Origin: Ideonella alba
GTDB lineage: Bacteria; Pseudomonadota; Gammaproteobacteria; Burkholderiales; Burkholderiaceae_C
Direction of reading: 5' to 3'
NCBI RefSeq assembly: GCF_018069875.1
Contig: NZ_JAGQDF010000012.1
Coordinates: forward strand, 1-64,000
Length of the DNA: 64,000 bases
A program made the translations under genes and the position numbers. Positions 1 through 64,000 of this stretch are shown one piece after another. Position 1 is the stretch's first letter. The number at the start of each line of letters is the position of its first letter. Under the pieces are notes generated by a model. That model ran no database searches, had not been told where the DNA came from, and was given only the letters and a program-made list of their open reading frames with translations.

Positions 1-1
1 T

Positions 2-46
2 CGCTTGGCCGAAGTCAAGGAGGAGGCCGCAGGCCGGGGGACATGA
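2..46 (+). CDS. Possible C-terminal tail of a gene entering from the left edge
   Basis: The second forward frame reads a short charged peptide (RLAEVKEEAAGRGT) ending in TGA at 44-46. It looks like a plausible protein tail, but fourteen residues cannot identify a family, and the reading may be chance. If real, the gene converges on the BLUF gene. Nothing recognisable lies between it and 125. Confidence 0.25.
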   Translation, partial: RLAEVKEEAAGRGT

Positions 47-124
47 GGACAAGCGAACTCCCCCTCGGCCGCCGCGCTAGACAGCCGCAGTCAGCCCAAC
101 GACCGGTCAGGGCAGCGAGCCGAT

Positions 125-550
125 TCAGCCCTGTCCCATGATCGCCGCGCCAGCGACCAGTTCGTCGAACAAGGCCACGGTGGCGGCGCCAGACACCGCG
201 AACGGATCCAGCCGCGCGCATTCGTTGTACTTGATCAGCACGGCGGGGTTCAGGCGGCTCATGTTGACCTGGCCCATCGCCCAGCCGGCGAAGCGGCGCT
301 CGTTGATCTCTTCGTAGGCCAGCAGCGTGACCTCTTCGTGGCGCGCATCGCCGCAGATGCGGCGGTACAGCGCATTGACCTGCGAGCGGCCGCCTTCAAG
401 CACCTGGATGAACAGGCCGCCGGAGCAGCACAGCACGCCGGTGATCCCGTTCTCGGGGTTGCGGCGGGCAGAGGTGCGCAGGATCGCCGCCAGCTCCTCC
501 TGGTCCACCGCGGTGGCGGCGCGGCTGGCGTACATCAGGCGGACGAGCAT
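125..550 (-). CDS. BLUF-domain blue-light sensor protein
   Basis: This is a 141-residue single-domain BLUF (blue light using FAD) protein. From the ATG at 550 the conserved flavin-contacting residues sit where short BLUF proteins carry them: Tyr7, Asn31 and Gln49 (in FIQVLEG), followed by Trp90 and Met92 near the last strand. The GITG turn at 35-38 is also present. About 45 residues follow the core as a C-terminal helical cap, and no output domain is attached, so signalling must act through a partner. The start was chosen at MLVRLMYASR because an upstream in-frame ATG would lie inside folE and add non-BLUF sequence. Only 2 bp separate it from the folE stop, so the two are probably co-transcribed and translationally coupled. 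Confidence 0.9.
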   Translation of the reverse strand: MLVRLMYASRAATAVDQEELAAILRTSARRNPENGITGVLCCSGGLFIQVLEGGRSQVNALYRRICGDARHEEVTLLAYEEINERRFAGWAMGQVNMSRLNPAVLIKYNECARLDPFAVSGAATVALFDELVAGAAIMGQG

Positions 551-552
551 GG

Positions 553-1299
553 TCAGTCTTTCTTGCTGAGCAGCGACAGGAACTCGCGGCGCAGATCGGG
601 GTTCTTCAGGAAGGCGCCGCGCATCACGCTGTTGGTCATCGCGGAGTCGTTGTCCTTCACACCGCGCCACTGCATGCAGAAGTGGTCAGCTTCCATGACG
701 ATGGCCAGGCCGTCGGGCTTCACGCGTTCCTGCAGCGCGTCGGCCAGCATGATCACGGCTTCTTCCTGGATCTGCGGGCGGGTCATGATCCAGTCGGCGA
801 TGCGCGCGTACTTGGACAGGCCGATCAGGTTGGAGTGCTCGTTGGGCAGCACGCCGATCCAGATCTTGCCCAGGATCGGGCACATGTGGTGCGAACAGGC
901 GCTGCGCACGGTGATCGGGCCGACGATCATCAGCTCGTTCAGGCGCGAGATGTTCGGGAACTCGGTGACCTCGGGCATCGGCTGGTAGCGGCCGCGGAAC
1001 ACCTCTTCGATGAACATCTTGGCCACGCGCTTGGCCGTCTCCTGGGTGTTGTGGTCGCTCTCGGTGTCGATCACCAGGGCCTTGAGCACATCGGCCATCT
1101 TGGCCTGCACCTCGGCGCGCAGTTCCTTCAGTTCGCCCTCGCGGATGAATTCGGCGATGTTGTCGTTGGCGTGGTAGCGACGGTCGGCGCCCACCAGGCG
1201 GTAGCGGATGCGCTCGGAGGCGGGCAGCCGGGACAGGTCGTCCTCGCCCAGGATCAGTCGGGGAGGGCGGTTGCGGAGGTCGGGGTCGGTCTGGGCCAT
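553..1299 (-). CDS. folE: GTP cyclohydrolase I (type IA)
   Basis: Converts GTP to 7,8-dihydroneopterin triphosphate, the first step to tetrahydrofolate and tetrahydrobiopterin. The 248-residue product carries the zinc-binding CSHHMCP segment, the GLSKYARI helix, the RPQIQEE motif and the distal Cys of DHFCMQWRG, all in the order seen in bacterial type IA enzymes. The first 45 or so residues are a longer N-terminal extension than in E. coli FolE. Start at MAQTDPDL (ATG at 1299), behind the purine-rich stretch aggagactg; upstream in-frame codons give low-complexity sequence. It reads away from rsmB, whose start lies 80 bp off, and is followed at once by the BLUF gene. Confidence 0.95.
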   Translation of the reverse strand: MAQTDPDLRNRPPRLILGEDDLSRLPASERIRYRLVGADRRYHANDNIAEFIREGELKELRAEVQAKMADVLKALVIDTESDHNTQETAKRVAKMFIEEVFRGRYQPMPEVTEFPNISRLNELMIVGPITVRSACSHHMCPILGKIWIGVLPNEHSNLIGLSKYARIADWIMTRPQIQEEAVIMLADALQERVKPDGLAIVMEADHFCMQWRGVKDNDSAMTNSVMRGAFLKNPDLRREFLSLLSKKD

Positions 1300-1379
1300 C
1301 GGGCAGTCTCCTGTCTGGAGGCCCATTGTGGGGCTTCGCGCGCAACCCTGCTGGCAGCGGGCCTGGGTAGACTGCACGG

Positions 1380-2705
1380 GTGAACGCGCCCCACCCGTCG
1401 CCCCCGCTGTCGCGGCTGCTTGAACTGACCGCCGATGCCGTGGCCGCCGTGCTGGCCGGCCGCTCGCTGACCGATGCCCTGGCCGCCTGCGCGGCGCCGG
1501 CCCGCCCGGGCGTGCAGGCCTTGTCGTTCACCGTGATGCGCCGGCTGGGCGCGGCCCAGGCCGTGCGTGCCCGTCTGGCCCCGAAGGCGCCGCCGCCGGT
1601 GGTGGATGCGCTGCTGTGCAGCGCCATCGCGCTGCTGTGGCCCGACGATGCGCCGCCCTACCCGGACCACACGCTGGTCGACCAGGCGGTGACCGCGGCG
1701 CGCCGCAAGGTGCCGGCGGCCAGCGGCTTCCTGAACGCGGTGCTGCGTCGCTTCATCCGCGAGCGTGCGGCGCTGGTGCAGGAGGTCAGCCACGAACCGG
1801 TGGCGGCCTGGAACCACCCGCTGTGGTGGATCGAGCGCCTGCGTCACGACTGGCCCGGCCACTGGACCGCGCTGCTGCAACAGGCCCAGCAGCGCCCGCC
1901 GATGACCCTGCGGGTCAACCGCCGCCACGGCACCCGTGACACCTACCTGGCCCGGCTGCAGGCCGCCGGTCTGGCGGCCCGCGCGATGCCCGACAGCCCC
2001 GACGCGGTGCTGCTGGCCCAGCCGGTGGGCGTGGAGCAACTGCCCGGCTTCGCGCAGGGCGATGTCTCGGTGCAGGACCTGGCGGCCCAGCGTGCCGCGC
2101 CGCTGCTGCTGGGCGCCGGCCTGGCGCCGGGGGCCCGGGTGCTGGACGCCTGTGCCGCGCCAGGGGGCAAGACCGCCCACCTGCTGGAGTGTGCCGACCT
2201 GGACCTGCTGGCGCTGGACACCGATGCCGCCCGCCTGTCCCGGGTGGACGACACGCTGCGCCGCCTGGGCCTGGCGGCCCGGACCCAGGCCGCCGATGCC
2301 CGCCGCCCCGCCAGCTGGTGGGACGGCCAGCCCTTCGACGCGATCATGCTGGACGCGCCCTGCAGCGGCTCGGGCGTGGTGCGCCGCCACCCCGACATCC
2401 GCTGGCTGCGCCGGCCCGAGGACATCGCCGCGCTGGCGGCGGTGCAGGCGGAACTGCTGGAGGCCCTGTGGCCGCTGCTGGCGCCGGGCGGGCGCCTGCT
2501 GTACGCCACCTGCTCGATCTTCCGGGCCGAAGGGGATGCCCAGATTGACGCATTCTTGCAACGCCACGGGCCCGGCGGCGCCCGTCTGGAGGCCCTATCG
2601 CCGGGCCATCTGCTGCCGCTGCCCGACAATCGGGCCACCGTGACCGAGGCCTCGCCGGCCGACGGTTTCTACTACGCCCTGTTGTCGAAGCCGCGCGCGC
2701 CCTGA
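1380..2705 (+). CDS. rsmB: 16S rRNA (cytosine-967-C5)-methyltransferase RsmB
   Basis: Methylates C5 of C967 in 16S rRNA using S-adenosylmethionine. The 441-residue protein has a helical NusB-like RNA-binding N-terminal domain (about residues 10-140) and a Rossmann methyltransferase domain. SAM motif DACAAPGGKT lies near residue 255, the motif IV Pro-Cys pair (LDAPCSGSG) near 325 and the catalytic-Cys motif YATCS near 376. The start is GTG at 1380. It heads the conserved betaproteobacterial order rsmB-DUF4390-ntrY-ntrX; only 3 bp separate its stop from the next start. Confidence 0.95.
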   Translation: MNAPHPSPPLSRLLELTADAVAAVLAGRSLTDALAACAAPARPGVQALSFTVMRRLGAAQAVRARLAPKAPPPVVDALLCSAIALLWPDDAPPYPDHTLVDQAVTAARRKVPAASGFLNAVLRRFIRERAALVQEVSHEPVAAWNHPLWWIERLRHDWPGHWTALLQQAQQRPPMTLRVNRRHGTRDTYLARLQAAGLAARAMPDSPDAVLLAQPVGVEQLPGFAQGDVSVQDLAAQRAAPLLLGAGLAPGARVLDACAAPGGKTAHLLECADLDLLALDTDAARLSRVDDTLRRLGLAARTQAADARRPASWWDGQPFDAIMLDAPCSGSGVVRRHPDIRWLRRPEDIAALAAVQAELLEALWPLLAPGGRLLYATCSIFRAEGDAQIDAFLQRHGPGGARLEALSPGHLLPLPDNRATVTEASPADGFYYALLSKPRAP

Positions 2706-2708
2706 CCG

Positions 2709-3350
2709 GTGGCGGCGGCGCCTGCCCCGAATTTCGCGCCCGTGCCCACCACTGCGGTCCGATCCCTGCCCACCCTCTGGCTGAGGCGCGCCGTGCGTCT
2801 GGCCGGGCGCATGGCACTGCTGCTGCTGGTGGGGCTGGCGGGGCTGCTGCTGAGCAGCCGCGGGGCCCTGGCGCAGACGGTGGAGCTGCCGGTCTTCGAC
2901 ATCGCCCGCCAGGATGGCGCGCTGGTGCTGGACTTCCAGGCCCGACCGGTGTTGAGCCGGGCCGTGGAAGACGCCATGCTCAAAGGCGTGCCGCTGTACT
3001 TCGTGGCCCAGGCCACGGTGCTGCGGCCGCGCTGGTACTGGCGCGACGAGCGCGTGGCCCGCGCCACCCGCACCTGGCGCCTGTCCTACCAACCGCTGAC
3101 CGGCCAGTGGCGGGTCAGCCTGGGCGCGCTGGGCCAGACCGTGGGCAGCGCGGCCGAGGCCCTGGCCATCGTCTCGCGTGCCAGCGGCTGGCGCATTGCC
3201 GAGCCCGGCGAGATCGAACCCGGCGAGCGCTACCAGGTCGAGTTCAGCTTCCGTCTGGACAACACCCAGCTGCCGCGGCCGATGCAGCTGGACCTGGCGG
3301 CGCAGGCCGACTGGCGTCTCTCGGTGGAGCGCAGCGTCCGCCTGGAGTGA
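2709..3350 (+). CDS. DUF4390 family membrane-anchored/exported protein
   Basis: A 213-residue protein of the DUF4390 type that sits between rsmB and ntrY in betaproteobacteria. A hydrophobic segment (about residues 36-52, rich in Leu, ending near ALAQT) looks like a signal anchor or signal peptide, with a beta-rich exported domain after it. Function is unknown; the fixed position beside the NtrY kinase suggests a link to that sensor. The start used is GTG at 2709; ATG at 2811 would place the hydrophobic segment at the N-terminus and is a real alternative. Confidence 0.8.
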   Translation: MAAAPAPNFAPVPTTAVRSLPTLWLRRAVRLAGRMALLLLVGLAGLLLSSRGALAQTVELPVFDIARQDGALVLDFQARPVLSRAVEDAMLKGVPLYFVAQATVLRPRWYWRDERVARATRTWRLSYQPLTGQWRVSLGALGQTVGSAAEALAIVSRASGWRIAEPGEIEPGERYQVEFSFRLDNTQLPRPMQLDLAAQADWRLSVERSVRLE

Positions 3351-3363
3351 ACGGCCCGGCCCC

Positions 3364-5625
3364 ATGAAGCTCACCACCCGCTGGGGCATCGCGCTGCTGC
3401 TGACGGCCAGCCTGGGTCTGGTGCTGGCCTTCGTGCTGTCGCTGCTGGCCCAGGGCCCCACGCGCTACGAGCGCCACTTCGTCTGGCTGTTCTGGATCAA
3501 CGTGGCCGCCGCGGCGCTGCTGGTGGTGGTGCTGGCCGTCACCGCCACGCGGCTGGCGCTGCGCATGCGCTCGGGCAAGTTCGGCAGCCGGCTGCTGCTG
3601 AAGCTGGCGGCCATCTTTGCGCTGGTGGGGGTGGTGCCCGGCGGCGTGATCTACACCGTGAGCTACCAGTTCGTCTCGCGCAGCATCGAGGCCTGGTTCG
3701 ACACCCGCGTGGACGACGCGCTGCGCGCCGGCCTGGCGCTGGGCAAGGGCACGCTGGAAGCGCTGTCCGAGGACCTGAGCACCAAGACGCGGCTGGCGGC
3801 CGAGCGCCTGTCCGAAGCGCGCCGCGTGCCCGACGGCCTGGGCCTGGAGCGCCTGCGCGAACAGCTGGGCGTGCAAGAAGCGGCGCTGATCGGCGGCGCC
3901 GGCCAGGTGCTGGTGGCGGCCGGGCCCGGCGTGGCCATCTCGCCGGAGCGGCCGGCGTCCACGCTGCTGCGCCAGGCGCGCCAGCAGCCCTCGATCAGCG
4001 TCATCGAAGGCCTGGAGGAGGACGATCCTGCCACCGCCGGCCGCGCCCGCATCCGCGCGATCGCCCAGGTGCCCAGCGCCAGCCTGGCGCTGGTGGGCGA
4101 CGAGGAGCGCTTCCTGATGGTGGTGCAGCCGCTGCCCGAGGTGCTCACCCGCAATGCGCTGGCGGTGCAGGCCGCCTACCGCGAGTACCAGGCGCGCAGC
4201 CTGGCCCGCGAGGGCCTGCGCCGCATGTACATCGGCACGCTGACGCTGGCCATGGTGCTGGCGGTGTTCGGGGCGGTGCTGCTGGCGGTGCTGCTGGGCA
4301 ACCAGATCGCCCGGCCGCTGCTGCTGCTGGCCGAGGGCATGCGCCAGGTGGCGGCCGGCGACCTGGGGGCCAAGCCGGTGTTCGCCTCGCGCGACGAACT
4401 GGGCGGCCTGACGCGCAACTTCGCCGCCATGACCGAACAGCTGGGCAGCGCGCGCGAACAGGCGCAGCGCAGCCTGCGCCAGCTCGAGAACGCCCGCACC
4501 CGGCTGCAGACCATCCTGGACAACCTCACCGCCGGCGTCATCGTGTTCGACCGCGAGGGCCGCATCGACACCGTCAACCCCGGCGCCACACGCATCCTGC
4601 GCGCGCCGGTGTCGGCCGGCGTGGGCCGCCCGTTGGCCGAGGTGCCCGGGCTGGCGGCGCTGGCCGCATCGGTGGACCAGCGCTTCAGCCAGCACCACCA
4701 CAACCCCGAAGAGGGCGAGCGCGACCAGTGGCAGGACGCCTTCGAGCTGTCGGTGGGCGACGCCGGCGCCACGCTGACGCTGCTGGTGCGCGGCGCCATC
4801 CTGCCGCCGGGGCCGGCGCGGCTGATCGTCTTCGACGACATCACCGAGGTGGTCTCGGCCCAGCGCGCGGCGGCCTGGAGCGAGGTGGCGCGCCGCCTGG
4901 CGCACGAGATCAAGAACCCGCTCACGCCCATCCAGCTCAGCGCCGAGCGCCTGCAGCACAAGCTCGAGGCCAAGCTCGACGAGCCCGACCAGGCCATGCT
5001 GGCGCGCTCGGTGGCCACCATCGTCGCCCAGGTGCAGGCGATGAAGCAGCTGGTCAACGAGTTCCGCGACTACGCCCGCCTGCCCTCGGCCAACATGCAG
5101 CCGCTGGACCTGAACGCGCTGGTGGCCGAGGTGCTGGCGCTCTACGGCGATGAGCAGGACCAGGGCCGGCTGCAGGCCCAGTGCGACCGCGCGCTGCCGG
5201 CCATCCAGGGCGACGCCACCCAGCTGCGCCAGGTGGTGCACAACCTCGTGCAGAACGCGCTGGATGCGGTGGCCGGCCGCGAGGACGGCCGCGTGGTGGT
5301 CAGCACCGACCAGCCGCCGCAGGAAACCGGCCGCCCGGCCATCGTGCGGCTGCGCGTCACCGACAATGGCCCGGGCTTCGCCGACAAGGTGCTCAAGCGC
5401 GCCTTCGAGCCCTACATGACCACCAAGACCAAGGGCACCGGACTGGGTCTGGCGGTGGTCAAGAAGATCGCCGACGAACACGGTGCGCGCGTGCGAATCG
5501 TCAACCTCGGGGCATCCGGCGACGACGCCGCGCCGGCAGGTGCGCAGGTTTCGTTATCATTTTCAGGTTTGACGGACGTCGGCGCCACGGCGACGGCGCC
5601 GGATCGGCCCGCGACAAGGCCTTGA
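3364..5625 (+). CDS. ntrY: NtrY-type membrane sensor histidine kinase
   Basis: A 753-residue sensor kinase. Several N-terminal membrane segments (about residues 8-28, 42-62, 78-98) precede a periplasmic or extracytoplasmic region, another membrane segment near 290-310, a HAMP linker, and a PAS domain (TILDNLTAGVIVFDREG). The phosphoacceptor H-box RLAHEIKNPLTPIQLS places His at about residue 514, and the HATPase domain ends with a DNGPGF N/G box and GTGLGLAVV. It starts at ATG 3364, 13 bp after the DUF4390 gene. The neighbouring ntrX-like response regulator is its expected partner. NtrY/NtrX pairs act in nitrogen and redox control in proteobacteria; the signal here cannot be read from sequence. 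Confidence 0.92.
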   Translation: MKLTTRWGIALLLTASLGLVLAFVLSLLAQGPTRYERHFVWLFWINVAAAALLVVVLAVTATRLALRMRSGKFGSRLLLKLAAIFALVGVVPGGVIYTVSYQFVSRSIEAWFDTRVDDALRAGLALGKGTLEALSEDLSTKTRLAAERLSEARRVPDGLGLERLREQLGVQEAALIGGAGQVLVAAGPGVAISPERPASTLLRQARQQPSISVIEGLEEDDPATAGRARIRAIAQVPSASLALVGDEERFLMVVQPLPEVLTRNALAVQAAYREYQARSLAREGLRRMYIGTLTLAMVLAVFGAVLLAVLLGNQIARPLLLLAEGMRQVAAGDLGAKPVFASRDELGGLTRNFAAMTEQLGSAREQAQRSLRQLENARTRLQTILDNLTAGVIVFDREGRIDTVNPGATRILRAPVSAGVGRPLAEVPGLAALAASVDQRFSQHHHNPEEGERDQWQDAFELSVGDAGATLTLLVRGAILPPGPARLIVFDDITEVVSAQRAAAWSEVARRLAHEIKNPLTPIQLSAERLQHKLEAKLDEPDQAMLARSVATIVAQVQAMKQLVNEFRDYARLPSANMQPLDLNALVAEVLALYGDEQDQGRLQAQCDRALPAIQGDATQLRQVVHNLVQNALDAVAGREDGRVVVSTDQPPQETGRPAIVRLRVTDNGPGFADKVLKRAFEPYMTTKTKGTGLGLAVVKKIADEHGARVRIVNLGASGDDAAPAGAQVSLSFSGLTDVGATATAPDRPATRP

Positions 5626-5659
5626 CCCCGGCCGAAAGACCGCGCAGCGCAACCCACCC

Positions 5660-6382
5660 ATGGCAACCATTCTTGTAGTCGACGACGAAATGGGCATTCG
5701 TGCCCTGTTGTCGGAAATCCTCACGGACGAAGGTCACTCGATCGAGCTGGCCGAGAACGCCGTGCAGGCCCGCTCTGCGCGCGAGCGCATGCGCCCCGAC
5801 CTGGTCCTGCTCGACATCTGGATGCCCGATGTGGACGGCATCACGCTGCTCAAGGAGTGGGGCGCCACCGGCCTGCTCAACATGCCGGTGATCATGATGA
5901 GCGGCCACGGCACGATCGACACCGCGGTCGAGGCCACCAAGTACGGCGCCATCGCCTTCCTGGAAAAGCCGATCACGCTGGCCAAGCTGCTGCGCGCCGT
6001 GGAGCAGGGCCTGGCCCGCGCCCCGGCCCGCGCGCCCGGCGCCGCGCCCGCCACCCCCGCGCCACCGGTGGGCGGCCCGATCCGCGGCGTGCTGGCCGAG
6101 CCCGCGCTGACCGTGGAAGCCGCGATGACCGGCGGCCTGGGCCTGCCGGTGATGCAGGTCGACCTGGGCCCGCAGGCCGAGCAGAGCTTCGACCTGGACC
6201 GCCCGCTGCGCGAGGCCCGCGACGCCTTCGAGAAGAGCTACTTCGAGTTCCACCTGGCGCGCGAGAACGGCAGCATGACCCGCGTGGCCGAGAAGACCGG
6301 CCTGGAGCGCACCCACCTCTACCGCAAGCTCAAGCAGCTGGGCGTGGACCTCTCACGCAACAAGCGCGGTAGCGGCGCCTGA
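5660..6382 (+). CDS. ntrX: Short NtrX-like response regulator lacking the AAA+ domain
   Basis: A 240-residue response regulator with receiver residues DD8-9, phosphoacceptor Asp52 (LVLLDIWMPD), Ser/Thr of MMSGHGT and Lys of FLEKP. After a Pro/Ala-rich linker (about 120-145) comes a Fis-type helix-turn-helix near the C-terminus (FEFHLARENGSMTRVAEKTGLERTH region). The roughly 230-residue sigma-54-interacting AAA+ domain of canonical NtrX is absent, so it should not activate sigma-54 promoters by ATP hydrolysis and may act as a plain repressor or activator. It lies 34 bp behind ntrY. Confidence 0.88.
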   Translation: MATILVVDDEMGIRALLSEILTDEGHSIELAENAVQARSARERMRPDLVLLDIWMPDVDGITLLKEWGATGLLNMPVIMMSGHGTIDTAVEATKYGAIAFLEKPITLAKLLRAVEQGLARAPARAPGAAPATPAPPVGGPIRGVLAEPALTVEAAMTGGLGLPVMQVDLGPQAEQSFDLDRPLREARDAFEKSYFEFHLARENGSMTRVAEKTGLERTHLYRKLKQLGVDLSRNKRGSGA

Positions 6383-6391
6383 AGCCCGTGC

Positions 6392-6397
6392 TATACT
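6392..6397 (+). promoter_or_regulatory. Candidate -10 element of the tRNA-Phe promoter
   Basis: TATACT stands 54 bp before the mature tRNA and just after the ntrX stop, in an otherwise GC-rich context. No convincing -35 hexamer is visible 17 bp upstream, so the call rests on the -10 alone. Confidence 0.4.
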
Positions 6398-6450
6398 GCT
6401 GGACTTCGCTGACCCGGCCCAGCCGGTGACGCGGCAGAGACACAGAAAAA

Positions 6451-6526
6451 GGCCTGGTAGCTCAGTTGGTAGAGCAGCGGATTGAAAATCCGCGTGTCGG
6501 TGGTTCGATTCCGCCCCAGGCCACCA
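6451..6526 (+). tRNA. tRNA-Phe (GAA)
   Basis: A 76-nt cloverleaf with acceptor stem GGCCTGG/CCAGGCC, encoded CCA end, D-loop AGTTGGTAGA, anticodon GAA at 6484-6486 in the loop TTGAAAA, and T-arm loop TTCGATT. The stems pair fully by eye. It reads for phenylalanine. A hairpin terminator follows 42 bp downstream. Being a tRNA beside accessory genes, its 3' end is also a possible integration site, although no duplicate 3' end was found in the window. Confidence 0.97.
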
Positions 6527-6567
6527 AGATAAAAGCGAAGTGCGACAAGCACTTGGTGCAGCAGATC

Positions 6568-6591
6568 AGCCCGGCCAGTCCGGGCTTTTTT
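6568..6591 (+). terminator. Rho-independent terminator after tRNA-Phe
   Basis: A 7-bp perfect stem AGCCCGG/CCGGGCT with a 5-nt loop is followed by a run of T at 6586-6591. It ends the tRNA transcript ahead of the DUF488 gene. Confidence 0.85.
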
Positions 6592-6682
6592 GCGCCTGAT
6601 TGAAAAGCCGTCCGCGTGCTGCCTTTCCTCATGCGCATCCCGCAGGCGCGTTGTACGCTGCGATGACCGCAGAACCAGACCC

Positions 6683-7165
6683 ATGGCCAACACCGCGCTC
6701 TACACCTTCGGCTACGAAGGCCTGACCATCGAGGCGTTCATCGAACGCCTGCTGCAGGCCCGCGTCCAGCTGATCGTGGATGTGCGCGAGCTGCCCTTGT
6801 CGCGCAAGAAGGGCTTTTCGAAGACGGCTTTCCGCGAAGCCCTGGCGGCCGCAGGCATCGAGTACGAACACCGCCCGGCTCTCGGGTGCCCCAAGCCTGT
6901 CCGCGATCGCTACAAGGCGGATGGCGACTGGCAGGCCTACACGCGCAGCTTCCTGGCCTACCTGTCCAGCCAGAAGGCCGAAATCGATGACCTGAGCCGC
7001 TCAGCGCTCGCCCAGCAGGCCTGCCTGGTCTGCTTCGAGGCCGATTTCGGCCTATGCCACCGCACCTACGTGGCCCGGGCAGCGCACGCGGCCGGCGCGC
7101 CTGCTGTGCGCCATCTGTCCGCTAGAACAGTGGTTGCTGACGCGCCAGCGCGTCTGGCAGCCTAG
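6683..7165 (+). CDS. DUF488 family protein
   Basis: A 160-residue DUF488 (COG5483-like) protein. It opens with the typical LYTFGYEGLTIEAF strand and has the VDVRELPLSRKKGFSK segment and the C-terminal CLVCFEADFGLCHR Cys/His segment of the family. The biochemical role is unknown. ATG at 6683 begins the domain exactly. The gene runs head-on into an unknown gene on the other strand, the two 3' ends overlapping by 44 bp. Codon use looks somewhat less GC-biased than in the flanking operons, which together with the neighbouring tRNA suggests acquisition. Confidence 0.85.
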   Translation: MANTALYTFGYEGLTIEAFIERLLQARVQLIVDVRELPLSRKKGFSKTAFREALAAAGIEYEHRPALGCPKPVRDRYKADGDWQAYTRSFLAYLSSQKAEIDDLSRSALAQQACLVCFEADFGLCHRTYVARAAHAAGAPAVRHLSARTVVADAPARLAA

Positions 7166-7946
7166 GCGGGTACAGCACGCTGACGATCAGCCACTGCTTG
7201 GGAAAGCGGTGGATGGTGCCCATCAGGAACAGCACATCCTTCTCGCTGAACTCGGTCACGAACTTCTGGCGGAACGCGGCCTGCCAGTCGGGCCGGCGAT
7301 GCACGTTCCAGTACAGCGCGCCAGCCTCCCAGTCCACCAGCTTGTGCCTGTGCTCGCTCATGCCCGACGCTGTCTCGCAGACGTAGCGGTAATGGAAATC
7401 GAAAGGCAGCTTCTTCAGCGTCTTCAACGAGCGCTGATCCTCCACCGCATCGAACAGGCTGCCTTGCTGTTGCTCCTGCATCAGCTTGGCTTTCTCGTCA
7501 TCCGTCCAGTTCGGGTTCTCCACGGTTCTGATGTCCAGCCCCAACAACCGCGCCGGCCGCACCAGGCCCAGCGTCACGCCGCGTGACTCGCGGGCCGCCT
7601 CCAGATCGGTGAATGAGGCGAAGACCGGCGCGGCCTTGATCGCATCGCGTCGCGCGATCCAGTGATCCCGCGTCGGCAGCGGCTCACCATCAAGCTCGAT
7701 CGTGTCTACCGACATCCGATGACTTTCCGGCCGGGCGTCGTCCTGTGCCCGGCGCACGCGCGCGCTGATCCATTGCCACTTGCGGAACTGCTGCTCGTCC
7801 TCGACGAGTCTGAACGGCACCGGGAACAAGCGCACGAGGTGGCCGTTTTCCGACATGCCGGCCACGCAGGACGTCTCGACGTAGCGAGCGCTGGGTGAGG
7901 GGTAAGTCTTGCAGAGGATCAGGATGCGCTGGTGGTCTGTGGCCAC
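7122..7946 (-). CDS. Uncharacterised protein facing the DUF488 gene
   Basis: A 274-residue soluble protein that I do not recognise. It begins with a hydrophobic strand (ILILCKTYPSPS) and contains RYVETSCVAGM, SWI-like basic segments (WISARVRRAQDD), a Gln-rich stretch (KLMQEQQQGSLFD) and a C-terminal core (DVLFLMGTIHRFPKQW, LIVSVLYPPRL). There are no signal peptide or membrane segments. The start is GTG at 7946, chosen because AGGGAGA stands 5 nt upstream. The tail-to-tail overlap with the DUF488 gene suggests the two travel together, but whether they form one system is inference. Confidence 0.75.
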   Translation of the reverse strand: MATDHQRILILCKTYPSPSARYVETSCVAGMSENGHLVRLFPVPFRLVEDEQQFRKWQWISARVRRAQDDARPESHRMSVDTIELDGEPLPTRDHWIARRDAIKAAPVFASFTDLEAARESRGVTLGLVRPARLLGLDIRTVENPNWTDDEKAKLMQEQQQGSLFDAVEDQRSLKTLKKLPFDFHYRYVCETASGMSEHRHKLVDWEAGALYWNVHRRPDWQAAFRQKFVTEFSEKDVLFLMGTIHRFPKQWLIVSVLYPPRLPDALARQQPLF

Positions 7947-8018
7947 TTGAGTCTCCCTGGCTTGTCCTGGCGGCGGACCGGTTCTCAGGCCTTGTCTGCC
8001 AGAGACTGCCCCGCGATG

Positions 8019-8048
8019 AAAAAAAAGGGCCAGGCATGCGCCTGGCCC
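8019..8048 (-). terminator. Rho-independent terminator of the secreted Pro-tailed protein gene
   Basis: A 9-bp perfect stem GGGCCAGGC/GCCTGGCCC with a 4-nt loop is followed on the minus strand by eight T. It lies 50 bp beyond the stop at 8098. Confidence 0.88.
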
Positions 8049-8097
8049 TGCACACAGCCCGCCTACCCGCGAGCTGTTACGCCTTGCTCTGCCCTGA

Positions 8098-8775
8098 TCA
8101 GGGCACCGGCGGCGGCGGCGGCGGGAGCATCGTCGCGCAGCTGCCGCCACCCGGTGCGTAGGCGTTGGTCTGGATCGAGTTGTCCTTCTGCAGGATCGGG
8201 CTCAGGTCGGCCGCCTTGTTGCTGGGGCTCCCAGCCTTGCCGTGCGGGTCGTACATGTTGACGCACAGCTGCGGCGGCAGCTGGGCGCCGGCGGGGTAGG
8301 TGGCCTCGGCGGACCAGGCGCCGGTGGCGCCGCTGACGCCGCCGCGCACCTCGACCCGGCAGGTGGTCTTGGAGAACGGGACTTCACCCGAGAACTTCGG
8401 GCCGGTGTGGAAGTAGGTGCCGCCCGGGATGGCGATGGCGCCGGCCGGGTTGACATCCGCGCGGGTGGTCGAGCCATGGGCCAGCACCACGGTGGCGTTG
8501 CTCATGGTGAAGCTGGGCACGGGGGTGGTGCGGGTGCTCACGCCCCACCAGTCCACCGACCAGGCCACGCCGTAGCGGCCGGTGCAGTTCTGGCCGGCCC
8601 ACCACCAGGTGCCCGACATGGTCACCGTGGTGCTGCTGTCGCCGTTCTGGACCACGTTGACCGTGGTGTCGTTGACCGGGTTGGCCGCATCGGCCAGGGC
8701 ACCACCGGCCAGGCCGGCGAGTGCCAGCGCCACCAGACCGGCGCGCAGGGTGGGTGAAGCGGAGGGGGTCTTCAT
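8098..8775 (-). CDS. Secreted protein of unknown function with a poly-proline tail
   Basis: A 225-residue exported protein. The N-terminus has a signal peptide ending at about GGALADA (residues 1-31). The mature part is rich in Thr, Ser, Gly and aromatic residues, with a few Cys pairs (NCTGRYG, KTTCRVEV, LCVNMYD) that could form disulfides, and it ends in seven consecutive Pro followed by VP. The start at 8775 is set by AGGAGT 5 nt upstream. It lies downstream of the large BTAD regulator on the same strand (167-bp gap) and has its own terminator. The family was not recognised. Confidence 0.75.
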   Translation of the reverse strand: MKTPSASPTLRAGLVALALAGLAGGALADAANPVNDTTVNVVQNGDSSTTVTMSGTWWWAGQNCTGRYGVAWSVDWWGVSTRTTPVPSFTMSNATVVLAHGSTTRADVNPAGAIAIPGGTYFHTGPKFSGEVPFSKTTCRVEVRGGVSGATGAWSAEATYPAGAQLPPQLCVNMYDPHGKAGSPSNKAADLSPILQKDNSIQTNAYAPGGGSCATMLPPPPPPVP

Positions 8776-8942
8776 GGGTACTCCTGATGAGTGAGCGGTG
8801 CCCGACCCGGACGGCCTGGCACAAGGTGGCCGGCGGGCGCCGGAAGAACACAGCGGGGGGCGCTGTAACAGAATGTATGCAGGCTGCGGGTGCAGCGCAT
8901 CAGGGCAGAACCGCAGACGCGTGCCGGGTTGTGCACAAATGC

Positions 8943-11900
8943 TCATGCCGCCCCCGCAGGAAAACGGGGCCACACCCGGGGCGGCGCTTCGTTGGGGGGC
9001 CGCTTGTCGGCGCTGGTGGCGTAGGCGGCCCGGGCGCGGCGCGCGGCGGCGTCGGCCCCAGCCAGGCGGCCGGCCTGCAGCGCGCGGGCGCCCAGGTCCA
9101 GCCAGTGGCAGGGCAGGATGTCCTCGGGCTGGGCCGTGTCGTCCAGCAGCTGCTGGGCCAGGGCACCGGCCTGGGCGCCGTTGCCGCGCGCCAGCCAGGC
9201 CCCCACGCGGTGCCAGGCCAGCCGGGCCGCCAGTGCGCCCTGCTCCAGGCGGCGGGCCTGCTGTTCGACCGCCTCGATCGCAGCCGGGTCGGCGTTGCCG
9301 GGCCGCGCGCACAGCTGCTCGGCCTGCACACGCAGCAGCAGCAGCGGGTCGTTGGCGTCGGTGGCGGCGCTGTGGGCGCGCTGCAGTGAACGCTCGCACC
9401 CCAGGCCCTCGGCGCTGTCGATGGCGGCCAGCAGCAGCCAGGCGCGCGCCCGCACCGCCGAGGTGGTGGCGTCGGCGAGCCGGGCATGGGCCTGCCGCGC
9501 CGCGCCGGGCTGGCCAGCGCACAGGTGGGTGCGCACCAGGGTCTCGGCCGCACGGGCGCCGATGCGGCCCAGCTCGGGCGCGTGCTGGCATTCGTGCAGT
9601 GCGCGCCAGGCGTGCTGCAGCGCGCTGGCCACGCGGCCCAGGCCCAGGTCGGTGACGGCGCGGGTCACGTCCAGACCAGCCTGCATGTGGCCCTCCAGCG
9701 GGCCGAGCAGTTCGCGCCAGGTGCGGGTGTTCCGCAGCAGTTCGTCGGCCTCGGCGAAACGGCCCTGCTGGGTGCGGATGGCGGCCAGGTTGCTGACCTC
9801 GACGGTGGCGTCGCTCCACTGCTGCTGCTCGACCAGCAGATCCAGCAGCGCCTGGGTGTGCAGCGCGCACTGGCCCAGCTGGCCCGCCTGCCAGCAGACC
9901 GCGGCCTGCGCGCCGAGGAAGTGCCGCCGTGCGCTGACCGAGGCCTGGGGCAGCAGGGCCTGCCACCCGCTCAGGGTCTGGAAGGCCTCGTCGGGCCGGT
10001 TCTGGCCGCCCAGCGCATAGGCCAGCGTGGCGCCGGCCTGCAGCGTGGCGTCGATGTCCTTCAGGGTCTGGGCCACCGGCAGGTGCTCGCGGGCCAGTTG
10101 CTCGGCGTCGGTGTAGTGGCCGCGGTGCAGCGCCAGATCGGCCAGCTCCAGCCGGGCCAGCAGGTGCTGGCGCGGCCAGCGCGCCAGCGTGCACAGACGC
10201 TCGGCCACCGGCAGCGCGCTTTCGGCGCCCTGGCTCATGGTCAGTGGGCCGATGCTGGCGCGCAGCGCCTCGAAGGCCTTGTCCAGGTGGCCGCCAGCCT
10301 CCCAGCAGCGCGCGGCGTGCTGGTGGAAGCGGGCCTGCTCGGCCACGCGCGCGGCGCGCGCGGCCTCTTGGGCAGCGCGCTCGTACAGCGGGGCGGCCAG
10401 CACGGGCCGGCCGGCCGCCTCGTGGTGCTGCGCGGCCTCGACGCAGGGGCCCGCGCTGTGCTCCAGCCAGTGGGCGATCTGCTCGTGCAGCAGGATGCGG
10501 TCGAGGGCCGGCATGGCCTCGCGCAGGCAGTTGCCGATCAGGTCATGCATGCGTGCGTCGGCATCCACCCAGTGGATGGCGTCCAGGTGGCGCAGCGCCT
10601 GGCGCCAGCGGTCGGCCGAGTCGCCCAGGATGGCGGCCGCGGTCTGCGGCGGGATCGGGGCGCGCAGCACCGCGGCGGCGCGGGCCAGCTGGCGCGCATC
10701 CGGGGGCAGGCCGGCCTCGCGCGCCAGCAGGTGGTTGGCGATGTCCTGCGGCGGCGGCAGGCCGTCGCCGAAGCAGCCATCGGACATCGACTTGATCAGC
10801 TCCACCGCCAGCAGCGGCAGCCCGCCCGAGGCGCGGTGGATGGATTCGGCGGCGTCCGCGGGCATCGGACCGAGCGTGTCGGCGTCGGCGACCAAGGCGC
10901 CGATCGCGGTGCGGTCCAGCGGCAGCACCTCCAGCATCAGCGGGGCGCTGGCGGCGCGGATCCAGGTGTCCAGCGCGGCCGGACGCTCGCCCGCGCGGCT
11001 GGCCAGCCACCAGGGGGGCAGCGTGGGCTGGGCCAGTGCCGGCAGCAGCTCCAGCGTGGCCAGATCGGCCTGCTGCAGGTCGTCCAGCACGATCAGGTCG
11101 ATCCCGGCCTGGGTCAGCGCCAGCTCGACCGCGCGCAGCAACCGCGTGGCCTGCACGTCGCTGCTGCGGCCATGCAGCTCCGGCAGCACCGCCGACAGCT
11201 CGCGCAGCGCCCACTCGGGCAGCCCGCGCTGGCCCTGGGGGCACAGCCCGTGCGGTGTGGACCACAGCGCCGACAACAGGCGCGCCAGCAGCGCATAAGG
11301 CCGCTCGGAGGCGCCGGCATAGGCCGGCACATGCAAGGCCCGGTGGATGCCCAGGCGGCGGATGGCCTCACCGATCAGGCGCGTCTTGCCGATGCCCGGC
11401 GCCCCCTCGATCAGCACCGGCTGGCGCTGCGCCCAGGCCTGCTGCAGTGCGGCCAGCTGGCCCTCGCGGCCGACACAGCTGGGCACCCATGGCCGGGCGG
11501 TGGCGCGCGAGCGGCTGGGCACGGCGGCGAATTCGCCCTGGCGGATCCGCGCCACCAGGCTCTGGGTGGCGTCGTCGGGCAGCTCGCCCAGGTCGCCGGC
11601 CAGGCGGCCGCAGAAGGCCTGGTAGACCGACATCGCGCTGCCCAGATCGCCGCTCAGGAAGAGCTGCCAGATCAGGCGCCGGTGGGCCAGGTCGGAGTAG
11701 GGGTTGGCGGCGACGATCTGCTGGCTCATGGCCAGCGCGTCACTCAGGCGGCCGATGGATTCCAGGTGGTCGGACTCGCGCGCCATGCGTTCGAGCTGGC
11801 GCTGCCGCCAGGCCGGGCGGGCCTGCTGCAGCCAGCCGGCGAAGTCCGGGCAGTCGTCGAACTCCAGGCCGTCCAGCAGCTCGGCGCCGAGCGGCGGCAC

Positions 11901-12233
11901 CGCCGCGCCGGGCCCGTCGGCCACGCCCGCCAGCGGGTCTTCGACGCGGCTGCTCAGGCGCAGCAGGTCGTCGCCCTCCACCAGCGGTGCGCCAGCGGTG
12001 CGGGTGAGGCGGAAGCGCCGCTGGCGCAGGTTCAGGCGCGAGCCCTGCGGGTTGTCGCGCGGCCACAGCATGGTGGCCACCAGGTCCTTGGCGGCGCTGC
12101 CGTCCACCGCCAGGATGGCCAGCAGCGCGGCGTCCTTGCGCGACAGCGGCACGGATGCGCCCTGGGGCAGCACCAGGCAGGGGCTGCGCGTCAGGTGGAT
12201 CTTGACCAGGCCGGGGCTGGGCGGGGTTGTCAT
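8943..12233 (-). CDS. Large BTAD/AAA-type transcriptional regulator with TPR-like C-terminus
   Basis: A 1096-residue regulator. The N-terminal part (about 10-100) resembles a winged OmpR-like DNA-binding domain as found in SARP/AfsR regulators. A bacterial transcriptional activation domain follows (about 125-235, including YSDLAHRRLIWQLF), then an ATPase module with Walker A GAPGIGKT at about 277-284 and Walker B LIVLDDLQQ. The remaining 600 residues are Ala/Leu-rich helical repeats of TPR character. The start at MTTPPSPGLVK (ATG 12233) was preferred to an upstream ATG at 12284 that adds only Pro-rich sequence. Such signal-transduction ATPases usually integrate a ligand or protein signal through the repeats; the target here is unknown. 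The secreted protein downstream is a candidate regulon member. Confidence 0.85.
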   Translation of the reverse strand: MTTPPSPGLVKIHLTRSPCLVLPQGASVPLSRKDAALLAILAVDGSAAKDLVATMLWPRDNPQGSRLNLRQRRFRLTRTAGAPLVEGDDLLRLSSRVEDPLAGVADGPGAAVPPLGAELLDGLEFDDCPDFAGWLQQARPAWRQRQLERMARESDHLESIGRLSDALAMSQQIVAANPYSDLAHRRLIWQLFLSGDLGSAMSVYQAFCGRLAGDLGELPDDATQSLVARIRQGEFAAVPSRSRATARPWVPSCVGREGQLAALQQAWAQRQPVLIEGAPGIGKTRLIGEAIRRLGIHRALHVPAYAGASERPYALLARLLSALWSTPHGLCPQGQRGLPEWALRELSAVLPELHGRSSDVQATRLLRAVELALTQAGIDLIVLDDLQQADLATLELLPALAQPTLPPWWLASRAGERPAALDTWIRAASAPLMLEVLPLDRTAIGALVADADTLGPMPADAAESIHRASGGLPLLAVELIKSMSDGCFGDGLPPPQDIANHLLAREAGLPPDARQLARAAAVLRAPIPPQTAAAILGDSADRWRQALRHLDAIHWVDADARMHDLIGNCLREAMPALDRILLHEQIAHWLEHSAGPCVEAAQHHEAAGRPVLAAPLYERAAQEAARAARVAEQARFHQHAARCWEAGGHLDKAFEALRASIGPLTMSQGAESALPVAERLCTLARWPRQHLLARLELADLALHRGHYTDAEQLAREHLPVAQTLKDIDATLQAGATLAYALGGQNRPDEAFQTLSGWQALLPQASVSARRHFLGAQAAVCWQAGQLGQCALHTQALLDLLVEQQQWSDATVEVSNLAAIRTQQGRFAEADELLRNTRTWRELLGPLEGHMQAGLDVTRAVTDLGLGRVASALQHAWRALHECQHAPELGRIGARAAETLVRTHLCAGQPGAARQAHARLADATTSAVRARAWLLLAAIDSAEGLGCERSLQRAHSAATDANDPLLLLRVQAEQLCARPGNADPAAIEAVEQQARRLEQGALAARLAWHRVGAWLARGNGAQAGALAQQLLDDTAQPEDILPCHWLDLGARALQAGRLAGADAAARRARAAYATSADKRPPNEAPPRVWPRFPAGAA

Positions 12234-12364
12234 GGCGGACGGGGCGGGCGGCGGATCCTCGTCGGGACCCTCACGTGTTACCAAGTGCAGCCAGTCTCCC
12301 GCCAGGTCGTTACCGACCTGTTATCCACCGCAGGGCCCGCCTCGCGCGGGACAATCGGGGTCCG

Positions 12365-12769
12365 ATGCGCTCCCCGATCCACATCGTCGACGTCGAACGC
12401 CTGTCCACCTGGACCCGCTACCGGCCCGGGCTGTGCGAGAGCTGCCAGGCCAACTGCTGCACCATGCCGGTCGAGGTGCGGCTGGCCGATCTGGTGCGCC
12501 TGGGCCTGGTCGACCCCTTCGAGGCCGAACACGAAGAGGTCCGGCTGATCGCCCGGCGCCTGCAGAAGGCGGGGCAGATCGCGCGCTACACCGCCAAGTC
12601 CGGCGTCTTCACGCTGCCCCGGCGCGCCAGCGGCGACTGCCGCTACCTGGACGCGGCGTCACGCCGCTGCACGGTCTACGCGCAGCGGCCCGACACCTGC
12701 CGCCGGCACCCGCAGGTGGGGCCGCGGCCGGGGCACTGCCCCTATGGGGCCCGCACGGCGCGGGCCTGA
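12365..12769 (+). CDS. YkgJ-family cysteine-cluster protein
   Basis: A 134-residue protein with the Cys pattern of the YkgJ / zinc- or iron-chelating cluster family: CESCQANCC near the N-terminus, then GDCRYLD, RRCTVYAQRPDTCRRHP and a final GHCPYG. Such proteins are predicted metal or Fe-S cluster binders of unknown function. ATG at 12365 sits 131 bp from the divergent BTAD gene start. A GC-rich hairpin at 12748-12766 (stem GGCCCGC/GCGGGCC) overlaps the last codons and could serve as a terminator with the converging gene that ends 3 bp away. Confidence 0.85.
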   Translation: MRSPIHIVDVERLSTWTRYRPGLCESCQANCCTMPVEVRLADLVRLGLVDPFEAEHEEVRLIARRLQKAGQIARYTAKSGVFTLPRRASGDCRYLDAASRRCTVYAQRPDTCRRHPQVGPRPGHCPYGARTARA

Positions 12770-12772
12770 GCC

Positions 12773-13282
12773 TCACTGCACCAGCATCACGGTGTGGGCC
12801 TGCGGCGGGTTCTGCGCCGAGCCCTGCAGCGTCACCACGACGTAGTAGGTGTTCAGGGCGAAGTCCATGCCCGGCACCGGCACGGCCACGTTGTTGACGC
12901 CCGCGGCAGCCGGGCCCACCACGTTGGCGATCATTGCGGGGACGCCGGTGACTTTGTCCTTCTGGTACAGCGTGGCGTTCACCCGGCCGCCCACGGTGTC
13001 ACGGTACTGCAGCACCAGGCGGGTCCAGGTGGGCACCGCGGTGGCGAAGGAGTCCAGCACGTTGCAGGTGAAGACCAGCGGCGGCACGTCCGGGTTGTTG
13101 GCCCGCACGAAGCCGAAGGGGGCGTTGATCTGCGCATTGCGCAGCGAGTTCAGGCTGTCGGGCGCACAGGCGGGCACGGTGTGCTGCCAGTCGTCGATGG
13201 TCACGGCCTGGGCGGCCGGGGCGGCCAGCAGGGCGGCCAGCGGCAGCAGGGCGGCGGCGAGGGAGCGTTGAAAGCGTTGCAT
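12773..13282 (-). CDS. Secreted protein of unknown function
   Basis: A 169-residue exported protein with a clear signal peptide (about residues 1-25, cleavage near AAQA-V). The mature domain is beta-rich, with two Cys (VPACAPDS and FTCNVLDS) likely forming a disulfide. No family was recognised. The start at 13282 is supported by AGGAGA 6 nt upstream. It converges on the YkgJ-like gene and diverges from the binding-protein gene at 13469, with 186 bp between that holds no other feature I can support. Confidence 0.72.
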   Translation of the reverse strand: MQRFQRSLAAALLPLAALLAAPAAQAVTIDDWQHTVPACAPDSLNSLRNAQINAPFGFVRANNPDVPPLVFTCNVLDSFATAVPTWTRLVLQYRDTVGGRVNATLYQKDKVTGVPAMIANVVGPAAAGVNNVAVPVPGMDFALNTYYVVVTLQGSAQNPPQAHTVMLVQ

Positions 13283-13468
13283 GGCGAATCTCCTGGGTTT
13301 CTGGAAGGGGGGCGGGCCCGTCATCAGCGGGTCCGTACTGAAGAAGACGCACCCGGCGCGACAATCCGGACATCTCTGGGTGAACAACCGAAAGGCCGCG
13401 CTGTTCCGCGCCTAACGAGGCGCGCGTTGGCGGCAACATCGGCGACAGGACCCTGCTGGAGAATCGCC

Positions 13469-14290
13469 ATGACCTTGCCCCGTGCCCTGACCCGTCTGAC
13501 CTGTCTGACCCGCCTGAGCCTGCTGGCCGCCACGCTCGCCACGCTGTGCGCTGCCCCGGTGCACGCCGGCCCGGTGGCCGATCGCATCAAGGCCTCGGGC
13601 ACGCTGCGGGTGTGCATCTGGCCCGAGTACTACGGCGTCACCTGGCGCAACCCGCGCACGCAGCAGCTCGGCGGCATCGACATCGAGCTCTCGGCGGCCT
13701 TTGCCAAGGACCTGGGCGTGTCGCTGCAGTACGTCGAAAGCTCGTTTCCCAAGCTGATCGACGACCTGCTGGGCGACCGCTGCGACATCTCCATGCACGC
13801 GGTGGCGGTGCTGCCAGCCCGCGCCGAGAAGCTGAAGTTCACCCAGCCCTACCTGCAGAGCGACATCTACGGCATCACCACCCGCAGCAACCGCGCGATC
13901 CGCAGCTGGGACGACATCGATCAGCCCGGCGTGCAGGTGGCGGTGCAGGCCGGCACGTTCATGGAGCCGGTGATGAAGGCTGCGCTGAAGCAGGCCACGA
14001 TGGTGGTGGTCAAGCCGCCGCAGACGCGCGAGGGCGAGCTCGAAGCCGGCCGTGTCGATGTCTTCATGACCGACTACCCCTACAGCCGGCGCCTGCTGGA
14101 CAACGCCGACTGGGCCCGCCTGGTGCCGCCCAGCAAGCCCTTCCACGTGCTGCCCTACGCCTACGCGGTCAAGCCCGGCGATGCCGAATGGCTGGCGCGC
14201 GCCGACGCCTTCGTGGCGCAGATCAAGAAGGACGGCCGCCTGGCTGCGGCGGCCCAGCGTGCCGGCCTGGGCGAGGTGGTGGTGCGTTGA
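13469..14290 (+). CDS. Periplasmic solute-binding protein, family 3 (amino-acid type)
   Basis: A 273-residue exported binding protein: signal peptide to about residue 31 (PVHAG), then the SBP family-3 opening IKASGTLRVCIWPEYYGVTWR, the GGIDIELSAAFAKDLG motif and a two-lobe architecture. The nearest relatives bind polar amino acids or organic acids. No ABC permease or ATPase gene is adjacent. Instead a membrane histidine kinase starts 28 bp downstream, so the protein may serve as the ligand receptor of that kinase rather than as a transporter subunit. Confidence 0.85.
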   Translation: MTLPRALTRLTCLTRLSLLAATLATLCAAPVHAGPVADRIKASGTLRVCIWPEYYGVTWRNPRTQQLGGIDIELSAAFAKDLGVSLQYVESSFPKLIDDLLGDRCDISMHAVAVLPARAEKLKFTQPYLQSDIYGITTRSNRAIRSWDDIDQPGVQVAVQAGTFMEPVMKAALKQATMVVVKPPQTREGELEAGRVDVFMTDYPYSRRLLDNADWARLVPPSKPFHVLPYAYAVKPGDAEWLARADAFVAQIKKDGRLAAAAQRAGLGEVVVR

Positions 14291-14318
14291 CGATGCACCC
14301 TGATCGGAGCACCCCCCG

Positions 14319-16391
14319 GTGAGTGCCGCGCCCGGCTCGCTGCCGCGCTGGCTGCGCAGCGATGCGCTGCCCTGGGCCGGGCTGCTGCTGGCGCTGACGG
14401 TGGTGCTGGGCCTGGCGGCCTTCGTGCGCTACGAGCGGTTCGAGATCGAAACCGACGTGCAGGGCCGCGCCGAGCTGTATGCCCGGGTGCTGGAGGACCA
14501 GACCGCGCGCCTGATCGGCAGCACCGAGCTGGCCCTGCAGACGCTGGCGCCGGCCATCGAGGCCGAGCCCGACGCGCCCGCCCAGGTCGACAACCTGCTG
14601 GGCGCCACCGTTCGGGGCCTGCCCTTCGTGCGCAGCATCAGCTGGCTCGACAGCGAGGGCCGCGTACGTGCCAGCTCGCAGCCCGGTGCGCGCGGCCTGC
14701 AGCTGCCACGCGCAGCGGTCACCGCCGGACCCGGCGGCCTGGCGCCGCTGCAGACGGTGCGTGACCTGGCCCAGCTGGCGCGCGGCGAGCGCGCCCCGGC
14801 CGGCGTGGCCGTGCTGCCGCTGACCTGGCCGCTGCCGGGCGAGGCGGGCCAGCTGGTGGCCCTGATCAGCACCGACTTCATCGCCAACCAGCAGCAGCTC
14901 ACCCTCAGCGGCACGCATGTCGATGGCGCACTGCTCGCCTACGACGGCACGCTGGTGGCGGCCACCGAGAACCTGCGCGCGCTGCCGGGCAGCCGGCAGG
15001 CGCAGCTGGACCTGTTCACCCGCCACCTGCCGGACCGCGAGTCCGGCGTCGAGGCCGCCCGCGGCCTGGACGATGTCGACGGCCTGCTGGCCTGGCGCTC
15101 GGTGCGCCGGGCGCCGCTGGTGGTGCTGGTGCAGACGCCGCTCGCCACGGTCGAGGACCGCCTGGGCGAGGTGCGCCACGGCGCGCTGATCGGCGGCACC
15201 CTCGCCCTGGCGCTGATCGCCGCGCTGACTGCCCTGGCCTGGCGCAGCCTGCGCGGCCACGAGCTGGTCAGCGCCGACCTGCGCCAGGCCCAGGGCACGC
15301 TGGCCGCCCAGGACGCCTTCACCGACCGCCTGTTCGAGGTCAGCCCGGTGCCGATGGCGGTGCAGGACGCCCTGGGCCGATTCGTGCGGGTCAACCGGGC
15401 CTGGTGCGAGTTCACCGGCCGCGACGCCCCGGCGCTGCTGGGCCAGCAGGCCCTGCCCGCACTGGGCGAGGAAACCGCCACCGCGCTGGCGCCGGCGCTG
15501 GGCGCCGGCCTGCTGCAGCGGGGCAGCGCCGCCCAGCACGAAACCCAGCTGCGCGACGGCCGCGGCCTGCTGCGCGACGTGGTGGTGCGCCACATGGCCT
15601 TTGCCGACCCCGGCGGCCGCGCCGGCGGCACCATCACCTGCCTGGTCGACGTCAGCGAATTCCGCGAGGCCGAGCGCCGCACCCGCGAGGCCAAGGAGGC
15701 CGCCGAGCAGGCCAATGCCGCCAAGGGCGAGTTCATTGCCAATGTCAGCCACGAGTTGCGCACGCCGCTGCAGAGCATCCTCGGCTTCTCCGAGCTGGGC
15801 CGTGACCGGGCCGCGGCCAACAGCCGCGAGCAGCAGATGTTCTCGATGGTCCATGCCGGCGGTGAGCGCATGCTGACGCTGGTCGAGGCCCTGCTCGACC
15901 TGTCGCAGCTGGAGGCCACCTTCGGCCGCAGCGAGCTGGCCGTGATCGACCTGGTCCCCACGGTGCGCGAGGTGGTGGCCGAGCTGGCGCCGCTGGCCTC
16001 CAGCCGGGGCATCCACCTGGCGCTGCCCGACGAGGGGCTGCCGATGCTGGCGCATGGCGACGCCTTCCGGCTGCAGCAGGTGATCCGCAATGTGCTGGCC
16101 AACGCGCTGCGCTTCGCCCCGGCCGACTCGGTCATCGAGACCCGCTGGTCGCGCCAGGGCGAGGAGCTGATCGTGCACGTGCGCGACCACGGCCCGGGCA
16201 TCCCGCCCGACGAGCTGGAAAGCATCTTCGCCCCCTTCACCCAGTCCACCCGCACCAAGGACGGCTCGGGCGGCACCGGCCTGGGCCTGGCGATCTGCCG
16301 CAAGATCATGGCCGCCCACCGCGGCCGCATCATCGCAATGAACGCCGAGGGCGGCGGCGCGCAGTTCGAGATCCGTCTGCCGGCGCTCTGA
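14319..16391 (+). CDS. Membrane sensor histidine kinase with extracytoplasmic sensor and PAS domain
   Basis: A 690-residue kinase. TM1 (about 17-35) and TM2 (about 287-307) bracket a roughly 250-residue Cache-like periplasmic domain beginning with DQTARLIGSTELAL. A PAS domain (about 335-445, FEVSPVPMAVQDALG) precedes HisKA with the H-box NVSHELRTPLQSILGF and a HATPase domain with NVLANALRF, DHGPGIPP and GTGLGLAICR. There is no receiver domain, and no response regulator gene lies beside it. The start is GTG at 14319. It forms a two-gene unit with the upstream solute-binding protein. Confidence 0.88.
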   Translation: MSAAPGSLPRWLRSDALPWAGLLLALTVVLGLAAFVRYERFEIETDVQGRAELYARVLEDQTARLIGSTELALQTLAPAIEAEPDAPAQVDNLLGATVRGLPFVRSISWLDSEGRVRASSQPGARGLQLPRAAVTAGPGGLAPLQTVRDLAQLARGERAPAGVAVLPLTWPLPGEAGQLVALISTDFIANQQQLTLSGTHVDGALLAYDGTLVAATENLRALPGSRQAQLDLFTRHLPDRESGVEAARGLDDVDGLLAWRSVRRAPLVVLVQTPLATVEDRLGEVRHGALIGGTLALALIAALTALAWRSLRGHELVSADLRQAQGTLAAQDAFTDRLFEVSPVPMAVQDALGRFVRVNRAWCEFTGRDAPALLGQQALPALGEETATALAPALGAGLLQRGSAAQHETQLRDGRGLLRDVVVRHMAFADPGGRAGGTITCLVDVSEFREAERRTREAKEAAEQANAAKGEFIANVSHELRTPLQSILGFSELGRDRAAANSREQQMFSMVHAGGERMLTLVEALLDLSQLEATFGRSELAVIDLVPTVREVVAELAPLASSRGIHLALPDEGLPMLAHGDAFRLQQVIRNVLANALRFAPADSVIETRWSRQGEELIVHVRDHGPGIPPDELESIFAPFTQSTRTKDGSGGTGLGLAICRKIMAAHRGRIIAMNAEGGGAQFEIRLPAL

Positions 16392-16426
16392 GCCGGCCAC
16401 CGGTCCGCGCTGCGATACTCGCGCGC

Positions 16427-17362
16427 ATGCCCCCATCACGCAGACTGGCGCCCCGGCGGCCGCTGCCCCCAATGAGCAGCGCCTGGCCCTGCCTGCGACG
16501 CGCCCGCGACCACGACCCGGCCCGGCGCTGCCCGGTCCTGCTGGGCGACGGCGACGGCGCGCCTGGCCTGGGCAGCGTCGCCTGGGCCGAGCGTGACGCC
16601 CTGGCCGCCTGGCCCGACCTGTTCCACCGCGCGCCCGACGCGCTGCGGCTGCGCGCCGACCCCGGCGCGGCGCTGGACGCGGCGCTGGACCAGGTGCACC
16701 GCGCCCTGCGGGCCCAGGGCCTGATCCGCGCCTGGCGCGACGAACCCTATCCGTGGCTGGACGAGACCGGCCGGCGCCACGCGGTGATCGAGCGCGCAGC
16801 CGCGCGCTTCTGGGGCGCGCTGACCTTCGGTGCCCACTGCAATGGCTACCTGGCGGGCCCCGATGGCCGACCCAGCCACCTCTGGATCGCCCAGCGCTCG
16901 CCGCACAAGCCCACCGATCCAGGCATGCTGGACAACCTGATCGGCGGCGGTGTGCCACTGGGCCAGACCCCGCGCGAGGCGCTGCTGCGCGAGGCCTGGG
17001 AGGAGGCCGGCCTGCAGGCTGACGAGCTGACCGCCCTGCGGCCGGGCCGGGTGTTCGAACTGCACTGCGACATCCCCGAGGGCCTGCAGCGCGAGTGGCT
17101 GTTCGTCTTCGACCTGGCCCTGCCGCCGGGCCGCGTGCCGCAGAACCAGGACGGCGAGGTGGCGGGCTTTCGCTGCCTGCCGCTCGACGAGGCCCTGGCC
17201 CAGGTGCGCGCCGGCGCGCTGACCACCGATGCCGGCCTGGCCACGTTGGACTTCGCCAGCCGCCACGGCCTGCTGACGGCGGCCGACGCCCAGGCCCTGC
17301 AGGCGCTGCAGGTGGCGCCGGCGGCGGCGCGCCGGGTCGAGCCGACGCTTCAAATCCGCTGA
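16427..17362 (+). CDS. Nudix hydrolase with DUF4743-like N-terminal domain
   Basis: A 311-residue protein in which a DUF4743-like N-terminal half (about 40-140) precedes a Nudix fold. The Nudix box around residue 175 reads GGGVPLGQTPREALL then REAWEEAGL, so the metal-binding REUXEEXGU core is intact while the first Glu of the consensus is Gln. Fungal Tnr3-type and YJR142W-like relatives show a similar variant box, so this is probably a family trait, not inactivation. Those relatives hydrolyse oxidised or damaged thiamine diphosphate; the same substrate here is inference. A 79-bp gap separates it from the cytochrome gene. Confidence 0.82.
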   Translation: MPPSRRLAPRRPLPPMSSAWPCLRRARDHDPARRCPVLLGDGDGAPGLGSVAWAERDALAAWPDLFHRAPDALRLRADPGAALDAALDQVHRALRAQGLIRAWRDEPYPWLDETGRRHAVIERAAARFWGALTFGAHCNGYLAGPDGRPSHLWIAQRSPHKPTDPGMLDNLIGGGVPLGQTPREALLREAWEEAGLQADELTALRPGRVFELHCDIPEGLQREWLFVFDLALPPGRVPQNQDGEVAGFRCLPLDEALAQVRAGALTTDAGLATLDFASRHGLLTAADAQALQALQVAPAAARRVEPTLQIR

Positions 17363-17441
17363 AGTGCGTCGTGCATCGGGGTGAACCACCGGGCCGCCGG
17401 TGGATCGGACACTCTCGCCCATCCCGTCGAGACCTTCAACG

Positions 17442-17975
17442 ATGAACTCCACTGAACGCTACACCGGCGTCGCGATCGCGCTGCACTGGCTGCTGGCCCT
17501 GATGATCGTCGGCGCCTTCGGCGTCGGCCTGTACATGGCCGACCTGCCCAATTCGCTGGCCAAGCTCAAGCTCTACAACTGGCACAAGTGGGCGGGTGTG
17601 ACCATCCTGGCCCTGTCGGCGCTGCGCCTGGTGTGGCGCCTGACCCACCGCCCGCCGGCCGACCTGCCCGCGCCGCGCTGGCAGCAGCTGGCCGCGCACG
17701 CCACGCACCACGCGCTGTACGCGCTGTTCTTCCTGGTGCCGCTGGTGGGCTGGGCCTACAGCTCGGCCAAAGGCTTCCCGATCGTCTGGTTCGGCGTGCT
17801 GCCGCTGCCCGACTTCGTGCCCAAGGACGAGGCCCTGGCCGAGCTGATCAAGCCCTGGCACGAATCCCTGGCCTGGCTGATGGCGCTGCTGGTCGTGCTG
17901 CATGTGGCGGCGGCGATCAAGCACCATGTCATCGACCGCGATGGCCTGCTCAACCGCATGCGTCCGGGCCGCTGA
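17442..17975 (+). CDS. Cytochrome b561
   Basis: A 177-residue inner-membrane di-heme cytochrome b561 with four transmembrane helices. Heme-ligand candidates are the His of ALHWLLAL, NWHKWAG, the HATHHALY segment and LVVLHVAAAIKHH. It passes electrons across the membrane, typically to or from quinone. Start at MNSTERYTG (ATG 17442). It is followed after 20 bp by two yceI genes, and the b561-YceI pairing is common in proteobacteria, where YceI binds an isoprenoid such as a polyprenyl quinone. Confidence 0.92.
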   Translation: MNSTERYTGVAIALHWLLALMIVGAFGVGLYMADLPNSLAKLKLYNWHKWAGVTILALSALRLVWRLTHRPPADLPAPRWQQLAAHATHHALYALFFLVPLVGWAYSSAKGFPIVWFGVLPLPDFVPKDEALAELIKPWHESLAWLMALLVVLHVAAAIKHHVIDRDGLLNRMRPGR

Positions 17976-17995
17976 GCCCCCACAGGAGTGTTCCG

Positions 17996-18556
17996 ATGAA
18001 CCGTGTTCTGATCCCCGCCGTGCTCGCGCTCTTCAGCGCCACGGCCCTGGCCGCCGACCCGGTGGTCAACCCCGCCGCCAGCGAGATCGGCTTCAGCGCC
18101 AAGCAGATGGGCGTGGCCATGCAGGGCCGCTTCAAGCAGTGGACCGCCCAGATGCGCTTCGACCCCAAGAAGCCCGAGGCCGGCCAGGTCAGCTTCGCCA
18201 TCCAGACCGGCAGCGCCAGCTTCGGTGCCAAGGAGACCGATGCCGAGCTGCCCAAGCCCGAGTGGTTCGGCGTGGCCAAGTTCCCCACCGCCAGCTTCCA
18301 GTCCAGCGCCATCAAGGGCCTGGGCGGCGGCAAGTTCGAGGTGGCCGGCAAGCTCAGCGTCAAGGGCAACGTCAAGGACATCGTCGTGCCGGTGGCCCTG
18401 ACCCAGGCCGGCGGCGCCACCACCGCCACTGGCTCGTTCACGATCAAGCGCCTCGATTTCAAGATCGGCGAGGGCGAGTGGGCCGACACCTCGATGGTGG
18501 CCAACGACGTCGTCGTCAACTTCAAGCTGGCGATCAGCGGCATGGCGCCGCTGTGA
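17996..18556 (+). CDS. YceI family periplasmic lipid/isoprenoid-binding protein (first copy)
   Basis: A 186-residue exported lipocalin-like protein: signal peptide MNRVLIPAVLALFSATALAA, then a YceI barrel with the characteristic SEIGFSAKQMGVAMQGRF opening and WFGVAKFPTASFQS segment. AGGAGT lies 7 nt before the ATG. The family binds long isoprenoids. It sits between cytochrome b561 and a second yceI, with which it shares the fold but limited identity, so the two probably have distinct roles. Confidence 0.9.
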   Translation: MNRVLIPAVLALFSATALAADPVVNPAASEIGFSAKQMGVAMQGRFKQWTAQMRFDPKKPEAGQVSFAIQTGSASFGAKETDAELPKPEWFGVAKFPTASFQSSAIKGLGGGKFEVAGKLSVKGNVKDIVVPVALTQAGGATTATGSFTIKRLDFKIGEGEWADTSMVANDVVVNFKLAISGMAPL

Positions 18557-18600
18557 TGCCCGTCTCCTTCTTCTCACCCACCCTGTCAGGGAGTTTCTCG

Positions 18601-19173
18601 ATGAACCTGCGTTCGCTCTTCGCCGCCACCGTGCTGGCCGCCGCCATCCCCGCCATCGCCGCCCCGGTGACCTACAACGTCGACCCGACGCACACCTTCC
18701 CGCGCTTCTCGTACAACCACCTGGGCATGTCCACCCAGCTGAGCAAGTTCAACAAGGTCAGTGGCTCGGTGGTGTTCGACAAGGCCGCCAAGACCGGCTC
18801 GGTCGACGTGACGATCGACACCACCTCGGTGGACACCGGCTCCAGCCTGTTCAACGGCCACATCCAGGGCGAGGAGTTCCTGGACACCGCCAAGTTCCCC
18901 ACCGCCACCTTCAAGTCGACCAAGGTGGTCTTCGACGGCGACAAGCCCGCCTCGATCGAGGGCAACCTGACGATCAAGGGTGTCACCAAGCCGGTCACGC
19001 TGACGGTGACCCACTTCGTCAACCAGGCCCATCCGATGATGAAGGTCGACGCCATCGGCGCCAACGCCAGCACCGTGATCAAGCGCAGCGAGTTCAACGC
19101 CAGCAAGTACGTGCCCTACGTCGGCGACGAGGTGACGATCACGCTGTCGATCGAGGCCGTGGCCGCCCAGTAA
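18601..19173 (+). CDS. YceI family periplasmic protein (second copy)
   Basis: A 190-residue exported YceI protein: signal peptide MNLRSLFAATVLAAAIPAIA, then the classic YNVDPTHTFPRFSYNHLG and FLDTAKFPTATFKST signatures, closer to the E. coli YceI pattern than the first copy. It is the last gene of the b561-yceI-yceI unit, 44 bp after the previous stop, and is followed by a strong hairpin. Confidence 0.92.
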   Translation: MNLRSLFAATVLAAAIPAIAAPVTYNVDPTHTFPRFSYNHLGMSTQLSKFNKVSGSVVFDKAAKTGSVDVTIDTTSVDTGSSLFNGHIQGEEFLDTAKFPTATFKSTKVVFDGDKPASIEGNLTIKGVTKPVTLTVTHFVNQAHPMMKVDAIGANASTVIKRSEFNASKYVPYVGDEVTITLSIEAVAAQ

Positions 19174-19198
19174 GGCCAGGCCACCACCCATGAACGAC

Positions 19199-19222
19199 AC
19201 AGGGGACCCGCGGGTCCCCTGT
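19199..19222. terminator. Perfect palindrome between convergent genes, probable bidirectional terminator
   Basis: A perfect 24-nt palindrome (arms ACAGGGGACCC and GGGTCCCCTGT around GC) lies between the yceI stop at 19173 and the oppositely directed ABM gene ending at 19242. There is no long T tract on either strand, so the terminator call is from position and stem strength. Confidence 0.65.
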
Positions 19223-19241
19223 TGTCATGAGCACGGTGTGT

Positions 19242-19541
19242 TCAGGACCGCGCCAGCAGCGTGAAGTGCTCGACCACCGGCGGCTGAGCGAAGAACGGGC
19301 CGACGATGGCGCGCCACTGGGTGAACAGATCGGAGCCACGGAAGCCCACCGTGTGGTCCTCCAGCGTCTCCCAGAAGATCTGCAGCACATAGCGCTCGGG
19401 GCTCTCCATCCCCTTGTTCACCTTGAAGCCGCGAAAGCCGGGGGCCTGGGCGATGACGGTGGTCAGGCCGCGCTGGATGGCCTCGTCGAATTCGGCCTGG
19501 CGGCCAGGCTGGATGCGGATGTCGGCGATTTCAAGAATCAT
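19242..19541 (-). CDS. Antibiotic biosynthesis monooxygenase (ABM) fold protein
   Basis: A 99-residue dimeric ferredoxin-like alpha/beta barrel protein of the ABM superfamily: MILEIADIRIQPG first strand, GFRGFKVNKGMESPERYVLQIFWETLEDH central part and a terminal VVEHFTLLA strand. Members are heme-degrading, quinol-oxidising or ligand-binding; nothing here picks one. It is transcribed divergently from the DAHP synthase gene, with about 75 bp between starts. Confidence 0.82.
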   Translation of the reverse strand: MILEIADIRIQPGRQAEFDEAIQRGLTTVIAQAPGFRGFKVNKGMESPERYVLQIFWETLEDHTVGFRGSDLFTQWRAIVGPFFAQPPVVEHFTLLARS

Positions 19542-19615
19542 GGTGGGCAGGAGCGTCGTCAGGAAAGCCAGTGTGCCACGCGGCTATGATCCGCGCCGCA
19601 TTCCGGAGACCGCGC

Positions 19616-20734
19616 TTGAGCACCCCCCGCCCCGACGACTGGCAGCACGACCACGAGGTCGGCTCGGCTGCCGCCACCCAGGACACCACCCGTGTCGACG
19701 ACCTGCGCATCGGCGCGGTGCGACCGCTGATTTCCCCGGCGCTGCTGCTGGACGAACTGCCGCTGCCCGCGGCCGCGCAGGATGTGGTCGAGGGCGCGCG
19801 CGCCGGCATCGCCCGCGTGCTGGCCGGCCAGGACGACCGCCTGGTGGTGGTGGTCGGCCCCTGCTCGATCCATGACCACGCGCAGGCCATCGACTATGCG
19901 CAGCGGCTGAAGGCGCTGAACGACGAACTCTCGGGTGAGCTGCTGCTGGTGATGCGCGTCTACTTCGAGAAGCCGCGCACCACGGTGGGCTGGAAGGGCT
20001 ACATCAACGATCCGCGCATCGACGGCAGCTTTCGCATCAACGAGGGCCTGCGCCGCGCCCGCGCGCTGCTGCTGGAGGTGGCCGGCATGGGCCTGCCGGC
20101 CGGCACCGAGTTCCTCGACCTGCTGTCGCCGCAGTACATCGCTGACCTCGTGGCCTGGGGCGCGATCGGTGCCCGCACCACCGAAAGCCAGAGCCACCGC
20201 CAGCTGGCGTCCGGCCTGTCCTGCCCGGTGGGCTTCAAGAACGGCACCGACGGCGGCGTCAAGGTGGCGGCCGACGCCATCGTCGCGGCCAGCGCCGCGC
20301 ATGCCTTCATGGGCATGACCAAGATGGGCCAGGCGGCGATCTTCGAGACCCGTGGCAACGCCGACTGCCATGTGATCCTGCGCGGCGGCAAGCAGCCCAA
20401 CTACGCCGCCGCCGATGTCGACGCCGCCTGCGCGGTGCTGCGCGCCAACGGCCTGCGCGAGCAGGTGATGATCGACTTCAGCCACGCCAACTCGTCCAAG
20501 CAGCACCGCCGCCAGATCGAGGTGGGCGCCGACGTGGCGGCACGCATCGCCGCCGGCGAGCGCCGCATCACCGGCGTGATGATCGAAAGCCACCTGGAAG
20601 AAGGCCGCCAGGACGCGGTGCCCGGCCAGGCGCTGAAGCCCGGCGTGTCGATCACCGATGCCTGCATCGGCTGGGCTGATACCGAGCCGCTGTTGCGCAC
20701 GCTGGCCGCGGCTGTTGCGTCGCGGCGCGGCTAG
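19616..20734 (+). CDS. aroG: 3-deoxy-7-phosphoheptulonate synthase (DAHP synthase, class I)
   Basis: Condenses phosphoenolpyruvate and erythrose 4-phosphate, the entry to the shikimate pathway. The 372-residue protein has the class I (AroF/G/H) motifs VVVGPCSIHD, RVYFEKPRTTVGWKG, GARTTESQSHR, GFKNGTDGG, HVILRGG and MIDFSHANSSKQH. The metal ligands (Cys of GPCS, a His, Glu and Asp) are in place. The start was set at TTG 19616 because GGAGA stands a few nt upstream; ATG 19586 is the alternative but lacks a ribosome site. Which aromatic amino acid inhibits it cannot be read, so the aroG label is by general similarity. Confidence 0.92.
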   Translation: MSTPRPDDWQHDHEVGSAAATQDTTRVDDLRIGAVRPLISPALLLDELPLPAAAQDVVEGARAGIARVLAGQDDRLVVVVGPCSIHDHAQAIDYAQRLKALNDELSGELLLVMRVYFEKPRTTVGWKGYINDPRIDGSFRINEGLRRARALLLEVAGMGLPAGTEFLDLLSPQYIADLVAWGAIGARTTESQSHRQLASGLSCPVGFKNGTDGGVKVAADAIVAASAAHAFMGMTKMGQAAIFETRGNADCHVILRGGKQPNYAAADVDAACAVLRANGLREQVMIDFSHANSSKQHRRQIEVGADVAARIAAGERRITGVMIESHLEEGRQDAVPGQALKPGVSITDACIGWADTEPLLRTLAAAVASRRG

Positions 20735-20743
20735 CCTGGGGTA

Positions 20744-22873
20744 TCAGTTGATGAGAACTCGGGGGTCGTAGAGGGAGGCCCGGAAGTCCACCGGGTGGGT
20801 CTCGCCCTCGCCCAGCGCCCACAGCGACAGCATCGCCGCCGGCATCGGGCGGCCGTAGAGGTAGCCCTGGAACTCGTCGCAGTGCAGGGCCAGCAGCAGG
20901 TCGCGCTGGCGTTCGGTTTCCACCCCTTCGGCCACCACCTTCAGGCCCAGCGCGTGGGCCATCTTGATCATCGCGTCGACCACGGCCAGCGCGTCGCCGC
21001 TCTCGTCGATGTCGGTGAACAGGCTGCGGTCGATCTTCAGCTGCTTGGCCGGCAGCTTGCGCAGTGCGGCGAAGTTGGAATAGGCGGTGCCGAAGTCGTC
21101 GATCGACAGCGACACGCCCACGCCCGCCAGCGCACCGAAGGCGCGCATGGTGGTGTCCTCCATGGCCACCGACTCGGTGATCTCGAAGGTCAGCAGCGAG
21201 GGCTCGATGCGGTAGCGTTCCAGCGCGGCGCGGATGCGCGGCACCAGGTCGTCCTGGCGCAGCTGCTGCATGCTCAGGTTCACGGCCACGCGCATGCGCA
21301 GGCCCTGGTCCAGCCACTCGCGCACCTGGCGGCAGGCGTCCTCGATCACCCAGTAACCCAGCGCGCTGATCAGCGCGAAGCGCTCGGCCACCGGGATGAA
21401 GACCGCCGGTGAAATCATGCCGCGGGTGGGGTGGTTCCAGCGCACCAGCGCCTCGGCGCCGGTGATCTGGCCCGAGAGCGCGTGCACCTTGGGCTGGTAG
21501 TACAGCTCCAGCTCGTGGCGCTCGATCGCGGTGCGCAGGTCGTGCTGCAGCTCCAGTTGCAGCCGCGCGTCCTGGTCCATGCTGGGCGCGAAGACCGCGA
21601 AGGACGAGCCGCCGGCGCGCTTGGCCGCGTACATCGCCGCATCAGCATTGGCGATCAGCTTGTTGCCCGGCCCGTGCGCCGGGTAGGTGACGATGCCGAT
21701 CGAGCACGACAGGTTGACCTCGACCAGGTTGGGCAGGCGGTAGGGCCGCGAGATGGCCTTGAGCACCGCCTGGGCGGTGCGGGGGCCGCGGCTGGCGTCG
21801 CCATCGAGCTGCAGCAGCAGCAGGAACTCGTCGCCGCCCACGCGCGCGGCCAGGTCCTGCGGTTCGACCAGGCCACGCAGGCGCTCGCCCACCTCGGCCA
21901 GCACCGAATCGCCGGCGGCATGGCCGAAGGAGTCGTTGACCGGCTTGAAGCCGTCCAGGTCGATGAACAGCACGGCCAGCGATTCACGCTCGCCGGCGGG
22001 CACCTTGTCGAGCTGCTCGGCCAGGCGCTCCTCGAACAGCGCGCGGTTGGGCAGACGGGTCAGGGGGTCGGACAGCGCCTGTTCGCGCAGGCGCTCCTGG
22101 GCCACGTTCAGCGAGGCGCGCAGGCTGGCCTGGCGGCGGCGCGAGCCGGCGTCGGCCAGGGCTCCGAACACGCCCAGCACCAGCAGGCCGGTGGCCGCGC
22201 CGCACAGCAGCCAGACCACGCCCGGGTCGGCGCCGTCGCCGCGCGGGCCCGGTGGCAGCGGCGCGAAAGCCAGGGCGCTGACGCTCAGCTCGGCCGCCAG
22301 CCCGCACAGCAGGCCGAAGGCCAGCGCCCCCACCCACACCCGCACCTCCACGCGCGCCACCTGGCTGAAGCGTGGATGGCCCAGCCAGCCCAGGCCCACC
22401 AGGGCGCCCAGGCTGATCGCACCCACGGCAATCGCCTGGGTCTCGAGCAGCACATGCTGGGCCGGCCACTGCAGCGAGCCCGCCGCGACCGCCGCCACCA
22501 GCTGCCACAGCCCCCCCAGCACCAGGGCCTGCACCGGCACCCGCAGCCAGGGCCGGTGCGACCACAGCAGCGACAGCGACAGCATGCCGGCCATGCCGAC
22601 AATCGCCACGCCCCAGCTGACCGCCAGCAGGGCCGGGCGGAAAAACAGGTCCCAGGGCAGGCCCATGCCGGCCAATGCCACGCACAGCATGGCCCACAGG
22701 CCGCTGCCGCCGGCCAGCGACAGCGCGGCCAGCCAGCCCAGCGCACCGGGTTGGCGGCCGGCGCGCAGGCGCTCGTCGGCGTGGCCGATCAGGGCGAAGA
22801 GCAGGATGCCCATCAGCGCGGCACTGAGGCTGGCCACGCCGTTGGCAAAGGGGACGATAGTCTGGGAATCCAT
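20744..22873 (-). CDS. Membrane GGDEF/EAL cyclic-di-GMP protein
   Basis: A 709-residue protein. About seven hydrophobic segments fill residues 10-240 as an integral membrane sensor that I cannot assign. The diguanylate cyclase domain starts at DPLTRLPNRALFEERL and has an intact GGDEF motif near residue 346-350. The phosphodiesterase domain has EALVRW near 474, DDFGTAYSNF and VVAEGVET, so both activities are possible. There is no obvious RxxD inhibitory site directly before GGDEF. A GTG one codon upstream is an alternative start. The 117-bp gap upstream to the AAA gene end shows nothing notable. Confidence 0.9.
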   Translation of the reverse strand: MDSQTIVPFANGVASLSAALMGILLFALIGHADERLRAGRQPGALGWLAALSLAGGSGLWAMLCVALAGMGLPWDLFFRPALLAVSWGVAIVGMAGMLSLSLLWSHRPWLRVPVQALVLGGLWQLVAAVAAGSLQWPAQHVLLETQAIAVGAISLGALVGLGWLGHPRFSQVARVEVRVWVGALAFGLLCGLAAELSVSALAFAPLPPGPRGDGADPGVVWLLCGAATGLLVLGVFGALADAGSRRRQASLRASLNVAQERLREQALSDPLTRLPNRALFEERLAEQLDKVPAGERESLAVLFIDLDGFKPVNDSFGHAAGDSVLAEVGERLRGLVEPQDLAARVGGDEFLLLLQLDGDASRGPRTAQAVLKAISRPYRLPNLVEVNLSCSIGIVTYPAHGPGNKLIANADAAMYAAKRAGGSSFAVFAPSMDQDARLQLELQHDLRTAIERHELELYYQPKVHALSGQITGAEALVRWNHPTRGMISPAVFIPVAERFALISALGYWVIEDACRQVREWLDQGLRMRVAVNLSMQQLRQDDLVPRIRAALERYRIEPSLLTFEITESVAMEDTTMRAFGALAGVGVSLSIDDFGTAYSNFAALRKLPAKQLKIDRSLFTDIDESGDALAVVDAMIKMAHALGLKVVAEGVETERQRDLLLALHCDEFQGYLYGRPMPAAMLSLWALGEGETHPVDFRASLYDPRVLIN

Positions 22874-22990
22874 CACTGGGCAGGTTTATCCCTTGCTATC
22901 GGAATTCCCGCAAGCAACTGAACCCCTGATTCGTGACGAGCGCACGCTCCATTCCCGCCGAACCCACCTGCAAGCCACGCCGTGACGGGT

Positions 22991-25282
22991 TCAGAAACCC
23001 ATGCGCCGCTGTTGCCGGACCTGGGGCTTGAGCCGGTGTTCTCCCTCCAATTGGCTCAGGAATTCATCGGGCGTCAGCGCCTGTCCCAGCAGCTCGGCCT
23101 GCCGCTGCACGGCCGCAAAGTCGCCCGGGGTGAGCTGGTCCAGTGCGGCCAGGCGGCTGCGGCGCTCGGCATCCAGCCCCGCCGCCTGCCCCTGTAGCGC
23201 CTCGGCGACGAACATCCGCTGGCGCTGGGCGGTGTCCAGCGGCTTGAACTGGATCTTGAAGGTGAAGCGGCGCAGCGCCGCCTCGTCCAGCTCCTCGAAC
23301 AGGTTGGTGGTGCAGATGAACAGCCCGGCATGGCGCTCCATGCCCTGCAGCATCTCGTTGACCTCGGTGATCTCGTAGTGGCGCTCGGCCAGGCGGCGGC
23401 TGCGCAGGAAGCTGTCGGCCTCGTCGAGCAGCAGCACCGCCTGCTCGGCGGCGGCTTCCTGGAACATGCGGGCCAGGGCCTGTTCGGTCTCGCCGACGAA
23501 CTTGCTGACCAGGTCCGAGGCCTGGCGCACCATCAGTGGCCGCCCCAGCGCGTTGGCAATGTGCTCGGCCAGTGCGGTCTTGCCGGTGCCCGGCGGGCCA
23601 TGGAAGCACAGCGTGCCGTGGCCGCGGCGGCGCAGCGCCTCGATGATGGCCGGCAGGTCGAAGCGGCTGTCGATGTTCAGCAGCGACAGATCCCAGTGCG
23701 TGACCGCCGGCCGCGCGGCGGCGCCGGCTGCGCGCCGGCCCAGCGCCTTGTCGGCATGGGCCAGCTGGCGCTCGATCAGGGCCTGCGCATCGGCCTCGCT
23801 GCCGGCCAGACGGGCGAAGCGGGCGGCGGTGCGGATCTGCGCCGGCGTCAGGCCAGGGCGGCCGGCCAGGCGCGCCACCAGCGCGTCGTCCACCGGCAGC
23901 TCGGCCAGTGCGCGCCGCACCAGGGCCTCGCGCGCGCCGGGCGGCGGCGAGGTCAGCTCCAGGTGGTACTGGAAGCGGCGCCGGAAGGCCGGGTCGATCT
24001 GCTCGATGCGGTTGGTCACCCAGATCACCGGCACCGGGTTGTTCTCGAGGATCTGGTTGACCCAGGCCTTGCCGCTGACGGTGCCGGTGCCGCCATCCCC
24101 GGCATCCAGCCGCGCCACCAGCTGTGCGGTGTCGCCCGACAGCGTGGGAAAGACATCCTCCACCTCGTCGAACAGCAGCGCCACGCGGGCGCTGCCGTCC
24201 AGGAAGACCTGGCTGATCTGCAGCGAGCGGTAGCGGTCGCGGCCGCCCAGCGGATGGCCCTCGCGGTCGGCGTACTCCACCTCGTAGAGCTGCAGGCCGG
24301 CGCGCTCGGCGCACACCCGCGCCAGCTCGGTCTTGCCGGTGCCCGGCGGGCCATAGAGCAGCACGTTGACGCCTCTGGCCTTGCGCGCCACGGCCTGCTC
24401 CAGCAGCCGGCTGATCACCGCCACATCGTCGGCCACGAAGGCGAAGTCCTCGCTGCTGAGCGTGCTGCGCTCGGCGGGCCGGGTGAACACCGCCATCAGC
24501 TCGTCGGGGCCGTGGTACTCGCGCATCAGCACCGGCGGCAGCTGCTCCGACACCTTCATCAGGTCGGCCAGGTCGGTGATGTTGTGCTCGGAGATCAGGT
24601 TCTCGACCATGCCGATGCGCTCCAGCCGCGAGCCGGTGCGCAGCGCGTCGGCCACCTCGCGCTCATCGACGCCAGCCACGCCGGCCAGCAGCGCATAGGC
24701 CTCCTGCGCGCTGCCCACCTTGAACTCCACCAGCAGGCCGCGCAGCTCGCGCTGGTAGCGCGCCAGCGTGCCGTACAGCAGCAGCGCGCGCTCGGCCGGG
24801 TTGAGCTGCAGCAGGCCGGCCAGCGCGTCCAGGTTGCGCTCGACCAGGGTCTGCTGGCGGCGCAGGTCGGCCCCCAGCCAGTCGGCAGTGGCGCGCAGCA
24901 GCGCCATCAGGTCCTTGGGCTCGTCCTTCAGGTGTTCATCCAGGTGGAAGAACAGGCTGCCCTCTTCATAGGGGCCGCGCCAGACGCCGTGGCGGGCGAT
25001 GAAGGCGGCGTCGCCCAGCTTCTCGTGTCCGTCCCACAGCCGGTTGCCGGCGCAGCGGCGCGACAGGTACTCGCGCAGACGCCGCAGCACCGGCTGCGGC
25101 CACACCAGGTGGCGACCCACCAGCGACAGCAGGCTGCCCCAGTCGCGGCGCAGCTGCAGGCGCGGTCCCTGGCCCAGCACCAGCAGCAGCACGAAGTGGG
25201 TGCAACGCCGGTCAAGCACCGGCGCCTCGGCCAGTCCGGGTGAGGGCAGCAGCGTCGTCGCATCCAGCCGGCGCCTGACCAT
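22991..25282 (-). CDS. Tandem AAA-type ATPase
   Basis: A 763-residue cytosolic protein with two AAA modules. Walker A motifs GPPGTGKT lie at about 311-318 and 562-569, with Walker B FDEVED near 371 and LLLDEAD near 618. Arginine-finger-like RRRF follows the first module. The first 300 residues are a helical N-domain I do not recognise, probably for substrate or partner binding. The layout resembles Cdc48-like double-ring unfoldases, but the modules are closer to small AAA disassembly factors, so substrate and role are open. The start at 25282 follows GGAGG at correct spacing. It shares its strand with the small DUF3567 gene 109 bp upstream. Confidence 0.85.
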   Translation of the reverse strand: MVRRRLDATTLLPSPGLAEAPVLDRRCTHFVLLLVLGQGPRLQLRRDWGSLLSLVGRHLVWPQPVLRRLREYLSRRCAGNRLWDGHEKLGDAAFIARHGVWRGPYEEGSLFFHLDEHLKDEPKDLMALLRATADWLGADLRRQQTLVERNLDALAGLLQLNPAERALLLYGTLARYQRELRGLLVEFKVGSAQEAYALLAGVAGVDEREVADALRTGSRLERIGMVENLISEHNITDLADLMKVSEQLPPVLMREYHGPDELMAVFTRPAERSTLSSEDFAFVADDVAVISRLLEQAVARKARGVNVLLYGPPGTGKTELARVCAERAGLQLYEVEYADREGHPLGGRDRYRSLQISQVFLDGSARVALLFDEVEDVFPTLSGDTAQLVARLDAGDGGTGTVSGKAWVNQILENNPVPVIWVTNRIEQIDPAFRRRFQYHLELTSPPPGAREALVRRALAELPVDDALVARLAGRPGLTPAQIRTAARFARLAGSEADAQALIERQLAHADKALGRRAAGAAARPAVTHWDLSLLNIDSRFDLPAIIEALRRRGHGTLCFHGPPGTGKTALAEHIANALGRPLMVRQASDLVSKFVGETEQALARMFQEAAAEQAVLLLDEADSFLRSRRLAERHYEITEVNEMLQGMERHAGLFICTTNLFEELDEAALRRFTFKIQFKPLDTAQRQRMFVAEALQGQAAGLDAERRSRLAALDQLTPGDFAAVQRQAELLGQALTPDEFLSQLEGEHRLKPQVRQQRRMGF

Positions 25283-25391
25283 CCGAGATACCTCCGGGAG
25301 TGGGGCGGCCCCCGGGCCGCCATCTGCCCGGCCGATCTTGGCAAAGCCGGCGCCCGGGGGCAAGCCCTGCGCCGCCGCAGCGCTCAGCCGC

Positions 25392-25649
25392 TCAGTGCAG
25401 GACGGTGGGCTGCCAGCCGGCGCCGGTGTAGCGCGCCAGGTGGGCGTCGATGTCGGCCGGGTCGATCTCGTCGTCGTCGGCCAGCGCCTCGACCTGGGCG
25501 CGGAACAGCTCGGCCAGTTCACCGTCCAGGAAGATGCCCTTGCGGGTCTGCTTGTCGACGATCTCGATGCCGCTGACCGCATCACCCGAGGTGGCCGGCA
25601 GGTCGATCTGCATCACCGCGAAGCTGTCGGAGTTGTAGAGCACGATCAT
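25392..25649 (-). CDS. DUF3567 family small protein
   Basis: An 85-residue protein matching the Burkholderiales-specific DUF3567 family: MIVLYNSDSFAVMQIDLP at the start, GIEIVDKQTRKGIFLDGELAELF in the middle and PTVLH at the end. Function is unknown. The ATG at 25649 follows GGAGGG. It may be co-transcribed with the tandem AAA ATPase downstream. Confidence 0.88.
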   Translation of the reverse strand: MIVLYNSDSFAVMQIDLPATSGDAVSGIEIVDKQTRKGIFLDGELAELFRAQVEALADDDEIDPADIDAHLARYTGAGWQPTVLH

Positions 25650-25730
25650 CGAAAGCCCTCCATCAGTCATGGTTGTGGTCGGAGGGAGAGTCACCCTCAG
25701 GCCTCGCAGGTGGCGACCGGGGGGTGCTTT

Positions 25731-26753
25731 TCAAGGCGCCTCGTCCAGCCGGCTCCAGCGTACCGCACTTCCGCCCGGCGTGCGCAACCATTGCCAGGCC
25801 AGGGGCCAGTGCGGGGCCTGGGCCTCCAGCCAGAGGTCGATCCGGTGGTCGTACGGGCGGCGCGCCGGACGCTGCCAGTGCAGCGCAGGCTGGCCGTCCA
25901 GCGGCTCGGTGTCGACCAGGGTCCAGTCCCAGGCGCCCAGGTCGCCGTCGGCACCCGCCACCGGCAGCCGCAGCGTGGCGCCCACCGCCCACTGCGGCTG
26001 CGCCGCCAGCACCGCCAGCAGCTGCGGCAGCCAGCTCAGCCGGTCCTGCGCGCCCTCGGGCAGGGCCCAGGCCTGCGCCCGGCCCGAGAAGCTGAGCCAG
26101 CCCTGCTCGCGCTGGAAGTTCACCGCGCGCGCGGCACCGCGGGCCTCGCGCTCCAGCGCGCGCTCGGGCGCCAGACCATGTCCGTCGAAGCCGCCCTGGC
26201 TGTGCTGCTCGATCAGGCGGCGGCCGTCGAGCTCGGCGCTCAGGTGCGAGCTGAAGCGCTGGCCGTCGTGCTGCCACTCCCAGCGGCCCTCGCCGCGCGC
26301 CTCGCCGCGGCTGACCGCAAAGCGCAGCGTGCGCGGCGGCGGCAGCCGGGTGGCGTAGCGGGGCCAGGCGTGGTCGGTCGGCTCGGACGGCACGATCGGC
26401 AGGGTGGCTGCAGGGGCCGGCGGCGCCGTCGGCATCGGGGCGGGGGGCTCGGGCGGCGGCCCAGCTGACCGTCGCGGTGGCGTCGGGGCCGTGGCCGGCA
26501 CGGTCATCGCCGGGTGGTCCGCGGGGGTGTCGTCCACCGGCGCCGCCTGCAGCCGCACCCGCAGGCCGCTCGGTGCCACCAGGGCCGCGGCCGCGTGGCC
26601 GGGCGGCGCGGCGCGCATGGCGGCGTCGATCAGCGCCAGGTGGACGGCGCCCACACCCAGCAGCAGCCCCAGGCCGGCCATGGGACGCGCCCACCGGTCC
26701 GGACGGGGTGGGGCGGGGTACTGCAGCCAACGTCGGGTGGCGTGGGCGGCCAT
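25731..26753 (-). CDS. DUF3108 domain protein with N-terminal membrane anchor
   Basis: A 340-residue envelope protein. A membrane segment at about 25-45 precedes a Pro/Ala-rich linker (about 75-120, TonB-like in composition) and a DUF3108 beta domain (about 135-335, with TLRFAVSRGEARGEGRWEWQ). DUF3108 proteins are probably periplasmic. Start at 26753 as the longest frame, although ATG at 26681 just before the membrane segment is equally plausible. It is divergent from the FAH-like gene, with 44 bp between starts. Confidence 0.8.
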   Translation of the reverse strand: MAAHATRRWLQYPAPPRPDRWARPMAGLGLLLGVGAVHLALIDAAMRAAPPGHAAAALVAPSGLRVRLQAAPVDDTPADHPAMTVPATAPTPPRRSAGPPPEPPAPMPTAPPAPAATLPIVPSEPTDHAWPRYATRLPPPRTLRFAVSRGEARGEGRWEWQHDGQRFSSHLSAELDGRRLIEQHSQGGFDGHGLAPERALEREARGAARAVNFQREQGWLSFSGRAQAWALPEGAQDRLSWLPQLLAVLAAQPQWAVGATLRLPVAGADGDLGAWDWTLVDTEPLDGQPALHWQRPARRPYDHRIDLWLEAQAPHWPLAWQWLRTPGGSAVRWSRLDEAP

Positions 26754-26797
26754 TGGACAATACTGCCACCAATTCCAGCCCGGCAGGAACTGCCCCG

Positions 26798-27613
26798 ATG
26801 AAACTCGCCACCTACCAGGACGGCTCGCGTGACGGCCAGCTGGTCGTTGTCTCGCGCGACCTCACCCAGGCGCATTACGCCACCGACATCGCCACCCGCC
26901 TGCAGCAGCTGCTCGATGACTGGAACTTCCTGTCGCCGCAGCTGGAGGACCTGTCCACCACGCTCAACCAGGGCAAGGCGCGGCATGCCTTTCCCTTCGA
27001 TCCGGCGATGTGCATGGCGCCGCTGCCGCGCGCCGCGGCGCGGCTGCTGGCGCCGCCGGAGGGCTCGCTGCGCCGCGTGGCCAGCGACGCGCTGATGGGC
27101 GCGCGCGAGGCCTGGTTCGGCGCCGCCGGGCCACTGCAGGCCGTGCCCGGCCTGGTGGCGATCACCGGCGACATCGACACCGGCGCCGACGCCGGCCAGG
27201 CGCTCGACGGCCTGCGCCTGCTGGCGCTGGGCCTGGACTGGCAGCAGGACGGCGAGTCGCTGAGCGCCGGCTTCAGCCCGGTGGCGGTGACGCCTGACGA
27301 GCTGGGCGAGGCCTGGCGCGGCGGCCGCCTGTCGGTGCCGCTGCTCTGGCGGCGCAATGGTCAGGCGCTGGGCGCGCTGGACCTGGGTGAGGCGCTGCCG
27401 CAGGGCCTGGGCGAACGCCTGGCCGAGGCCGTGCGCCGCCGCCCGCTGCGCGCCGGCAGCCTGCTGATGCTGGCCGCCCAGCCGGCGGACCTGGGCGGTC
27501 TGGCCGAGGCCGAGGGCCTGGCGCCGGGCGACGGCCTGTCGCTGGTGGCGGCCGAGCCGCTGGGCGAGGAGGCCTTCGGCCGCCTGGACAACGCGGTCGG
27601 GCAACTGGCATGA
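26798..27613 (+). CDS. Degenerate fumarylacetoacetate hydrolase-like protein (probable pseudoenzyme)
   Basis: A 271-residue member of the FAH family, shorter than the usual ~330. Residues 1-79 match the FAH N-terminal domain closely (MKLATYQDGSRDGQLVVVSR, HAFPFDPAMCMAPLPRA), and AFSPVAVTPDELGEAWRGG-like sequence is retained near 165-185. The central catalytic part is missing. The segment with the metal-binding Glu pair (the HVELVRKARGAE and FEAEVAVITGD regions in relatives) is reduced to a short divergent stretch, and the GSGTVSN loop is replaced. Reading frame and codon use are intact, so this looks like a maintained protein without FAH activity, not a decaying gene. It overlaps the next gene by 4 bp (ATGA). 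Confidence 0.78.
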   Translation: MKLATYQDGSRDGQLVVVSRDLTQAHYATDIATRLQQLLDDWNFLSPQLEDLSTTLNQGKARHAFPFDPAMCMAPLPRAAARLLAPPEGSLRRVASDALMGAREAWFGAAGPLQAVPGLVAITGDIDTGADAGQALDGLRLLALGLDWQQDGESLSAGFSPVAVTPDELGEAWRGGRLSVPLLWRRNGQALGALDLGEALPQGLGERLAEAVRRRPLRAGSLLMLAAQPADLGGLAEAEGLAPGDGLSLVAAEPLGEEAFGRLDNAVGQLA

Positions 27614-28584
27614 CCGGTGGATGGCGCGGCTGGGTGGCCCGGCTGTGGTCGGCGCTGCTGTGTTCGGCGTTGGTGGGGCTGGCGCCCCCCGCGCTGGCCA
27701 AACCGCCCGCATGCCCGCCGGCCGCCCAGGCCCCGGACGCCGCCACGCTCGCGCAGTGGCAGGCGCAGGCGCGCGACCGCGGCCTGCTGTGGCGCTATGA
27801 GAAGGACGGCCGCAGCGGCTGGCTGTTCGGCACCCTGCATGTGGGGCGCGGGCCCTGGAGCGTGCCCGGGCCGGCACTGTCGCTGGCGCTGGAACAGGCC
27901 GACCGGCTGGTGCTCGAGATCGACCCGCTGGCCGATGACACCCAGTCCGCCCTGCGCGCGCCAACGCCCGCCTCCGGCCCCGCGCCGGCGGCGTTGCCCA
28001 AGGCCCTGGCCGCGCGGCTGCGCCGCCAGCTGGAGCGGGCCTGCGTGGGCACGCTGCTCGACGGCCTGACCCCATCGATGCAGGCCGTCACCCTGCTGGC
28101 GCTGTCGGCCCGCGGCGCCGGTCTGGACCCGGCCTGGGGCCAGGAGCCGATGCTGTCGCAGCGCTTCCACCAGGCGCGCCGGCCGGTGGAGTCGATCGAG
28201 ACGGTGGACCAGCAGGTCCAGGCCCTGGTGGGTGGCGACGAACTGGACACCTTGCGCCAGGCGCTCGACGAGCTGGAGAACCCCGCCTCGATGGCCGTGG
28301 TGAACCGCCTGGCCGAGGCCTGGGCAGCCGGTGACCTGGCCACGCTGAGCGCCTACCCGCGCTGGTGCCGCTGCCTGGATACCGCGCAGCAGCGCGCCGA
28401 GTTCGACCGCATGGTGGTGCAGCGCAACGCCCGCATGGCCGCCCACATCGAGCGCCTGCACGCGGCCGGCGCCCGCCCGCTGGTGGCGGTGGGCGCGCTG
28501 CACCTGGTGGGCGAGGACGGCCTGCCGCAGCGCCTGCAGCGTGCCGGCTTTCGCCTGACCCGGCTCGGACCGGGCGCGCCGTAG
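27610..28584 (+). CDS. TraB/GumN family exported protein
   Basis: A 324-residue protein with a signal peptide to about residue 30 (PPALAK) and the TraB/GumN fold: GWLFGTLHVG with its conserved His, EQADRLVLEIDPL, and the closing VAVGALHLVGEDGLPQRLQRAGF. The conserved Glu and His residues suggest a metal-dependent hydrolase; family function is not settled. It begins inside the FAH-like gene stop. Confidence 0.88.
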   Translation: MTGGWRGWVARLWSALLCSALVGLAPPALAKPPACPPAAQAPDAATLAQWQAQARDRGLLWRYEKDGRSGWLFGTLHVGRGPWSVPGPALSLALEQADRLVLEIDPLADDTQSALRAPTPASGPAPAALPKALAARLRRQLERACVGTLLDGLTPSMQAVTLLALSARGAGLDPAWGQEPMLSQRFHQARRPVESIETVDQQVQALVGGDELDTLRQALDELENPASMAVVNRLAEAWAAGDLATLSAYPRWCRCLDTAQQRAEFDRMVVQRNARMAAHIERLHAAGARPLVAVGALHLVGEDGLPQRLQRAGFRLTRLGPGAP

Positions 28585-28645
28585 GCCCGGTGCAAGCCAG
28601 CTGAGCGCACAATCGACCATCACAGGCCGCACGAGGAGACAAGGC

Positions 28646-29326
28646 ATGAGCAGTGCCACCGATTTCGCCAAGATGGTTCCGGGCTTCGAGTTCCTGCAGG
28701 GGCTGGTCAAGAACGCCGGTTCGGCGCTGCCGGGCATCGGCCAGTGGGTCGCGCCCACGCTGAACCCCGAGGAGCTGGAAAAGCGCATCGAGGAGCTGCG
28801 CACCGTGCAGTTCTGGCTGGAGCAGAACGCCCGCATGCTGGGCGCCACGATCCAGGCGCTGGAGGTGCAGCGCATGACGCTGTCCACGCTGAAGACCATG
28901 AACGTCTCGATGGGCGACCTGCGCGAGGCGATGACGCTGAAGATGCCCGAGGTCGCCGAGCCGCCCGCCGCCACCCCGGCCGCTGCGCCGAAGGCCAAGG
29001 CGGCGCCGCGCAAGAAGGCCGCGGCGGCCCCGGCGGCGGCCGCGCCGGGCGCGGTCGATCCGATGCAGTGGTGGGGCGCGCTGACCAAGCAGTTCACCGA
29101 GCTGGCCACCAACGCGATGAAGGACAGCGCCACCGACGCCGCCAAGAACCTGGCCAGCGCAATGGTCAAGCAGAGCTTCGATGCCGCCGGCGAGACGCTG
29201 AAAAAGGCGGTCGCTGTGCCCGCCACCGTGGCCAAGACCGCGGCTGGCGCGGTGGCCGCCGGCGCCCGCGCCAGTGCCGCCGCGCCCAAGGCGCCGGCCC
29301 GCAAGGGAGCTGCCAGCCGGCGATGA
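28646..29326 (+). CDS. phaM: PhaM-type polyhydroxyalkanoate granule regulatory protein
   Basis: A 226-residue protein. The conserved N-terminal part (about 5-105: FAKMVPGFEFLQGLVKNA, LNPEELEKRIEELRTVQFW, LEQNARMLGATIQALEVQR) matches PhaM, which activates PHB synthase and ties granules to the nucleoid. The C-terminal half is Ala/Lys/Pro rich with KKAAAAPAA-like repeats, as expected for DNA contact. GAGGAGA precedes the ATG. It shows the cell makes PHA granules. The FIST gene starts within its stop codon. Confidence 0.88.
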   Translation: MSSATDFAKMVPGFEFLQGLVKNAGSALPGIGQWVAPTLNPEELEKRIEELRTVQFWLEQNARMLGATIQALEVQRMTLSTLKTMNVSMGDLREAMTLKMPEVAEPPAATPAAAPKAKAAPRKKAAAAPAAAAPGAVDPMQWWGALTKQFTELATNAMKDSATDAAKNLASAMVKQSFDAAGETLKKAVAVPATVAKTAAGAVAAGARASAAAPKAPARKGAASRR

Positions 29327-30486
29327 GCGCCTCCGCCTGCCTCGCGGCGCACGCCACCCACCCCGACGCCGGCATGGCGCTGGCGCTGGCCGCCGCGCAG
29401 ATCGATGCCCAGGCCGCGCAGCGGCCCGGCTGGCGCCCCACGCTGGGCCTGCTGTACCTGAGCGAGGGCTTTGCCGAGCGTGCCGCCGAGTGCCTGGACG
29501 AGGCGCGCCGCCGCTGGCCGGGCGTGGCCTGGGCCGGTGCCGCCGCCTGGGGCCTGGCGGCCGATGGCGTCGAATACCTGGACGAGCCGGCGCTGGTGCT
29601 GTGGCTGATCGACCTGCCGGTGGCGCAGTTCCGCTGCTTCGATGGCCGCCATCCGCTGGCCGAGGACTGGGCCGGCAGCGCCCTGGTCCATGCCGACCCG
29701 GAGCTGCCCGAGCTGGGTGCGCTGCTCAACGAGCTGGCCGAGCGCACCCGCAGCGGCTACCTGTTCGGCGGCCTGCCCAGTGCCCGCCTGCACCGGCGCC
29801 ACTGGGCCGGCGGCGAACCCATGCAGGGCGGGCTCTCGGGCGTGGCCTTCGCGCCCGCGGTGGGCCTGGTCTCGCGCGTCACCCAGGGCTGCCAGCCGGT
29901 GGGTCCGACGCGCCGCGTCACCGGCGCCGAGCGCAACCTGGTGGCCACGCTCGACGGCCAGCCGGCGCTGCCGCAGCTGCTGCAGGACCTGCAGGTGTCG
30001 CTGGACGAGCCGCGCCAGGCCATGGCCGCGCTGCGCCACACCCTGGTCGGCCTGACCGACGAGGGCGACGCGGCGCGCGGACCGGGCGGCCAGTTCGGCG
30101 GCGACACCCGGGTGCGCCACCTGATCGGCATCGACCCGCTGCGCGAGGCGGTGGCGGTGGCCGACCAGGTCGAGCCCGGCATGTCGCTGGCCTTCTGCAC
30201 CCGCGACCCGGTGGCCGCGCGGCGCGACCTGGTGCGCATCTGCGCCGAGATCCGCGACGAGGTCGATGGCGACGGCAGCGCGCCGCCGCGGCGCATCCTC
30301 GGCGCCCACTACGTCAGCTGCACCGGCCGCGGCGGGCCGCATTTCGGCGGCGACAGCGAGGAGCTGCGCATCCTGCGCCACGCGCTGGGCGAGGTGCCGC
30401 TGGTGGGCTTCTTCGCCGCCGGCGAGATTGCCCATCGGCACCTCTACGGCTACACCGGCGTGCTGACGGTGTTCACCAGCGCCTGA
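29323..30486 (+). CDS. FIST-domain sensor protein
   Basis: A 387-residue protein with FIST_N (about 40-240, WAGAAAWGLAADGVEYLDEPALVL) and FIST_C (about 250-385, HFGGDSEELRILRHALGEVPLVGFFAAGEIAH) regions. FIST domains are thought to bind small ligands such as amino acids and usually feed signalling proteins, but none is fused here. It overlaps phaM by 4 bp and abuts the LysR gene by 1 bp, so phaM-FIST-LysR reads as one transcript. Confidence 0.85.
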   Translation: MSASACLAAHATHPDAGMALALAAAQIDAQAAQRPGWRPTLGLLYLSEGFAERAAECLDEARRRWPGVAWAGAAAWGLAADGVEYLDEPALVLWLIDLPVAQFRCFDGRHPLAEDWAGSALVHADPELPELGALLNELAERTRSGYLFGGLPSARLHRRHWAGGEPMQGGLSGVAFAPAVGLVSRVTQGCQPVGPTRRVTGAERNLVATLDGQPALPQLLQDLQVSLDEPRQAMAALRHTLVGLTDEGDAARGPGGQFGGDTRVRHLIGIDPLREAVAVADQVEPGMSLAFCTRDPVAARRDLVRICAEIRDEVDGDGSAPPRRILGAHYVSCTGRGGPHFGGDSEELRILRHALGEVPLVGFFAAGEIAHRHLYGYTGVLTVFTSA

Positions 30487-30487
30487 G

Positions 30488-31375
30488 ATGGCGGCTGATC
30501 GCATCCCACCCATCCAGTGCCTGCAGGCCTTCGAGGCGCTGGCCCGGCTGCGCAGCGTGACCCAGGCCGCGGATGAGCTGAGCGTCACGCCCAGCGCCGT
30601 CAGCCACCGCATCCGCCAGCTCGAGACCCAGCTGGGCTGCAAGCTCTTCCTGCGCGACTTCGGCCTCACGCCCGAGGGCCAGGCCTACCTGGCGCCGGTG
30701 CGCCAGGGGCTGCAGTCGCTGGCCCAGGTGCCAGGCCGCGCGGCATCCAGCGGCGCCAGCGCGCGCTTGCGGCTGGCGGTGACGCCCACCTTCTCGCGCC
30801 AGCTGCTTCTGCCGCGGCTGTCGCACTTCCGCCATGCCTACCCCGAGATCGAGCTGGTGCTGCAGGTGGCCATTCCACTGGCCGACACCAAGGCCGAGGA
30901 GGCCGACCTGGAAGTGCGCTACGGCGCCGGCCCCTACCCGGGCCTGGAGCAGGTGCGCCTGCTCAGCGACGAAGTCACGCCCGTCTGCAGCCCCGAGTAC
31001 CTGCACGAGGCCGGCCCCTTCGGCGCGTTCGCCAGCGCCGACGATGTGCGCCGCGCCCGCCTGATCCGCACCCCCTTGGAGCCCTGGAGCACCTGGTTCC
31101 AGGCCCACGGCATCGCGCTGCCCGAGCCCACCGGCGGCGCCCAGTTCAACGACGTCGGCCTGGTGCTGGACGCCGCCGCCGCCGGCTTCGGCGTGGCGCT
31201 GATGCGCCTGCGACTGGGCCTGAGCTGGCTGGACAGCGGCCGCCTGGTGCGCCTGTCGCCGCGCAGCGTGCCCTCGCCGCTGCACCACCACCTGTGCTGG
31301 AAACCCGGCACGATGGACCGCTGGGAGTGTGCGGCCTTTGCCGACTGGCTGCGCACCGCGCTGGCCACCCCCTGA
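30488..31375 (+). CDS. LysR-family transcriptional regulator (GcvA-like)
   Basis: A 295-residue LTTR. The winged helix-turn-helix (about 8-66, FEALARLRSVTQAADELSVTPSAVSHRIRQLE) is of the GcvA/AmpR subtype, and the periplasmic-binding-protein-like effector domain runs from about 90. The target is unknown; GcvA-type regulators often act on divergently transcribed genes, but here it is the last gene of the phaM-FIST unit. Confidence 0.9.
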   Translation: MAADRIPPIQCLQAFEALARLRSVTQAADELSVTPSAVSHRIRQLETQLGCKLFLRDFGLTPEGQAYLAPVRQGLQSLAQVPGRAASSGASARLRLAVTPTFSRQLLLPRLSHFRHAYPEIELVLQVAIPLADTKAEEADLEVRYGAGPYPGLEQVRLLSDEVTPVCSPEYLHEAGPFGAFASADDVRRARLIRTPLEPWSTWFQAHGIALPEPTGGAQFNDVGLVLDAAAAGFGVALMRLRLGLSWLDSGRLVRLSPRSVPSPLHHHLCWKPGTMDRWECAAFADWLRTALATP

Positions 31376-31453
31376 TTCGAGGGCCCCGTCCCCCCAGGGC
31401 GGGTCTTGCCCGCACGCCGGATGCGGGCGCATGCTGCGCGCTGGAGGGATGCC

Positions 31454-32017
31454 ATGACACACCACATTCAAGCGCGCGCGGTCCGCACCGCATGCTGGGC
31501 CCTGCTGGGCCTGTCGGCCGCGGCCGCGGCCCAGACCCGCCTGCAGCCCGGCCTGTGGGAACAGACCCAGCAGATGAAGTCCGGCAGCGGCCAGATGGAG
31601 GCGCAGATGGCCCAGGCCCAGGCGCGGCTGGCGGCGCTGCCGCCCGAGCAGCGCAAGATGGTCGAGCAGATGATGGCCCAGCAGGGCGTGGGCATGGGCA
31701 GCGCGCCGGCCAGCGTGCGCCTGTGCCTCAGCAAGGAGCAGACCGAGGGTGGCGACGTGCCGCGGGCCGACGGCCGCTGCACCCACCAGGTCAGCCAGCG
31801 CAGCGGCAACACCCTGCACTACAGCTTCCAGTGCAACGGCAACCCGCCCAGCTCGGGCGAGGGCGACTACACCGTCAACAGCCCGACCTCCTACAGCACG
31901 CAGATGACGATGAAGACCGTGGTCAAGGGCCAGCCCGAGACCATCCAGATGACCCAGCAGGGCCGCTTCGTCAGCAGCGACTGCGGGGCGCTCAAGCCGA
32001 TCCAGCTGCCGCGCTGA
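31454..32017 (+). CDS. DUF3617 family exported protein
   Basis: A 187-residue exported protein: signal peptide to about residue 27 (GLSAAAAAQ), the DUF3617 opening LQPGLWEQTQQMKSG, a Met/Gln-rich helix (about 45-75) and Cys pairs near RLCLSKEQ, GRCTHQV, FQCNGN and SDCGALKP. Function is unknown. The ATG at 31454 follows GGAGGG; an upstream ATG at 31406 adds only Arg-rich sequence. Confidence 0.85.
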   Translation: MTHHIQARAVRTACWALLGLSAAAAAQTRLQPGLWEQTQQMKSGSGQMEAQMAQAQARLAALPPEQRKMVEQMMAQQGVGMGSAPASVRLCLSKEQTEGGDVPRADGRCTHQVSQRSGNTLHYSFQCNGNPPSSGEGDYTVNSPTSYSTQMTMKTVVKGQPETIQMTQQGRFVSSDCGALKPIQLPR

Positions 32018-32044
32018 CGGGCTGGGCGCCCGAACGCCGCAGGC

Positions 32045-32431
32045 TCAGGCGGCGTCCGGCGCGGGCTCGTGCTTCATGTGCCGGAAGCGCGCCTCGTCGG
32101 GCGTGCCTTCCAGCGGCGAGCCGGGCTCATCCTGCGGCCGCCACATCAGCACCTGGTCGATCTTCGCCGCCAGTGCCAGGTCCTTGGCGGTGATGCCGTC
32201 GGCCGAATGGGTGCGCAGCTTCACCCGCACGAAGGCATAGGACACCACCAGATCGGGGTGGTGCCAGGCGGCCTCGGCCAGGTGGCCGATCGTGCTGACC
32301 GCCAGCATCGTCGACTTCCAGCCGCTGGTCTTGTACTGGCGGCGGATCCAGCCGTTCTCCAGCTGCCAGTGCGGCAACTCGGCCGCCAGGCGGCGTTGCA
32401 CCTCGTCGTCGGGAATCAGGGGGTCGGCCAT
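32045..32431 (-). CDS. Pterin-4-alpha-carbinolamine dehydratase (PCD/DCoH) family
   Basis: A 128-residue protein with the PCD signature exactly spaced: Glu, three residues, His-His-Pro, five residues, Tyr, nine residues, His (EAAWHHPDLVVSY and following). PCD enzymes recycle 4a-hydroxytetrahydrobiopterin after aromatic amino acid hydroxylation. The C-terminus is extended by about 20 residues beyond the core. No phenylalanine hydroxylase gene lies beside it. folE for pterin synthesis is in the same window but 31 kb away. Confidence 0.9.
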   Translation of the reverse strand: MADPLIPDDEVQRRLAAELPHWQLENGWIRRQYKTSGWKSTMLAVSTIGHLAEAAWHHPDLVVSYAFVRVKLRTHSADGITAKDLALAAKIDQVLMWRPQDEPGSPLEGTPDEARFRHMKHEPAPDAA

Positions 32432-32504
32432 CGCTGTCTCCGGGGGGAAGTCGCGCTGATTCTGGTCAGGCGCCGCCGACCCGCGCGCCAGGGTGGCCTT
32501 TGAT

Positions 32505-32518
32505 GCGGGTTAACCCGC
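32505..32518. promoter_or_regulatory. Palindromic candidate operator upstream of lldP
   Basis: The perfect 14-bp palindrome GCGGGTTAACCCGC lies in the 222-bp divergent gap between the PCD gene and lldP, 135 bp before the lldP ATG. It is AT-centred in otherwise GC-rich DNA, as expected of a dimeric repressor site. TTGAAA follows at 32522-32527 and could be a -35 element, but no clear -10 follows. The regulator is unknown. Confidence 0.4.
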
Positions 32519-32653
32519 GCATTGAAAAAGGCTCATGCGCCGGCGCGGGAAGTTTCATCTGCGCACCCGGGGCGCTGCCTACATTGCCGCTCGGTTCACG
32601 GTCGCCCCCAACGGCCGTCAGGCTTTTCAACACTTCGAGCGGAGACACCCACC

Positions 32654-34315
32654 ATGGTCTGGCAACAGGTCTACGATCCCTTCGGCAACATGTTCATCTC
32701 CACCTTGCTGGCCGCCGTGCCGGTGGTGGTGATGCTGGTGGCGCTGGGCTTCCTGCACATCAAGGCGCACATCGCCGCGGGCCTGGGCCTGCTGGCGGCC
32801 TTCGCGGTGGCCGTGTTCGGCTACGGCATGCCGGCCGGCCTGGCCGGCAACGCGGCCTTCTTCGGCGGTCTGACGGGCCTGCTGCCGATCGGCTGGATCG
32901 TGCTGAACATCATCTTCCTGCAGCAGCTGGCCGAGGGCAACGGCAGCTTCAAGGTCCTGCAGGACTCGCTGTCGGGCATCACCGAGGACCGCCGGCTGCA
33001 GCTGCTGCTGATCGCCTTCTGCTTCGGCGCCTTCTTCGAGGGCGCGGCCGGCTTCGGCACGCCGGTGGCGGTGACCGCGGGCATCCTGATCGGCCTGGGC
33101 TTCTCGCCGCTGGCAGCCTCGGGCCTGTCGCTGATCGCGAACACCGCGCCGGTGGCCTTCGGTGCGCTGGGCACGCCGGTGATCACGCTGGCCAAGGTGC
33201 ATGGCTACGACCTGATGGAGGTGACGGCCATGATCGGCCGCCAGCTGCCCTTCTTCTCGCTGCTGGTGCCCTTCTGGCTGATCTGGGCCTTCGCCGGCCG
33301 CAAGGCGATGATGGAGATCTGGCCCGCGATCCTGGTGACCGGCCTGTCCTTTGCCATTCCGCAGTTCCTGGTGAGCAACTTCATTGGCCCCGAACTGGTG
33401 GACATCATCGCGGCGATCGTCTCGATGATCGCGCTGGTCACCTTCCTGAAGTTCTGGCAACCGAAAAAGATCTGGACCTCGCCCACGCTCAAGGGCCACG
33501 AGAGCGATGGCGGCACCCCGCCGCGCCCGGTGACCATGGTCACCCACAGCCGCGCCGACCTGTTCCGCGCCTGGCTGCCCTGGCTGATCCTCACCGTCTT
33601 CGTCTTCATCTGGGGTCTGCCGGCGGTGAAGACGTACTTCAACGGCCTGTGGGCGCCCAAGTTCCCGATCGAGGGCCTGAACAACCTGATCGAGAAGGTG
33701 CCGCCGGTCGTGCCCTCGCCGCACAAGGAAGCGGCAGTCTATGTGCTCAACGGCCTGTCGGCCACCGGCACCGGCATCCTGCTGTCGGCCGTCATCGGCG
33801 CGCTGGTGATGGGCTACAAGCCGCTGGCCATCGTCAGCACCTACTTCCGCACGCTGTGGATGGTGCGCACCTCGCTGCTGACCATCGTGCTGATGCTGGC
33901 GCTGGGCACGCTCACCCGCTTCTCCGGCACCGACACCACGCTGGGTCTGGCCTTCGCCGGCACCGGTGCGCTCTACCCGTTCTTCGGCACGCTGATGGGC
34001 TGGATCGGGGTGGCGATGACCGGCTCGGACACGGCCTCCAACGTGCTGTTCGGCGGCATGCAGAAGGTGGCGGCCGAGCAGCTGGGGCTGTCGGCCAACC
34101 TGATGGGCGCGGCCAACTCCTCGGGCGGCGTGATGGGCAAGATGATCGATGCGCAGTCCATCGTCGTGGCCTCCACCGCCACGCGCTGGTTCCACCATGA
34201 AGGCGACATCCTGCGCTACGTCTTCTTCCACTCGATCGCCTTGGCCTGCCTGGTGGGCCTGTACGTCACGCTGCAGGCTTATGTCTGGCCGTTCACGCTG
34301 ATGGTGATCCACTGA
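32654..34315 (+). CDS. lldP: L-lactate permease
   Basis: A 553-residue LldP/LctP-family carrier with about 13 hydrophobic segments and family motifs FEGAAGFGTPVAVTAGILIG, NTAPVAFGALGTP, and near the C-terminus GSDTASNVLFGGMQ and ANSSGGVMGKMID. Imports lactate, often also glycolate, with protons. The ATG at 32654 was chosen because the family begins at W-x-x-x-YDP (MVWQQVYDPFGN). It precedes the glycolate oxidase genes by about 100 bp, which supports glycolate or lactate as substrate. A short inverted repeat GCCGGC-AAT-GCCGGC at 34340-34354 lies between it and glcD. Confidence 0.93.
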   Translation: MVWQQVYDPFGNMFISTLLAAVPVVVMLVALGFLHIKAHIAAGLGLLAAFAVAVFGYGMPAGLAGNAAFFGGLTGLLPIGWIVLNIIFLQQLAEGNGSFKVLQDSLSGITEDRRLQLLLIAFCFGAFFEGAAGFGTPVAVTAGILIGLGFSPLAASGLSLIANTAPVAFGALGTPVITLAKVHGYDLMEVTAMIGRQLPFFSLLVPFWLIWAFAGRKAMMEIWPAILVTGLSFAIPQFLVSNFIGPELVDIIAAIVSMIALVTFLKFWQPKKIWTSPTLKGHESDGGTPPRPVTMVTHSRADLFRAWLPWLILTVFVFIWGLPAVKTYFNGLWAPKFPIEGLNNLIEKVPPVVPSPHKEAAVYVLNGLSATGTGILLSAVIGALVMGYKPLAIVSTYFRTLWMVRTSLLTIVLMLALGTLTRFSGTDTTLGLAFAGTGALYPFFGTLMGWIGVAMTGSDTASNVLFGGMQKVAAEQLGLSANLMGAANSSGGVMGKMIDAQSIVVASTATRWFHHEGDILRYVFFHSIALACLVGLYVTLQAYVWPFTLMVIH

Positions 34316-34417
34316 AGTCAGTCCGCTTGTGACCCCGATGCCGGCAATGCCGGCGTCGCCGCGGCGTACAGTTGCACGAGCCAGAGCAGAAAGGCCCTCG
34401 CCGGGCCAGGGTGACCG

Positions 34418-35920
34418 ATGAACGCGATCCAGGACCTGACAGCCGCCGACCCCGCCGACCGCTCTGCGCGGCAGTCCGAGGTGGTGGCCGCGCTGCGGCC
34501 GCTGCTGCCGGCCCACGCGCTGCTCTACCAGCCCGAGGACACCACGCCGTACGAGTGCGACGGCCTGACTGCCTACCGCCAGCGCCCGCTGCTGGTGGCG
34601 CTGCCCGAGACCGAGGAGCAGGTGGCCGCCGTGCTGCGCGCCTGCCACCGGCTGGGCGTGCCGGTGGTGGCGCGCGGCGCCGGCACCGGCCTGTCCGGCG
34701 GCGCCATGCCCCACGCCATGGGCGTGACGCTGGGCCTGGCCAAGTTCAACCGCATCCTCAAGCTGGACCCGTACAGCCGCACTGCGGTGGTCCAGTGCGG
34801 CGTGCGCAACCTGGCGATCAGCGAGGCCGCCGCGCCGCACGGCCTGTACTACGCGCCCGACCCGTCCAGCCAGATCGCCTGCACGATCGGCGGCAACATC
34901 GCCGAGAACTCCGGCGGCGTGCACTGCCTGAAGTACGGCCTGACGGTGCACAACGTGCTGAAGCTGCGCGGCTTCACCGCCGAGGGCGATCCGATCGAGT
35001 TCGGCGGCGACGCGCTCGATGTGCCGGGCCTGGACCTGATGGCCGCGGTGGTCGGCAGCGAGGGCATGCTGGCGGTGATCACCGAGGTCACCGTCAAGCT
35101 CACCCCCAAGCCGCAGCTGGCGCGCTGTGTGATGGCCAGCTTCGATGACGTGCGCAAGGCCGGCGACGCGGTGGCCGCGGTGATCGCCGCCGGCATCATC
35201 CCGGCCGGTCTGGAGATGATGGACAAGCCGATGACCGCGGCGGTCGAGGACTTCGTCCACGCCGGCTACGACCTGAGCGCCGAAGCCATCCTGCTGTGCG
35301 AGTCCGACGGCACACCCGAGGAGGTGGAAGAGGAGATCGGCCGCATGACCGCGGTGCTGCAGTCGGCCGGGGCCACCCGCATCGAGGTCAGCCAGGACGA
35401 GGCCCAGCGTCTGCGCTTCTGGAGCGGCCGCAAGAACGCCTTCCCGGCCTCGGGGCGCATCAGCCCCGACTACATGTGCATGGACAGCACCATCCCGCGC
35501 AAGCGCCTGGCCGACATCCTGATCGCGATTGCCGAGATGGAGAAGAAGTACCAGCTGCGCTGCTGCAACGTCTTCCACGCGGGCGATGGCAACCTGCACC
35601 CGCTGATCCTCTTCGATGCCAACGACCCCGACCAGATGCACCGCTGCGAGCTGTTCGGCGCCGACATCCTGGAGACCAGCGTGGCCATGGGCGGCACGGT
35701 CACCGGCGAGCACGGCGTGGGCGTGGAGAAGCTCAGCTCGATGTGCGTGCAGTTCAGCCCCGAGGAGCGCGAGCAGATGATGGCGCTCAAGCACGCCTTC
35801 GACCCGCACGGCCTGCTCAACCCCGGCAAGGTCATCCCCACGCTGCACCGCTGTGCCGAGTACGGCCGCATGCACGTGAAGAAGGGCCTGCTGCCCTTCC
35901 CGGAACTGGAGCGGTTCTGA
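34418..35920 (+). CDS. glcD: Glycolate oxidase FAD-binding subunit GlcD
   Basis: A 500-residue FAD-linked oxidase. The PCMH-type FAD domain (about 55-235) has ARGAGTGLSGGAMPH and DPSSQIACTIGGNIAENSGG; the C-terminal FAD-oxidase domain has FHAGDGNLHPLILFD and TGEHGVGVEKL. It oxidises glycolate, or possibly D-lactate, to the 2-oxo acid, passing electrons through GlcE and GlcF to quinone. It is separated from glcE by a secreted-protein gene, which is unusual. Confidence 0.93.
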   Translation: MNAIQDLTAADPADRSARQSEVVAALRPLLPAHALLYQPEDTTPYECDGLTAYRQRPLLVALPETEEQVAAVLRACHRLGVPVVARGAGTGLSGGAMPHAMGVTLGLAKFNRILKLDPYSRTAVVQCGVRNLAISEAAAPHGLYYAPDPSSQIACTIGGNIAENSGGVHCLKYGLTVHNVLKLRGFTAEGDPIEFGGDALDVPGLDLMAAVVGSEGMLAVITEVTVKLTPKPQLARCVMASFDDVRKAGDAVAAVIAAGIIPAGLEMMDKPMTAAVEDFVHAGYDLSAEAILLCESDGTPEEVEEEIGRMTAVLQSAGATRIEVSQDEAQRLRFWSGRKNAFPASGRISPDYMCMDSTIPRKRLADILIAIAEMEKKYQLRCCNVFHAGDGNLHPLILFDANDPDQMHRCELFGADILETSVAMGGTVTGEHGVGVEKLSSMCVQFSPEEREQMMALKHAFDPHGLLNPGKVIPTLHRCAEYGRMHVKKGLLPFPELERF

Positions 35921-36008
35921 GCGTTGACCGTGATCAAGCCGCTGCTTAAGACCCGGTTCAGCCGGTCGCACGAAGATCAGCCCCATCGACCCGATGGAGG
36001 ATCTGATC

Positions 36009-36917
36009 ATGCGCGCTCCGTTGACCGCCCTGCTGGGCACCGCGATGGCCCTGGCCTGCGGCCTGGCCTCGGCCACCGTGTTCCAACTGGCCCCGGTCAA
36101 GCTGCCCGGCGGCATCACGGTGTCGGGCACCGTCACCACCGACGGCACGATCGGCCCGCTGACCGCGGCCAACCTGACCGACTGGTCGGTCTCGGTGCGC
36201 CAGGTGCAGCGCTTCGTCTTCGACCCCAGCCACCCGGGCGTGCAGGTCAGCGGCGTGAGCGTCTCGGCCGACGGCCGCAAGATGAGCGTGCGCACCTCGC
36301 CCGATGGCGTGAACGACGGCGGCCTGCTGGCCTTCGGCAGCTTCGGCCCCGGGCCCGAGTACGGCGTGCAGGTGGCCAACTTCACCGGCGCCTACGCCGA
36401 TGGCGGCGTGGCCTTCTACCTGGCCGGACCGGCCTTCGAATGGCAGTGGCTGTCGGCGCCGAACGCCAGCAAGCGCCTGGTCGCCAAGGCGGCGCCGGGC
36501 AGCTCGGTGTTCAAACTCGTGCCGGTGGGCTTTCCCAGCGGCGCGGTGATGAGCGGCACCATCACCACCGACGGCCGCACCGGCGCGATCGACGCGTCGG
36601 CCATCACCGACTGGAAGATCACCGCGGCGCTGGTCGACGAGGTCCGCTACACGCCGGCCAACAGCAGCGTGCTGCCGGCCACCGCGGGGCTGTCCAGCGA
36701 TGGCACGACGCTGAGCGTGGCGCGGCCCGGCGGCTACTTCGGCGTGGGCATCGCGCCGCGGCCGCCGGCGCGCGGCCAGGGCGCGGTCCCGGCCGACTTC
36801 GCCAGTGCCACCGCACCTTCGGGCGGCCAGGCCGGCTACTGGAACGCCTTCACCTTCCAGTACGTCGGGCTGCACTTCAAGGGCAGCGCCTGGCCGATCG
36901 CCACCGTCCAACCCTGA
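36009..36917 (+). CDS. Secreted protein with two internal repeats, inserted between glcD and glcE
   Basis: A 302-residue exported protein with a signal peptide to about residue 22 (GLASAT). The mature part is two copies of a ~140-residue beta-rich unit (about 24-150 and 167-302), each with V/MSGTxTTDGxxG, then a DW pair, then a strand and SxDGxxxSV. The pattern resembles repeat proteins of the PEP-CTERM type, but there is no C-terminal anchor. The ATG at 36009 is favoured over 35994 because GGAGG stands 8 nt before it. Function is unknown, and nothing ties it to glycolate oxidation except position. Confidence 0.75.
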   Translation: MRAPLTALLGTAMALACGLASATVFQLAPVKLPGGITVSGTVTTDGTIGPLTAANLTDWSVSVRQVQRFVFDPSHPGVQVSGVSVSADGRKMSVRTSPDGVNDGGLLAFGSFGPGPEYGVQVANFTGAYADGGVAFYLAGPAFEWQWLSAPNASKRLVAKAAPGSSVFKLVPVGFPSGAVMSGTITTDGRTGAIDASAITDWKITAALVDEVRYTPANSSVLPATAGLSSDGTTLSVARPGGYFGVGIAPRPPARGQGAVPADFASATAPSGGQAGYWNAFTFQYVGLHFKGSAWPIATVQP

Positions 36918-36948
36918 GCGGCGCCCCGGCGGTGCCGCAGCACCGCCG

Positions 36949-38055
36949 ATGAGCGAACTCCACGATCCCCTCCTGCAGACGCTGATCGAGCGCGTGCGCG
37001 ACGCCGCCGCGCGCGAGCAGCCGCTGTGCATCCGCGGCAGCGGCAGCAAGGACTTCTACGGCGGACCGCTGGTCGGCGAGCCGCTGGACGTGCAGGCGCT
37101 GCGCGGCATCTCGTCCTACGAGCCCACCGAGCTGGTGGTCACCGCCCGCGCCGGCACGCCACTGGTCGAGCTGGAAGCCGCGCTGGCCGAGCAGGGCCAG
37201 TGCCTGCCCTTCGAGCCGCCGCGCTTCGGCGAGTCCGGCGGCACGGTGGGCGGCATGGTGGCCGCCGGCCTGGCCGGACCGGCGCGCGCGGCGGTGGGCG
37301 GCGTGCGCGACTACGTGCTGGGCGCGACGATGCTCAATGGCCAGGCCGAGCTGCTGAGCTTCGGCGGCCAGGTGATGAAGAACGTCGCCGGCTACGACGT
37401 CTCGCGGATGCTGGCCGGCTCGATGGGTGTGCTGGGCGTGATCTGCGAAGTCTCGCTGAAGGTGCTGCCGGTGGCGCCGGCCACGCGCACGCTGCGCTTC
37501 GACCTGGACCAGGTCAGCGCATTGCGCCGCCTCAACGACTGGGCTGGCCAGCCGCTGCCGCTGAACGCCAGCGCCTGGTGGGACGGTGCGCTGGTCGTGC
37601 GTCTGCGCGGCGCGCAGGCCGCGGTGGCGGCGGCACACCAGCGCCTGGGGGGCGAGGAGATTCCCACCGGACTGGCGCAGGCCTTCTGGGACGGCCTGCG
37701 CGACCAGCGCGACGAGTTCTTCCAGCTGGCCCAGCAGGCGGTGGCCGACGGCGCCACGCTGTGGCGCCTGTCGGTGGCGCCCACCGCGCCCAAGCTCGAC
37801 CTGCCCCAGGGCCAGCACCAGCTGATCGAATGGGGCGGCGCGCTGCGCTGGGTGGTCTCGCACGAGGCGCCCGCACGCCTGATGGCCCTGGCCGCCGATG
37901 CCCGCGGCCACGCCAGCGTCTACCGCAGCGCCCACGACCACCCCGGCGTGCCGCAGCCGCTGACCGAGGCCAGCCTGCGCATCCACCGTGCCATCAAGCG
38001 CGCCTTCGATCCGGCCGGGCTGTTCAACCGCCAGCGCCTGCTGCCGGAGCTGTGA
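36949..38055 (+). CDS. glcE: Glycolate oxidase FAD-binding subunit GlcE
   Basis: A 368-residue second flavoprotein subunit: a shortened FAD-binding domain with IRGSGSKDFYGG, GESGGTVGGMVAAGLAGPAR and GQVMKNVAGYDVSRMLAGSMG, then a C-terminal end IHRAIKRAFDPAGLFNRQRL. Works in complex with GlcD and GlcF. Its stop overlaps the ATG of the methyltransferase. Confidence 0.93.
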   Translation: MSELHDPLLQTLIERVRDAAAREQPLCIRGSGSKDFYGGPLVGEPLDVQALRGISSYEPTELVVTARAGTPLVELEAALAEQGQCLPFEPPRFGESGGTVGGMVAAGLAGPARAAVGGVRDYVLGATMLNGQAELLSFGGQVMKNVAGYDVSRMLAGSMGVLGVICEVSLKVLPVAPATRTLRFDLDQVSALRRLNDWAGQPLPLNASAWWDGALVVRLRGAQAAVAAAHQRLGGEEIPTGLAQAFWDGLRDQRDEFFQLAQQAVADGATLWRLSVAPTAPKLDLPQGQHQLIEWGGALRWVVSHEAPARLMALAADARGHASVYRSAHDHPGVPQPLTEASLRIHRAIKRAFDPAGLFNRQRLLPEL

Positions 38056-38723
38056 TGAGTGATGCCGGCTTCGCCACGCCCGAGACGATGCGCGACTACT
38101 ACGCGCAGCGGGCGCAGGAGTACGAGCTGGTGTATCACAAGCCGCACCGCCAGCCGGCGCTGCGCCGCATCGAAGCCTGGCTGCGCGAGGTCTTCGCCGA
38201 CCGGTGCGTGCTCGAGATCGCCAGCGGCACCGGCTGGTGGGTGCCGCACGCGGCCGCGCAGGCCCGGGCCTGGTGGGCCACCGACCTGAACCCCGAGACG
38301 CTGGCCGTGGCCCAGGCCAAGGCCTTGCCGGCCTGCGTGCGTTTCGCCCAGGTCGACGCCTACACGCTGCAGGGCCTGCCCCAGGCGCGCTTCGACGCCT
38401 GCTTCGCCGGCTGCTGGTGGAGCCATGTGCCGCTGCAGCGCCTCGACGCCTGGCTGGCCACCGTGCATGCCGCACTGCCGGCGGGCAGCCGCGTGGTGAT
38501 GCTGGACAACGCCTATGTGGAGGGCGACTCCACCCCGGTGACCCGACACGACGACCACGGCAACGGCTACCAGCGCCGGCAACTGCGCGACGGCAGTGAG
38601 CACGAGGTGCTGAAGAACTTCCCGTCCCAGGCCGAGGTGATCGCCCGCCTGGGCCCGCGCGCCGAGGCGGTGGTCTGGCACGACCTCGGCCACTACTGGG
38701 CCGTGGACTACCGGCTGCGCTGA
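38055..38723 (+). CDS. SAM-dependent class I methyltransferase in the glc operon
   Basis: A 222-residue methyltransferase with SAM motif I VLEIASGTGWWVPHAA, acidic motif II ATDLNPETLA and the motif IV region ACFAGCWWSHVP. The substrate is unknown. It overlaps glcE (TGATG) and ends overlapping lrgA by one base, so it is translated as part of the operon. Its presence inside glycolate genes is unexplained. Confidence 0.85.
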   Translation: MSDAGFATPETMRDYYAQRAQEYELVYHKPHRQPALRRIEAWLREVFADRCVLEIASGTGWWVPHAAAQARAWWATDLNPETLAVAQAKALPACVRFAQVDAYTLQGLPQARFDACFAGCWWSHVPLQRLDAWLATVHAALPAGSRVVMLDNAYVEGDSTPVTRHDDHGNGYQRRQLRDGSEHEVLKNFPSQAEVIARLGPRAEAVVWHDLGHYWAVDYRLR

Positions 38724-39064
38724 TGGAACTGCTGCAAGGCTTCGCGTTGCTGCTGCTGTGCCAGTCCGCCGGCGAGGTGCTGGTGCGCCTGACGGCGGCG
38801 CCGCTGCCGGCACCGGTGCTGGGCGCCGGGCTGCTGCTGGTGCTGTTGCGCTGGACGGCCCTGCGCGCGCCGGTGGCCGCGGCGGCCGATGGCCTGCTGG
38901 GCCACCTGTCGCTGCTGTTCGTGCCGGTGGGCGTGGGCGTGATCACCCACCTGGCCTTGCTCAGCGAGTTCGGCGGCCGGATGCTGGTGGCGATCGTGCT
39001 GTCGACCTGGGCTGGGCTGGTCGTCACCGCGCTGGTGTTGCGCGCGCTGCTCAAGGAGGGCTGA
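38723..39064 (+). CDS. lrgA: CidA/LrgA family membrane protein
   Basis: A 113-residue protein with four hydrophobic helices and the CidA/LrgA pattern (PLPAPVLGAGLLLVLL, GHLSLLFVPVGVGVITH). LrgAB proteins were first described as holin-like, but the plant fusion homologue PLGG1 carries glycolate and glycerate, and Bacillus PftAB takes up pyruvate. Placement between glcE and glcF here favours a 2-hydroxy/oxo-acid carrier role, which is inference. Confidence 0.88.
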   Translation: MELLQGFALLLLCQSAGEVLVRLTAAPLPAPVLGAGLLLVLLRWTALRAPVAAAADGLLGHLSLLFVPVGVGVITHLALLSEFGGRMLVAIVLSTWAGLVVTALVLRALLKEG

Positions 39065-39065
39065 G

Positions 39066-39779
<714 letters not shown>

Positions 39780-39795
39780 CCCCCCTCTTCGAGCC

Positions 39796-41073
39796 ATGCA
39801 AACCCACCTCGCTCCCGAATACGCCGGCACCCCCGACGGCGAGGCCGCCGAGGCCATCCTGCGCAAATGCGTGCACTGCGGCTTCTGCACCGCCACCTGC
39901 CCGACCTACCAGCTTCTGGGCGATGAGCTCGACGGTCCGCGCGGCCGCATCTACCTGATGAAGCAGTTGCTCGAGGGCGGCACGGTCACGCGCGCCACGC
40001 AGCAGCACCTGGACCGTTGCCTGACCTGCCGCAACTGCGAGAGCACCTGCCCCAGCGGTGTGCAGTACGGCCGCCTGGTCGACATCGGCCGCCGCCTGGT
40101 CGAGGACAAGGTCGAGCGCCCGCGCGGCGAGCGCACGGTGCGCTGGCTGCTCAAGGAGGGCCTGACCTCGCCGCTGTTCGGCCCGGCGCTGAAGCTGGGC
40201 ATGGCGGTGCGGCCGATGCTGCCGGCCTCGCTGCAGCGCAAGCTGCCCGAGCCGGCGCCGCCGCAGGCCCACCACTGGCCCACGCGCACGCATGCGCGCA
40301 AGGTGCTGATGCTGCTGGGCTGCGTGCAGCCGGCGATGATGCCCAACATCAACTCGGCCACCGCCCGGGTGCTGGACGTGGCCGGCATCCAGACCCTGGT
40401 GGCCGACGACGCCGGCTGCTGCGGCGCGATCCGCGAGCACCTGAACGACCACGCCGGCGCGCTGGCCGACATGCGCCGCAACATCGACGCCTGGTGGCCG
40501 CTGGTCGAGGGCCTGACCGAGGCCGGCCAGGTCGAGGCCATCGTCGTCAACGCCAGCGGCTGCGGCGTGGCGGTCAAGGACTACGGCCATGCGCTGGCGG
40601 GTGATGCCGCCTATGCCGACAAGGCCGCGCGCATCAGCGCGCTGGCACGCGACATCAGCGAACTGCTGCCCGACATCGTGCCGGCGCTGCAGCAGGCACT
40701 GACGATGCGCCGCACCCGGCTGGAGGCCGACACCGCCGAGCCGGTGGCGCTGGCCTGGCACCCGCCCTGCACGCTGCAGCATGGCCTGAAGCTGCGCGGC
40801 GGCGTGGAGCAGCACTTGAAGGCGCTGGGCTTCGTGCTGACGCCGCCCTGCGACAGCCACCTGTGCTGCGGCTCGGCCGGCACCTACTCGGTGCTGCAGC
40901 CCGAGCTGTCGCTGCAGCTGCGCGACCGCAAGCTCAAGGCGCTGGATGCGGTGGAGGGCGAGGCCATCGTCTCGGCCAACATCGGCTGCATCCAGCATCT
41001 GCAGTCGGGCAGCGCGCGGCCGGTGCGCCACTGGATCGAGGTGCTGGACGACGCGCTGCGCGCCGCCGGCTGA
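39796..41073 (+). CDS. glcF: Glycolate oxidase iron-sulfur subunit GlcF
   Basis: A 425-residue Fe-S protein with two 4Fe-4S motifs near the N-terminus ([12 protein letters not shown] and [14 protein letters not shown]) and two CCG domains ([31 protein letters not shown]). Accepts electrons from the GlcD/GlcE flavins and delivers them to the quinone pool at the membrane. A NuoB-like gene follows after 68 bp. Confidence 0.94.
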
Positions 41074-41141
41074 GCGCACCCGGGGCGGGCTGGTCGCTTT
41101 CGTTCAAGACAGCGTCCGGCGCCGGCGGCAGCATGCGCTGC

Positions 41142-41627
41142 ATGGACGAGCAGACCCCCCCGACCCTGGAGCGCGACGGCTTCCTGCTGACCCGGCTGGA
41201 CGACCTGGTGCAGGCCTGCCGCGGCGGCAGCCTCTACTACCTGACCTTCGGCCTGGCCTGCTGCGCCGTGGAGATGATCCACGCGGCCGCCGCGCGCTAC
41301 GACCTGGACCGCTTCAGCATGATCCCGCGCGCCAGCCCGCGCCAGGCTGACCTGATGATCATCTCGGGCACGCTGACCCACAAGATGGCGCCCGCACTGC
41401 GCCGCATCTACGACCAGATGGCCGAGCCGCGCTATGTGATCTCGATGGGTTCCTGCGCCAACGGCGGCGGCTACTACCACCACAGCTATTTGGTGGTGCG
41501 CGGCTGCGACCGCATCGTGCCGGTGGACGTCTATGTGCCCGGCTGCCCGCCCACCGCCGAGGCGCTGCTGTACGGCATCCTGCAGCTGCAGCGCCGCATC
41601 CGCACGCGCGAGGTGCACAGCCGATGA
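41142..41627 (+). CDS. Orphan NuoB-like (complex I 20 kDa) Fe-S protein
   Basis: A 161-residue paralogue of the NADH:quinone oxidoreductase subunit B. All four N2 cluster ligands are present: Cys40-Cys41 ([10 protein letters not shown]), Cys105 (GSCANGG) and Cys135 ([14 protein letters not shown]). The quinone-site neighbourhood [29 protein letters not shown] is also close to real NuoB. No other nuo gene is near, so it is not part of a standard nuo operon. ATG 41142 was taken; ATG 41133 is equally possible. Its stop overlaps the next start. A role as an electron-transfer partner near glycolate oxidase, or as a spare complex I subunit, is inference. Confidence 0.88.
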
Positions 41628-42052
41628 TGCGTGCATGGGCCCTGCTGCACATGGTGTCGGCCAGCGCCTGGGCGGGCTGCGTGATGACCGAGCTGGTGGC
41701 CGAGAAGTGGCTGCTGCAGCCCGGCGACCGCGCCCGGCTGGCGGGCCTGCACTGGCAGATCGACCGGTGGGTGGAGCTGCCGCTGGCGGCGCTGGCGCTG
41801 CTGGCCGGCGTGCGGGCCTGGCCCGGTGCGGCGGCCGACGCGGGTTTGCGCGCCATGGCGGCGGCCGGTGGGGTGGCGATGCTGGCCAACGCGGTGTGCA
41901 GCGTCTGGGTGTGGCGGCGCTGGCAGGCGGCACGCCTGGGCGACCCTGCTGCGCACGCGCACGCCGACCGCTGGCAGCACCGCTGGGGCGCGCTGGTGGC
42001 GCTGGGACTGGGGCTGGCGCTGGGCGCCGCGGCCTGGCGGGCTACAGCCTGA
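41624..42052 (+). CDS. Small four-helix membrane protein coupled to the NuoB-like gene
   Basis: A 142-residue inner-membrane protein with about four hydrophobic helices (residues 3-22, 50-66, 78-98, 122-138) and several His ([29 protein letters not shown]) that could bind heme or metal. The family was not recognised. Its ATG overlaps the NuoB-like stop, which argues that the two act together, perhaps as a membrane anchor. Its end overlaps the convergent AraC gene by 11 bp. Confidence 0.72.
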
Positions 42053-42875
42053 GCAGCCAGTCCTCGTCGCCGTCGGCACTGTCCAGGCGCCGCTGCAACG
42101 CGACCGGGCTGTGTGCGAACGCCGCCTTCACCTCGCGCGAGAAATGCGCCTGGTCGGCAAAGCCGTGCTCGGCCGCCGCCTCGGCCGCGGGGGCGTGGCC
42201 GTCACGCACGGCCAGCATCGCCCGCTCGGCGCGCAGGTAGCGCTCCACCTCGCCGGGGCGCAGGCCCACCGCATCGCCACTGCGGCGCTGCAGGTGGCGC
42301 TGGCTCCAGCGTTGCAGCGTCAACGCGGCGGGCAGGCTGCTGCGGCGCCAGGCGTGGCGCAGCAGATGCACCCAGCCGGGTTGCCGGGGCGCCACCGCCT
42401 GCCAGCGCGGTCGCAGGAAGGCCTCGCACCGCGCGATGCGCGCGGCATGGTCGGGCGCCTGCGCCACGCTGTCCAGCAAGGCCCGCCAATCGGCGGGCAA
42501 GGCCAGGCGTGCATCCTCGATGCGGTCGCGCCAGGCACCCAGGTCCAGGCCACTCAGCAGCGCCAGCACGCCGGGCTGGAAGGCCAGCCCGAAGGAGCAG
42601 TAGCGCGTGATCGCCAGCGAGCGGTAGTCGTGGCGATGCGCGCCGGCCACAAAGACCGCAGGCAGTTCGCGGTCGACCGCCGCGCCGCCGCATTCCACCA
42701 ACTGCGCCCGGCCCTCGAGCAGCCACACCAGGCCGTTGTACGGCCCGGGCGGCACGCGGGTGGCGCGTTGCGCCAGACTCAGCGTGGACGCACCGCGCAG
42801 GTCGTGCCAGTAGAAGGCGCGCACCACGTCGGCCAGGTCGGCCGCCGGGGCGACGAGCTGCGAGTCAATGCCCAT
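42042..42875 (-). CDS. AraC-family transcriptional regulator
   Basis: A 277-residue regulator with an AraC-type N-terminal effector region (PPGPYNGLVWLLEGRAQL, HRHDYRSLAITRYCSFGLAFQPG) and a C-terminal HTH whose second helix region reads AAEAAAEHGFADQAHFSREVKAAFAHSP. Probably controls the adjacent EamA transporter, 2 bp upstream in the same operon. Confidence 0.86.
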   Translation of the reverse strand: MGIDSQLVAPAADLADVVRAFYWHDLRGASTLSLAQRATRVPPGPYNGLVWLLEGRAQLVECGGAAVDRELPAVFVAGAHRHDYRSLAITRYCSFGLAFQPGVLALLSGLDLGAWRDRIEDARLALPADWRALLDSVAQAPDHAARIARCEAFLRPRWQAVAPRQPGWVHLLRHAWRRSSLPAALTLQRWSQRHLQRRSGDAVGLRPGEVERYLRAERAMLAVRDGHAPAAEAAAEHGFADQAHFSREVKAAFAHSPVALQRRLDSADGDEDWLLRL

Positions 42876-42877
42876 GC

Positions 42878-43846
42878 TCAGTTCGGATGCGCATCCGCCG
42901 CCGCGGGTTCCGGATCGACCCGCAGCGCCCACCACACGCCGGCGATCAGCAGCGCGATGCCGCAGGCGGTGGGCAGGCCGGGCCACTCGCCGCGCAGCAC
43001 GAAGGCATAGGCCAGCGCCGACAGCGTCTCGAAGACGATCAGCTGGCCGGCGATGTTGGTGGGCAGGCGCTGGCTGGCCTCGTTCCAGCACAGCGTGCCC
43101 AGCCAGGAGGCCAGCAGGCCGATCGCCAGCATCAGGCCCACATAGGCGCCGGGCCGCGGGCCCAGCGGCATCACCCACGGTGCGTCGGTCAGCGCAAACA
43201 CCAGCCAGGTGCCGGCGAAGCCCAGCAGCGCCAGCGGCAAGGTGGCGATGCCTTGCGCGGTGGCCCAGGTGCGCGGGCTGCGCTCGGCGTGGGCGCGCAG
43301 CCAGTCGGCGTTGCGGATCGGGTACCAGGTCCAGCACACCACGGCCGCCAGCGCCAGCGCGGCGCCCAGCGCGTAGCGGCCCAGGTCGGCCTGCGGGTCA
43401 GCGCGCAGCGCCTGCCACTCGGCCTGGTTGACCAGGCCGATGCCCAGCGCGATCAGACCCAGCGAGGGCGCCAGGCGGCGCCAGGGCAGGGTGCCGTCGC
43501 GCGCCGCGTTGCGGCGGTTCGAGACCAGCGCGATCACCACCGGCAGCGTGCCGATGATCATCGTCGGCAGCGGCGCGCCCGCGCGCTGGATGGCCGAGGA
43601 CAGGCACAGGTAGTAGACGATGTTGCCCACCATCGCCAGCTTCAGCGCCTCGAGCCAGTCGGCGCGCGTGAGCGTGCGCAGCGCGGCGCGGTCCCACCAG
43701 GCCAGCGGCAGCGCGATCAGGCCGAAGGCCAGGTAGCGGCCGAAGGACAGCATCACCGCCGGGTAGTCGGACAGCAGCAGCGGCCCCACGAACACCAGGC
43801 CCCACATCAGGCCTGCGGCCAGTGCAAACAGCGTTCCGATCAGCAT
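42878..43846 (-). CDS. EamA/DMT-family transporter
   Basis: A 322-residue inner-membrane carrier with about ten hydrophobic helices in two EamA halves, beginning with LIGTLFALAAGLMWGLVFVGP and ending IALLIAGVWWALRVD. Such proteins export small metabolites or amino acids. The start MLIGTLFAL (ATG 43846) gives the usual first helix. It forms a two-gene unit with the AraC regulator and is divergent from the ABC ATPase gene, with 71 bp between. Confidence 0.88.
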   Translation of the reverse strand: MLIGTLFALAAGLMWGLVFVGPLLLSDYPAVMLSFGRYLAFGLIALPLAWWDRAALRTLTRADWLEALKLAMVGNIVYYLCLSSAIQRAGAPLPTMIIGTLPVVIALVSNRRNAARDGTLPWRRLAPSLGLIALGIGLVNQAEWQALRADPQADLGRYALGAALALAAVVCWTWYPIRNADWLRAHAERSPRTWATAQGIATLPLALLGFAGTWLVFALTDAPWVMPLGPRPGAYVGLMLAIGLLASWLGTLCWNEASQRLPTNIAGQLIVFETLSALAYAFVLRGEWPGLPTACGIALLIAGVWWALRVDPEPAAADAHPN

Positions 43847-43917
43847 CGACTTAACACAAAAAACGGCCGTCTCCGGCAGCAGCCGATGATCGCATGGCGC
43901 GTTACAGTCACGCCCCG

Positions 43918-44691
43918 ATGAATGCACCCTTGATCGAACTGAAAGACGTCAGCCGCCGCCATGATTCCGGCGTGCTGGCCTTGGATGGACTGGACCTGCG
44001 CCTGGCGCCGGGCGAGCGCGTGGCCCTGCTGGGCCTGGCGGGCAGCGGCAAGAGCTCGCTGCTGCGCCTGCTGGCCGGCATCGACCGCCCGCTGTCGGGC
44101 ACCCTGCTGCGTGATGGCGAGCCGCTGCGCGCTGCGCAGGCCGATGCGGCCTTCGTGTTCTCGTCGCCGGCGCTGATGCCTTGGGCCAGCGCGTCGGTCA
44201 ACGTGGAGCTGCCGCTGCGCCTGCAGGGCTCGGCCGCACCGGTGGACACGCGCGAGCAGCGCGCCCGTGAGGCCCTGGCCGCGATGGGCCTGGAAGCCCT
44301 GGCCGACGTGCTGCCCAAGGCCCTGGACGAGTCGCAGCGCATGGGCGTGGCCCTGGCCCGTGCCTGGGTGGTGCAGCCGGCGCTGCTGCTGCTGGACGAC
44401 TGGCTGAGCCAGGTCTCGCCGGCCGCGCGTCCTGGCCTGCGCCAGGTGCTGGCCGAGGCCTCGCGCAGTGCCGCCGCACCCACCTGCGTGCTGGCCACGC
44501 GCGATGTCGACGAGGCGCTGCTGCACGCCAGCCGCGTGCTGGTGCTGGGCGGCCGCCCGGGCCGCGTGCTGGACGAGCTGCGCCTGGACAACGCCGTCCC
44601 GCGCGAGCCGGCCTGGCTCGAGACGCCCGCCGGTCAGCGCGCCCGCAAGCGCCTGCTGGAAGCGCTCAGCAGCGCCGAAGCCACCGCCTGA
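43918..44691 (+). CDS. Orphan ABC ATPase with altered catalytic motifs
   Basis: A 257-residue ATPase of the nitrate/sulfonate/taurine (TauB/SsuB) type. Walker A GLAGSGKSS is normal. The signature LSGGQ is replaced by LDESQRMGVALARAW, the catalytic Glu after Walker B is Asp (LLLLDDWLSQV), and the switch His is Arg (LATRDVDEALL). No permease or binding protein gene is adjacent. The loss of three catalytic features with preserved fold and frame suggests a regulatory or non-hydrolysing ATP-binding protein. The ATG at 43918 was preferred to an upstream ATG at 43894. Confidence 0.8.
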   Translation: MNAPLIELKDVSRRHDSGVLALDGLDLRLAPGERVALLGLAGSGKSSLLRLLAGIDRPLSGTLLRDGEPLRAAQADAAFVFSSPALMPWASASVNVELPLRLQGSAAPVDTREQRAREALAAMGLEALADVLPKALDESQRMGVALARAWVVQPALLLLDDWLSQVSPAARPGLRQVLAEASRSAAAPTCVLATRDVDEALLHASRVLVLGGRPGRVLDELRLDNAVPREPAWLETPAGQRARKRLLEALSSAEATA

Positions 44692-44722
44692 GTCCGGCTT
44701 CGATCCCCTGCGCGGCCCGCCA

Positions 44723-44756
44723 GAAAAAAGGGCCCCGCGGGATCGCCGCGAGGCCC
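44723..44756 (-). terminator. Rho-independent terminator of the TonB receptor gene
   Basis: An 11-bp stem with one mismatch (arms 44730-44740 and 44746-44756, loop 5 nt) is followed on the minus strand by six T. It lies 64 bp beyond the receptor stop at 44820 and may also stop readthrough from the converging ABC gene. Confidence 0.8.
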
Positions 44757-44819
44757 GGGGTGCCGCTTGCGCGGCGTTTCACACGGATGTGCGTGAACCG
44801 GTGCTGATCCCGTGAGGGA

Positions 44820-47543
44820 TCACTTGAACTTGTACTGGGCGCTCAGGTAGACGAAGCGGCCGCGCGGGTCGGTGTAGCTCGGGTCGTAGCCCGAGATGAA
44901 GAAGTAGGCCTGCTGCGAGAACGGCGGCGCGGTGTCGAACAGGTTGCGCACGCCGGCGCGCAGCGTCAGGGCGTTGTTGAACTCCCAGGCGCCCGAGAGG
45001 TTCCACAGCGAGTACTCCGACACGCGGCGGTCCGGCTTGCCGACGATGGCCTGGTCCTGGTAGCCCGACAGGTAGTTGTTCGACAGGCTGGCCGAGAACG
45101 CGCCCTGCGACCAGTCCACCGCCAGCGTATGGCGCCAGCGCTGCACCACGCCGTCGTTGATGAAGCGGCCCAGGTTGCTGACGTAGGGGTCGCCATCGCC
45201 GGTCTGCGACTTGGACTGCAGCGTCAGCGTGCCGTTGAGCGACACGCCCAGCTCGCCGATCGGGCTCTTGATCCGGGTGACGGCCACGCCCAGGTCGATG
45301 CCCGAGATCTTCTGCTTGCCGCGGTTCTGCTTGATCAGGTCGATCGCCTCGATCACCTGGTCGCTGTCGCGGTGCACCAGCGAGCCGTACTTGGCCAGGT
45401 TGCCCAGGATCACGTCCACGCCCAGCGTGCTGATCAGGTCGCTCTTCTGGATGTTCCAGTAGTCGACGCTGACGCTCAGGCCGCGGCGCGGCTCGAACAC
45501 GCCGCCCAGCGAGAACTGGCGCGACTTCTCGGGCTTGAGCTTGGGGTTGCTGTAGTTCAGCGTGGTCCAGATGTCCGAGCAGTCGGTGGGCGTGGCGTCC
45601 GGGTCGAGCTGCATGCACAGCGGATCGACCAGCGTGGCCGACGACCCCTCGGTGACCGGCCGGTAGAGGTCGGTCATGCTGGGCGCGCGGAAGCCCTTGC
45701 CCACCGAGGCGCGCAGCAGCAGCTCGCTCATCGGCACGAACTTCATGCCCAGCTTCGGGCTCAGGGCACCGCCCGAGACCTGGTACTTCTCGTAGCGCAT
45801 CGCGCCGGTCAGCTCCAGCTGCCGGGTGATGGGCGCCGACACCTCGCCGAACACCGCCGCCACCTTGCGCGAGCGGCCGAAATCGGCGCCCGGGCCCTGC
45901 GAGGTCTCGCCCAGGATCAGGTCGTCGGCCAGCGCCTGCGACTGGTGGTAGTCCTGCTTCTCGCGCCGGAATTCGCTGCCCACGGCCACCGCCAGATCGC
46001 CGCCGTCGAGCTTCATCAGCCCCCGCGAGGCCTTGACGTCCAGGCTGGTCATGGCGCCGGTGGCGCGGCGCACCTCGCCGCGGATCTGCGCGGCTTCGAA
46101 CATCGCCAGGCCAGCCGCGGTCTGCGTACCGAAGGGGTTGAGCGTGCCGTCGGCAAAGCCGTCGCGGATCGTCTGCTCGTTCAGGTAGCCCTGGTAGTCG
46201 CGGTCAGACACCTTGCTGGTGCTGTGGTTCACCGCCCATTCATAGTCCCAGCCGGCCAGCACACCGTTGGTGCCGGCCAGGACGCGCTGGGTGGTGGAGA
46301 CCAGCTCGCTGGTGCGCAGGCCGGCATCGACCAGGCGGGTGCGCACGGTGATGATGCGGTCCTCGTCATCGGCCGCCAGCGCGTTCAGCGAGGAGAAGGC
46401 CAGGAACGGGATCTTGCCGACGTCGATGTCGGCGTCGATCCGGTTGGGCGTGCCGCTGTAGAGCGTGCGGGCGCGGGCCAGCGAGACTTCGGCAAAGCCC
46501 TGGTGACCGCCGCCCAGGTCGAGCACGCCGCGGCCGAACACGCTGGACTTGGTCGACTCGGGGTAGAGCTCGATGTCGCGCATGTAGTCGAAGGTGCAGC
46601 CATCGACGCCGCCGATGCCCTCGGGCAGGTAGAGGTTGGCCGGCGGGTTGCAGCCTGTGGCCGCCGAGGGGTTGGCGCGCTTGGTCGAGATCAGGTCCAC
46701 GCCATTGGGCTTCCAGCCGTCGCTGGCCAGCGTGTCGCGCTGCGAGCTGCTGAGGACCAGGTTGCCGGGGAAGGTGGCGCTGGAGAGCAGGTCGGGCAGG
46801 CGCTGCGGGATCTGCAGGTCGGAGATGAAGCGGCGGTTCAGCGCGTTGAGCTTGCTGGTCTTCTGCAGGTCGGCCACGGCCATCAGGTTGTAGCCGTCGC
46901 GGCCGAGGTCGCCCAGGCCGCCGGCCAGCGTCACGCTGCGCTTGTTGCCGCCGCCGCCCTCGGTGGTGTTGCCCACCTGGGCGCGCAGCTCCAGGCCGTT
47001 GAAGTCCTTGCGGGTGATGAAGTTGATCACGCCGCCGATCGCATCCGAGCCGTACAGTGAGGAGGCGCCGTCGAGCAGCACCTCGACGCGCTCGATCGCG
47101 GCCGCGGGAATCGCGTTCAGGTCGACACCGGCGGCATCGCCGGGCGAGGCGAAGTTGGCCATGCGCCGGCCATTGAGCAGCACCAGCGTCGACGAGACGC
47201 CCAGGCCGCGCAGGTTGGCGCCGTTGAAGCCCATCTGGTCGCGGAAGCCGCCGTAGGCCACGCTGCCGCCATCGGTCAGGTTGGCGGCGGTGGCGCTCAG
47301 GCGCGAGATCAGCTCGGCCGCGGTGGTCACGCCGGTCTTGTCGATCTCCTCGCGGGTGATGACCTGCACCGGCAGCGCCGTCTCGCCGTCGATGCGCTTG
47401 ATCGCCGAGCCGGTGATCTCCACCCGCTGCGGCGCGGCGGTCTGGGCCAGCGCGGGCAGGGCCAGGCTCAGCGCCAAGGCGCTGGCCGACAGGGCGAACG
47501 GGAAGGCGCGGGCGGCGGGGCGGCGGCGTTCGGCAGGGGTCAT
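44820..47543 (-). CDS. TonB-dependent outer-membrane receptor
   Basis: A 907-residue receptor. Signal peptide to about residue 34 (LPALAQT), a TonB-box-like QRVEITGSAIKR, the plug domain (LPVQVITREEIDKTG, FNGANLRGLGVSSTLVLLNGRRM, IERVEVLLDGASSLYGSDAIGGVINFIT) and a ~650-residue barrel ending in LRAGVRNLFDTAPPF and a terminal YKFK. The last residue is Lys instead of the usual aromatic. Plug and barrel resemble receptors for carbohydrate or peptide-like nutrients, not siderophores. It is divergent from cyanophycinase, with 275 bp between that holds the candidate ArgR sites. Uptake of cyanophycin fragments is a reasonable inference. Confidence 0.9.
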   Translation of the reverse strand: MTPAERRRPAARAFPFALSASALALSLALPALAQTAAPQRVEITGSAIKRIDGETALPVQVITREEIDKTGVTTAAELISRLSATAANLTDGGSVAYGGFRDQMGFNGANLRGLGVSSTLVLLNGRRMANFASPGDAAGVDLNAIPAAAIERVEVLLDGASSLYGSDAIGGVINFITRKDFNGLELRAQVGNTTEGGGGNKRSVTLAGGLGDLGRDGYNLMAVADLQKTSKLNALNRRFISDLQIPQRLPDLLSSATFPGNLVLSSSQRDTLASDGWKPNGVDLISTKRANPSAATGCNPPANLYLPEGIGGVDGCTFDYMRDIELYPESTKSSVFGRGVLDLGGGHQGFAEVSLARARTLYSGTPNRIDADIDVGKIPFLAFSSLNALAADDEDRIITVRTRLVDAGLRTSELVSTTQRVLAGTNGVLAGWDYEWAVNHSTSKVSDRDYQGYLNEQTIRDGFADGTLNPFGTQTAAGLAMFEAAQIRGEVRRATGAMTSLDVKASRGLMKLDGGDLAVAVGSEFRREKQDYHQSQALADDLILGETSQGPGADFGRSRKVAAVFGEVSAPITRQLELTGAMRYEKYQVSGGALSPKLGMKFVPMSELLLRASVGKGFRAPSMTDLYRPVTEGSSATLVDPLCMQLDPDATPTDCSDIWTTLNYSNPKLKPEKSRQFSLGGVFEPRRGLSVSVDYWNIQKSDLISTLGVDVILGNLAKYGSLVHRDSDQVIEAIDLIKQNRGKQKISGIDLGVAVTRIKSPIGELGVSLNGTLTLQSKSQTGDGDPYVSNLGRFINDGVVQRWRHTLAVDWSQGAFSASLSNNYLSGYQDQAIVGKPDRRVSEYSLWNLSGAWEFNNALTLRAGVRNLFDTAPPFSQQAYFFISGYDPSYTDPRGRFVYLSAQYKFK

Positions 47544-47601
47544 CGGGGGCTCCGTGGGCGGGATGGAGGGCTGCCGGCAGTCTAGGAAGCGCCGGCGGGG
47601 C

Positions 47602-47617
47602 ATTCACTGAAGCGACA
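47602..47617 (-). promoter_or_regulatory. Imperfect ArgR-like half-site next to the receptor gene
   Basis: On the minus strand TGTCGC is followed by eight bases and AT, one mismatch from TGTCGC-N8-AA. It lies 7 bp beyond the main direct repeat and about 60 bp before the receptor ATG. Confidence 0.3.
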
Positions 47618-47623
47618 CATTGT

Positions 47624-47660
47624 GGTCGCGCTGGCGCAACTTGCGGTCGCATCGACGCAA
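47624..47660 (+). promoter_or_regulatory. Candidate ArgR (AraC-type) operator, two direct half-sites
   Basis: Two direct copies of GGTCGC followed by eight bases and AA are separated by exactly five bases: GGTCGC at 47624-47629 with AA at 47638-47639, and GGTCGC at 47645-47650 with AA at 47659-47660. As I recall it, the Pseudomonas aeruginosa AraC-family ArgR half-site is TGTCGC-N8-AA-N5 in direct repeat, so spacing is exact and each hexamer differs at one base. It lies in the divergent region between the TonB receptor and cyanophycinase, and an ArgR-type regulator gene is in the same cluster. Confidence 0.6.
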
Positions 47661-47686
47661 GAGCGGGGCACGCGTGCCCGCCTTGT

Positions 47687-47702
47687 TTGCGTCGAAGCGA
47701 CA
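47687..47702 (-). promoter_or_regulatory. ArgR-like half-site on the opposite strand
   Basis: On the minus strand the sequence is TGTCGC, eight bases, AA, a perfect half-site, 27 bp from the direct-repeat pair. Only a poor second half-site precedes it. It could be a weaker element for the receptor promoter. Confidence 0.45.
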
Positions 47703-47818
47703 TCTTCTGTTGTGATTGCGCTGACCCGGGTCGCTCCCCAGGGCGGGCGGCGCGCCGCGGTGCCAAGATCGCGCCTCGGGCCGGCCGTCGCCAGGCTGGC
47801 CGCTGCCATTTCAGGGAC

Positions 47819-49168
47819 ATGAACCATCGCGCCATGAGTCATCTTTTCCTCCGCCGCCGGCTCGCCGCCGTGCTGCTGGCCCTGGCCCCGACCTGGGCCC
47901 TGGCCCAGCTGGCGCCGCCCGAACCGGCCGACGCCGCCGCCTCGGCCCCGCTGACGGCCGGCGTGCCAGCCCCGGGCGCGGTCACCGACGGCCCGATCAA
48001 GGGCTATGCGGTGGTCATCGGCGGTGCCCTCAAGGGCGACAACGAGGACGTCTGGCGCCGCCTGGTGGAACTGTCCGGCGGCAAGGGCTCGCGCTGGGTG
48101 GTCTTCGGCACCGCCTCGCAGACGCCCGACAAGACCGCCCGGCGCCTGGCCGACCTGCTGGAGCTGCGCGGCGCCACCGCCGAGATCGTGCCCGTGGCCC
48201 CGCAGCTGAAGTGGGTCGACCTGGAGAAGGCGGTGCGCGACCCGTCACTGCTGGAGCTGGTCAACAACGCCCAGGGCATTTTCTTCAGCGGCGGCGCCCA
48301 GGAGCGCATCATCGACACCTTCAGCCCGGGCGGGCGGCCCACGCCGATGCTCAAGGCGATCTGGGGCGTCTACCAGCGCGGCGGCGTGATCGCCGGCACC
48401 TCGGCCGGTGCGGCGGTGATGAGCACCGTGATGTTTCGCGACGCGCTGAGCGTGATCAACGTGATGAAGGGCCAGCTGCGCGACGGCAAGGAGGTCGACC
48501 GCGGCCTGGGCTTCGTCGGCCCCAACCTGTTCGTCGACCAGCACTTCCTCAAGCGCGGGCGCTTCGGCCGCATGCTGCCGCTGATGATGGCGCGCGGCTA
48601 CAAGCTGGGTCTGGGCATCGACGAGAACTCCGCCGCGGTGGTGCAGGGCGACATGGTCGAGGTCATCGGCGCCAAGGGCGCGCTGCTGGTGGACCTGCGC
48701 GAGGCCCGCACCGACGCCAAGCTCGGCGCCTTCAATGTGCAGAACGCGCGCCTGACCTACCTGGACCGCGGCGACCGCTACGACCTGGGCCTGCACAAGA
48801 TCCTGCCCTCGGCGCGCAAGCTGCGCGGCCAGCGGCTGCAGGCCGGCACGCCCGACTTCAAGCCGGAGTTCCTGCGCGAGGCCTACTACACCGACATGCT
48901 CGGCGACTCCACCATCTACAACGCGATGGCCGAGCTGATCGACAGCCGGCAGGCCGAGGCCCGCGGCCTGGCCTTCGACCCCAAGGCCGCGCCCAGCGAG
49001 GCCGTGGCCGACCTGGGTTTCTCGTTCCGCCTGTACAAGGGCAAGGACAGCGTCGGCTGGTACTCTGACGAGCTGGGCGCGGACGAGTACACCGTCGCCA
49101 GCCTGTACCTGGACATCGCCCCCGTGCGCATCGCCCGACCGATGTTCACCCCCTGGACCCCGCGTTGA
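47819..49168 (+). CDS. cphE: Exported cyanophycinase
   Basis: A 449-residue serine-type exopeptidase of family S51 that cuts cyanophycin into beta-Asp-Arg dipeptides. A signal peptide (about residues 1-30, ending WALAQ) makes it the extracellular CphE type. The nucleophile motif is GTSAGAAVM with Ser at about residue 195; GYAVVIGGALKGDNEDVW opens the domain and GIFFSGGAQERI precedes the active site. The ATG at 47819 has AGGGA immediately upstream; ATG 47834 is possible. It heads the transporter operon, with 14 bp to the next start. No cyanophycin synthetase gene is in the window, so it may feed on polymer from other cells. Confidence 0.9.
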   Translation: MNHRAMSHLFLRRRLAAVLLALAPTWALAQLAPPEPADAAASAPLTAGVPAPGAVTDGPIKGYAVVIGGALKGDNEDVWRRLVELSGGKGSRWVVFGTASQTPDKTARRLADLLELRGATAEIVPVAPQLKWVDLEKAVRDPSLLELVNNAQGIFFSGGAQERIIDTFSPGGRPTPMLKAIWGVYQRGGVIAGTSAGAAVMSTVMFRDALSVINVMKGQLRDGKEVDRGLGFVGPNLFVDQHFLKRGRFGRMLPLMMARGYKLGLGIDENSAAVVQGDMVEVIGAKGALLVDLREARTDAKLGAFNVQNARLTYLDRGDRYDLGLHKILPSARKLRGQRLQAGTPDFKPEFLREAYYTDMLGDSTIYNAMAELIDSRQAEARGLAFDPKAAPSEAVADLGFSFRLYKGKDSVGWYSDELGADEYTVASLYLDIAPVRIARPMFTPWTPR

Positions 49169-49182
49169 ACGGAGACCCCTCG

Positions 49183-49962
49183 ATGACCCGCCGTCCCCTG
49201 ATCGCCCTGCTGGCCCTGCTGGCCAGCCTCACCCTGACCGCCCACGCCCAGGCGCCCGACTGGAAAAAGGTGCGCATCGGCGTCGAGGGCGCCTACCCGC
49301 CGTTCTCGGAGGTGGGCACGGACGGCAAGTTGAAGGGTTTCGACATCGACATCGCGATGGCCCTGTGCGCCGAAATGAAGGCCGAATGCGTGCTGGTGCA
49401 GCAGGACTGGGACGGCATGATCCCGTCGCTGCAGGCGCGCAAGTTCGACGCCATCATCGCCTCGATGGCGATCACGCCCGAACGCCAGAAGCAGGTCAAC
49501 TTCAGCAACAAGTACTACAACACGCCGCCGGCCTTCATCGGCAAGGGCGCGCCGCGCGACATCTCGCCCGCGGCGATGAAGGGCAAGAAGATCGGCGTGC
49601 AGCGCACCACCAGCCACGACCGCTACGCCACCAAGTACTACGCCGGCAGCGAGATCGTGCGCTACGCCAAGCAGGACGACATCTTCCTGGACCTGGCCGC
49701 GGGCCGGCTCGACGCCACGCTGTGCGACCAGGTCGCGGGCAGCGAAGGCTTCCTGAAGAAGCCCGCCGGCAAGGGCTTCGCGGTGCTGGGCAACCCGGTG
49801 GACGACCCCGAGATCTTCGGCACCGGCTCGGGCATCGCGATGCGCAAGGCCGACACCGCGCTGCTCGACAAGTTCAATGCGGCCATCGCCGCGGTGCGCG
49901 CCAACGGCACCTACAAGAAGCTCCAGGACAAGTACTTCGACTTCGACATCTACGGCAAGTAA
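49183..49962 (+). CDS. aotJ: Arginine/ornithine-type (AotJ-like) periplasmic binding protein
   Basis: A 259-residue SBP family-3 protein with signal peptide to about residue 22 (TAHAQA), then VRIGVEGAYPPFSEVGTDGKLKGFDIDIAMALC and CDQVAGSEGFLKKP, as in the histidine/lysine/arginine/ornithine binding proteins. In this operon it should bind arginine-type ligands, probably including beta-Asp-Arg. GGAGA precedes the ATG at 49183. Confidence 0.88.
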   Translation: MTRRPLIALLALLASLTLTAHAQAPDWKKVRIGVEGAYPPFSEVGTDGKLKGFDIDIAMALCAEMKAECVLVQQDWDGMIPSLQARKFDAIIASMAITPERQKQVNFSNKYYNTPPAFIGKGAPRDISPAAMKGKKIGVQRTTSHDRYATKYYAGSEIVRYAKQDDIFLDLAAGRLDATLCDQVAGSEGFLKKPAGKGFAVLGNPVDDPEIFGTGSGIAMRKADTALLDKFNAAIAAVRANGTYKKLQDKYFDFDIYGK

Positions 49963-49968
49963 GCGCTG

Positions 49969-50655
49969 ATGCTGTACGGCTACGGCGCCAGCCTGCTGCA
50001 GGGCGCGCTGCTGTCGCTGGCGGTGGCCCTGGGCAGCCTGGGCATCGCCTTCCTGCTGGGGCTGGCCGGCGCGCTGGCCAGCCTGGCGCGCTCGCGCCTG
50101 TTGAACGCGCTGGCGCTGGCCTACACCACGCTGATCCGCGGCGTGCCCGATCTGGTGCTGATGCTGCTGGTCTTCTATGGCGGCCAGATGGCCGTCAATG
50201 CGCTGGGTGAGCGCCTGGGCTGGGACTATGTCGACATCGACCCCTTCGTGGCCGGCGTGCTGACCATCGGCTTCGTCTTCGGCGCCTACCTGGCCGAGGT
50301 GCTGCGCGGCGCCTTCCTGGCGGTCCCGCCGGGTCAGCGCGAGGCGGCGCTGGCCTTCGGCATGACCCGCGGCCAGGTGCTGCGCCGGGTGGTCGGTCCG
50401 CAGATGCTGCGCCATGCGCTGCCGGGCCTGTCGAACAACTGGCTGGTGATGATCAAGAGCACCTCCATCGTCTCGGTGATCGGCCTGCACGACATGATGG
50501 CGCGCGCCGGTCAGGCGGCGGGCGCCACGCGCGAGCCCTTCGTCTTCTACCTGGCCGTGGCCGGGCTGTACCTGCTGTTCACCAGTGCCTCGGAGCTGGG
50601 CTTTGCCTGGCTGTCGCGGCGCCTGTCGATCGGCGTGCGGCGGGTGAGCCTGTGA
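49969..50655 (+). CDS. aotQ: Amino-acid ABC transporter permease (AotQ/HisQ-like)
   Basis: A 228-residue inner-membrane permease with about five helices and the polar-amino-acid EAA loop REAALAFGMTRGQVLRRVVGPQ. Pairs with the next permease as a heterodimer. It starts 6 bp after the binding-protein stop; the following gene overlaps its stop (TGATG). Confidence 0.9.
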   Translation: MLYGYGASLLQGALLSLAVALGSLGIAFLLGLAGALASLARSRLLNALALAYTTLIRGVPDLVLMLLVFYGGQMAVNALGERLGWDYVDIDPFVAGVLTIGFVFGAYLAEVLRGAFLAVPPGQREAALAFGMTRGQVLRRVVGPQMLRHALPGLSNNWLVMIKSTSIVSVIGLHDMMARAGQAAGATREPFVFYLAVAGLYLLFTSASELGFAWLSRRLSIGVRRVSL

Positions 50656-51344
50656 TGCTGGACTGGGGCGTCATCGCCGACAGCCTGCCGCTGTATGCCA
50701 GCGGCGCGGTGGTCACCGTGCAGCTGCTGGTGCTGGCGCTGGCCGCCGGCCTGGCCGTTGCGCTGCCGCTGGCCATGCTGCGCAGCCTGTCCAACCCCTG
50801 GCTGAGCAAGCCGGTGTGGCTCTACACCTACGTCATCCGCGGCACGCCGATGCTGGTGCAGCTGTTCCTGCTGTACTACGGGCTGGCGCAGTTCGAGTGG
50901 GTGCGCCAGAGCGCCGCCTGGCCGCTGCTGTCCTCGGCCTGGTTCTGCGCCATCGCCGCCTTCGCCCTCAACACCTGCGCCTACACCACCGAGATCCTGC
51001 ACGGCGCGATGAAGGCGGTGCCCGCCGGCGAGGTCGAGGCCGCGCGCGCGCTGGGCATGGGCCGCTGGCTGACGCTGCGCCGCATCGTGCTGCCGCAGGC
51101 CTTCCGCCGCGCGCTGCCAGCCTATGGCAACGAGGTGGTGCTGATGCTGCACGGCACCTCGCTGGCCAGCGTGGTCACGATCGCCGACCTCACCGGTGCC
51201 GCGCGCGAGGTCAACTCGGTCCACTACCTGCCTTTCGAGGCCTTCCTCACCGCCGCCGTGTTCTACCTGGCGATCACGGCGGTGCTGGTGACGATCTTCC
51301 GCGCCGCCGAGCGGCGCTGGCTGCAGCCCATGGGCGCCCGCTGA
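50655..51344 (+). CDS. aotM: Amino-acid ABC transporter permease (AotM/HisM-like)
   Basis: A 229-residue second permease with the EAA loop VEAARALGMGRWLTLRRIVLPQAFRRALPAYGNEVVLMLHGTS typical of HisM. ATG 50655 shares bases with the aotQ stop; a GTG one codon earlier is an alternative. It ends 2 bp before the dipeptidase gene. Confidence 0.9.
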   Translation: MLDWGVIADSLPLYASGAVVTVQLLVLALAAGLAVALPLAMLRSLSNPWLSKPVWLYTYVIRGTPMLVQLFLLYYGLAQFEWVRQSAAWPLLSSAWFCAIAAFALNTCAYTTEILHGAMKAVPAGEVEAARALGMGRWLTLRRIVLPQAFRRALPAYGNEVVLMLHGTSLASVVTIADLTGAAREVNSVHYLPFEAFLTAAVFYLAITAVLVTIFRAAERRWLQPMGAR

Positions 51345-51346
51345 CG

Positions 51347-52465
51347 ATGAGAACCCAACACCACACTCTGCTGGCTGCCACCCCCGGCACCCGCCACGAA
51401 CTGGTCAGCCTGCACTACGGCACGCCGGGCGGCCGCAAGGTCTACATCCAGGGCGCGCTGCACGCCGACGAGGTGCCGGGCCTGCTGGTGGCCCACCACC
51501 TGCGCGGCCTGCTGGCCACGGCCGAGGCCGAAGGCCGGCTGCTGGGCGAGGTGGTGCTGGTGCCCGCCGCCAACCCGCTGGGCCTGCGCCAGTGGCATCT
51601 GCGTGGCTACCAGGGCCGCTTCGAGTTCACCAGCGGTGAGAACTTCAACCGCCACTTCGCCGACCTCAGCGAGCCCGCGCTGGCCCGTGTGCAGGACCGC
51701 CTGGGGCCGGACGCCGCCACCAACGTTGCGCTGGTGCGCGCCGCGCTGCGCGAGGCCGCCGCCGAACTGAGCGCCACCACGCCGCTGGAGGACCTGCGCC
51801 GCCTGCTGCTGGGCCTGGCGATCGACGCCGAGCTGGTGCTGGACCTGCACTCCGACGGTGAAGGCCTGCTGCACATCTACACCACGCCCGCCACCTGGGA
51901 CCAGGCCGAGCTGCTGGTGCGCTGCATCGATGCCCGCGTGGCGCTGATCGCCGAGCGCTCGGGCGGCGACCCGTTTGATGAAGCCTGCTCGATGGTCTGG
52001 CCGCAGATCGCGGCGCGTCTGCCCGCGGGCACTCCGCTGCCGCCGTCCTGCCTGGCCGCCACGATCGAGCTGCGCGGCGAGGGCGATGTGCGCCACGAGC
52101 TGGCCGCGCAGGACGCCGCCGGCATCCTGCGCCTGCTGGTGGCGCGCGGCATCGTGCGCGACGACGCCGCGGCCGACATCCCGCCGCTGCGCTGCCAGCC
52201 CACGCCGCTGGCCGGCTCGATCCCGCTGGTGGCGCCGCATGGCGGCATGGTGGTGTTCCTGAAGGAGCCCGGCGCCGAAGTGGTCGAGGGCGAACCCATC
52301 GTCGACGTCATCGACCCGATCACCGGCCAGGTCAGCACGCTGGGCGCCGGCACCACGGGCCTGTTCTTCGCCCGCGAGAACCGCCGCTTCGCGGTGGCCG
52401 GCATGGCGCTGGGCAAGGTGGCCGGCGTGGACGCGCGGCGCAGCGGCTCGCTGCTGTCGGTGTGA
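51347..52465 (+). CDS. cphZ: CphZ/AotO-type M14 metallopeptidase (beta-Asp-Arg dipeptidase)
   Basis: A 372-residue zinc hydrolase of the M14 / succinylglutamate desuccinylase-aspartoacylase group. Zinc ligands are His39 and Glu42 (GALHADEVPG) and His168 (LVLDLHSDGEG), with a probable catalytic Glu in ATIELRGEG near 236. The C-terminal beta domain contains APHGGMVVFLKEPGAEVVEGEPI. In P. aeruginosa the gene at this place in the aot operon, aotO, encodes a CphZ enzyme that splits cyanophycin-derived beta-Asp-Arg, as I recall from published work. Gene order and cyanophycinase linkage make the same function likely. No signal peptide, so it acts on imported dipeptide in the cytoplasm. Confidence 0.85.
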   Translation: MRTQHHTLLAATPGTRHELVSLHYGTPGGRKVYIQGALHADEVPGLLVAHHLRGLLATAEAEGRLLGEVVLVPAANPLGLRQWHLRGYQGRFEFTSGENFNRHFADLSEPALARVQDRLGPDAATNVALVRAALREAAAELSATTPLEDLRRLLLGLAIDAELVLDLHSDGEGLLHIYTTPATWDQAELLVRCIDARVALIAERSGGDPFDEACSMVWPQIAARLPAGTPLPPSCLAATIELRGEGDVRHELAAQDAAGILRLLVARGIVRDDAAADIPPLRCQPTPLAGSIPLVAPHGGMVVFLKEPGAEVVEGEPIVDVIDPITGQVSTLGAGTTGLFFARENRRFAVAGMALGKVAGVDARRSGSLLSV

Positions 52466-52475
52466 GGGCGCTGCC

Positions 52476-53249
52476 ATGAGTGCACACCTGGGCCTGACGG
52501 TCGACAACCTGCACAAGCGCTTCGGTGAGCGCGAGGTGCTGCGCGGCGTCTCGCTCAGCGCGAAGCCCGGTGACGTGGTGGCCATCATCGGCTCCAGCGG
52601 CTCGGGCAAGAGCACGCTGCTGCGCTGCCTGAACCTGCTGGAGCAGCCGTTTGAGGGCACGCTGCGCCTGGGCGATGAAACCCTGGCCCTGAAGCGCGAC
52701 CGCGACGGCAGCCTGACGGCTTCGGACGATGCCCAGCTGCGCCGCTGGCGCGCCCGCCTGGCCTTCGTCTTCCAGAGCTTCAACCTGTGGCAGCACCGCA
52801 CGGTGCTGGAGAACGTCATCGAGGCGCCGATCCATGTGCTGGGCCAGCCGCGCGCCCAGGCGGTGGAACGCGGCGAGCAGCTGCTGGCGCGCGTGGGCCT
52901 GTCGCACCGTCTGCAGGTCTACCCGGCGCAGCTGTCGGGCGGCGAGCAGCAGCGCGTGGCGATTGCCCGCGCGCTGGCGGTGGACCCCGAGGTGATGCTG
53001 TTCGACGAGCCCACCTCGGCCCTTGACCCCGAGCTGGTGGGCGAGGTGCTGAAGGTGATGCGCGAACTCGCCGCCGAGGGCCGCACCATGCTGGTGGTCA
53101 CGCACGAGATGGAGTTCGCCCGCGAGGTGGCCAGCCACGCGATCTTCCTGCACCAGGGCCTGATCGAGGAACAGGGCGTGCCGCGCGAGGTGCTGGTGCG
53201 CCCGCGCAGCGAACGGCTGCGCCAGTTCCTCAGCGGGGGACTGAAGTGA
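52476..53249 (+). CDS. aotP: Amino-acid ABC transporter ATPase (AotP/HisP-like)
   Basis: A 257-residue ATPase with all motifs intact: Walker A GSSGSGKST, signature LSGGEQQRVAIARAL, Walker B VMLFDEPTSALDPE and switch His in VVTHEMEFAREV. It includes the insertion with RDRDGSLTASDDAQLRRWRAR typical of HisP-type ATPases for basic amino acids. It powers the AotQM permease. Confidence 0.93.
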   Translation: MSAHLGLTVDNLHKRFGEREVLRGVSLSAKPGDVVAIIGSSGSGKSTLLRCLNLLEQPFEGTLRLGDETLALKRDRDGSLTASDDAQLRRWRARLAFVFQSFNLWQHRTVLENVIEAPIHVLGQPRAQAVERGEQLLARVGLSHRLQVYPAQLSGGEQQRVAIARALAVDPEVMLFDEPTSALDPELVGEVLKVMRELAAEGRTMLVVTHEMEFAREVASHAIFLHQGLIEEQGVPREVLVRPRSERLRQFLSGGLK

Positions 53250-53271
53250 TGCAGCCACGGGGCCCGTTGGC

Positions 53272-54291
53272 ATGAGCTCGGCCCGCGTCGGCTGCCTGCT
53301 GCTGCCGGGCTTCTCGCTGGGCACGCTGGCGGGCGTGATCGATCCGCTGGCGCAGGCGGCGGCGCTGCAGCCGGGCCGCATGCCCGAGCCGGTGATGCTC
53401 TCGCTGGATGGCCGGCCGGTGCGCGCCGGCGCGGGCGCGTGGGTGGTCTGCACCGAGCTGCGTGCCGCGCCGCCGCTGCAGCTGGCCATGGTGGTGAGCG
53501 ACCTGCCCTGGCACGAACAGGATCCCCTGGGCCCGGCGGTGCTGCTGTGGCTGCGCGAGCAGGCCGCGGCCGGTGCCTGCCTGGGCGGCGTGGGCACCGG
53601 TGCCGCCTGGCTGGCCGAGGCCGGTCTGCTGCAGGGCCACCGCGCCACGCTGCACTGGCCGCACCTGGCGGCGCTGGCCGAGCGCCACCCGGGGGTGGTG
53701 CTGTCGCAGCAGCGCTTCGAGATTGACCGCCAGCGCCTGAGCAGCGCCGGTGGCGAGGCCGCCCGCGACCTGATGATCGCCTGGCTGGGTCACCACCATG
53801 GCGATCGGCTGGCGCAGGAGCTGGCCGCGCACGCCGGCCTGCCTGGTCCGCGCCCGGCGGACGAGCGCCAGCGCGTGCCCGGCAGCGGCCGCGGCGGCGC
53901 CGGCTCGGCCAAGCTGGCCGAGGCGCTGGCGCTGATGGAGGCCAACCTGTCCGAGCCGCTGCCCACCGAAGACATCGCGCGCCTGGTGGGCGTGTCGCGC
54001 CGCCACCTTGAGCGGCTGTTCCGCCAGCACCTGGACGCGCTGCCCTCGCGCTGGTACCTGGGGCTGCGCCTGGAGCGCGCCCAGGCCCTGCTGCGCCAGA
54101 CGCCGCAGTCGATCCTGCAGATCGGCCTGGCCTGCGGCTTTGCCAGCGGGCCGCATTTCTCCAACGCCTACCGCGCCCACTTCGGCCGCACGCCGCGCGA
54201 TGAGCGCGGCCTGCGCGCCCAGGCCTGGCGCGACGCCGCTGCCACCGAGCCCGCGCCCGGCAACGCGGCCCGCGACGAGCGCAGCGCCTGA
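53272..54291 (+). CDS. argR: ArgR-type AraC-family regulator with DJ-1/PfpI-like domain
   Basis: A 339-residue GlxA-like regulator: a DJ-1/PfpI-like sensor half (about 5-195, VGCLLLPGFSLGTLAGVIDPL, GACLGGVGTGAAWLAEAG) and a C-terminal AraC HTH (LPTEDIARLVGVSRRHLERLFRQHL and FASGPHFSNAYRAHFGRTP). This matches Pseudomonas ArgR in architecture and in position at the end of the aot operon before the aru genes. It is unrelated to hexameric E. coli ArgR. Likely activates its own operon through the repeats upstream of cphE, sensing arginine. Confidence 0.85.
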   Translation: MSSARVGCLLLPGFSLGTLAGVIDPLAQAAALQPGRMPEPVMLSLDGRPVRAGAGAWVVCTELRAAPPLQLAMVVSDLPWHEQDPLGPAVLLWLREQAAAGACLGGVGTGAAWLAEAGLLQGHRATLHWPHLAALAERHPGVVLSQQRFEIDRQRLSSAGGEAARDLMIAWLGHHHGDRLAQELAAHAGLPGPRPADERQRVPGSGRGGAGSAKLAEALALMEANLSEPLPTEDIARLVGVSRRHLERLFRQHLDALPSRWYLGLRLERAQALLRQTPQSILQIGLACGFASGPHFSNAYRAHFGRTPRDERGLRAQAWRDAAATEPAPGNAARDERSA

Positions 54292-54293
54292 GC

Positions 54294-55346
54294 ATGGCCG
54301 ACGCCCCGCGCTACTTGCTGCGGCCGGCCGCCCTGGCCGACCTGCCGGGCCTGGAGCGCCTGGCCGGTGCCAGCGCGATCGGCATCAGCTCGCTGCCGGC
54401 CGACCGCGAGGCCCTGCGCGAGCGCATCGTCCGTTCGCAGCGCAGCTTCGCCGATGGCGACGAGCCGGATGCCCACTACCTCTTCGTGCTGGAAGACCGT
54501 CAGCAGGCCGGGGCGCTGGTGGGCACCGGCGGCATCGCGGCGCGTGCGGGGGCTGGCGATCGCTTCTACAGCTACCGCAATGAATTCACGGTGCACGCCA
54601 GCCCGGCGCTGGGGGTGCGCAACCGCATCCACACGCTGCACCTGTGCCACGACCTGACCGGCGCCACGGTGCTCACCGGCTTTCACATCGATCCGGCCCA
54701 CGAGGACGGCCCCGGCGCCCAGCTGCTGTCGCGCGGGCGCTTGCTGTTCATCGCCAGCTTCCCCGAGCGCTTCACCGACCGCATCGTCTCGGAGCACCCG
54801 GGCCTGGCCGACGAGTCGGGCGCCTGCCCGTTCTGGGACGCGGTGGGCCGGCGCTTCTTCCACCTCGACTACCCGGCCGCCGAGCGCCTGGCCAGCGGCC
54901 AGGGCCGCGCCTTCCTGGCCGAGCTGCTGCCGCAGTCGCCGATCTACGTGCCGCTGCTGGACGAGGCCACGCAGTGGGCGCTGGGCCAGCTCCACCCGGT
55001 GGCCGAGCGGCCCTTCTCGATCCTGCTGGACGAGGGCTTTGACGCCGACACCTGGCTCAACGTCTTCGACGGCGGCCCGACGATGGAGGCCCGGCTGCCG
55101 ATGCTCAAGACCGCGCGCCGTCTGCGCAGCGTGGGCGTGCTGCCGCCCGCCCCGCGCGCTGCGCGCGGCGGCCACGCCACGCACCTGGCCGCCGGTCGGC
55201 GGCTGCAGCACTGGCGCGCCACGCTGCTGGCGCTGGACGCCACCGCGCCCGCGGTGGCGCTGCGCGACGACGAAGCCGCCTTGCTGGGCCTGGCCGTGGG
55301 CGACAGCCTCTGCGTGGCCGCGCTGGACGGCCCGGACGGCACCTGA
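54294..55346 (+). CDS. aruF: Arginine N-succinyltransferase subunit alpha
   Basis: A 350-residue AstA-family enzyme that transfers succinyl from succinyl-CoA to arginine, first step of the AST pathway. Motifs include YLLRPAALADLPGLERLAG, RNRIHTLHLCHDLTGATVL, LLSRGRLLFIASFPERFTDRIVSE, FWDAVGRRFFHLDY and IYVPLLDEATQWALGQLH. It is 2 bp from the regulator and 2 bp from the second subunit. Two AstA-type genes in a row is the aruFG arrangement of pseudomonads. Confidence 0.9.
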   Translation: MADAPRYLLRPAALADLPGLERLAGASAIGISSLPADREALRERIVRSQRSFADGDEPDAHYLFVLEDRQQAGALVGTGGIAARAGAGDRFYSYRNEFTVHASPALGVRNRIHTLHLCHDLTGATVLTGFHIDPAHEDGPGAQLLSRGRLLFIASFPERFTDRIVSEHPGLADESGACPFWDAVGRRFFHLDYPAAERLASGQGRAFLAELLPQSPIYVPLLDEATQWALGQLHPVAERPFSILLDEGFDADTWLNVFDGGPTMEARLPMLKTARRLRSVGVLPPAPRAARGGHATHLAAGRRLQHWRATLLALDATAPAVALRDDEAALLGLAVGDSLCVAALDGPDGT

Positions 55347-55348
55347 CG

Positions 55349-56098
55349 ATGCGCTGGACCGTCCGCCCCGTGCAAGCGGCCGACCTGTCGGCGCTGCGCC
55401 CCTGGCTGCCCGCCCAGGCCGACACCATGCTGCCGCGCCCGGACGCCGCCGCCGCCTGGCTGCTGGCCGAAGGCGCCCAGGGCCCGGCCGCCTGTCTGCG
55501 CGTGCGCGGCCCGATCGGCCTGCAGCGGCCGCGCCACTGGTACCACGTGGGCTGTGTGGTGCATGCGGCGCCCGAGCTGTCGCTGTTCCACCGCCAGCAC
55601 ACCCTGCTGCTGGGCAACGACCACACCGGCGCCAGCGAGCTGGCCGAGCGCGCGCATGCGCCGGGCCTGGACGCGGCCGCCCAGGCCTCGGCCTGGCGCG
55701 CCCTGCTGGACGCCGCCCGCGAGCACCTGCAGGCCACCCGCGCGCTGCAGGGCGGCAGGGTGATCGCCGAACTGCCCGGCCTGCGCGACGCCCAGGGCCG
55801 CTCGCCGTTCTGGCAAGGCCTGGGCCGCCATTTCCACGCTGGCGACCCCGACGCCGTGCTGCAGCGCCTGGGTCTGGACGGCCGAGCCCAGCTGGCCGCC
55901 CTGATGCCGCGGCAGGTGGTCTATGCCTCCTTCCTGAGCCCCGCCGCGCAGGCGGCCATGGCCCAGGCCGCGCCCGCGGCCCGCGTGTGGATGGACACGC
56001 TGGCCGACGCGGGCTTCCGCTACAGCCACCACATCGACATCGTCGACGGCGGCCCGGTCTTCGAAACCCACCTGGACAGCTGGTGCGCCCGGCGCTGA
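55349..56098 (+). CDS. aruG: Arginine N-succinyltransferase second subunit (shortened)
   Basis: A 249-residue AstA paralogue with the same opening (WTVRPVQAADLSALRPWL) and FWQGLGRHFHAGDPDAV, QVVYASFLSPAAQAAM and FRYSHHIDIVDGGPVFET. It is about 100 residues shorter than its neighbour and most AruG proteins. The region corresponding to RIHTLHLCHD through LLFIASFPERF is more divergent, and the C-terminal extension after DGGP is missing. It may work only as a structural partner of AruF. Confidence 0.85.
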   Translation: MRWTVRPVQAADLSALRPWLPAQADTMLPRPDAAAAWLLAEGAQGPAACLRVRGPIGLQRPRHWYHVGCVVHAAPELSLFHRQHTLLLGNDHTGASELAERAHAPGLDAAAQASAWRALLDAAREHLQATRALQGGRVIAELPGLRDAQGRSPFWQGLGRHFHAGDPDAVLQRLGLDGRAQLAALMPRQVVYASFLSPAAQAAMAQAAPAARVWMDTLADAGFRYSHHIDIVDGGPVFETHLDSWCARR

Positions 56099-56103
56099 AG
56101 AGC

Positions 56104-56547
56104 ATGGACGACTGGGACCTGCCCCGCCCCTTCCTGCTGCGCGTGGCGCCTGAGCCCGGCGACATCGACGGCCTGGACCACACCAACAACGCCGTCTACC
56201 TGCGCTGGTGCGAGCAGGCCGGCTGGGCCCACTCCGAGGCCCTGGGCCTGTCGATCGCCGATTACCGCCGCCTGGACCGCGCCATGGCCATTCACCGCGG
56301 CGAGTACGACTACCTGCTGCCCACCCAGCTGGGCGACGCGCTGGAACTGGCCACCTGGCTGCTGTCCGGCGACGGCCGCCTGCGCATGGAGCGCCGCTTC
56401 CAGCTGCGCCGCCTGCGCGACGGCGCCACCGTCCTGCGCGGCCGCTGGCAACTGGTCTGCATCGAAATCAGCAGCGGCCAGGCGCGCCGCATGCCACCGG
56501 AGTTCTGCGCGGTGTATCTGCCCGCGGCAGTGACCGCCTCGGGCTGA
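56104..56547 (+). CDS. Hot-dog fold acyl-CoA thioesterase
   Basis: A 147-residue 4HBT-like thioesterase with the signature DIDGLDHTNNAVYLRWCEQAGWAHSEALG containing the catalytic Asp-His-x-Asn-Asn region. It probably hydrolyses a short acyl-CoA, and next to the succinyltransferase genes a succinyl-CoA-related role is conceivable but unproven. Last gene of the operon; an inverted-repeat element begins 3 bp after its stop. Confidence 0.85.
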   Translation: MDDWDLPRPFLLRVAPEPGDIDGLDHTNNAVYLRWCEQAGWAHSEALGLSIADYRRLDRAMAIHRGEYDYLLPTQLGDALELATWLLSGDGRLRMERRFQLRRLRDGATVLRGRWQLVCIEISSGQARRMPPEFCAVYLPAAVTASG

Positions 56548-56549
56548 AG

Positions 56550-56807
56550 TCTGGTTTCTGCCCACAGCGGCCGTAGGCCGCTGTGGGCCAAGGCCCCGAA
56601 CGTTGGGCTCCCCCGAGCCCCCCTCCAAGAGGGTGGCTCCAGTCAGAACCACAAAAGGTGGTGCGCCAAGCGTGCCAGTGCCACGCCGGCCGGCAGGCCG
56701 GCCCGAAGCTCATGCTGGAGCCCCCTTCTTGGAGGGGGGCTGGGGGGAGCTCAACGGAATAGGGCTCTGCCCACAGCGGCCTGCGGCCGCTGTGGGCAGG
56801 AACCAGA
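56550..56807. repeat. 258-bp imperfect inverted-repeat element (MITE/REP-like)
   Basis: Two 93-bp arms (56550-56642 and 56715-56807) are inverted copies of each other, identical at roughly four of five positions by eye, around a 72-bp centre. Each arm itself contains a 13-bp hairpin, GCCCACAGCGGCC with GGCCGCTGTGGGC (56560-56588 and 56769-56797), and a C-rich block near CCCCCCTCCAAGA. There is no coding capacity and no clear target-site duplication. It may be a non-autonomous mobile element, or two REP units in opposite orientation. It separates the arginine operon from ompW and could also stop transcription. Confidence 0.75.
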
Positions 56808-56834
56808 ACAAAAAAAAGGCGACCGACTGGTCGC
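56808..56834 (-). terminator. Rho-independent terminator of ompW
   Basis: A 7-bp perfect stem GGCGACC/GGTCGCC with a 4-nt loop is followed on the minus strand by seven T, 63 bp beyond the ompW stop. It adjoins the inverted-repeat element. Confidence 0.88.
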
Positions 56835-56896
56835 CTGATTCCCAACGGGCGCGCCGGCTTGTGGCCGGTGCGCCGGTGTGCTTCTTGGAGCCTGGA

Positions 56897-57544
56897 TCAG
56901 AAACGCATGCCCACGCCAACGCTGACCAGCAGCGGGTCGACCTTGAAGGTACCGACCTTGGTGCCGGCCGACAGGACGTCGGTCTTGATCTGGACCTTCT
57001 TGACGTCCACGTTCAGCAGCCAGCCGCCGCCCAGCGCGTAGTCGGCGCCGACCTGGGCCGCCAGACCGTAGCTGTTGCGCTTGAGGTTCAGGCTCAGCGC
57101 CGCGACGGCCGGATCCCACTTCACGTCGGAGATGTTGGTGTAGTTCACGCCGGCACCGACGTAGGGACGCAGCGCGCCCAGGTCGGTGAAGTGGTACTGG
57201 GCGGTCAGGGTCGGCGGCAGGTGCTTGAAGCTGCCGATCTTGCCCACGCCGCTGAGCGACAGGTCCTGGCTCTGCGGGTAGGTCAGGATCAGCTCGGCCG
57301 CGATGTTCGGCGTGAAGAAGTAGCTGATGTCCAGCTCGGGCAGCCACTTGTTGTTGATCGACGCCACGGTGCCCGGGGCGACGACGGCGGCCAGCGTGCC
57401 CTTGAGCACGCTGTCATTGGTGTTGGCCGAATCCAGATGCGTCGCGCGCACGCGGACGATCCAGTTGCCGCTGTCCTGGGCGGCGGCGAATTGCGGGGCG
57501 GCCAGAGCGGCCAGGGTGGCGACAGCGATCAGCGACTTGCGCAT
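56897..57544 (-). CDS. ompW: OmpW family outer-membrane protein
   Basis: A 215-residue eight-stranded barrel: signal peptide to about residue 22 (PQFAAAQ), NWIVRVRATHLDSA at the start, PNIAAELILTYPQSQDLSL, the OmpW core LPPTLTAQYHF, LRPYVGAGVNYT, and a C-terminal GVGMRF ending in Phe as needed for BAM recognition. OmpW barrels pass small hydrophobic compounds. The ATG at 57544 follows AAGGAG. It is divergent from the secreted pair. Confidence 0.92.
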   Translation of the reverse strand: MRKSLIAVATLAALAAPQFAAAQDSGNWIVRVRATHLDSANTNDSVLKGTLAAVVAPGTVASINNKWLPELDISYFFTPNIAAELILTYPQSQDLSLSGVGKIGSFKHLPPTLTAQYHFTDLGALRPYVGAGVNYTNISDVKWDPAVAALSLNLKRNSYGLAAQVGADYALGGGWLLNVDVKKVQIKTDVLSAGTKVGTFKVDPLLVSVGVGMRF

Positions 57545-57864
57545 GGAGGAACTCCTTCTTCGTTGCATTGACTTGAAAACAACCGGACCGCGCTGGTGCG
57601 GCGGATGGGGTCATTGCAACGTCTGGTGACCAGGTCGAGTTTGCTGTCGCGCAAACTGCCGGCCGCGGTCCCGGCCAGCCCGGGCGGCCACCTGACCTTG
57701 GTCAAACTCGCGCCGCGAGGCTGATGCGTTCGCGCAACAGTGCCCGGCGACCGCTCCCCCCATGCTCGAAGTCCGCGCGGCCATGGTGCGGCGCGGCCGT
57801 TCTCGCTAAGCTCGCTCGCCAGGCCAGCCGTCCGGCGGGCCTGGAGCAACAGGAGTTGTCTGTG
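57545..57864. other. 320-bp divergent intergenic region
   Basis: It holds the promoters of ompW (minus) and of the secreted pair (plus). The only patterned element I see is CTGAC-CTTG-GTCAA at 57692-57705, a poor match to the FNR/Anr inverted repeat TTGAT-N4-ATCAA; E. coli ompW responds to FNR, but the match is too weak to call. No small gene is convincing. Confidence 0.4.
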
Positions 57865-58473
57865 ATGTCGATGGACCTCGCCCCCCGCCTGGCAGCCGCC
57901 GCTGCCGCCGCCGTCCTGCTCGGCCAGACGCCGCTGGCCTCGGCCTGTACCGTGCAGCGCCTGCACCTGATGACGCCCTCGGTGAGCGAGCCGGCGCAGG
58001 TCGGCATGGTGGGCCACGTCGACAACGGCACCAAGACGGATGGGGGCAGCTACCGGGCCGAGCTGGTCGTGACCCAGGCCCTGGTGGACGACATCGCCGC
58101 CAGCATTGCCGGCGGCTGCAGCCAGTGGATCCACCATGCCGGGGGCGGCAACATCGTCCTGATGGGCATCGCCAGCGGCAGCTACTCGGCCAAGAACCAG
58201 TTGCAGTGGATTCCAGCCAGCACCGGCCTGAAGCAGAAGATGCACACCTGGCGCGACAGCGCGGCGGGTGACACCGGGGGCTTCGTCACCCACCCGCACG
58301 ACGCCGAACTGAAGAAGAAGCAGATGCGCGCCCTGGTGGCGGGCGATGTGCTGCGCCTGACCGGCAAGGCCCAGGCCAGCGGCACCATCATCGATGGCTG
58401 GGTGGCCGACCAGGTGCAGTCGCTCTACAACTGGGCGGGCACCACGCCCTACATCGAGGTGTGGATTCCCTGA
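57865..58473 (+). CDS. Secreted protein of unknown function, first of a tandem paralogous pair
   Basis: A 202-residue exported protein: signal peptide ending near LASAC (about residue 27), then RAELVVTQALVDDIAASIAGGCSQWI, GNIVLMGIASGSYSAKNQLQWIPASTG, GDTGGFV and KKKQMRALVAGDVLRLTG. No family was recognised. AGGAG lies 9 nt before the ATG. The next gene is a clear paralogue. The signal peptides end in Ser-Ala-Cys, so lipidation is possible but the box is weak. Confidence 0.72.
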   Translation: MSMDLAPRLAAAAAAAVLLGQTPLASACTVQRLHLMTPSVSEPAQVGMVGHVDNGTKTDGGSYRAELVVTQALVDDIAASIAGGCSQWIHHAGGGNIVLMGIASGSYSAKNQLQWIPASTGLKQKMHTWRDSAAGDTGGFVTHPHDAELKKKQMRALVAGDVLRLTGKAQASGTIIDGWVADQVQSLYNWAGTTPYIEVWIP

Positions 58474-58526
58474 GGGCTGACGGACGCCGGCGTTCTCTGT
58501 TGTTTAACGATGAATGGAGGCTCTTG

Positions 58527-59174
58527 ATGCATGCGGATCCAATACGGTCTGGGCACCGTTGTTCGTGGCCCCCGGCCCGCCAGGTGGCTGCGGCGGTCAT
58601 CGTGGGCCTGGCGTGCAGCGCCGCGAGCGCCTGCACCCGGTCCCGCACCCACTGGATGGAACTCAAGGTCAAGGATCTCGCCTTGTTGCGGATGGCTGGT
58701 GATGTCGACGGTGGTACATCACGCTCACTGGCGGCAGACTTTCGCGCCGAGTCGGTGATGGTGGCCGGTTCGCAACTGTGGGCCGACCTCCGAGCCAGTT
58801 TGGCGGGTGGTTGCGAACAGTGGATCGATCGTGGGGCGCCCCATGGCCGCATCGTGCTGACCGGCGCCGCTGATGGCCGCTACACCGCGCGGTCCAGCGT
58901 GGTGCTCATTCCAGCCGCCACTGGCGACAAGGTGAAGTTGACCAGCGGCTGGGAAGAACAGGCGATCGGCGACACCGGTGGCAACGTGTACTACCAGGAC
59001 ATCGTGCCACTCAAGAAGAAACCGATGAGGAGCCTCGCCGAGGGCGACCGTATCCGCATCACGACCAACATCACCCTGGAAGGCGTGATGATCGGCAACA
59101 CAGCCGCTGACCAGCTTGAGGTGTTTTTCGAACCCGAATTCCCCTTCGTCACTCTGAGGATGACGCTGCCCTGA
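58527..59174 (+). CDS. Secreted protein of unknown function, second of a tandem paralogous pair
   Basis: A 215-residue exported protein with the same layout as its upstream neighbour: ASAC at the signal end, AGSQLWADLRASLAGGCEQWI, GRIVLTGAADGRYTARSSVV, IPAATGDKV, GDTGGNVYY, LKKKPMRSLAEGDRIRIT. Shared blocks in the same order show tandem duplication. Its codon use looks less GC-extreme than its neighbour. The ATG at 58527 follows GGAGG by 6 nt. It converges with metF, whose stop is 9 bp away. Confidence 0.72.
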   Translation: MHADPIRSGHRCSWPPARQVAAAVIVGLACSAASACTRSRTHWMELKVKDLALLRMAGDVDGGTSRSLAADFRAESVMVAGSQLWADLRASLAGGCEQWIDRGAPHGRIVLTGAADGRYTARSSVVLIPAATGDKVKLTSGWEEQAIGDTGGNVYYQDIVPLKKKPMRSLAEGDRIRITTNITLEGVMIGNTAADQLEVFFEPEFPFVTLRMTLP

Positions 59175-59183
59175 GCCGAAAGC

Positions 59184-60020
59184 TCAGGCCAGACCGAGCC
59201 GGCGGCAGATCTCCAGCACGGTGGCCGACTGGTTCATCGTATAGAAGTGCAGCCCGGGCACGCCCTGGGCGCGCAGGCGTTCGCACAGCGCGGTCACCAC
59301 ATCCAGGCCGAAGGCCTTGATGCTGGCGCTGTCGTCGCCAAAACTCTGCAGGCGCAGGCGCACCCAGCGCGGCACATCGGCGCCGCAGTTGTCGGCGAAG
59401 CGCAGGATGCCGCTGGCGTTGGTGATCGGCATGATGCCGGGCACCACCGGGATGTCGGCGCCCAGCGCGCGGGTCTCGTCGACGAAGCGGAAGTAGGCGT
59501 CGGCATTGAAGAAGAACTGCGTCACCGCGCCGCTGGCGCCGGCCTTCACCTTGGCGGCGTAGGCCTGCAGGTCGGCCTGCGGGCTCCTGGCCTGCGGGTG
59601 GGTCTCGGGGTAGGCGGCCACCTCGATATGGAAGTGGTCGCCGGTCTCGGCGCGGATGAAGGCCACCAGGTCGCTGGCATAGCGGAACTCGCCAAAGCCG
59701 CCATAGCCGCTTGGGAGGTCGCCGCGCAAGGCGACGATGCGCTTCAGGCCCATGCCCTGGAACAGCGCCAGCTTCTCGCGCACCGAGTCGCGCGTGGCAC
59801 CAATGCAGGTGAAATGCGAGGCGCCCTGGCGCCCCTCATCCAGGATGGCCTGCACCGCCTGCAGCGTGCCGTCCTGGGTGCTGCCACCGGCGCCATAGGT
59901 CACCGAGCAGAACAGCGGGTCCAGCGCATAGAGCTGCTGGCGCACGGCGGCCAGCTTGGTCACGCCCTCGGGCGTCTTGGGCGGGAAGAATTCCAGGCTG
60001 ATCGGGAAGTCGGGGTTCAT
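59184..60020 (-). CDS. metF: Methylenetetrahydrofolate reductase
   Basis: A 278-residue FAD enzyme reducing 5,10-methylene- to 5-methyl-tetrahydrofolate for methionine synthesis. Motifs: SLEFFPPKTPEG (with the catalytic Glu), SVTYGAGGSTQDGT, IVALRGDLPSG, GASGAVTQFFFNADAYFRFVD and GLHFYTMNQS. The start at 60020 begins at the family position. It is the third gene of the ahcY-tlyA-metF unit and 20 bp from tlyA. Confidence 0.94.
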   Translation of the reverse strand: MNPDFPISLEFFPPKTPEGVTKLAAVRQQLYALDPLFCSVTYGAGGSTQDGTLQAVQAILDEGRQGASHFTCIGATRDSVREKLALFQGMGLKRIVALRGDLPSGYGGFGEFRYASDLVAFIRAETGDHFHIEVAAYPETHPQARSPQADLQAYAAKVKAGASGAVTQFFFNADAYFRFVDETRALGADIPVVPGIMPITNASGILRFADNCGADVPRWVRLRLQSFGDDSASIKAFGLDVVTALCERLRAQGVPGLHFYTMNQSATVLEICRRLGLA

Positions 60021-60039
60021 CGTGTCTGTGCTCCAGGGT

Positions 60040-60795
60040 TCAGGCACGTTGCGCCTGAACGAAAAACTCGCGGTTGCCGTCGCCGCCGGTGACCGGGCTG
60101 TCCAGCCAGGCGCGCACCACCAGGCCGCACTTGCCGCAGGCCTTGCGCAGGCGCCGCTCGACGTGCGGGTAGGACGCGGCGTCCTTCACCAGGCCCTTCT
60201 TGTTGATCTCGGCCGGCTGCAGCTCGAACTGCGGCTTGACCAGCATCAGCAAGGTGCCGCCCGGCGCCAGCAGCGGCGCCAGGGCCGGCAGCACCAGGGT
60301 CAGCGAGATGAAGGACAGGTCGCCGGTGATCAGATCGAACCCCGACGCCGGCGCCTGCGGCCCCAGGTCGGCCAGGCTCAGGTGGCGCGCATTGACGCCC
60401 TCGACAGCGTGCACGCGCTCGTCAGCGGCCAGGCGCGGGTGCAGCTGGCCGTGGCCGACGTCCACGCCAAACACCTGTGCGCAGCCGGCGGCCAGCAGCA
60501 CGTCGGTGAAGCCGCCGGTGCTCTGCCCCACGTCCAGCGCCACCGCGCCGGCCAGGTCCAGGGCGGTGATGCGCAGCGCGCCCTCCAGCTTGAGCCCGCC
60601 GCGCGACACCCAGCGCAGCTCGGCGTGGTCGGTCACCTCGATCTGGCAGCCGTCGGGCAGGTCTTCACCCGCCTTGGTCGGCACCTGCCAGCCCTTGGGA
60701 CCCAGCCAGCGCACCGCGCCGGTCTCGATCAGCCGCTGCGCAGCCGACCGGCTCGGGGCCAGTCCCATTTGAACGATCAGCTGATCAGCGCGCAT
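60040..60795 (-). CDS. tlyA: TlyA-family rRNA methyltransferase / hemolysin-like protein
   Basis: A 251-residue protein with an N-terminal S4 RNA-binding domain (about 1-60, MRADQLIVQMGLAPSRSAAQRLI) and an FtsJ-type methyltransferase domain (ALDVGQSTGGFTDVLLAAG, FDLITGDLSFISLTLVLPAL, LLMLVKPQFEL). TlyA proteins 2'-O-methylate rRNA in some bacteria. Its presence between ahcY and metF is common in betaproteobacteria. Confidence 0.92.
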   Translation of the reverse strand: MRADQLIVQMGLAPSRSAAQRLIETGAVRWLGPKGWQVPTKAGEDLPDGCQIEVTDHAELRWVSRGGLKLEGALRITALDLAGAVALDVGQSTGGFTDVLLAAGCAQVFGVDVGHGQLHPRLAADERVHAVEGVNARHLSLADLGPQAPASGFDLITGDLSFISLTLVLPALAPLLAPGGTLLMLVKPQFELQPAEINKKGLVKDAASYPHVERRLRKACGKCGLVVRAWLDSPVTGGDGNREFFVQAQRA

Positions 60796-60859
60796 GACGG
60801 TGAAGGAAGAAGCCCGGGTGGGTAGGACGCTCGCGTCGAGGCGGCGGCCGGCCGACCGC

Positions 60860-60923
60860 CGGGCCGCCCCAAGGTCGGCCGCGCCCCCCTCGGGGGGCAG
60901 CGAGCGCAGCGAGCGTGGGGGCC
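60860..60923. repeat. GC-rich REP-like element between ahcY and tlyA
   Basis: It contains the hairpin GCCCCCC-TC-GGGGGGC (60883-60898), the direct repeat AGCGAGCGC/AGCGAGCG and flanking GGCC blocks. Similar elements are scattered in genomes of the Rubrivivax-Leptothrix group, from memory. It abuts the ahcY stop and may attenuate transcription into tlyA. The rest of the 129-bp gap shows nothing else. Confidence 0.5.
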
Positions 60924-60924
60924 C

Positions 60925-62358
<1,434 letters not shown>

Positions 62359-62465
62359 GGGTGCGGTCCTTCGGTTCGGCGTGGAACGAGAACCCGCCGC
62401 GCGAAAGACACCACCAGGGGAAGGGAGACACCCCACTCACCCACGGTCGGCCAGACGCGATGCGG

Positions 62466-62546
62466 GTGAGCGCCGTTGCAATGTGAAGATTCCGAGCCTG
62501 GGGTCTGCCATCTCATGGCGGCTGACCTTGCAACGCTCCTCGGAAT
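62466..62546 (-). ncRNA. SAH riboswitch upstream of ahcY
   Basis: On the minus strand a perfect 8-bp P1 stem (ATTCCGAG at 62539-62546 with CTCGGAAT at 62489-62496) encloses GAGCG-TTGCAA and a hairpin GCCAT-GAG-ATGGC. A 3' segment with TTGCAA (62476-62481) and GCGCTC (62468-62473) can pair back to GAGCG/TTGCAA in a pseudoknot. Sequence and layout match the SAH riboswitch class, which turns on ahcY when S-adenosylhomocysteine accumulates. About 107 nt separate it from the ahcY ATG. Confidence 0.93.
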
Positions 62547-62552
62547 CCCGTG

Positions 62553-62558
62553 ATTCTA
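62553..62558 (-). promoter_or_regulatory. Candidate -10 element of the ahcY promoter
   Basis: TAGAAT on the minus strand lies 7 nt before the first paired base of the riboswitch, so transcription would start at the aptamer. No good -35 is seen at 17-bp spacing. Confidence 0.5.
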
Positions 62559-62564
62559 GCGAAA

Positions 62565-62584
62565 GCGGCGCCCGCGGGCGCCGC
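62565..62584 (-). terminator. Palindromic hairpin downstream of ppk2
   Basis: A perfect 20-bp palindrome (half GCGGCGCCCG) is followed on the minus strand by TTTC. It lies between the ppk2 stop at 62684 and the ahcY promoter and probably ends the ppk2 transcript; the T tract is short. Confidence 0.5.
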
Positions 62585-62683
62585 AACAGCCCGGCCAGAC
62601 CGGCTCAATTCACGGTTTCTCCGCGGGCGTCTGCCTGTGCGCCGGGGCGGGCAGACGCCCCGGGCGGTCCAGGGCGGCCGCGA

Positions 62684-63823
62684 TCAGCCGGCGTTGCTGG
62701 ACGCCAGCTGGTCGTCGCCCACACTGGGCACCAGCGAGGGCCGGCCCACGATCAGCGGATCGACCGCGCCCATCGCCTTGAGGTTCTTGCCGCCATAGGG
62801 CAGGCGGTGCAGCACATAGCGCATCGCGTTCAGGCGCGCGCGCTTCTTGCAGTCGCTCTTGATCACCGTCCATGGCGCGTCGGAGGTGTCGCAGTGCAGG
62901 AACATGGCCTCCTTGGCGCGGGTGTAGTCCTCCCACTTGTCCAGGCTGGCCTTGTCGATGGGGCTGAGCTTCCACTGCTTGAGCGGGTGCATCTCGCGCT
63001 CCTTGAACCGGCGGCGCTGCTCGGCGCGGCTGACCGAGAACCAGAACTTGAACAGGTGCACGCCCGAGCGCACCAGCTGACGCTCGAACTCGGGCGCCTG
63101 GCGCAGGAACTCGTCGTACTCGTGCTGGGTGCAGAAACCCATCACCCGCTCGACGCCCGAGCGGTTGTACCAGCTGCGGTCGAACAGCACGATCTCGCCG
63201 GCCGTGGGCAGGTGCTGGATGTAGCGCTGGAAGTACCACTGGCCACGCTCGACCTCGCTGGGCTTCTCCAGCGCCACGACGCGCGCGCCGCGGGGGTTGA
63301 GGTGCTCCATGAAGCGCTTGATCGTGCCGCCCTTGCCGGCGGCGTCGCGGCCCTCGAAGACGATCACCACGCGCTGGCCGGTCTCCTTGACCCAGGCCTG
63401 CAGCTTCAGCAACTCGACCTGCAGGTTGTATTTCTGCTTCTCGTAGCTCTTGCGGGAGAGCAGGTTCTTGTACGGGTAGGCGCCCTCGCGCCAGCCGGCG
63501 GCCAGCTCGGTGTCGGGGTCGACGCCGGGCGTCGTGACGCGCGGCGGCTTGGCCAGCACCTGGCGCAGCGCCTTGCGGTCGTCGGGCGACGCGCCGCCGA
63601 TCAGGGCCTTGACCTGGGACAGCACCTCGGAGGGGCGCGCATCGGAGCCCACGACCCCCTTGATCACTTCGGCCTGCACGATCTGCTTGGCGCGGGTGGA
63701 CTCGGCGGCGGTGTAGTTGCGGCGGCCGGCGGCGGTCTTGCGGGGCGTCACGTCGCCGCCACTGGCGGGACGGGGGCGGTTGGCGGCGGGCGTCTTCTTG
63801 GCGGCGGTGGTGCGGGTGGCCAT
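62684..63823 (-). CDS. ppk2: Polyphosphate kinase 2 (PPK2 family)
   Basis: A 379-residue enzyme moving phosphate between polyphosphate and nucleotides. The P-loop VFEGRDAAGKGGTIKRF, Walker B-like IVLFDRSWYNRSGVERVMGF and lid-region Arg residues (FSVSRAEQRRRF, KEREMHPLKQWKLSPID) are in place. The first 50 residues are basic, Ala/Thr/Lys rich and disordered in look (TRTTAAKKTPAANRP), similar to granule- or nucleoid-associated PPK2 extensions. Start at ATG 63823; upstream in-frame ATG codons add unrelated sequence. Polyphosphate and PHA (see phaM) storage would coexist in this cell. Confidence 0.92.
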   Translation of the reverse strand: MATRTTAAKKTPAANRPRPASGGDVTPRKTAAGRRNYTAAESTRAKQIVQAEVIKGVVGSDARPSEVLSQVKALIGGASPDDRKALRQVLAKPPRVTTPGVDPDTELAAGWREGAYPYKNLLSRKSYEKQKYNLQVELLKLQAWVKETGQRVVIVFEGRDAAGKGGTIKRFMEHLNPRGARVVALEKPSEVERGQWYFQRYIQHLPTAGEIVLFDRSWYNRSGVERVMGFCTQHEYDEFLRQAPEFERQLVRSGVHLFKFWFSVSRAEQRRRFKEREMHPLKQWKLSPIDKASLDKWEDYTRAKEAMFLHCDTSDAPWTVIKSDCKKRARLNAMRYVLHRLPYGGKNLKAMGAVDPLIVGRPSLVPSVGDDQLASSNAG

Positions 63824-64000
63824 GGTGCGGTGGTGTGTGGGGAAGTCCCTGGAACAGTCGATGATGGAACGATGGCGTTTGCGTGACTTGAGCGGCATCA
63901 AGCTTTAAGGCGACGCTGGACAAGTCGCCGCGGATGGGCCCGCGCTGGGTTCGGGATGTGCAACGCCGCGGTCCGCCCGAAGCAGGGATGCGCACGCCGA
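63824..64000. other. Right-edge upstream region of ppk2
   Basis: These 177 bases upstream of ppk2 contain no convincing gene, promoter hexamer pair or repeat that I can support. They are cut by the window edge. Confidence 0.4.

Follow-up and report, generated by a model that had tools for sequence, protein, structure and literature searches.

How might a bacterium bring cyanophycin across its outer membrane, and what becomes of the arginine that is released from it? Both questions are raised by a gene island of Ideonella alba that lies within the window analysed here, a stretch of 64,000 nucleotides of contig NZ_JAGQDF010000012.1.

Organization and proposed working of the island

A gene for a TonB-dependent receptor is divergent from a ten-gene operon that encodes a cyanophycinase (CphE), an aot-type ABC transporter with an embedded CphZ-type M14 protein, an ArgR-type AraC-family regulator, AruF, AruG and a thioesterase (Table 1). 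All of the named genes are intact open reading frames, and inspection of the reading frames of the window shows the ten forward-strand genes to be tightly packed with intergenic gaps of -4 to 22 bp. From these reading frames and family profiles, the positions, order and spacing of the genes are as originally predicted, and the proposal of a cyanophycin island in which cphE is joined to the aot operon is supported by the tight packing and by comparative loci. A simple scan of the promoter region did not find a sigma-70-like promoter.

Table 1. Features of the island, with positions numbered from the first nucleotide of the window.
Feature	Position	Strand	Remarks
TonB-dependent receptor, 907 aa	44820..47543	-	plug and barrel; signal peptide by eye; alternative start 47603
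Tandem putative ARG boxes, GGTCGCGCTGGCGCAA-5 bp-GGTCGCATCGACGCAA	47624..47660	+	facing cphE
Putative ARG box, TGTCGCTTCGACGCAA	47687..47702	-	same strand as the receptor gene
cphE, exported cyanophycinase (S51)	47834..49168	+	TIGR02069; GTSAGA; alternative start 47819
AotJ-type periplasmic binding protein	49183..49962	+	TIGR01096; 56% to P. aeruginosa AotJ
AotQ-type permease	49969..50655	+	54% to P. aeruginosa AotQ
AotM-type permease	50652..51344	+	61% to P. aeruginosa AotM
CphZ/AotO-type M14 dipeptidase (predicted)	51347..52465	+	8ein, 8eip; 47% to the M14 protein of the P. aeruginosa aot operon
AotP-type ATPase	52476..53249	+	68% to P. aeruginosa AotP
ArgR-type AraC-family regulator (predicted)	53272..54291	+	AraC HTH; similar to P. 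aeruginosa ArgR
AruF-type succinyltransferase subunit	54294..55346	+	PF04958; TIGR03243 over cut-off
AruG-type subunit, shortened, 249 aa	55349..56098	+	PF04958; 32% to P. aeruginosa AruG
4HBT-type thioesterase	56104..56547	+	PF13279 (4HBT_2); starts 5 bp past aruG

Taken as a whole, the island probably serves in the arginine-regulated scavenging of cyanophycin. The receptor would take soluble cyanophycin or its oligomers through the outer membrane, and exported CphE would degrade this material to beta-Asp-Arg, with the periplasm as the most likely place. Inward transport of the dipeptide or arginine would be the task of the AotJ-type binding protein and the AotQMP-type permease, after which CphZ would hydrolyse the dipeptide into its two amino acids, Asp and Arg. 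Arginine would be sensed by the ArgR-type regulator, which would activate both the receptor gene and the operon through ARG boxes in their common promoter. AruFG may acylate arginine, the dipeptide or, if arginase acts first, ornithine, in a role distinct from the first step of classical AST. If this is correct, the island would represent an outer-membrane entry route for cyanophycin that is backed by conserved linkage and regulatory evidence and is tied to an arginine-sensing promoter. It would also expose AruFG as an enzyme that was found in this family only in genomes with a cyanophycinase, and apart from the pathway to which it is known to belong, making the fate of the arginine a directly testable question.

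Cyanophycinase and predicted dipeptidase

CphE passes the NCBIfam equivalog model TIGR02069 (136.9 bits against a cut-off of 126.6), matches the PDB cyanophycinases 7uqv, 3en0 and 7uqw, and has an intact GTSAGA nucleophile motif. The serine of this motif had been numbered Ser195, which is correct only with the start at 47819; with the start at 47834 it is residue 190. The AotJ-type binding protein passes TIGR01096 for basic amino acid binding proteins (264.4 bits against a cut-off of 256.35).

The embedded M14 protein matches the solved structure 8ein with an E-value of 1e-73 and also matches 8eip. Alignment to these structures confirms the zinc and catalytic residues His39, Glu42 and His168, and Glu241 aligns with the glutamate that is replaced by alanine in chain 8eip. 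While the PDB names both chains succinylglutamate desuccinylase, we take them to be CphZ. The homology to 8ein and the conserved residues agree with the earlier assignment of a CphZ-type dipeptidase, which appears to hold.

With respect to the place of cutting, we lean towards the periplasm after TonB-driven uptake. The order of steps in the original prediction, in which CphE is secreted, the polymer is cut outside and the receptor imports oligomers or the dipeptide, is a real possibility and the less favoured of the two. A TonB receptor should not be needed for a molecule as small as this dipeptide (about 290 Da), and the receptor stays with CphE at loci where no aot-type transporter was found nearby (L043, L045 and L047). 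Cutting outside the cell would nevertheless suit the CphE of the window, in which inspection by eye shows a signal peptide but no lipobox, and the title of Obst 2002 describes the CphE of P. anguilliseptica as extracellular. A simple lipobox pattern flags the CphE frames of five relatives (L073, L075, L085, L087 and L088), most of them upstream-extended frames.

It is rather unlikely that the island recycles the cyanophycin of the cell or its siblings instead of foreign polymer. A CphA-type (cyanophycin synthetase-type) pair is encoded in the same genome, which means that a foreign source of the polymer is not required, and CphE is the sole cyanophycinase found there at E up to 1e-40, a threshold that an intracellular cyanophycinase could escape. 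However, the export of CphE and its pairing with a receptor of the outer membrane speak against this reading.

The ArgR-type regulator and its predicted target promoter

The AraC-family regulator is 41% identical to P. aeruginosa ArgR over 315 columns (E 9e-68), and this similarity, together with the co-occurrence of ARG boxes, is consistent with the predicted ArgR-type identity. The published consensus for the ARG box is given as TGTCGCN6GNAA, in tandem and 5 bp apart (PMC10963909). The promoter shared by the receptor gene and cphE holds putative ARG boxes that match this tandem form, except that the forward pair has G, not T, at position 1. In the 5.5 Mb genome, this promoter is the only place with the exact tandem pair.

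Dropping 17 duplicate loci reduced 70 promoters to 53. Boxes were identified in 27 of 30 promoters from loci with the regulator and AruF, a set that includes the window itself, as opposed to 1 of 12 from loci without; L091, L093 and L096 are the AruF-positive exceptions. The 30 promoters contain 55 box sites where 0.31 are expected from shuffles, the most common half-site spacing is 21 bp, and a backwards control returned 0. Since G at the first position was allowed after inspection of the window, the strict published form was counted as well and was present in 25 of 30 and 1 of 12 promoters, respectively. Three of the 12 loci without AruF (L038, L042 and L046) end on the contig before the place of the regulator; the single box is located in L042, and once these three are set aside, none of the remaining 9 has a box. 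A further 11 short loci were kept apart from the comparison and gave boxes in 1 of 11, L027, whose genome encodes the regulator on a different contig, at its end. One of the 11, L004, appears by its coordinates to be identical to L035.

AruFG and the fate of arginine

AruF was present in 33 of 41 loci examined. These 33 also hold AruG (33), an AraC regulator beside AruF (32), CphE (30), a TonB-dependent receptor (30) and CphZ (29), counts that rest on tblastn anchors since the gene caller was rough and called some reverse-strand frames. The carrier is more variable, being of the ABC type in 14, of the DcuC/YfcC type in 11 and neither in full in 8, with L079 and L095 cut by contig ends. Apart from the window, the one locus examined in which the thioesterase was found is that of Ideonella aquatica (L032/L102, a single locus), which carries the same island. 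Present in 1 of 33 AruF loci, it was rejected as a core part and appears to be a lineage-specific extra.

The AstA family profile PF04958 is matched twice in the cluster, by AruF and by AruG, the latter having 249 aa compared to 340 aa in P. aeruginosa. AruF also matches 1yle (3e-88). It passes the subfamily model TIGR03243 and falls below the cut-offs of the AstA equivalog and of the AOST equivalog TIGR03245 (352.9 against 458.8 bits). The island had been described as complete through arginine succinylation; this description fails. AstB was found in none of 299 genomes of the family and not in that of I. alba, and AstD in none of the 299 at E up to 1e-100 with up to five candidates scored per genome, while E. 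coli and Caulobacter controls were positive in both searches. AstE was not found in the I. alba genome, where the three PF24827 matches are CphZ and two other proteins that match no NCBIfam AstE model. Therefore, AruFG cannot supply the succinyltransferase pathway in its known form.

AstA-type genes are present in 31 of the 299 genomes, counted from 34 matches with the shorter second-subunit matches left out, and all 31 are among the 48 genomes with cphE. The probability of this co-occurrence is about 3e-30, which overstates independence since the loci are related. Together with the missing AST partners, the distribution points to AruFG as a cyanophycin-associated enzyme. A tentative reading, to which we give somewhat less than an even chance, is that AruFG has become detached from AST in this family and has acquired a new role specific to cyanophycin, for example the succinylation of arginine or of the beta-Asp-Arg released by CphZ/CphE. 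On this reading, the receptor of the island would belong to a subfamily specialized for the uptake of cyanophycin chains, and the ArgR copy encoded there would have no perfect tandem target in the genome other than the island.

A variant that we consider doubtful would have arginase produce ornithine, AruFG succinylate it, and non-orthologous enzymes finish the conversion to glutamate. The pseudomonad AOST also accepts ornithine, an arginase gene lies directly 3' of aruG in one relative (G034; 286 bits, cut-off 227.6), and arginase-superfamily genes, agmatinases included, are present in 236 of the 299 genomes. However, a relative of the G034 arginase was found beside aruG in 1 of 33 AruF loci, and arginase was rejected as a general next step. 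Further, the strongest of three arginase-superfamily matches in the I. alba genome is an agmatinase according to NCBIfam, and the negative AstD and AstE searches above count against this variant as well.

That the island feeds a working AST pathway is very unlikely. AruF and AruG do come after the regulator as in P. aeruginosa, and AruF passes TIGR03243; against this stand the AstB, AstD and AstE searches and both equivalog cut-offs, by which the classical version is already refuted unless unrelated enzymes replace AstB, AstD and AstE.

The TonB-dependent receptor

Family profiles identified both plug and barrel domains in the receptor. Its linkage to cphE was counted from all 67 cphE places and the best 79 receptor matches, with the three best candidates scored per genome and weaker matches left out. 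Of these 79, 56 receptors have at least 44% identity to that of the window, and 45 of them are encoded no more than 10 kb from cphE, as opposed to 0 of the 23 below 44%. The linkage on which the original prediction had staked the role of the receptor is thus retained in most relatives. The remaining 11 close relatives have no cphE within 10 kb, though cphE is present in their genomes. Counted by genome from the same matches, 37 of 48 with cphE have a receptor of at least 44% identity within 10 kb and 11 do not. In 18 named loci the receptor was present in 15; L033 is truncated by the end of its contig, and L037 and L044 are without a receptor.

Linked and unlinked receptors are intermixed within well-supported clades of the receptor tree, whose labels give L069, L077, L078 and L082 as unlinked though they are in AruFG islands (three with cphE about 7 kb away), and L040 and L041 as lacking AruF, yet both hold it. 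The sole use made of the tree is that divergent receptor lineages appear to be island-linked. That the receptor is placed here incidentally and binds something else, for instance a siderophore, is very unlikely: although the named TonB models nearest to it describe receptors for siderophores, B12 and haem (each match far under the cut-off) and no island gene surrounds six close relatives examined (L065-L068, L070 and L071), the subfamily is linked to cphE as counted above, island receptors down to 45% identity are still linked, and receptor and cphE have an ARG-box promoter in common.

Comparison with known systems

As predicted, the transporter, M14, ATPase and ArgR genes of the window have the same order as the aotJ-Q-M-(M14)-aotP-argR region of P. 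aeruginosa (L140). Homologues of AruF and AruG come next in both, within aruC-F-G-D-B-(hyp)-E in P. aeruginosa, whereas the cluster of the window is without aruC, aruD, aruB and aruE. Putative ARG boxes are also common to both. In P. aeruginosa the matches precede aotJ and aruC, with 2 of 5 elsewhere (before acs and inside astD), unlike the receptor/cphE promoter of the window. No TonB receptor or cphE is present in the 19 kb shown for P. aeruginosa. An aot-M14 cluster of Paracoccus, from a plasmid search, has no annotated cyanophycinase in the 17 kb shown.

The role of the receptor was considered a new part of the island. The pairing had already been published for Citromicrobium sp. JLT1363, where a TonB receptor adjoins cyanophycinase and the same substrate is suggested (PMC3400609). 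The passage on this pairing concerns one genome and presents no operon-wide or regulatory evidence.

The cyanophycin utilization locus of Ben Hania et al., as cited in PMC10206079, resembles the island in that a cyanophycinase, a dipeptidase and a transporter are clustered for scavenging. As that locus is outlined in the citing paper, the dipeptidase is IadA/IaaA where the window has a CphZ-type M14 protein, and to the cited set the window adds the TonB receptor, the ArgR-type regulator and AruFG.

Gene cluster anatomy

The window is part of contig C3 in the 5.5 Mb Ideonella alba genome and carries ten plus-strand genes separated by gaps of -4 to 22 bp, with a TonB receptor gene divergent to the first of them, cphE. 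Family scans agreed with the gene names of the original prediction and placed CphE above the cut-off of the cyanophycinase equivalog model. In the genome collection, the closest named relative is Ideonella aquatica (CphE identity 96%, best segment). The M14 protein matched PDB entries 8ein and 8eip, which are presumably CphZ structures, at about 1e-73; both are labeled succinylglutamate desuccinylase in the PDB. His39, Glu42, His168, and Glu241 are conserved in this alignment, with Glu241 placed at the residue replaced by Ala in 8eip.

The annotated Pseudomonas aeruginosa record reads aotJ-Q-M-(M14)-P-argR, then aruC-F-G-D-B-(hyp)-E. As had been claimed, the order of the first six genes is preserved in the window (56, 54, 61, 47, 68, and 41% identity, respectively). 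AruF and AruG are 47% and 32% identical to their counterparts; AruG is 249 aa long compared to 340 aa in P. aeruginosa. Unlike P. aeruginosa, the window cluster does not contain aruC, aruD, aruB, or aruE.

Features of the cluster and its surroundings (window positions unless a locus, L, or the I. alba genome, G000, is named)
Feature	Position	Strand	Remarks
Orphan ABC ATPase gene	43894-44691		Adjoins receptor gene
Predicted ARG box tandem pair	47624-47660	+	Spacer of exactly 5 bp; G replaces T as first base
Predicted strict ARG box	47687-47702	-	Published strict form
Operon	47834-56547	+	cphE, binding protein, two permeases, M14 dipeptidase, ATPase, AraC regulator, AruF, AruG, thioesterase
CCCACAGCGGCCnnnGGCCGCTGTGGG palindrome, two copies	56561-56587, 56770-56796		Directly 3' of operon
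Two neighboring genes	57724-59174		249 and 237 aa; no Pfam match for either
Beta-lactamase-fold (PF00144) protein	L074:5467-6591		Adjoins receptor; related gene in five of the loci examined
Two adjacent cyanophycin synthetase-type genes	G000 C35:76258-81012 (L061)		One above model cut-off, one below

ATPases related to the orphan ATPase occur near the receptor in five loci (L034, L035, L036, L040, L041), followed in L034 by a permease and an NMT1-type binding protein. The two CCCACAGCGGCCnnnGGCCGCTGTGGG copies sit within a larger 93-nt inverted repeat, with no further copies in the window and none in 100 shuffles, and look like a REP-type doublet.

Linkage of the receptor to cphE

A sample of 299 family genomes was taken out of a larger group. 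With E up to 1e-40, cphE was present in 48, and receptors of the window type were found in at least 79 (the three top-scoring candidates in each genome, at E up to 1e-90). Linkage of the receptor to cphE in relatives had been set beforehand as a test that could refute the original prediction. Among the first 79 receptor matches, 56 were at least 44% identical, and linkage within 10 kb was found for 45 of these, 41 of them divergent and at most 1.5 kb away; the remaining 11 are in genomes with cphE at another place. None of the 23 receptors below 44% was within 10 kb of cphE. Counted from cphE, such a close receptor lies within 10 kb in 37 of 48 genomes and in none of the other 11, again among the first 79 matches. 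Since the I. alba genome has 23 plug-domain matches (22 above cut-off), the likelihood of chance adjacency is small. Of 18 named loci, 15 have the receptor beside cphE (Ideonella, Roseateles, Paucibacter, and other Burkholderiales); of the exceptions, L033 ends at a contig edge while L037 and L044 have cphE with no receptor match beside it.

AruF is encoded in 33 of 41 loci examined. AruG follows in all 33, an AraC gene adjoins AruF in 32, and cphE, the receptor, and CphZ are found in 30, 30, and 29, respectively. The inner-membrane carrier is an aot-type ABC transporter in 14 and of the DcuC/YfcC type (PF03606) in 11, with neither present in full in eight; L079 and L095 end at contig edges. 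No other gene was seen to recur at the AruG end of these loci, and the thioesterase is restricted to the window and I. aquatica among loci examined. In L098 and L100, a second cyanophycinase-like stretch lies 3' of aruG.

AruFG in genomes with no AstB or AstD match

The island had been predicted to feed the arginine succinyltransferase (AST) pathway, to which AstA (AruF/AruG), AstB, AstD, and AstE belong. In its classical form this found no support: AstB and AstD (E up to 1e-100 for AstD) were found in 0 of 299 family genomes by searches that were positive in E. coli and Caulobacter controls. Three I. alba proteins carry the AstE domain: besides CphZ, it is found in an M14 protein of 309 aa and in one resembling MpaA; within this genome, neither of the latter two matched an AstE model. 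AstA-type genes are present in 31 of 299 genomes, all of which belong to the 48 cphE carriers (P about 3e-30, the genomes being related); in 28 of them the distance to cphE is below 10 kb. Of the other three, G182 and G288 have the gene at a contig end and G011 has it in a receptor/CphZ/aot island without cphE. Thus, AruFG retention tracks cyanophycin use rather than the AST pathway. In genome G034, a true arginase gene lies directly 3' of aruG, the sole case among the 33 AruF loci, which hints at ornithine as the AruFG substrate there.

ARG boxes in the receptor/cphE promoter

The P. aeruginosa ARG box, the ArgR operator, is TGTCGCN6GNAA, arranged in tandem 5 bp apart (PMC10963909). Among 53 non-redundant receptor/cphE promoters, boxes were predicted in 27 of the 30 from loci with AruF and the regulator, the window included, versus 1 of 12 without (Fisher 9e-7, a guide only because the genomes are related); three of the 12 stop before the regulator's place, including L042, the sole box carrier. 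The published strict form gave 25/30 versus 1/12, with no matches for the backwards pattern in the promoters. The 30 AruF promoters held 55 sites versus 0.31 expected from shuffles. The commonest half-site spacing was 21 bp, and G was found at position 13 in 91% of the collected sites though not demanded in making the list. L091, L093, and L096 have the regulator and no box in the promoter.

Across the I. alba genome, the tandem-pair search returned 47 matches, the only exact one at the window promoter and the other 46 with 2 or 3 mismatches; the backwards control returned 177. In a 19-kb stretch of P. aeruginosa, the same pattern matched five times: once before aotJ, twice before aruC, once before acs, and once within astD.

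Proposed working of the island

Earlier reports describe a receptor next to cyanophycinase in Citromicrobium (PMC3400609) and clusters of cyanophycinase, dipeptidase, and transporter (PMC10206079). Among the papers listed by literature searches, titles and abstract openings gave no account of a cluster that joins all these parts, AruFG and ArgR included, though the PNAS paper on CphZ may cover some of it; passages of PMC12661447, PMC7564069, PMC2536512, and PMC8880816 do not treat it.

Beyond the observed anatomy, conservation, and boxes, the functional steps are suggested by family and context. The receptor would take cyanophycin chains or oligomers through the outer membrane, and CphE would cut these, most likely in the periplasm. 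Dipeptide or arginine would then be imported, the dipeptide split by CphZ, and arginine sensed by the ArgR-type regulator, while AruFG may acylate arginine, ornithine, or the dipeptide. The I. alba genome has its own cyanophycin synthetase-type gene pair; therefore, the polymer may stem from kin as well as cyanobacteria.
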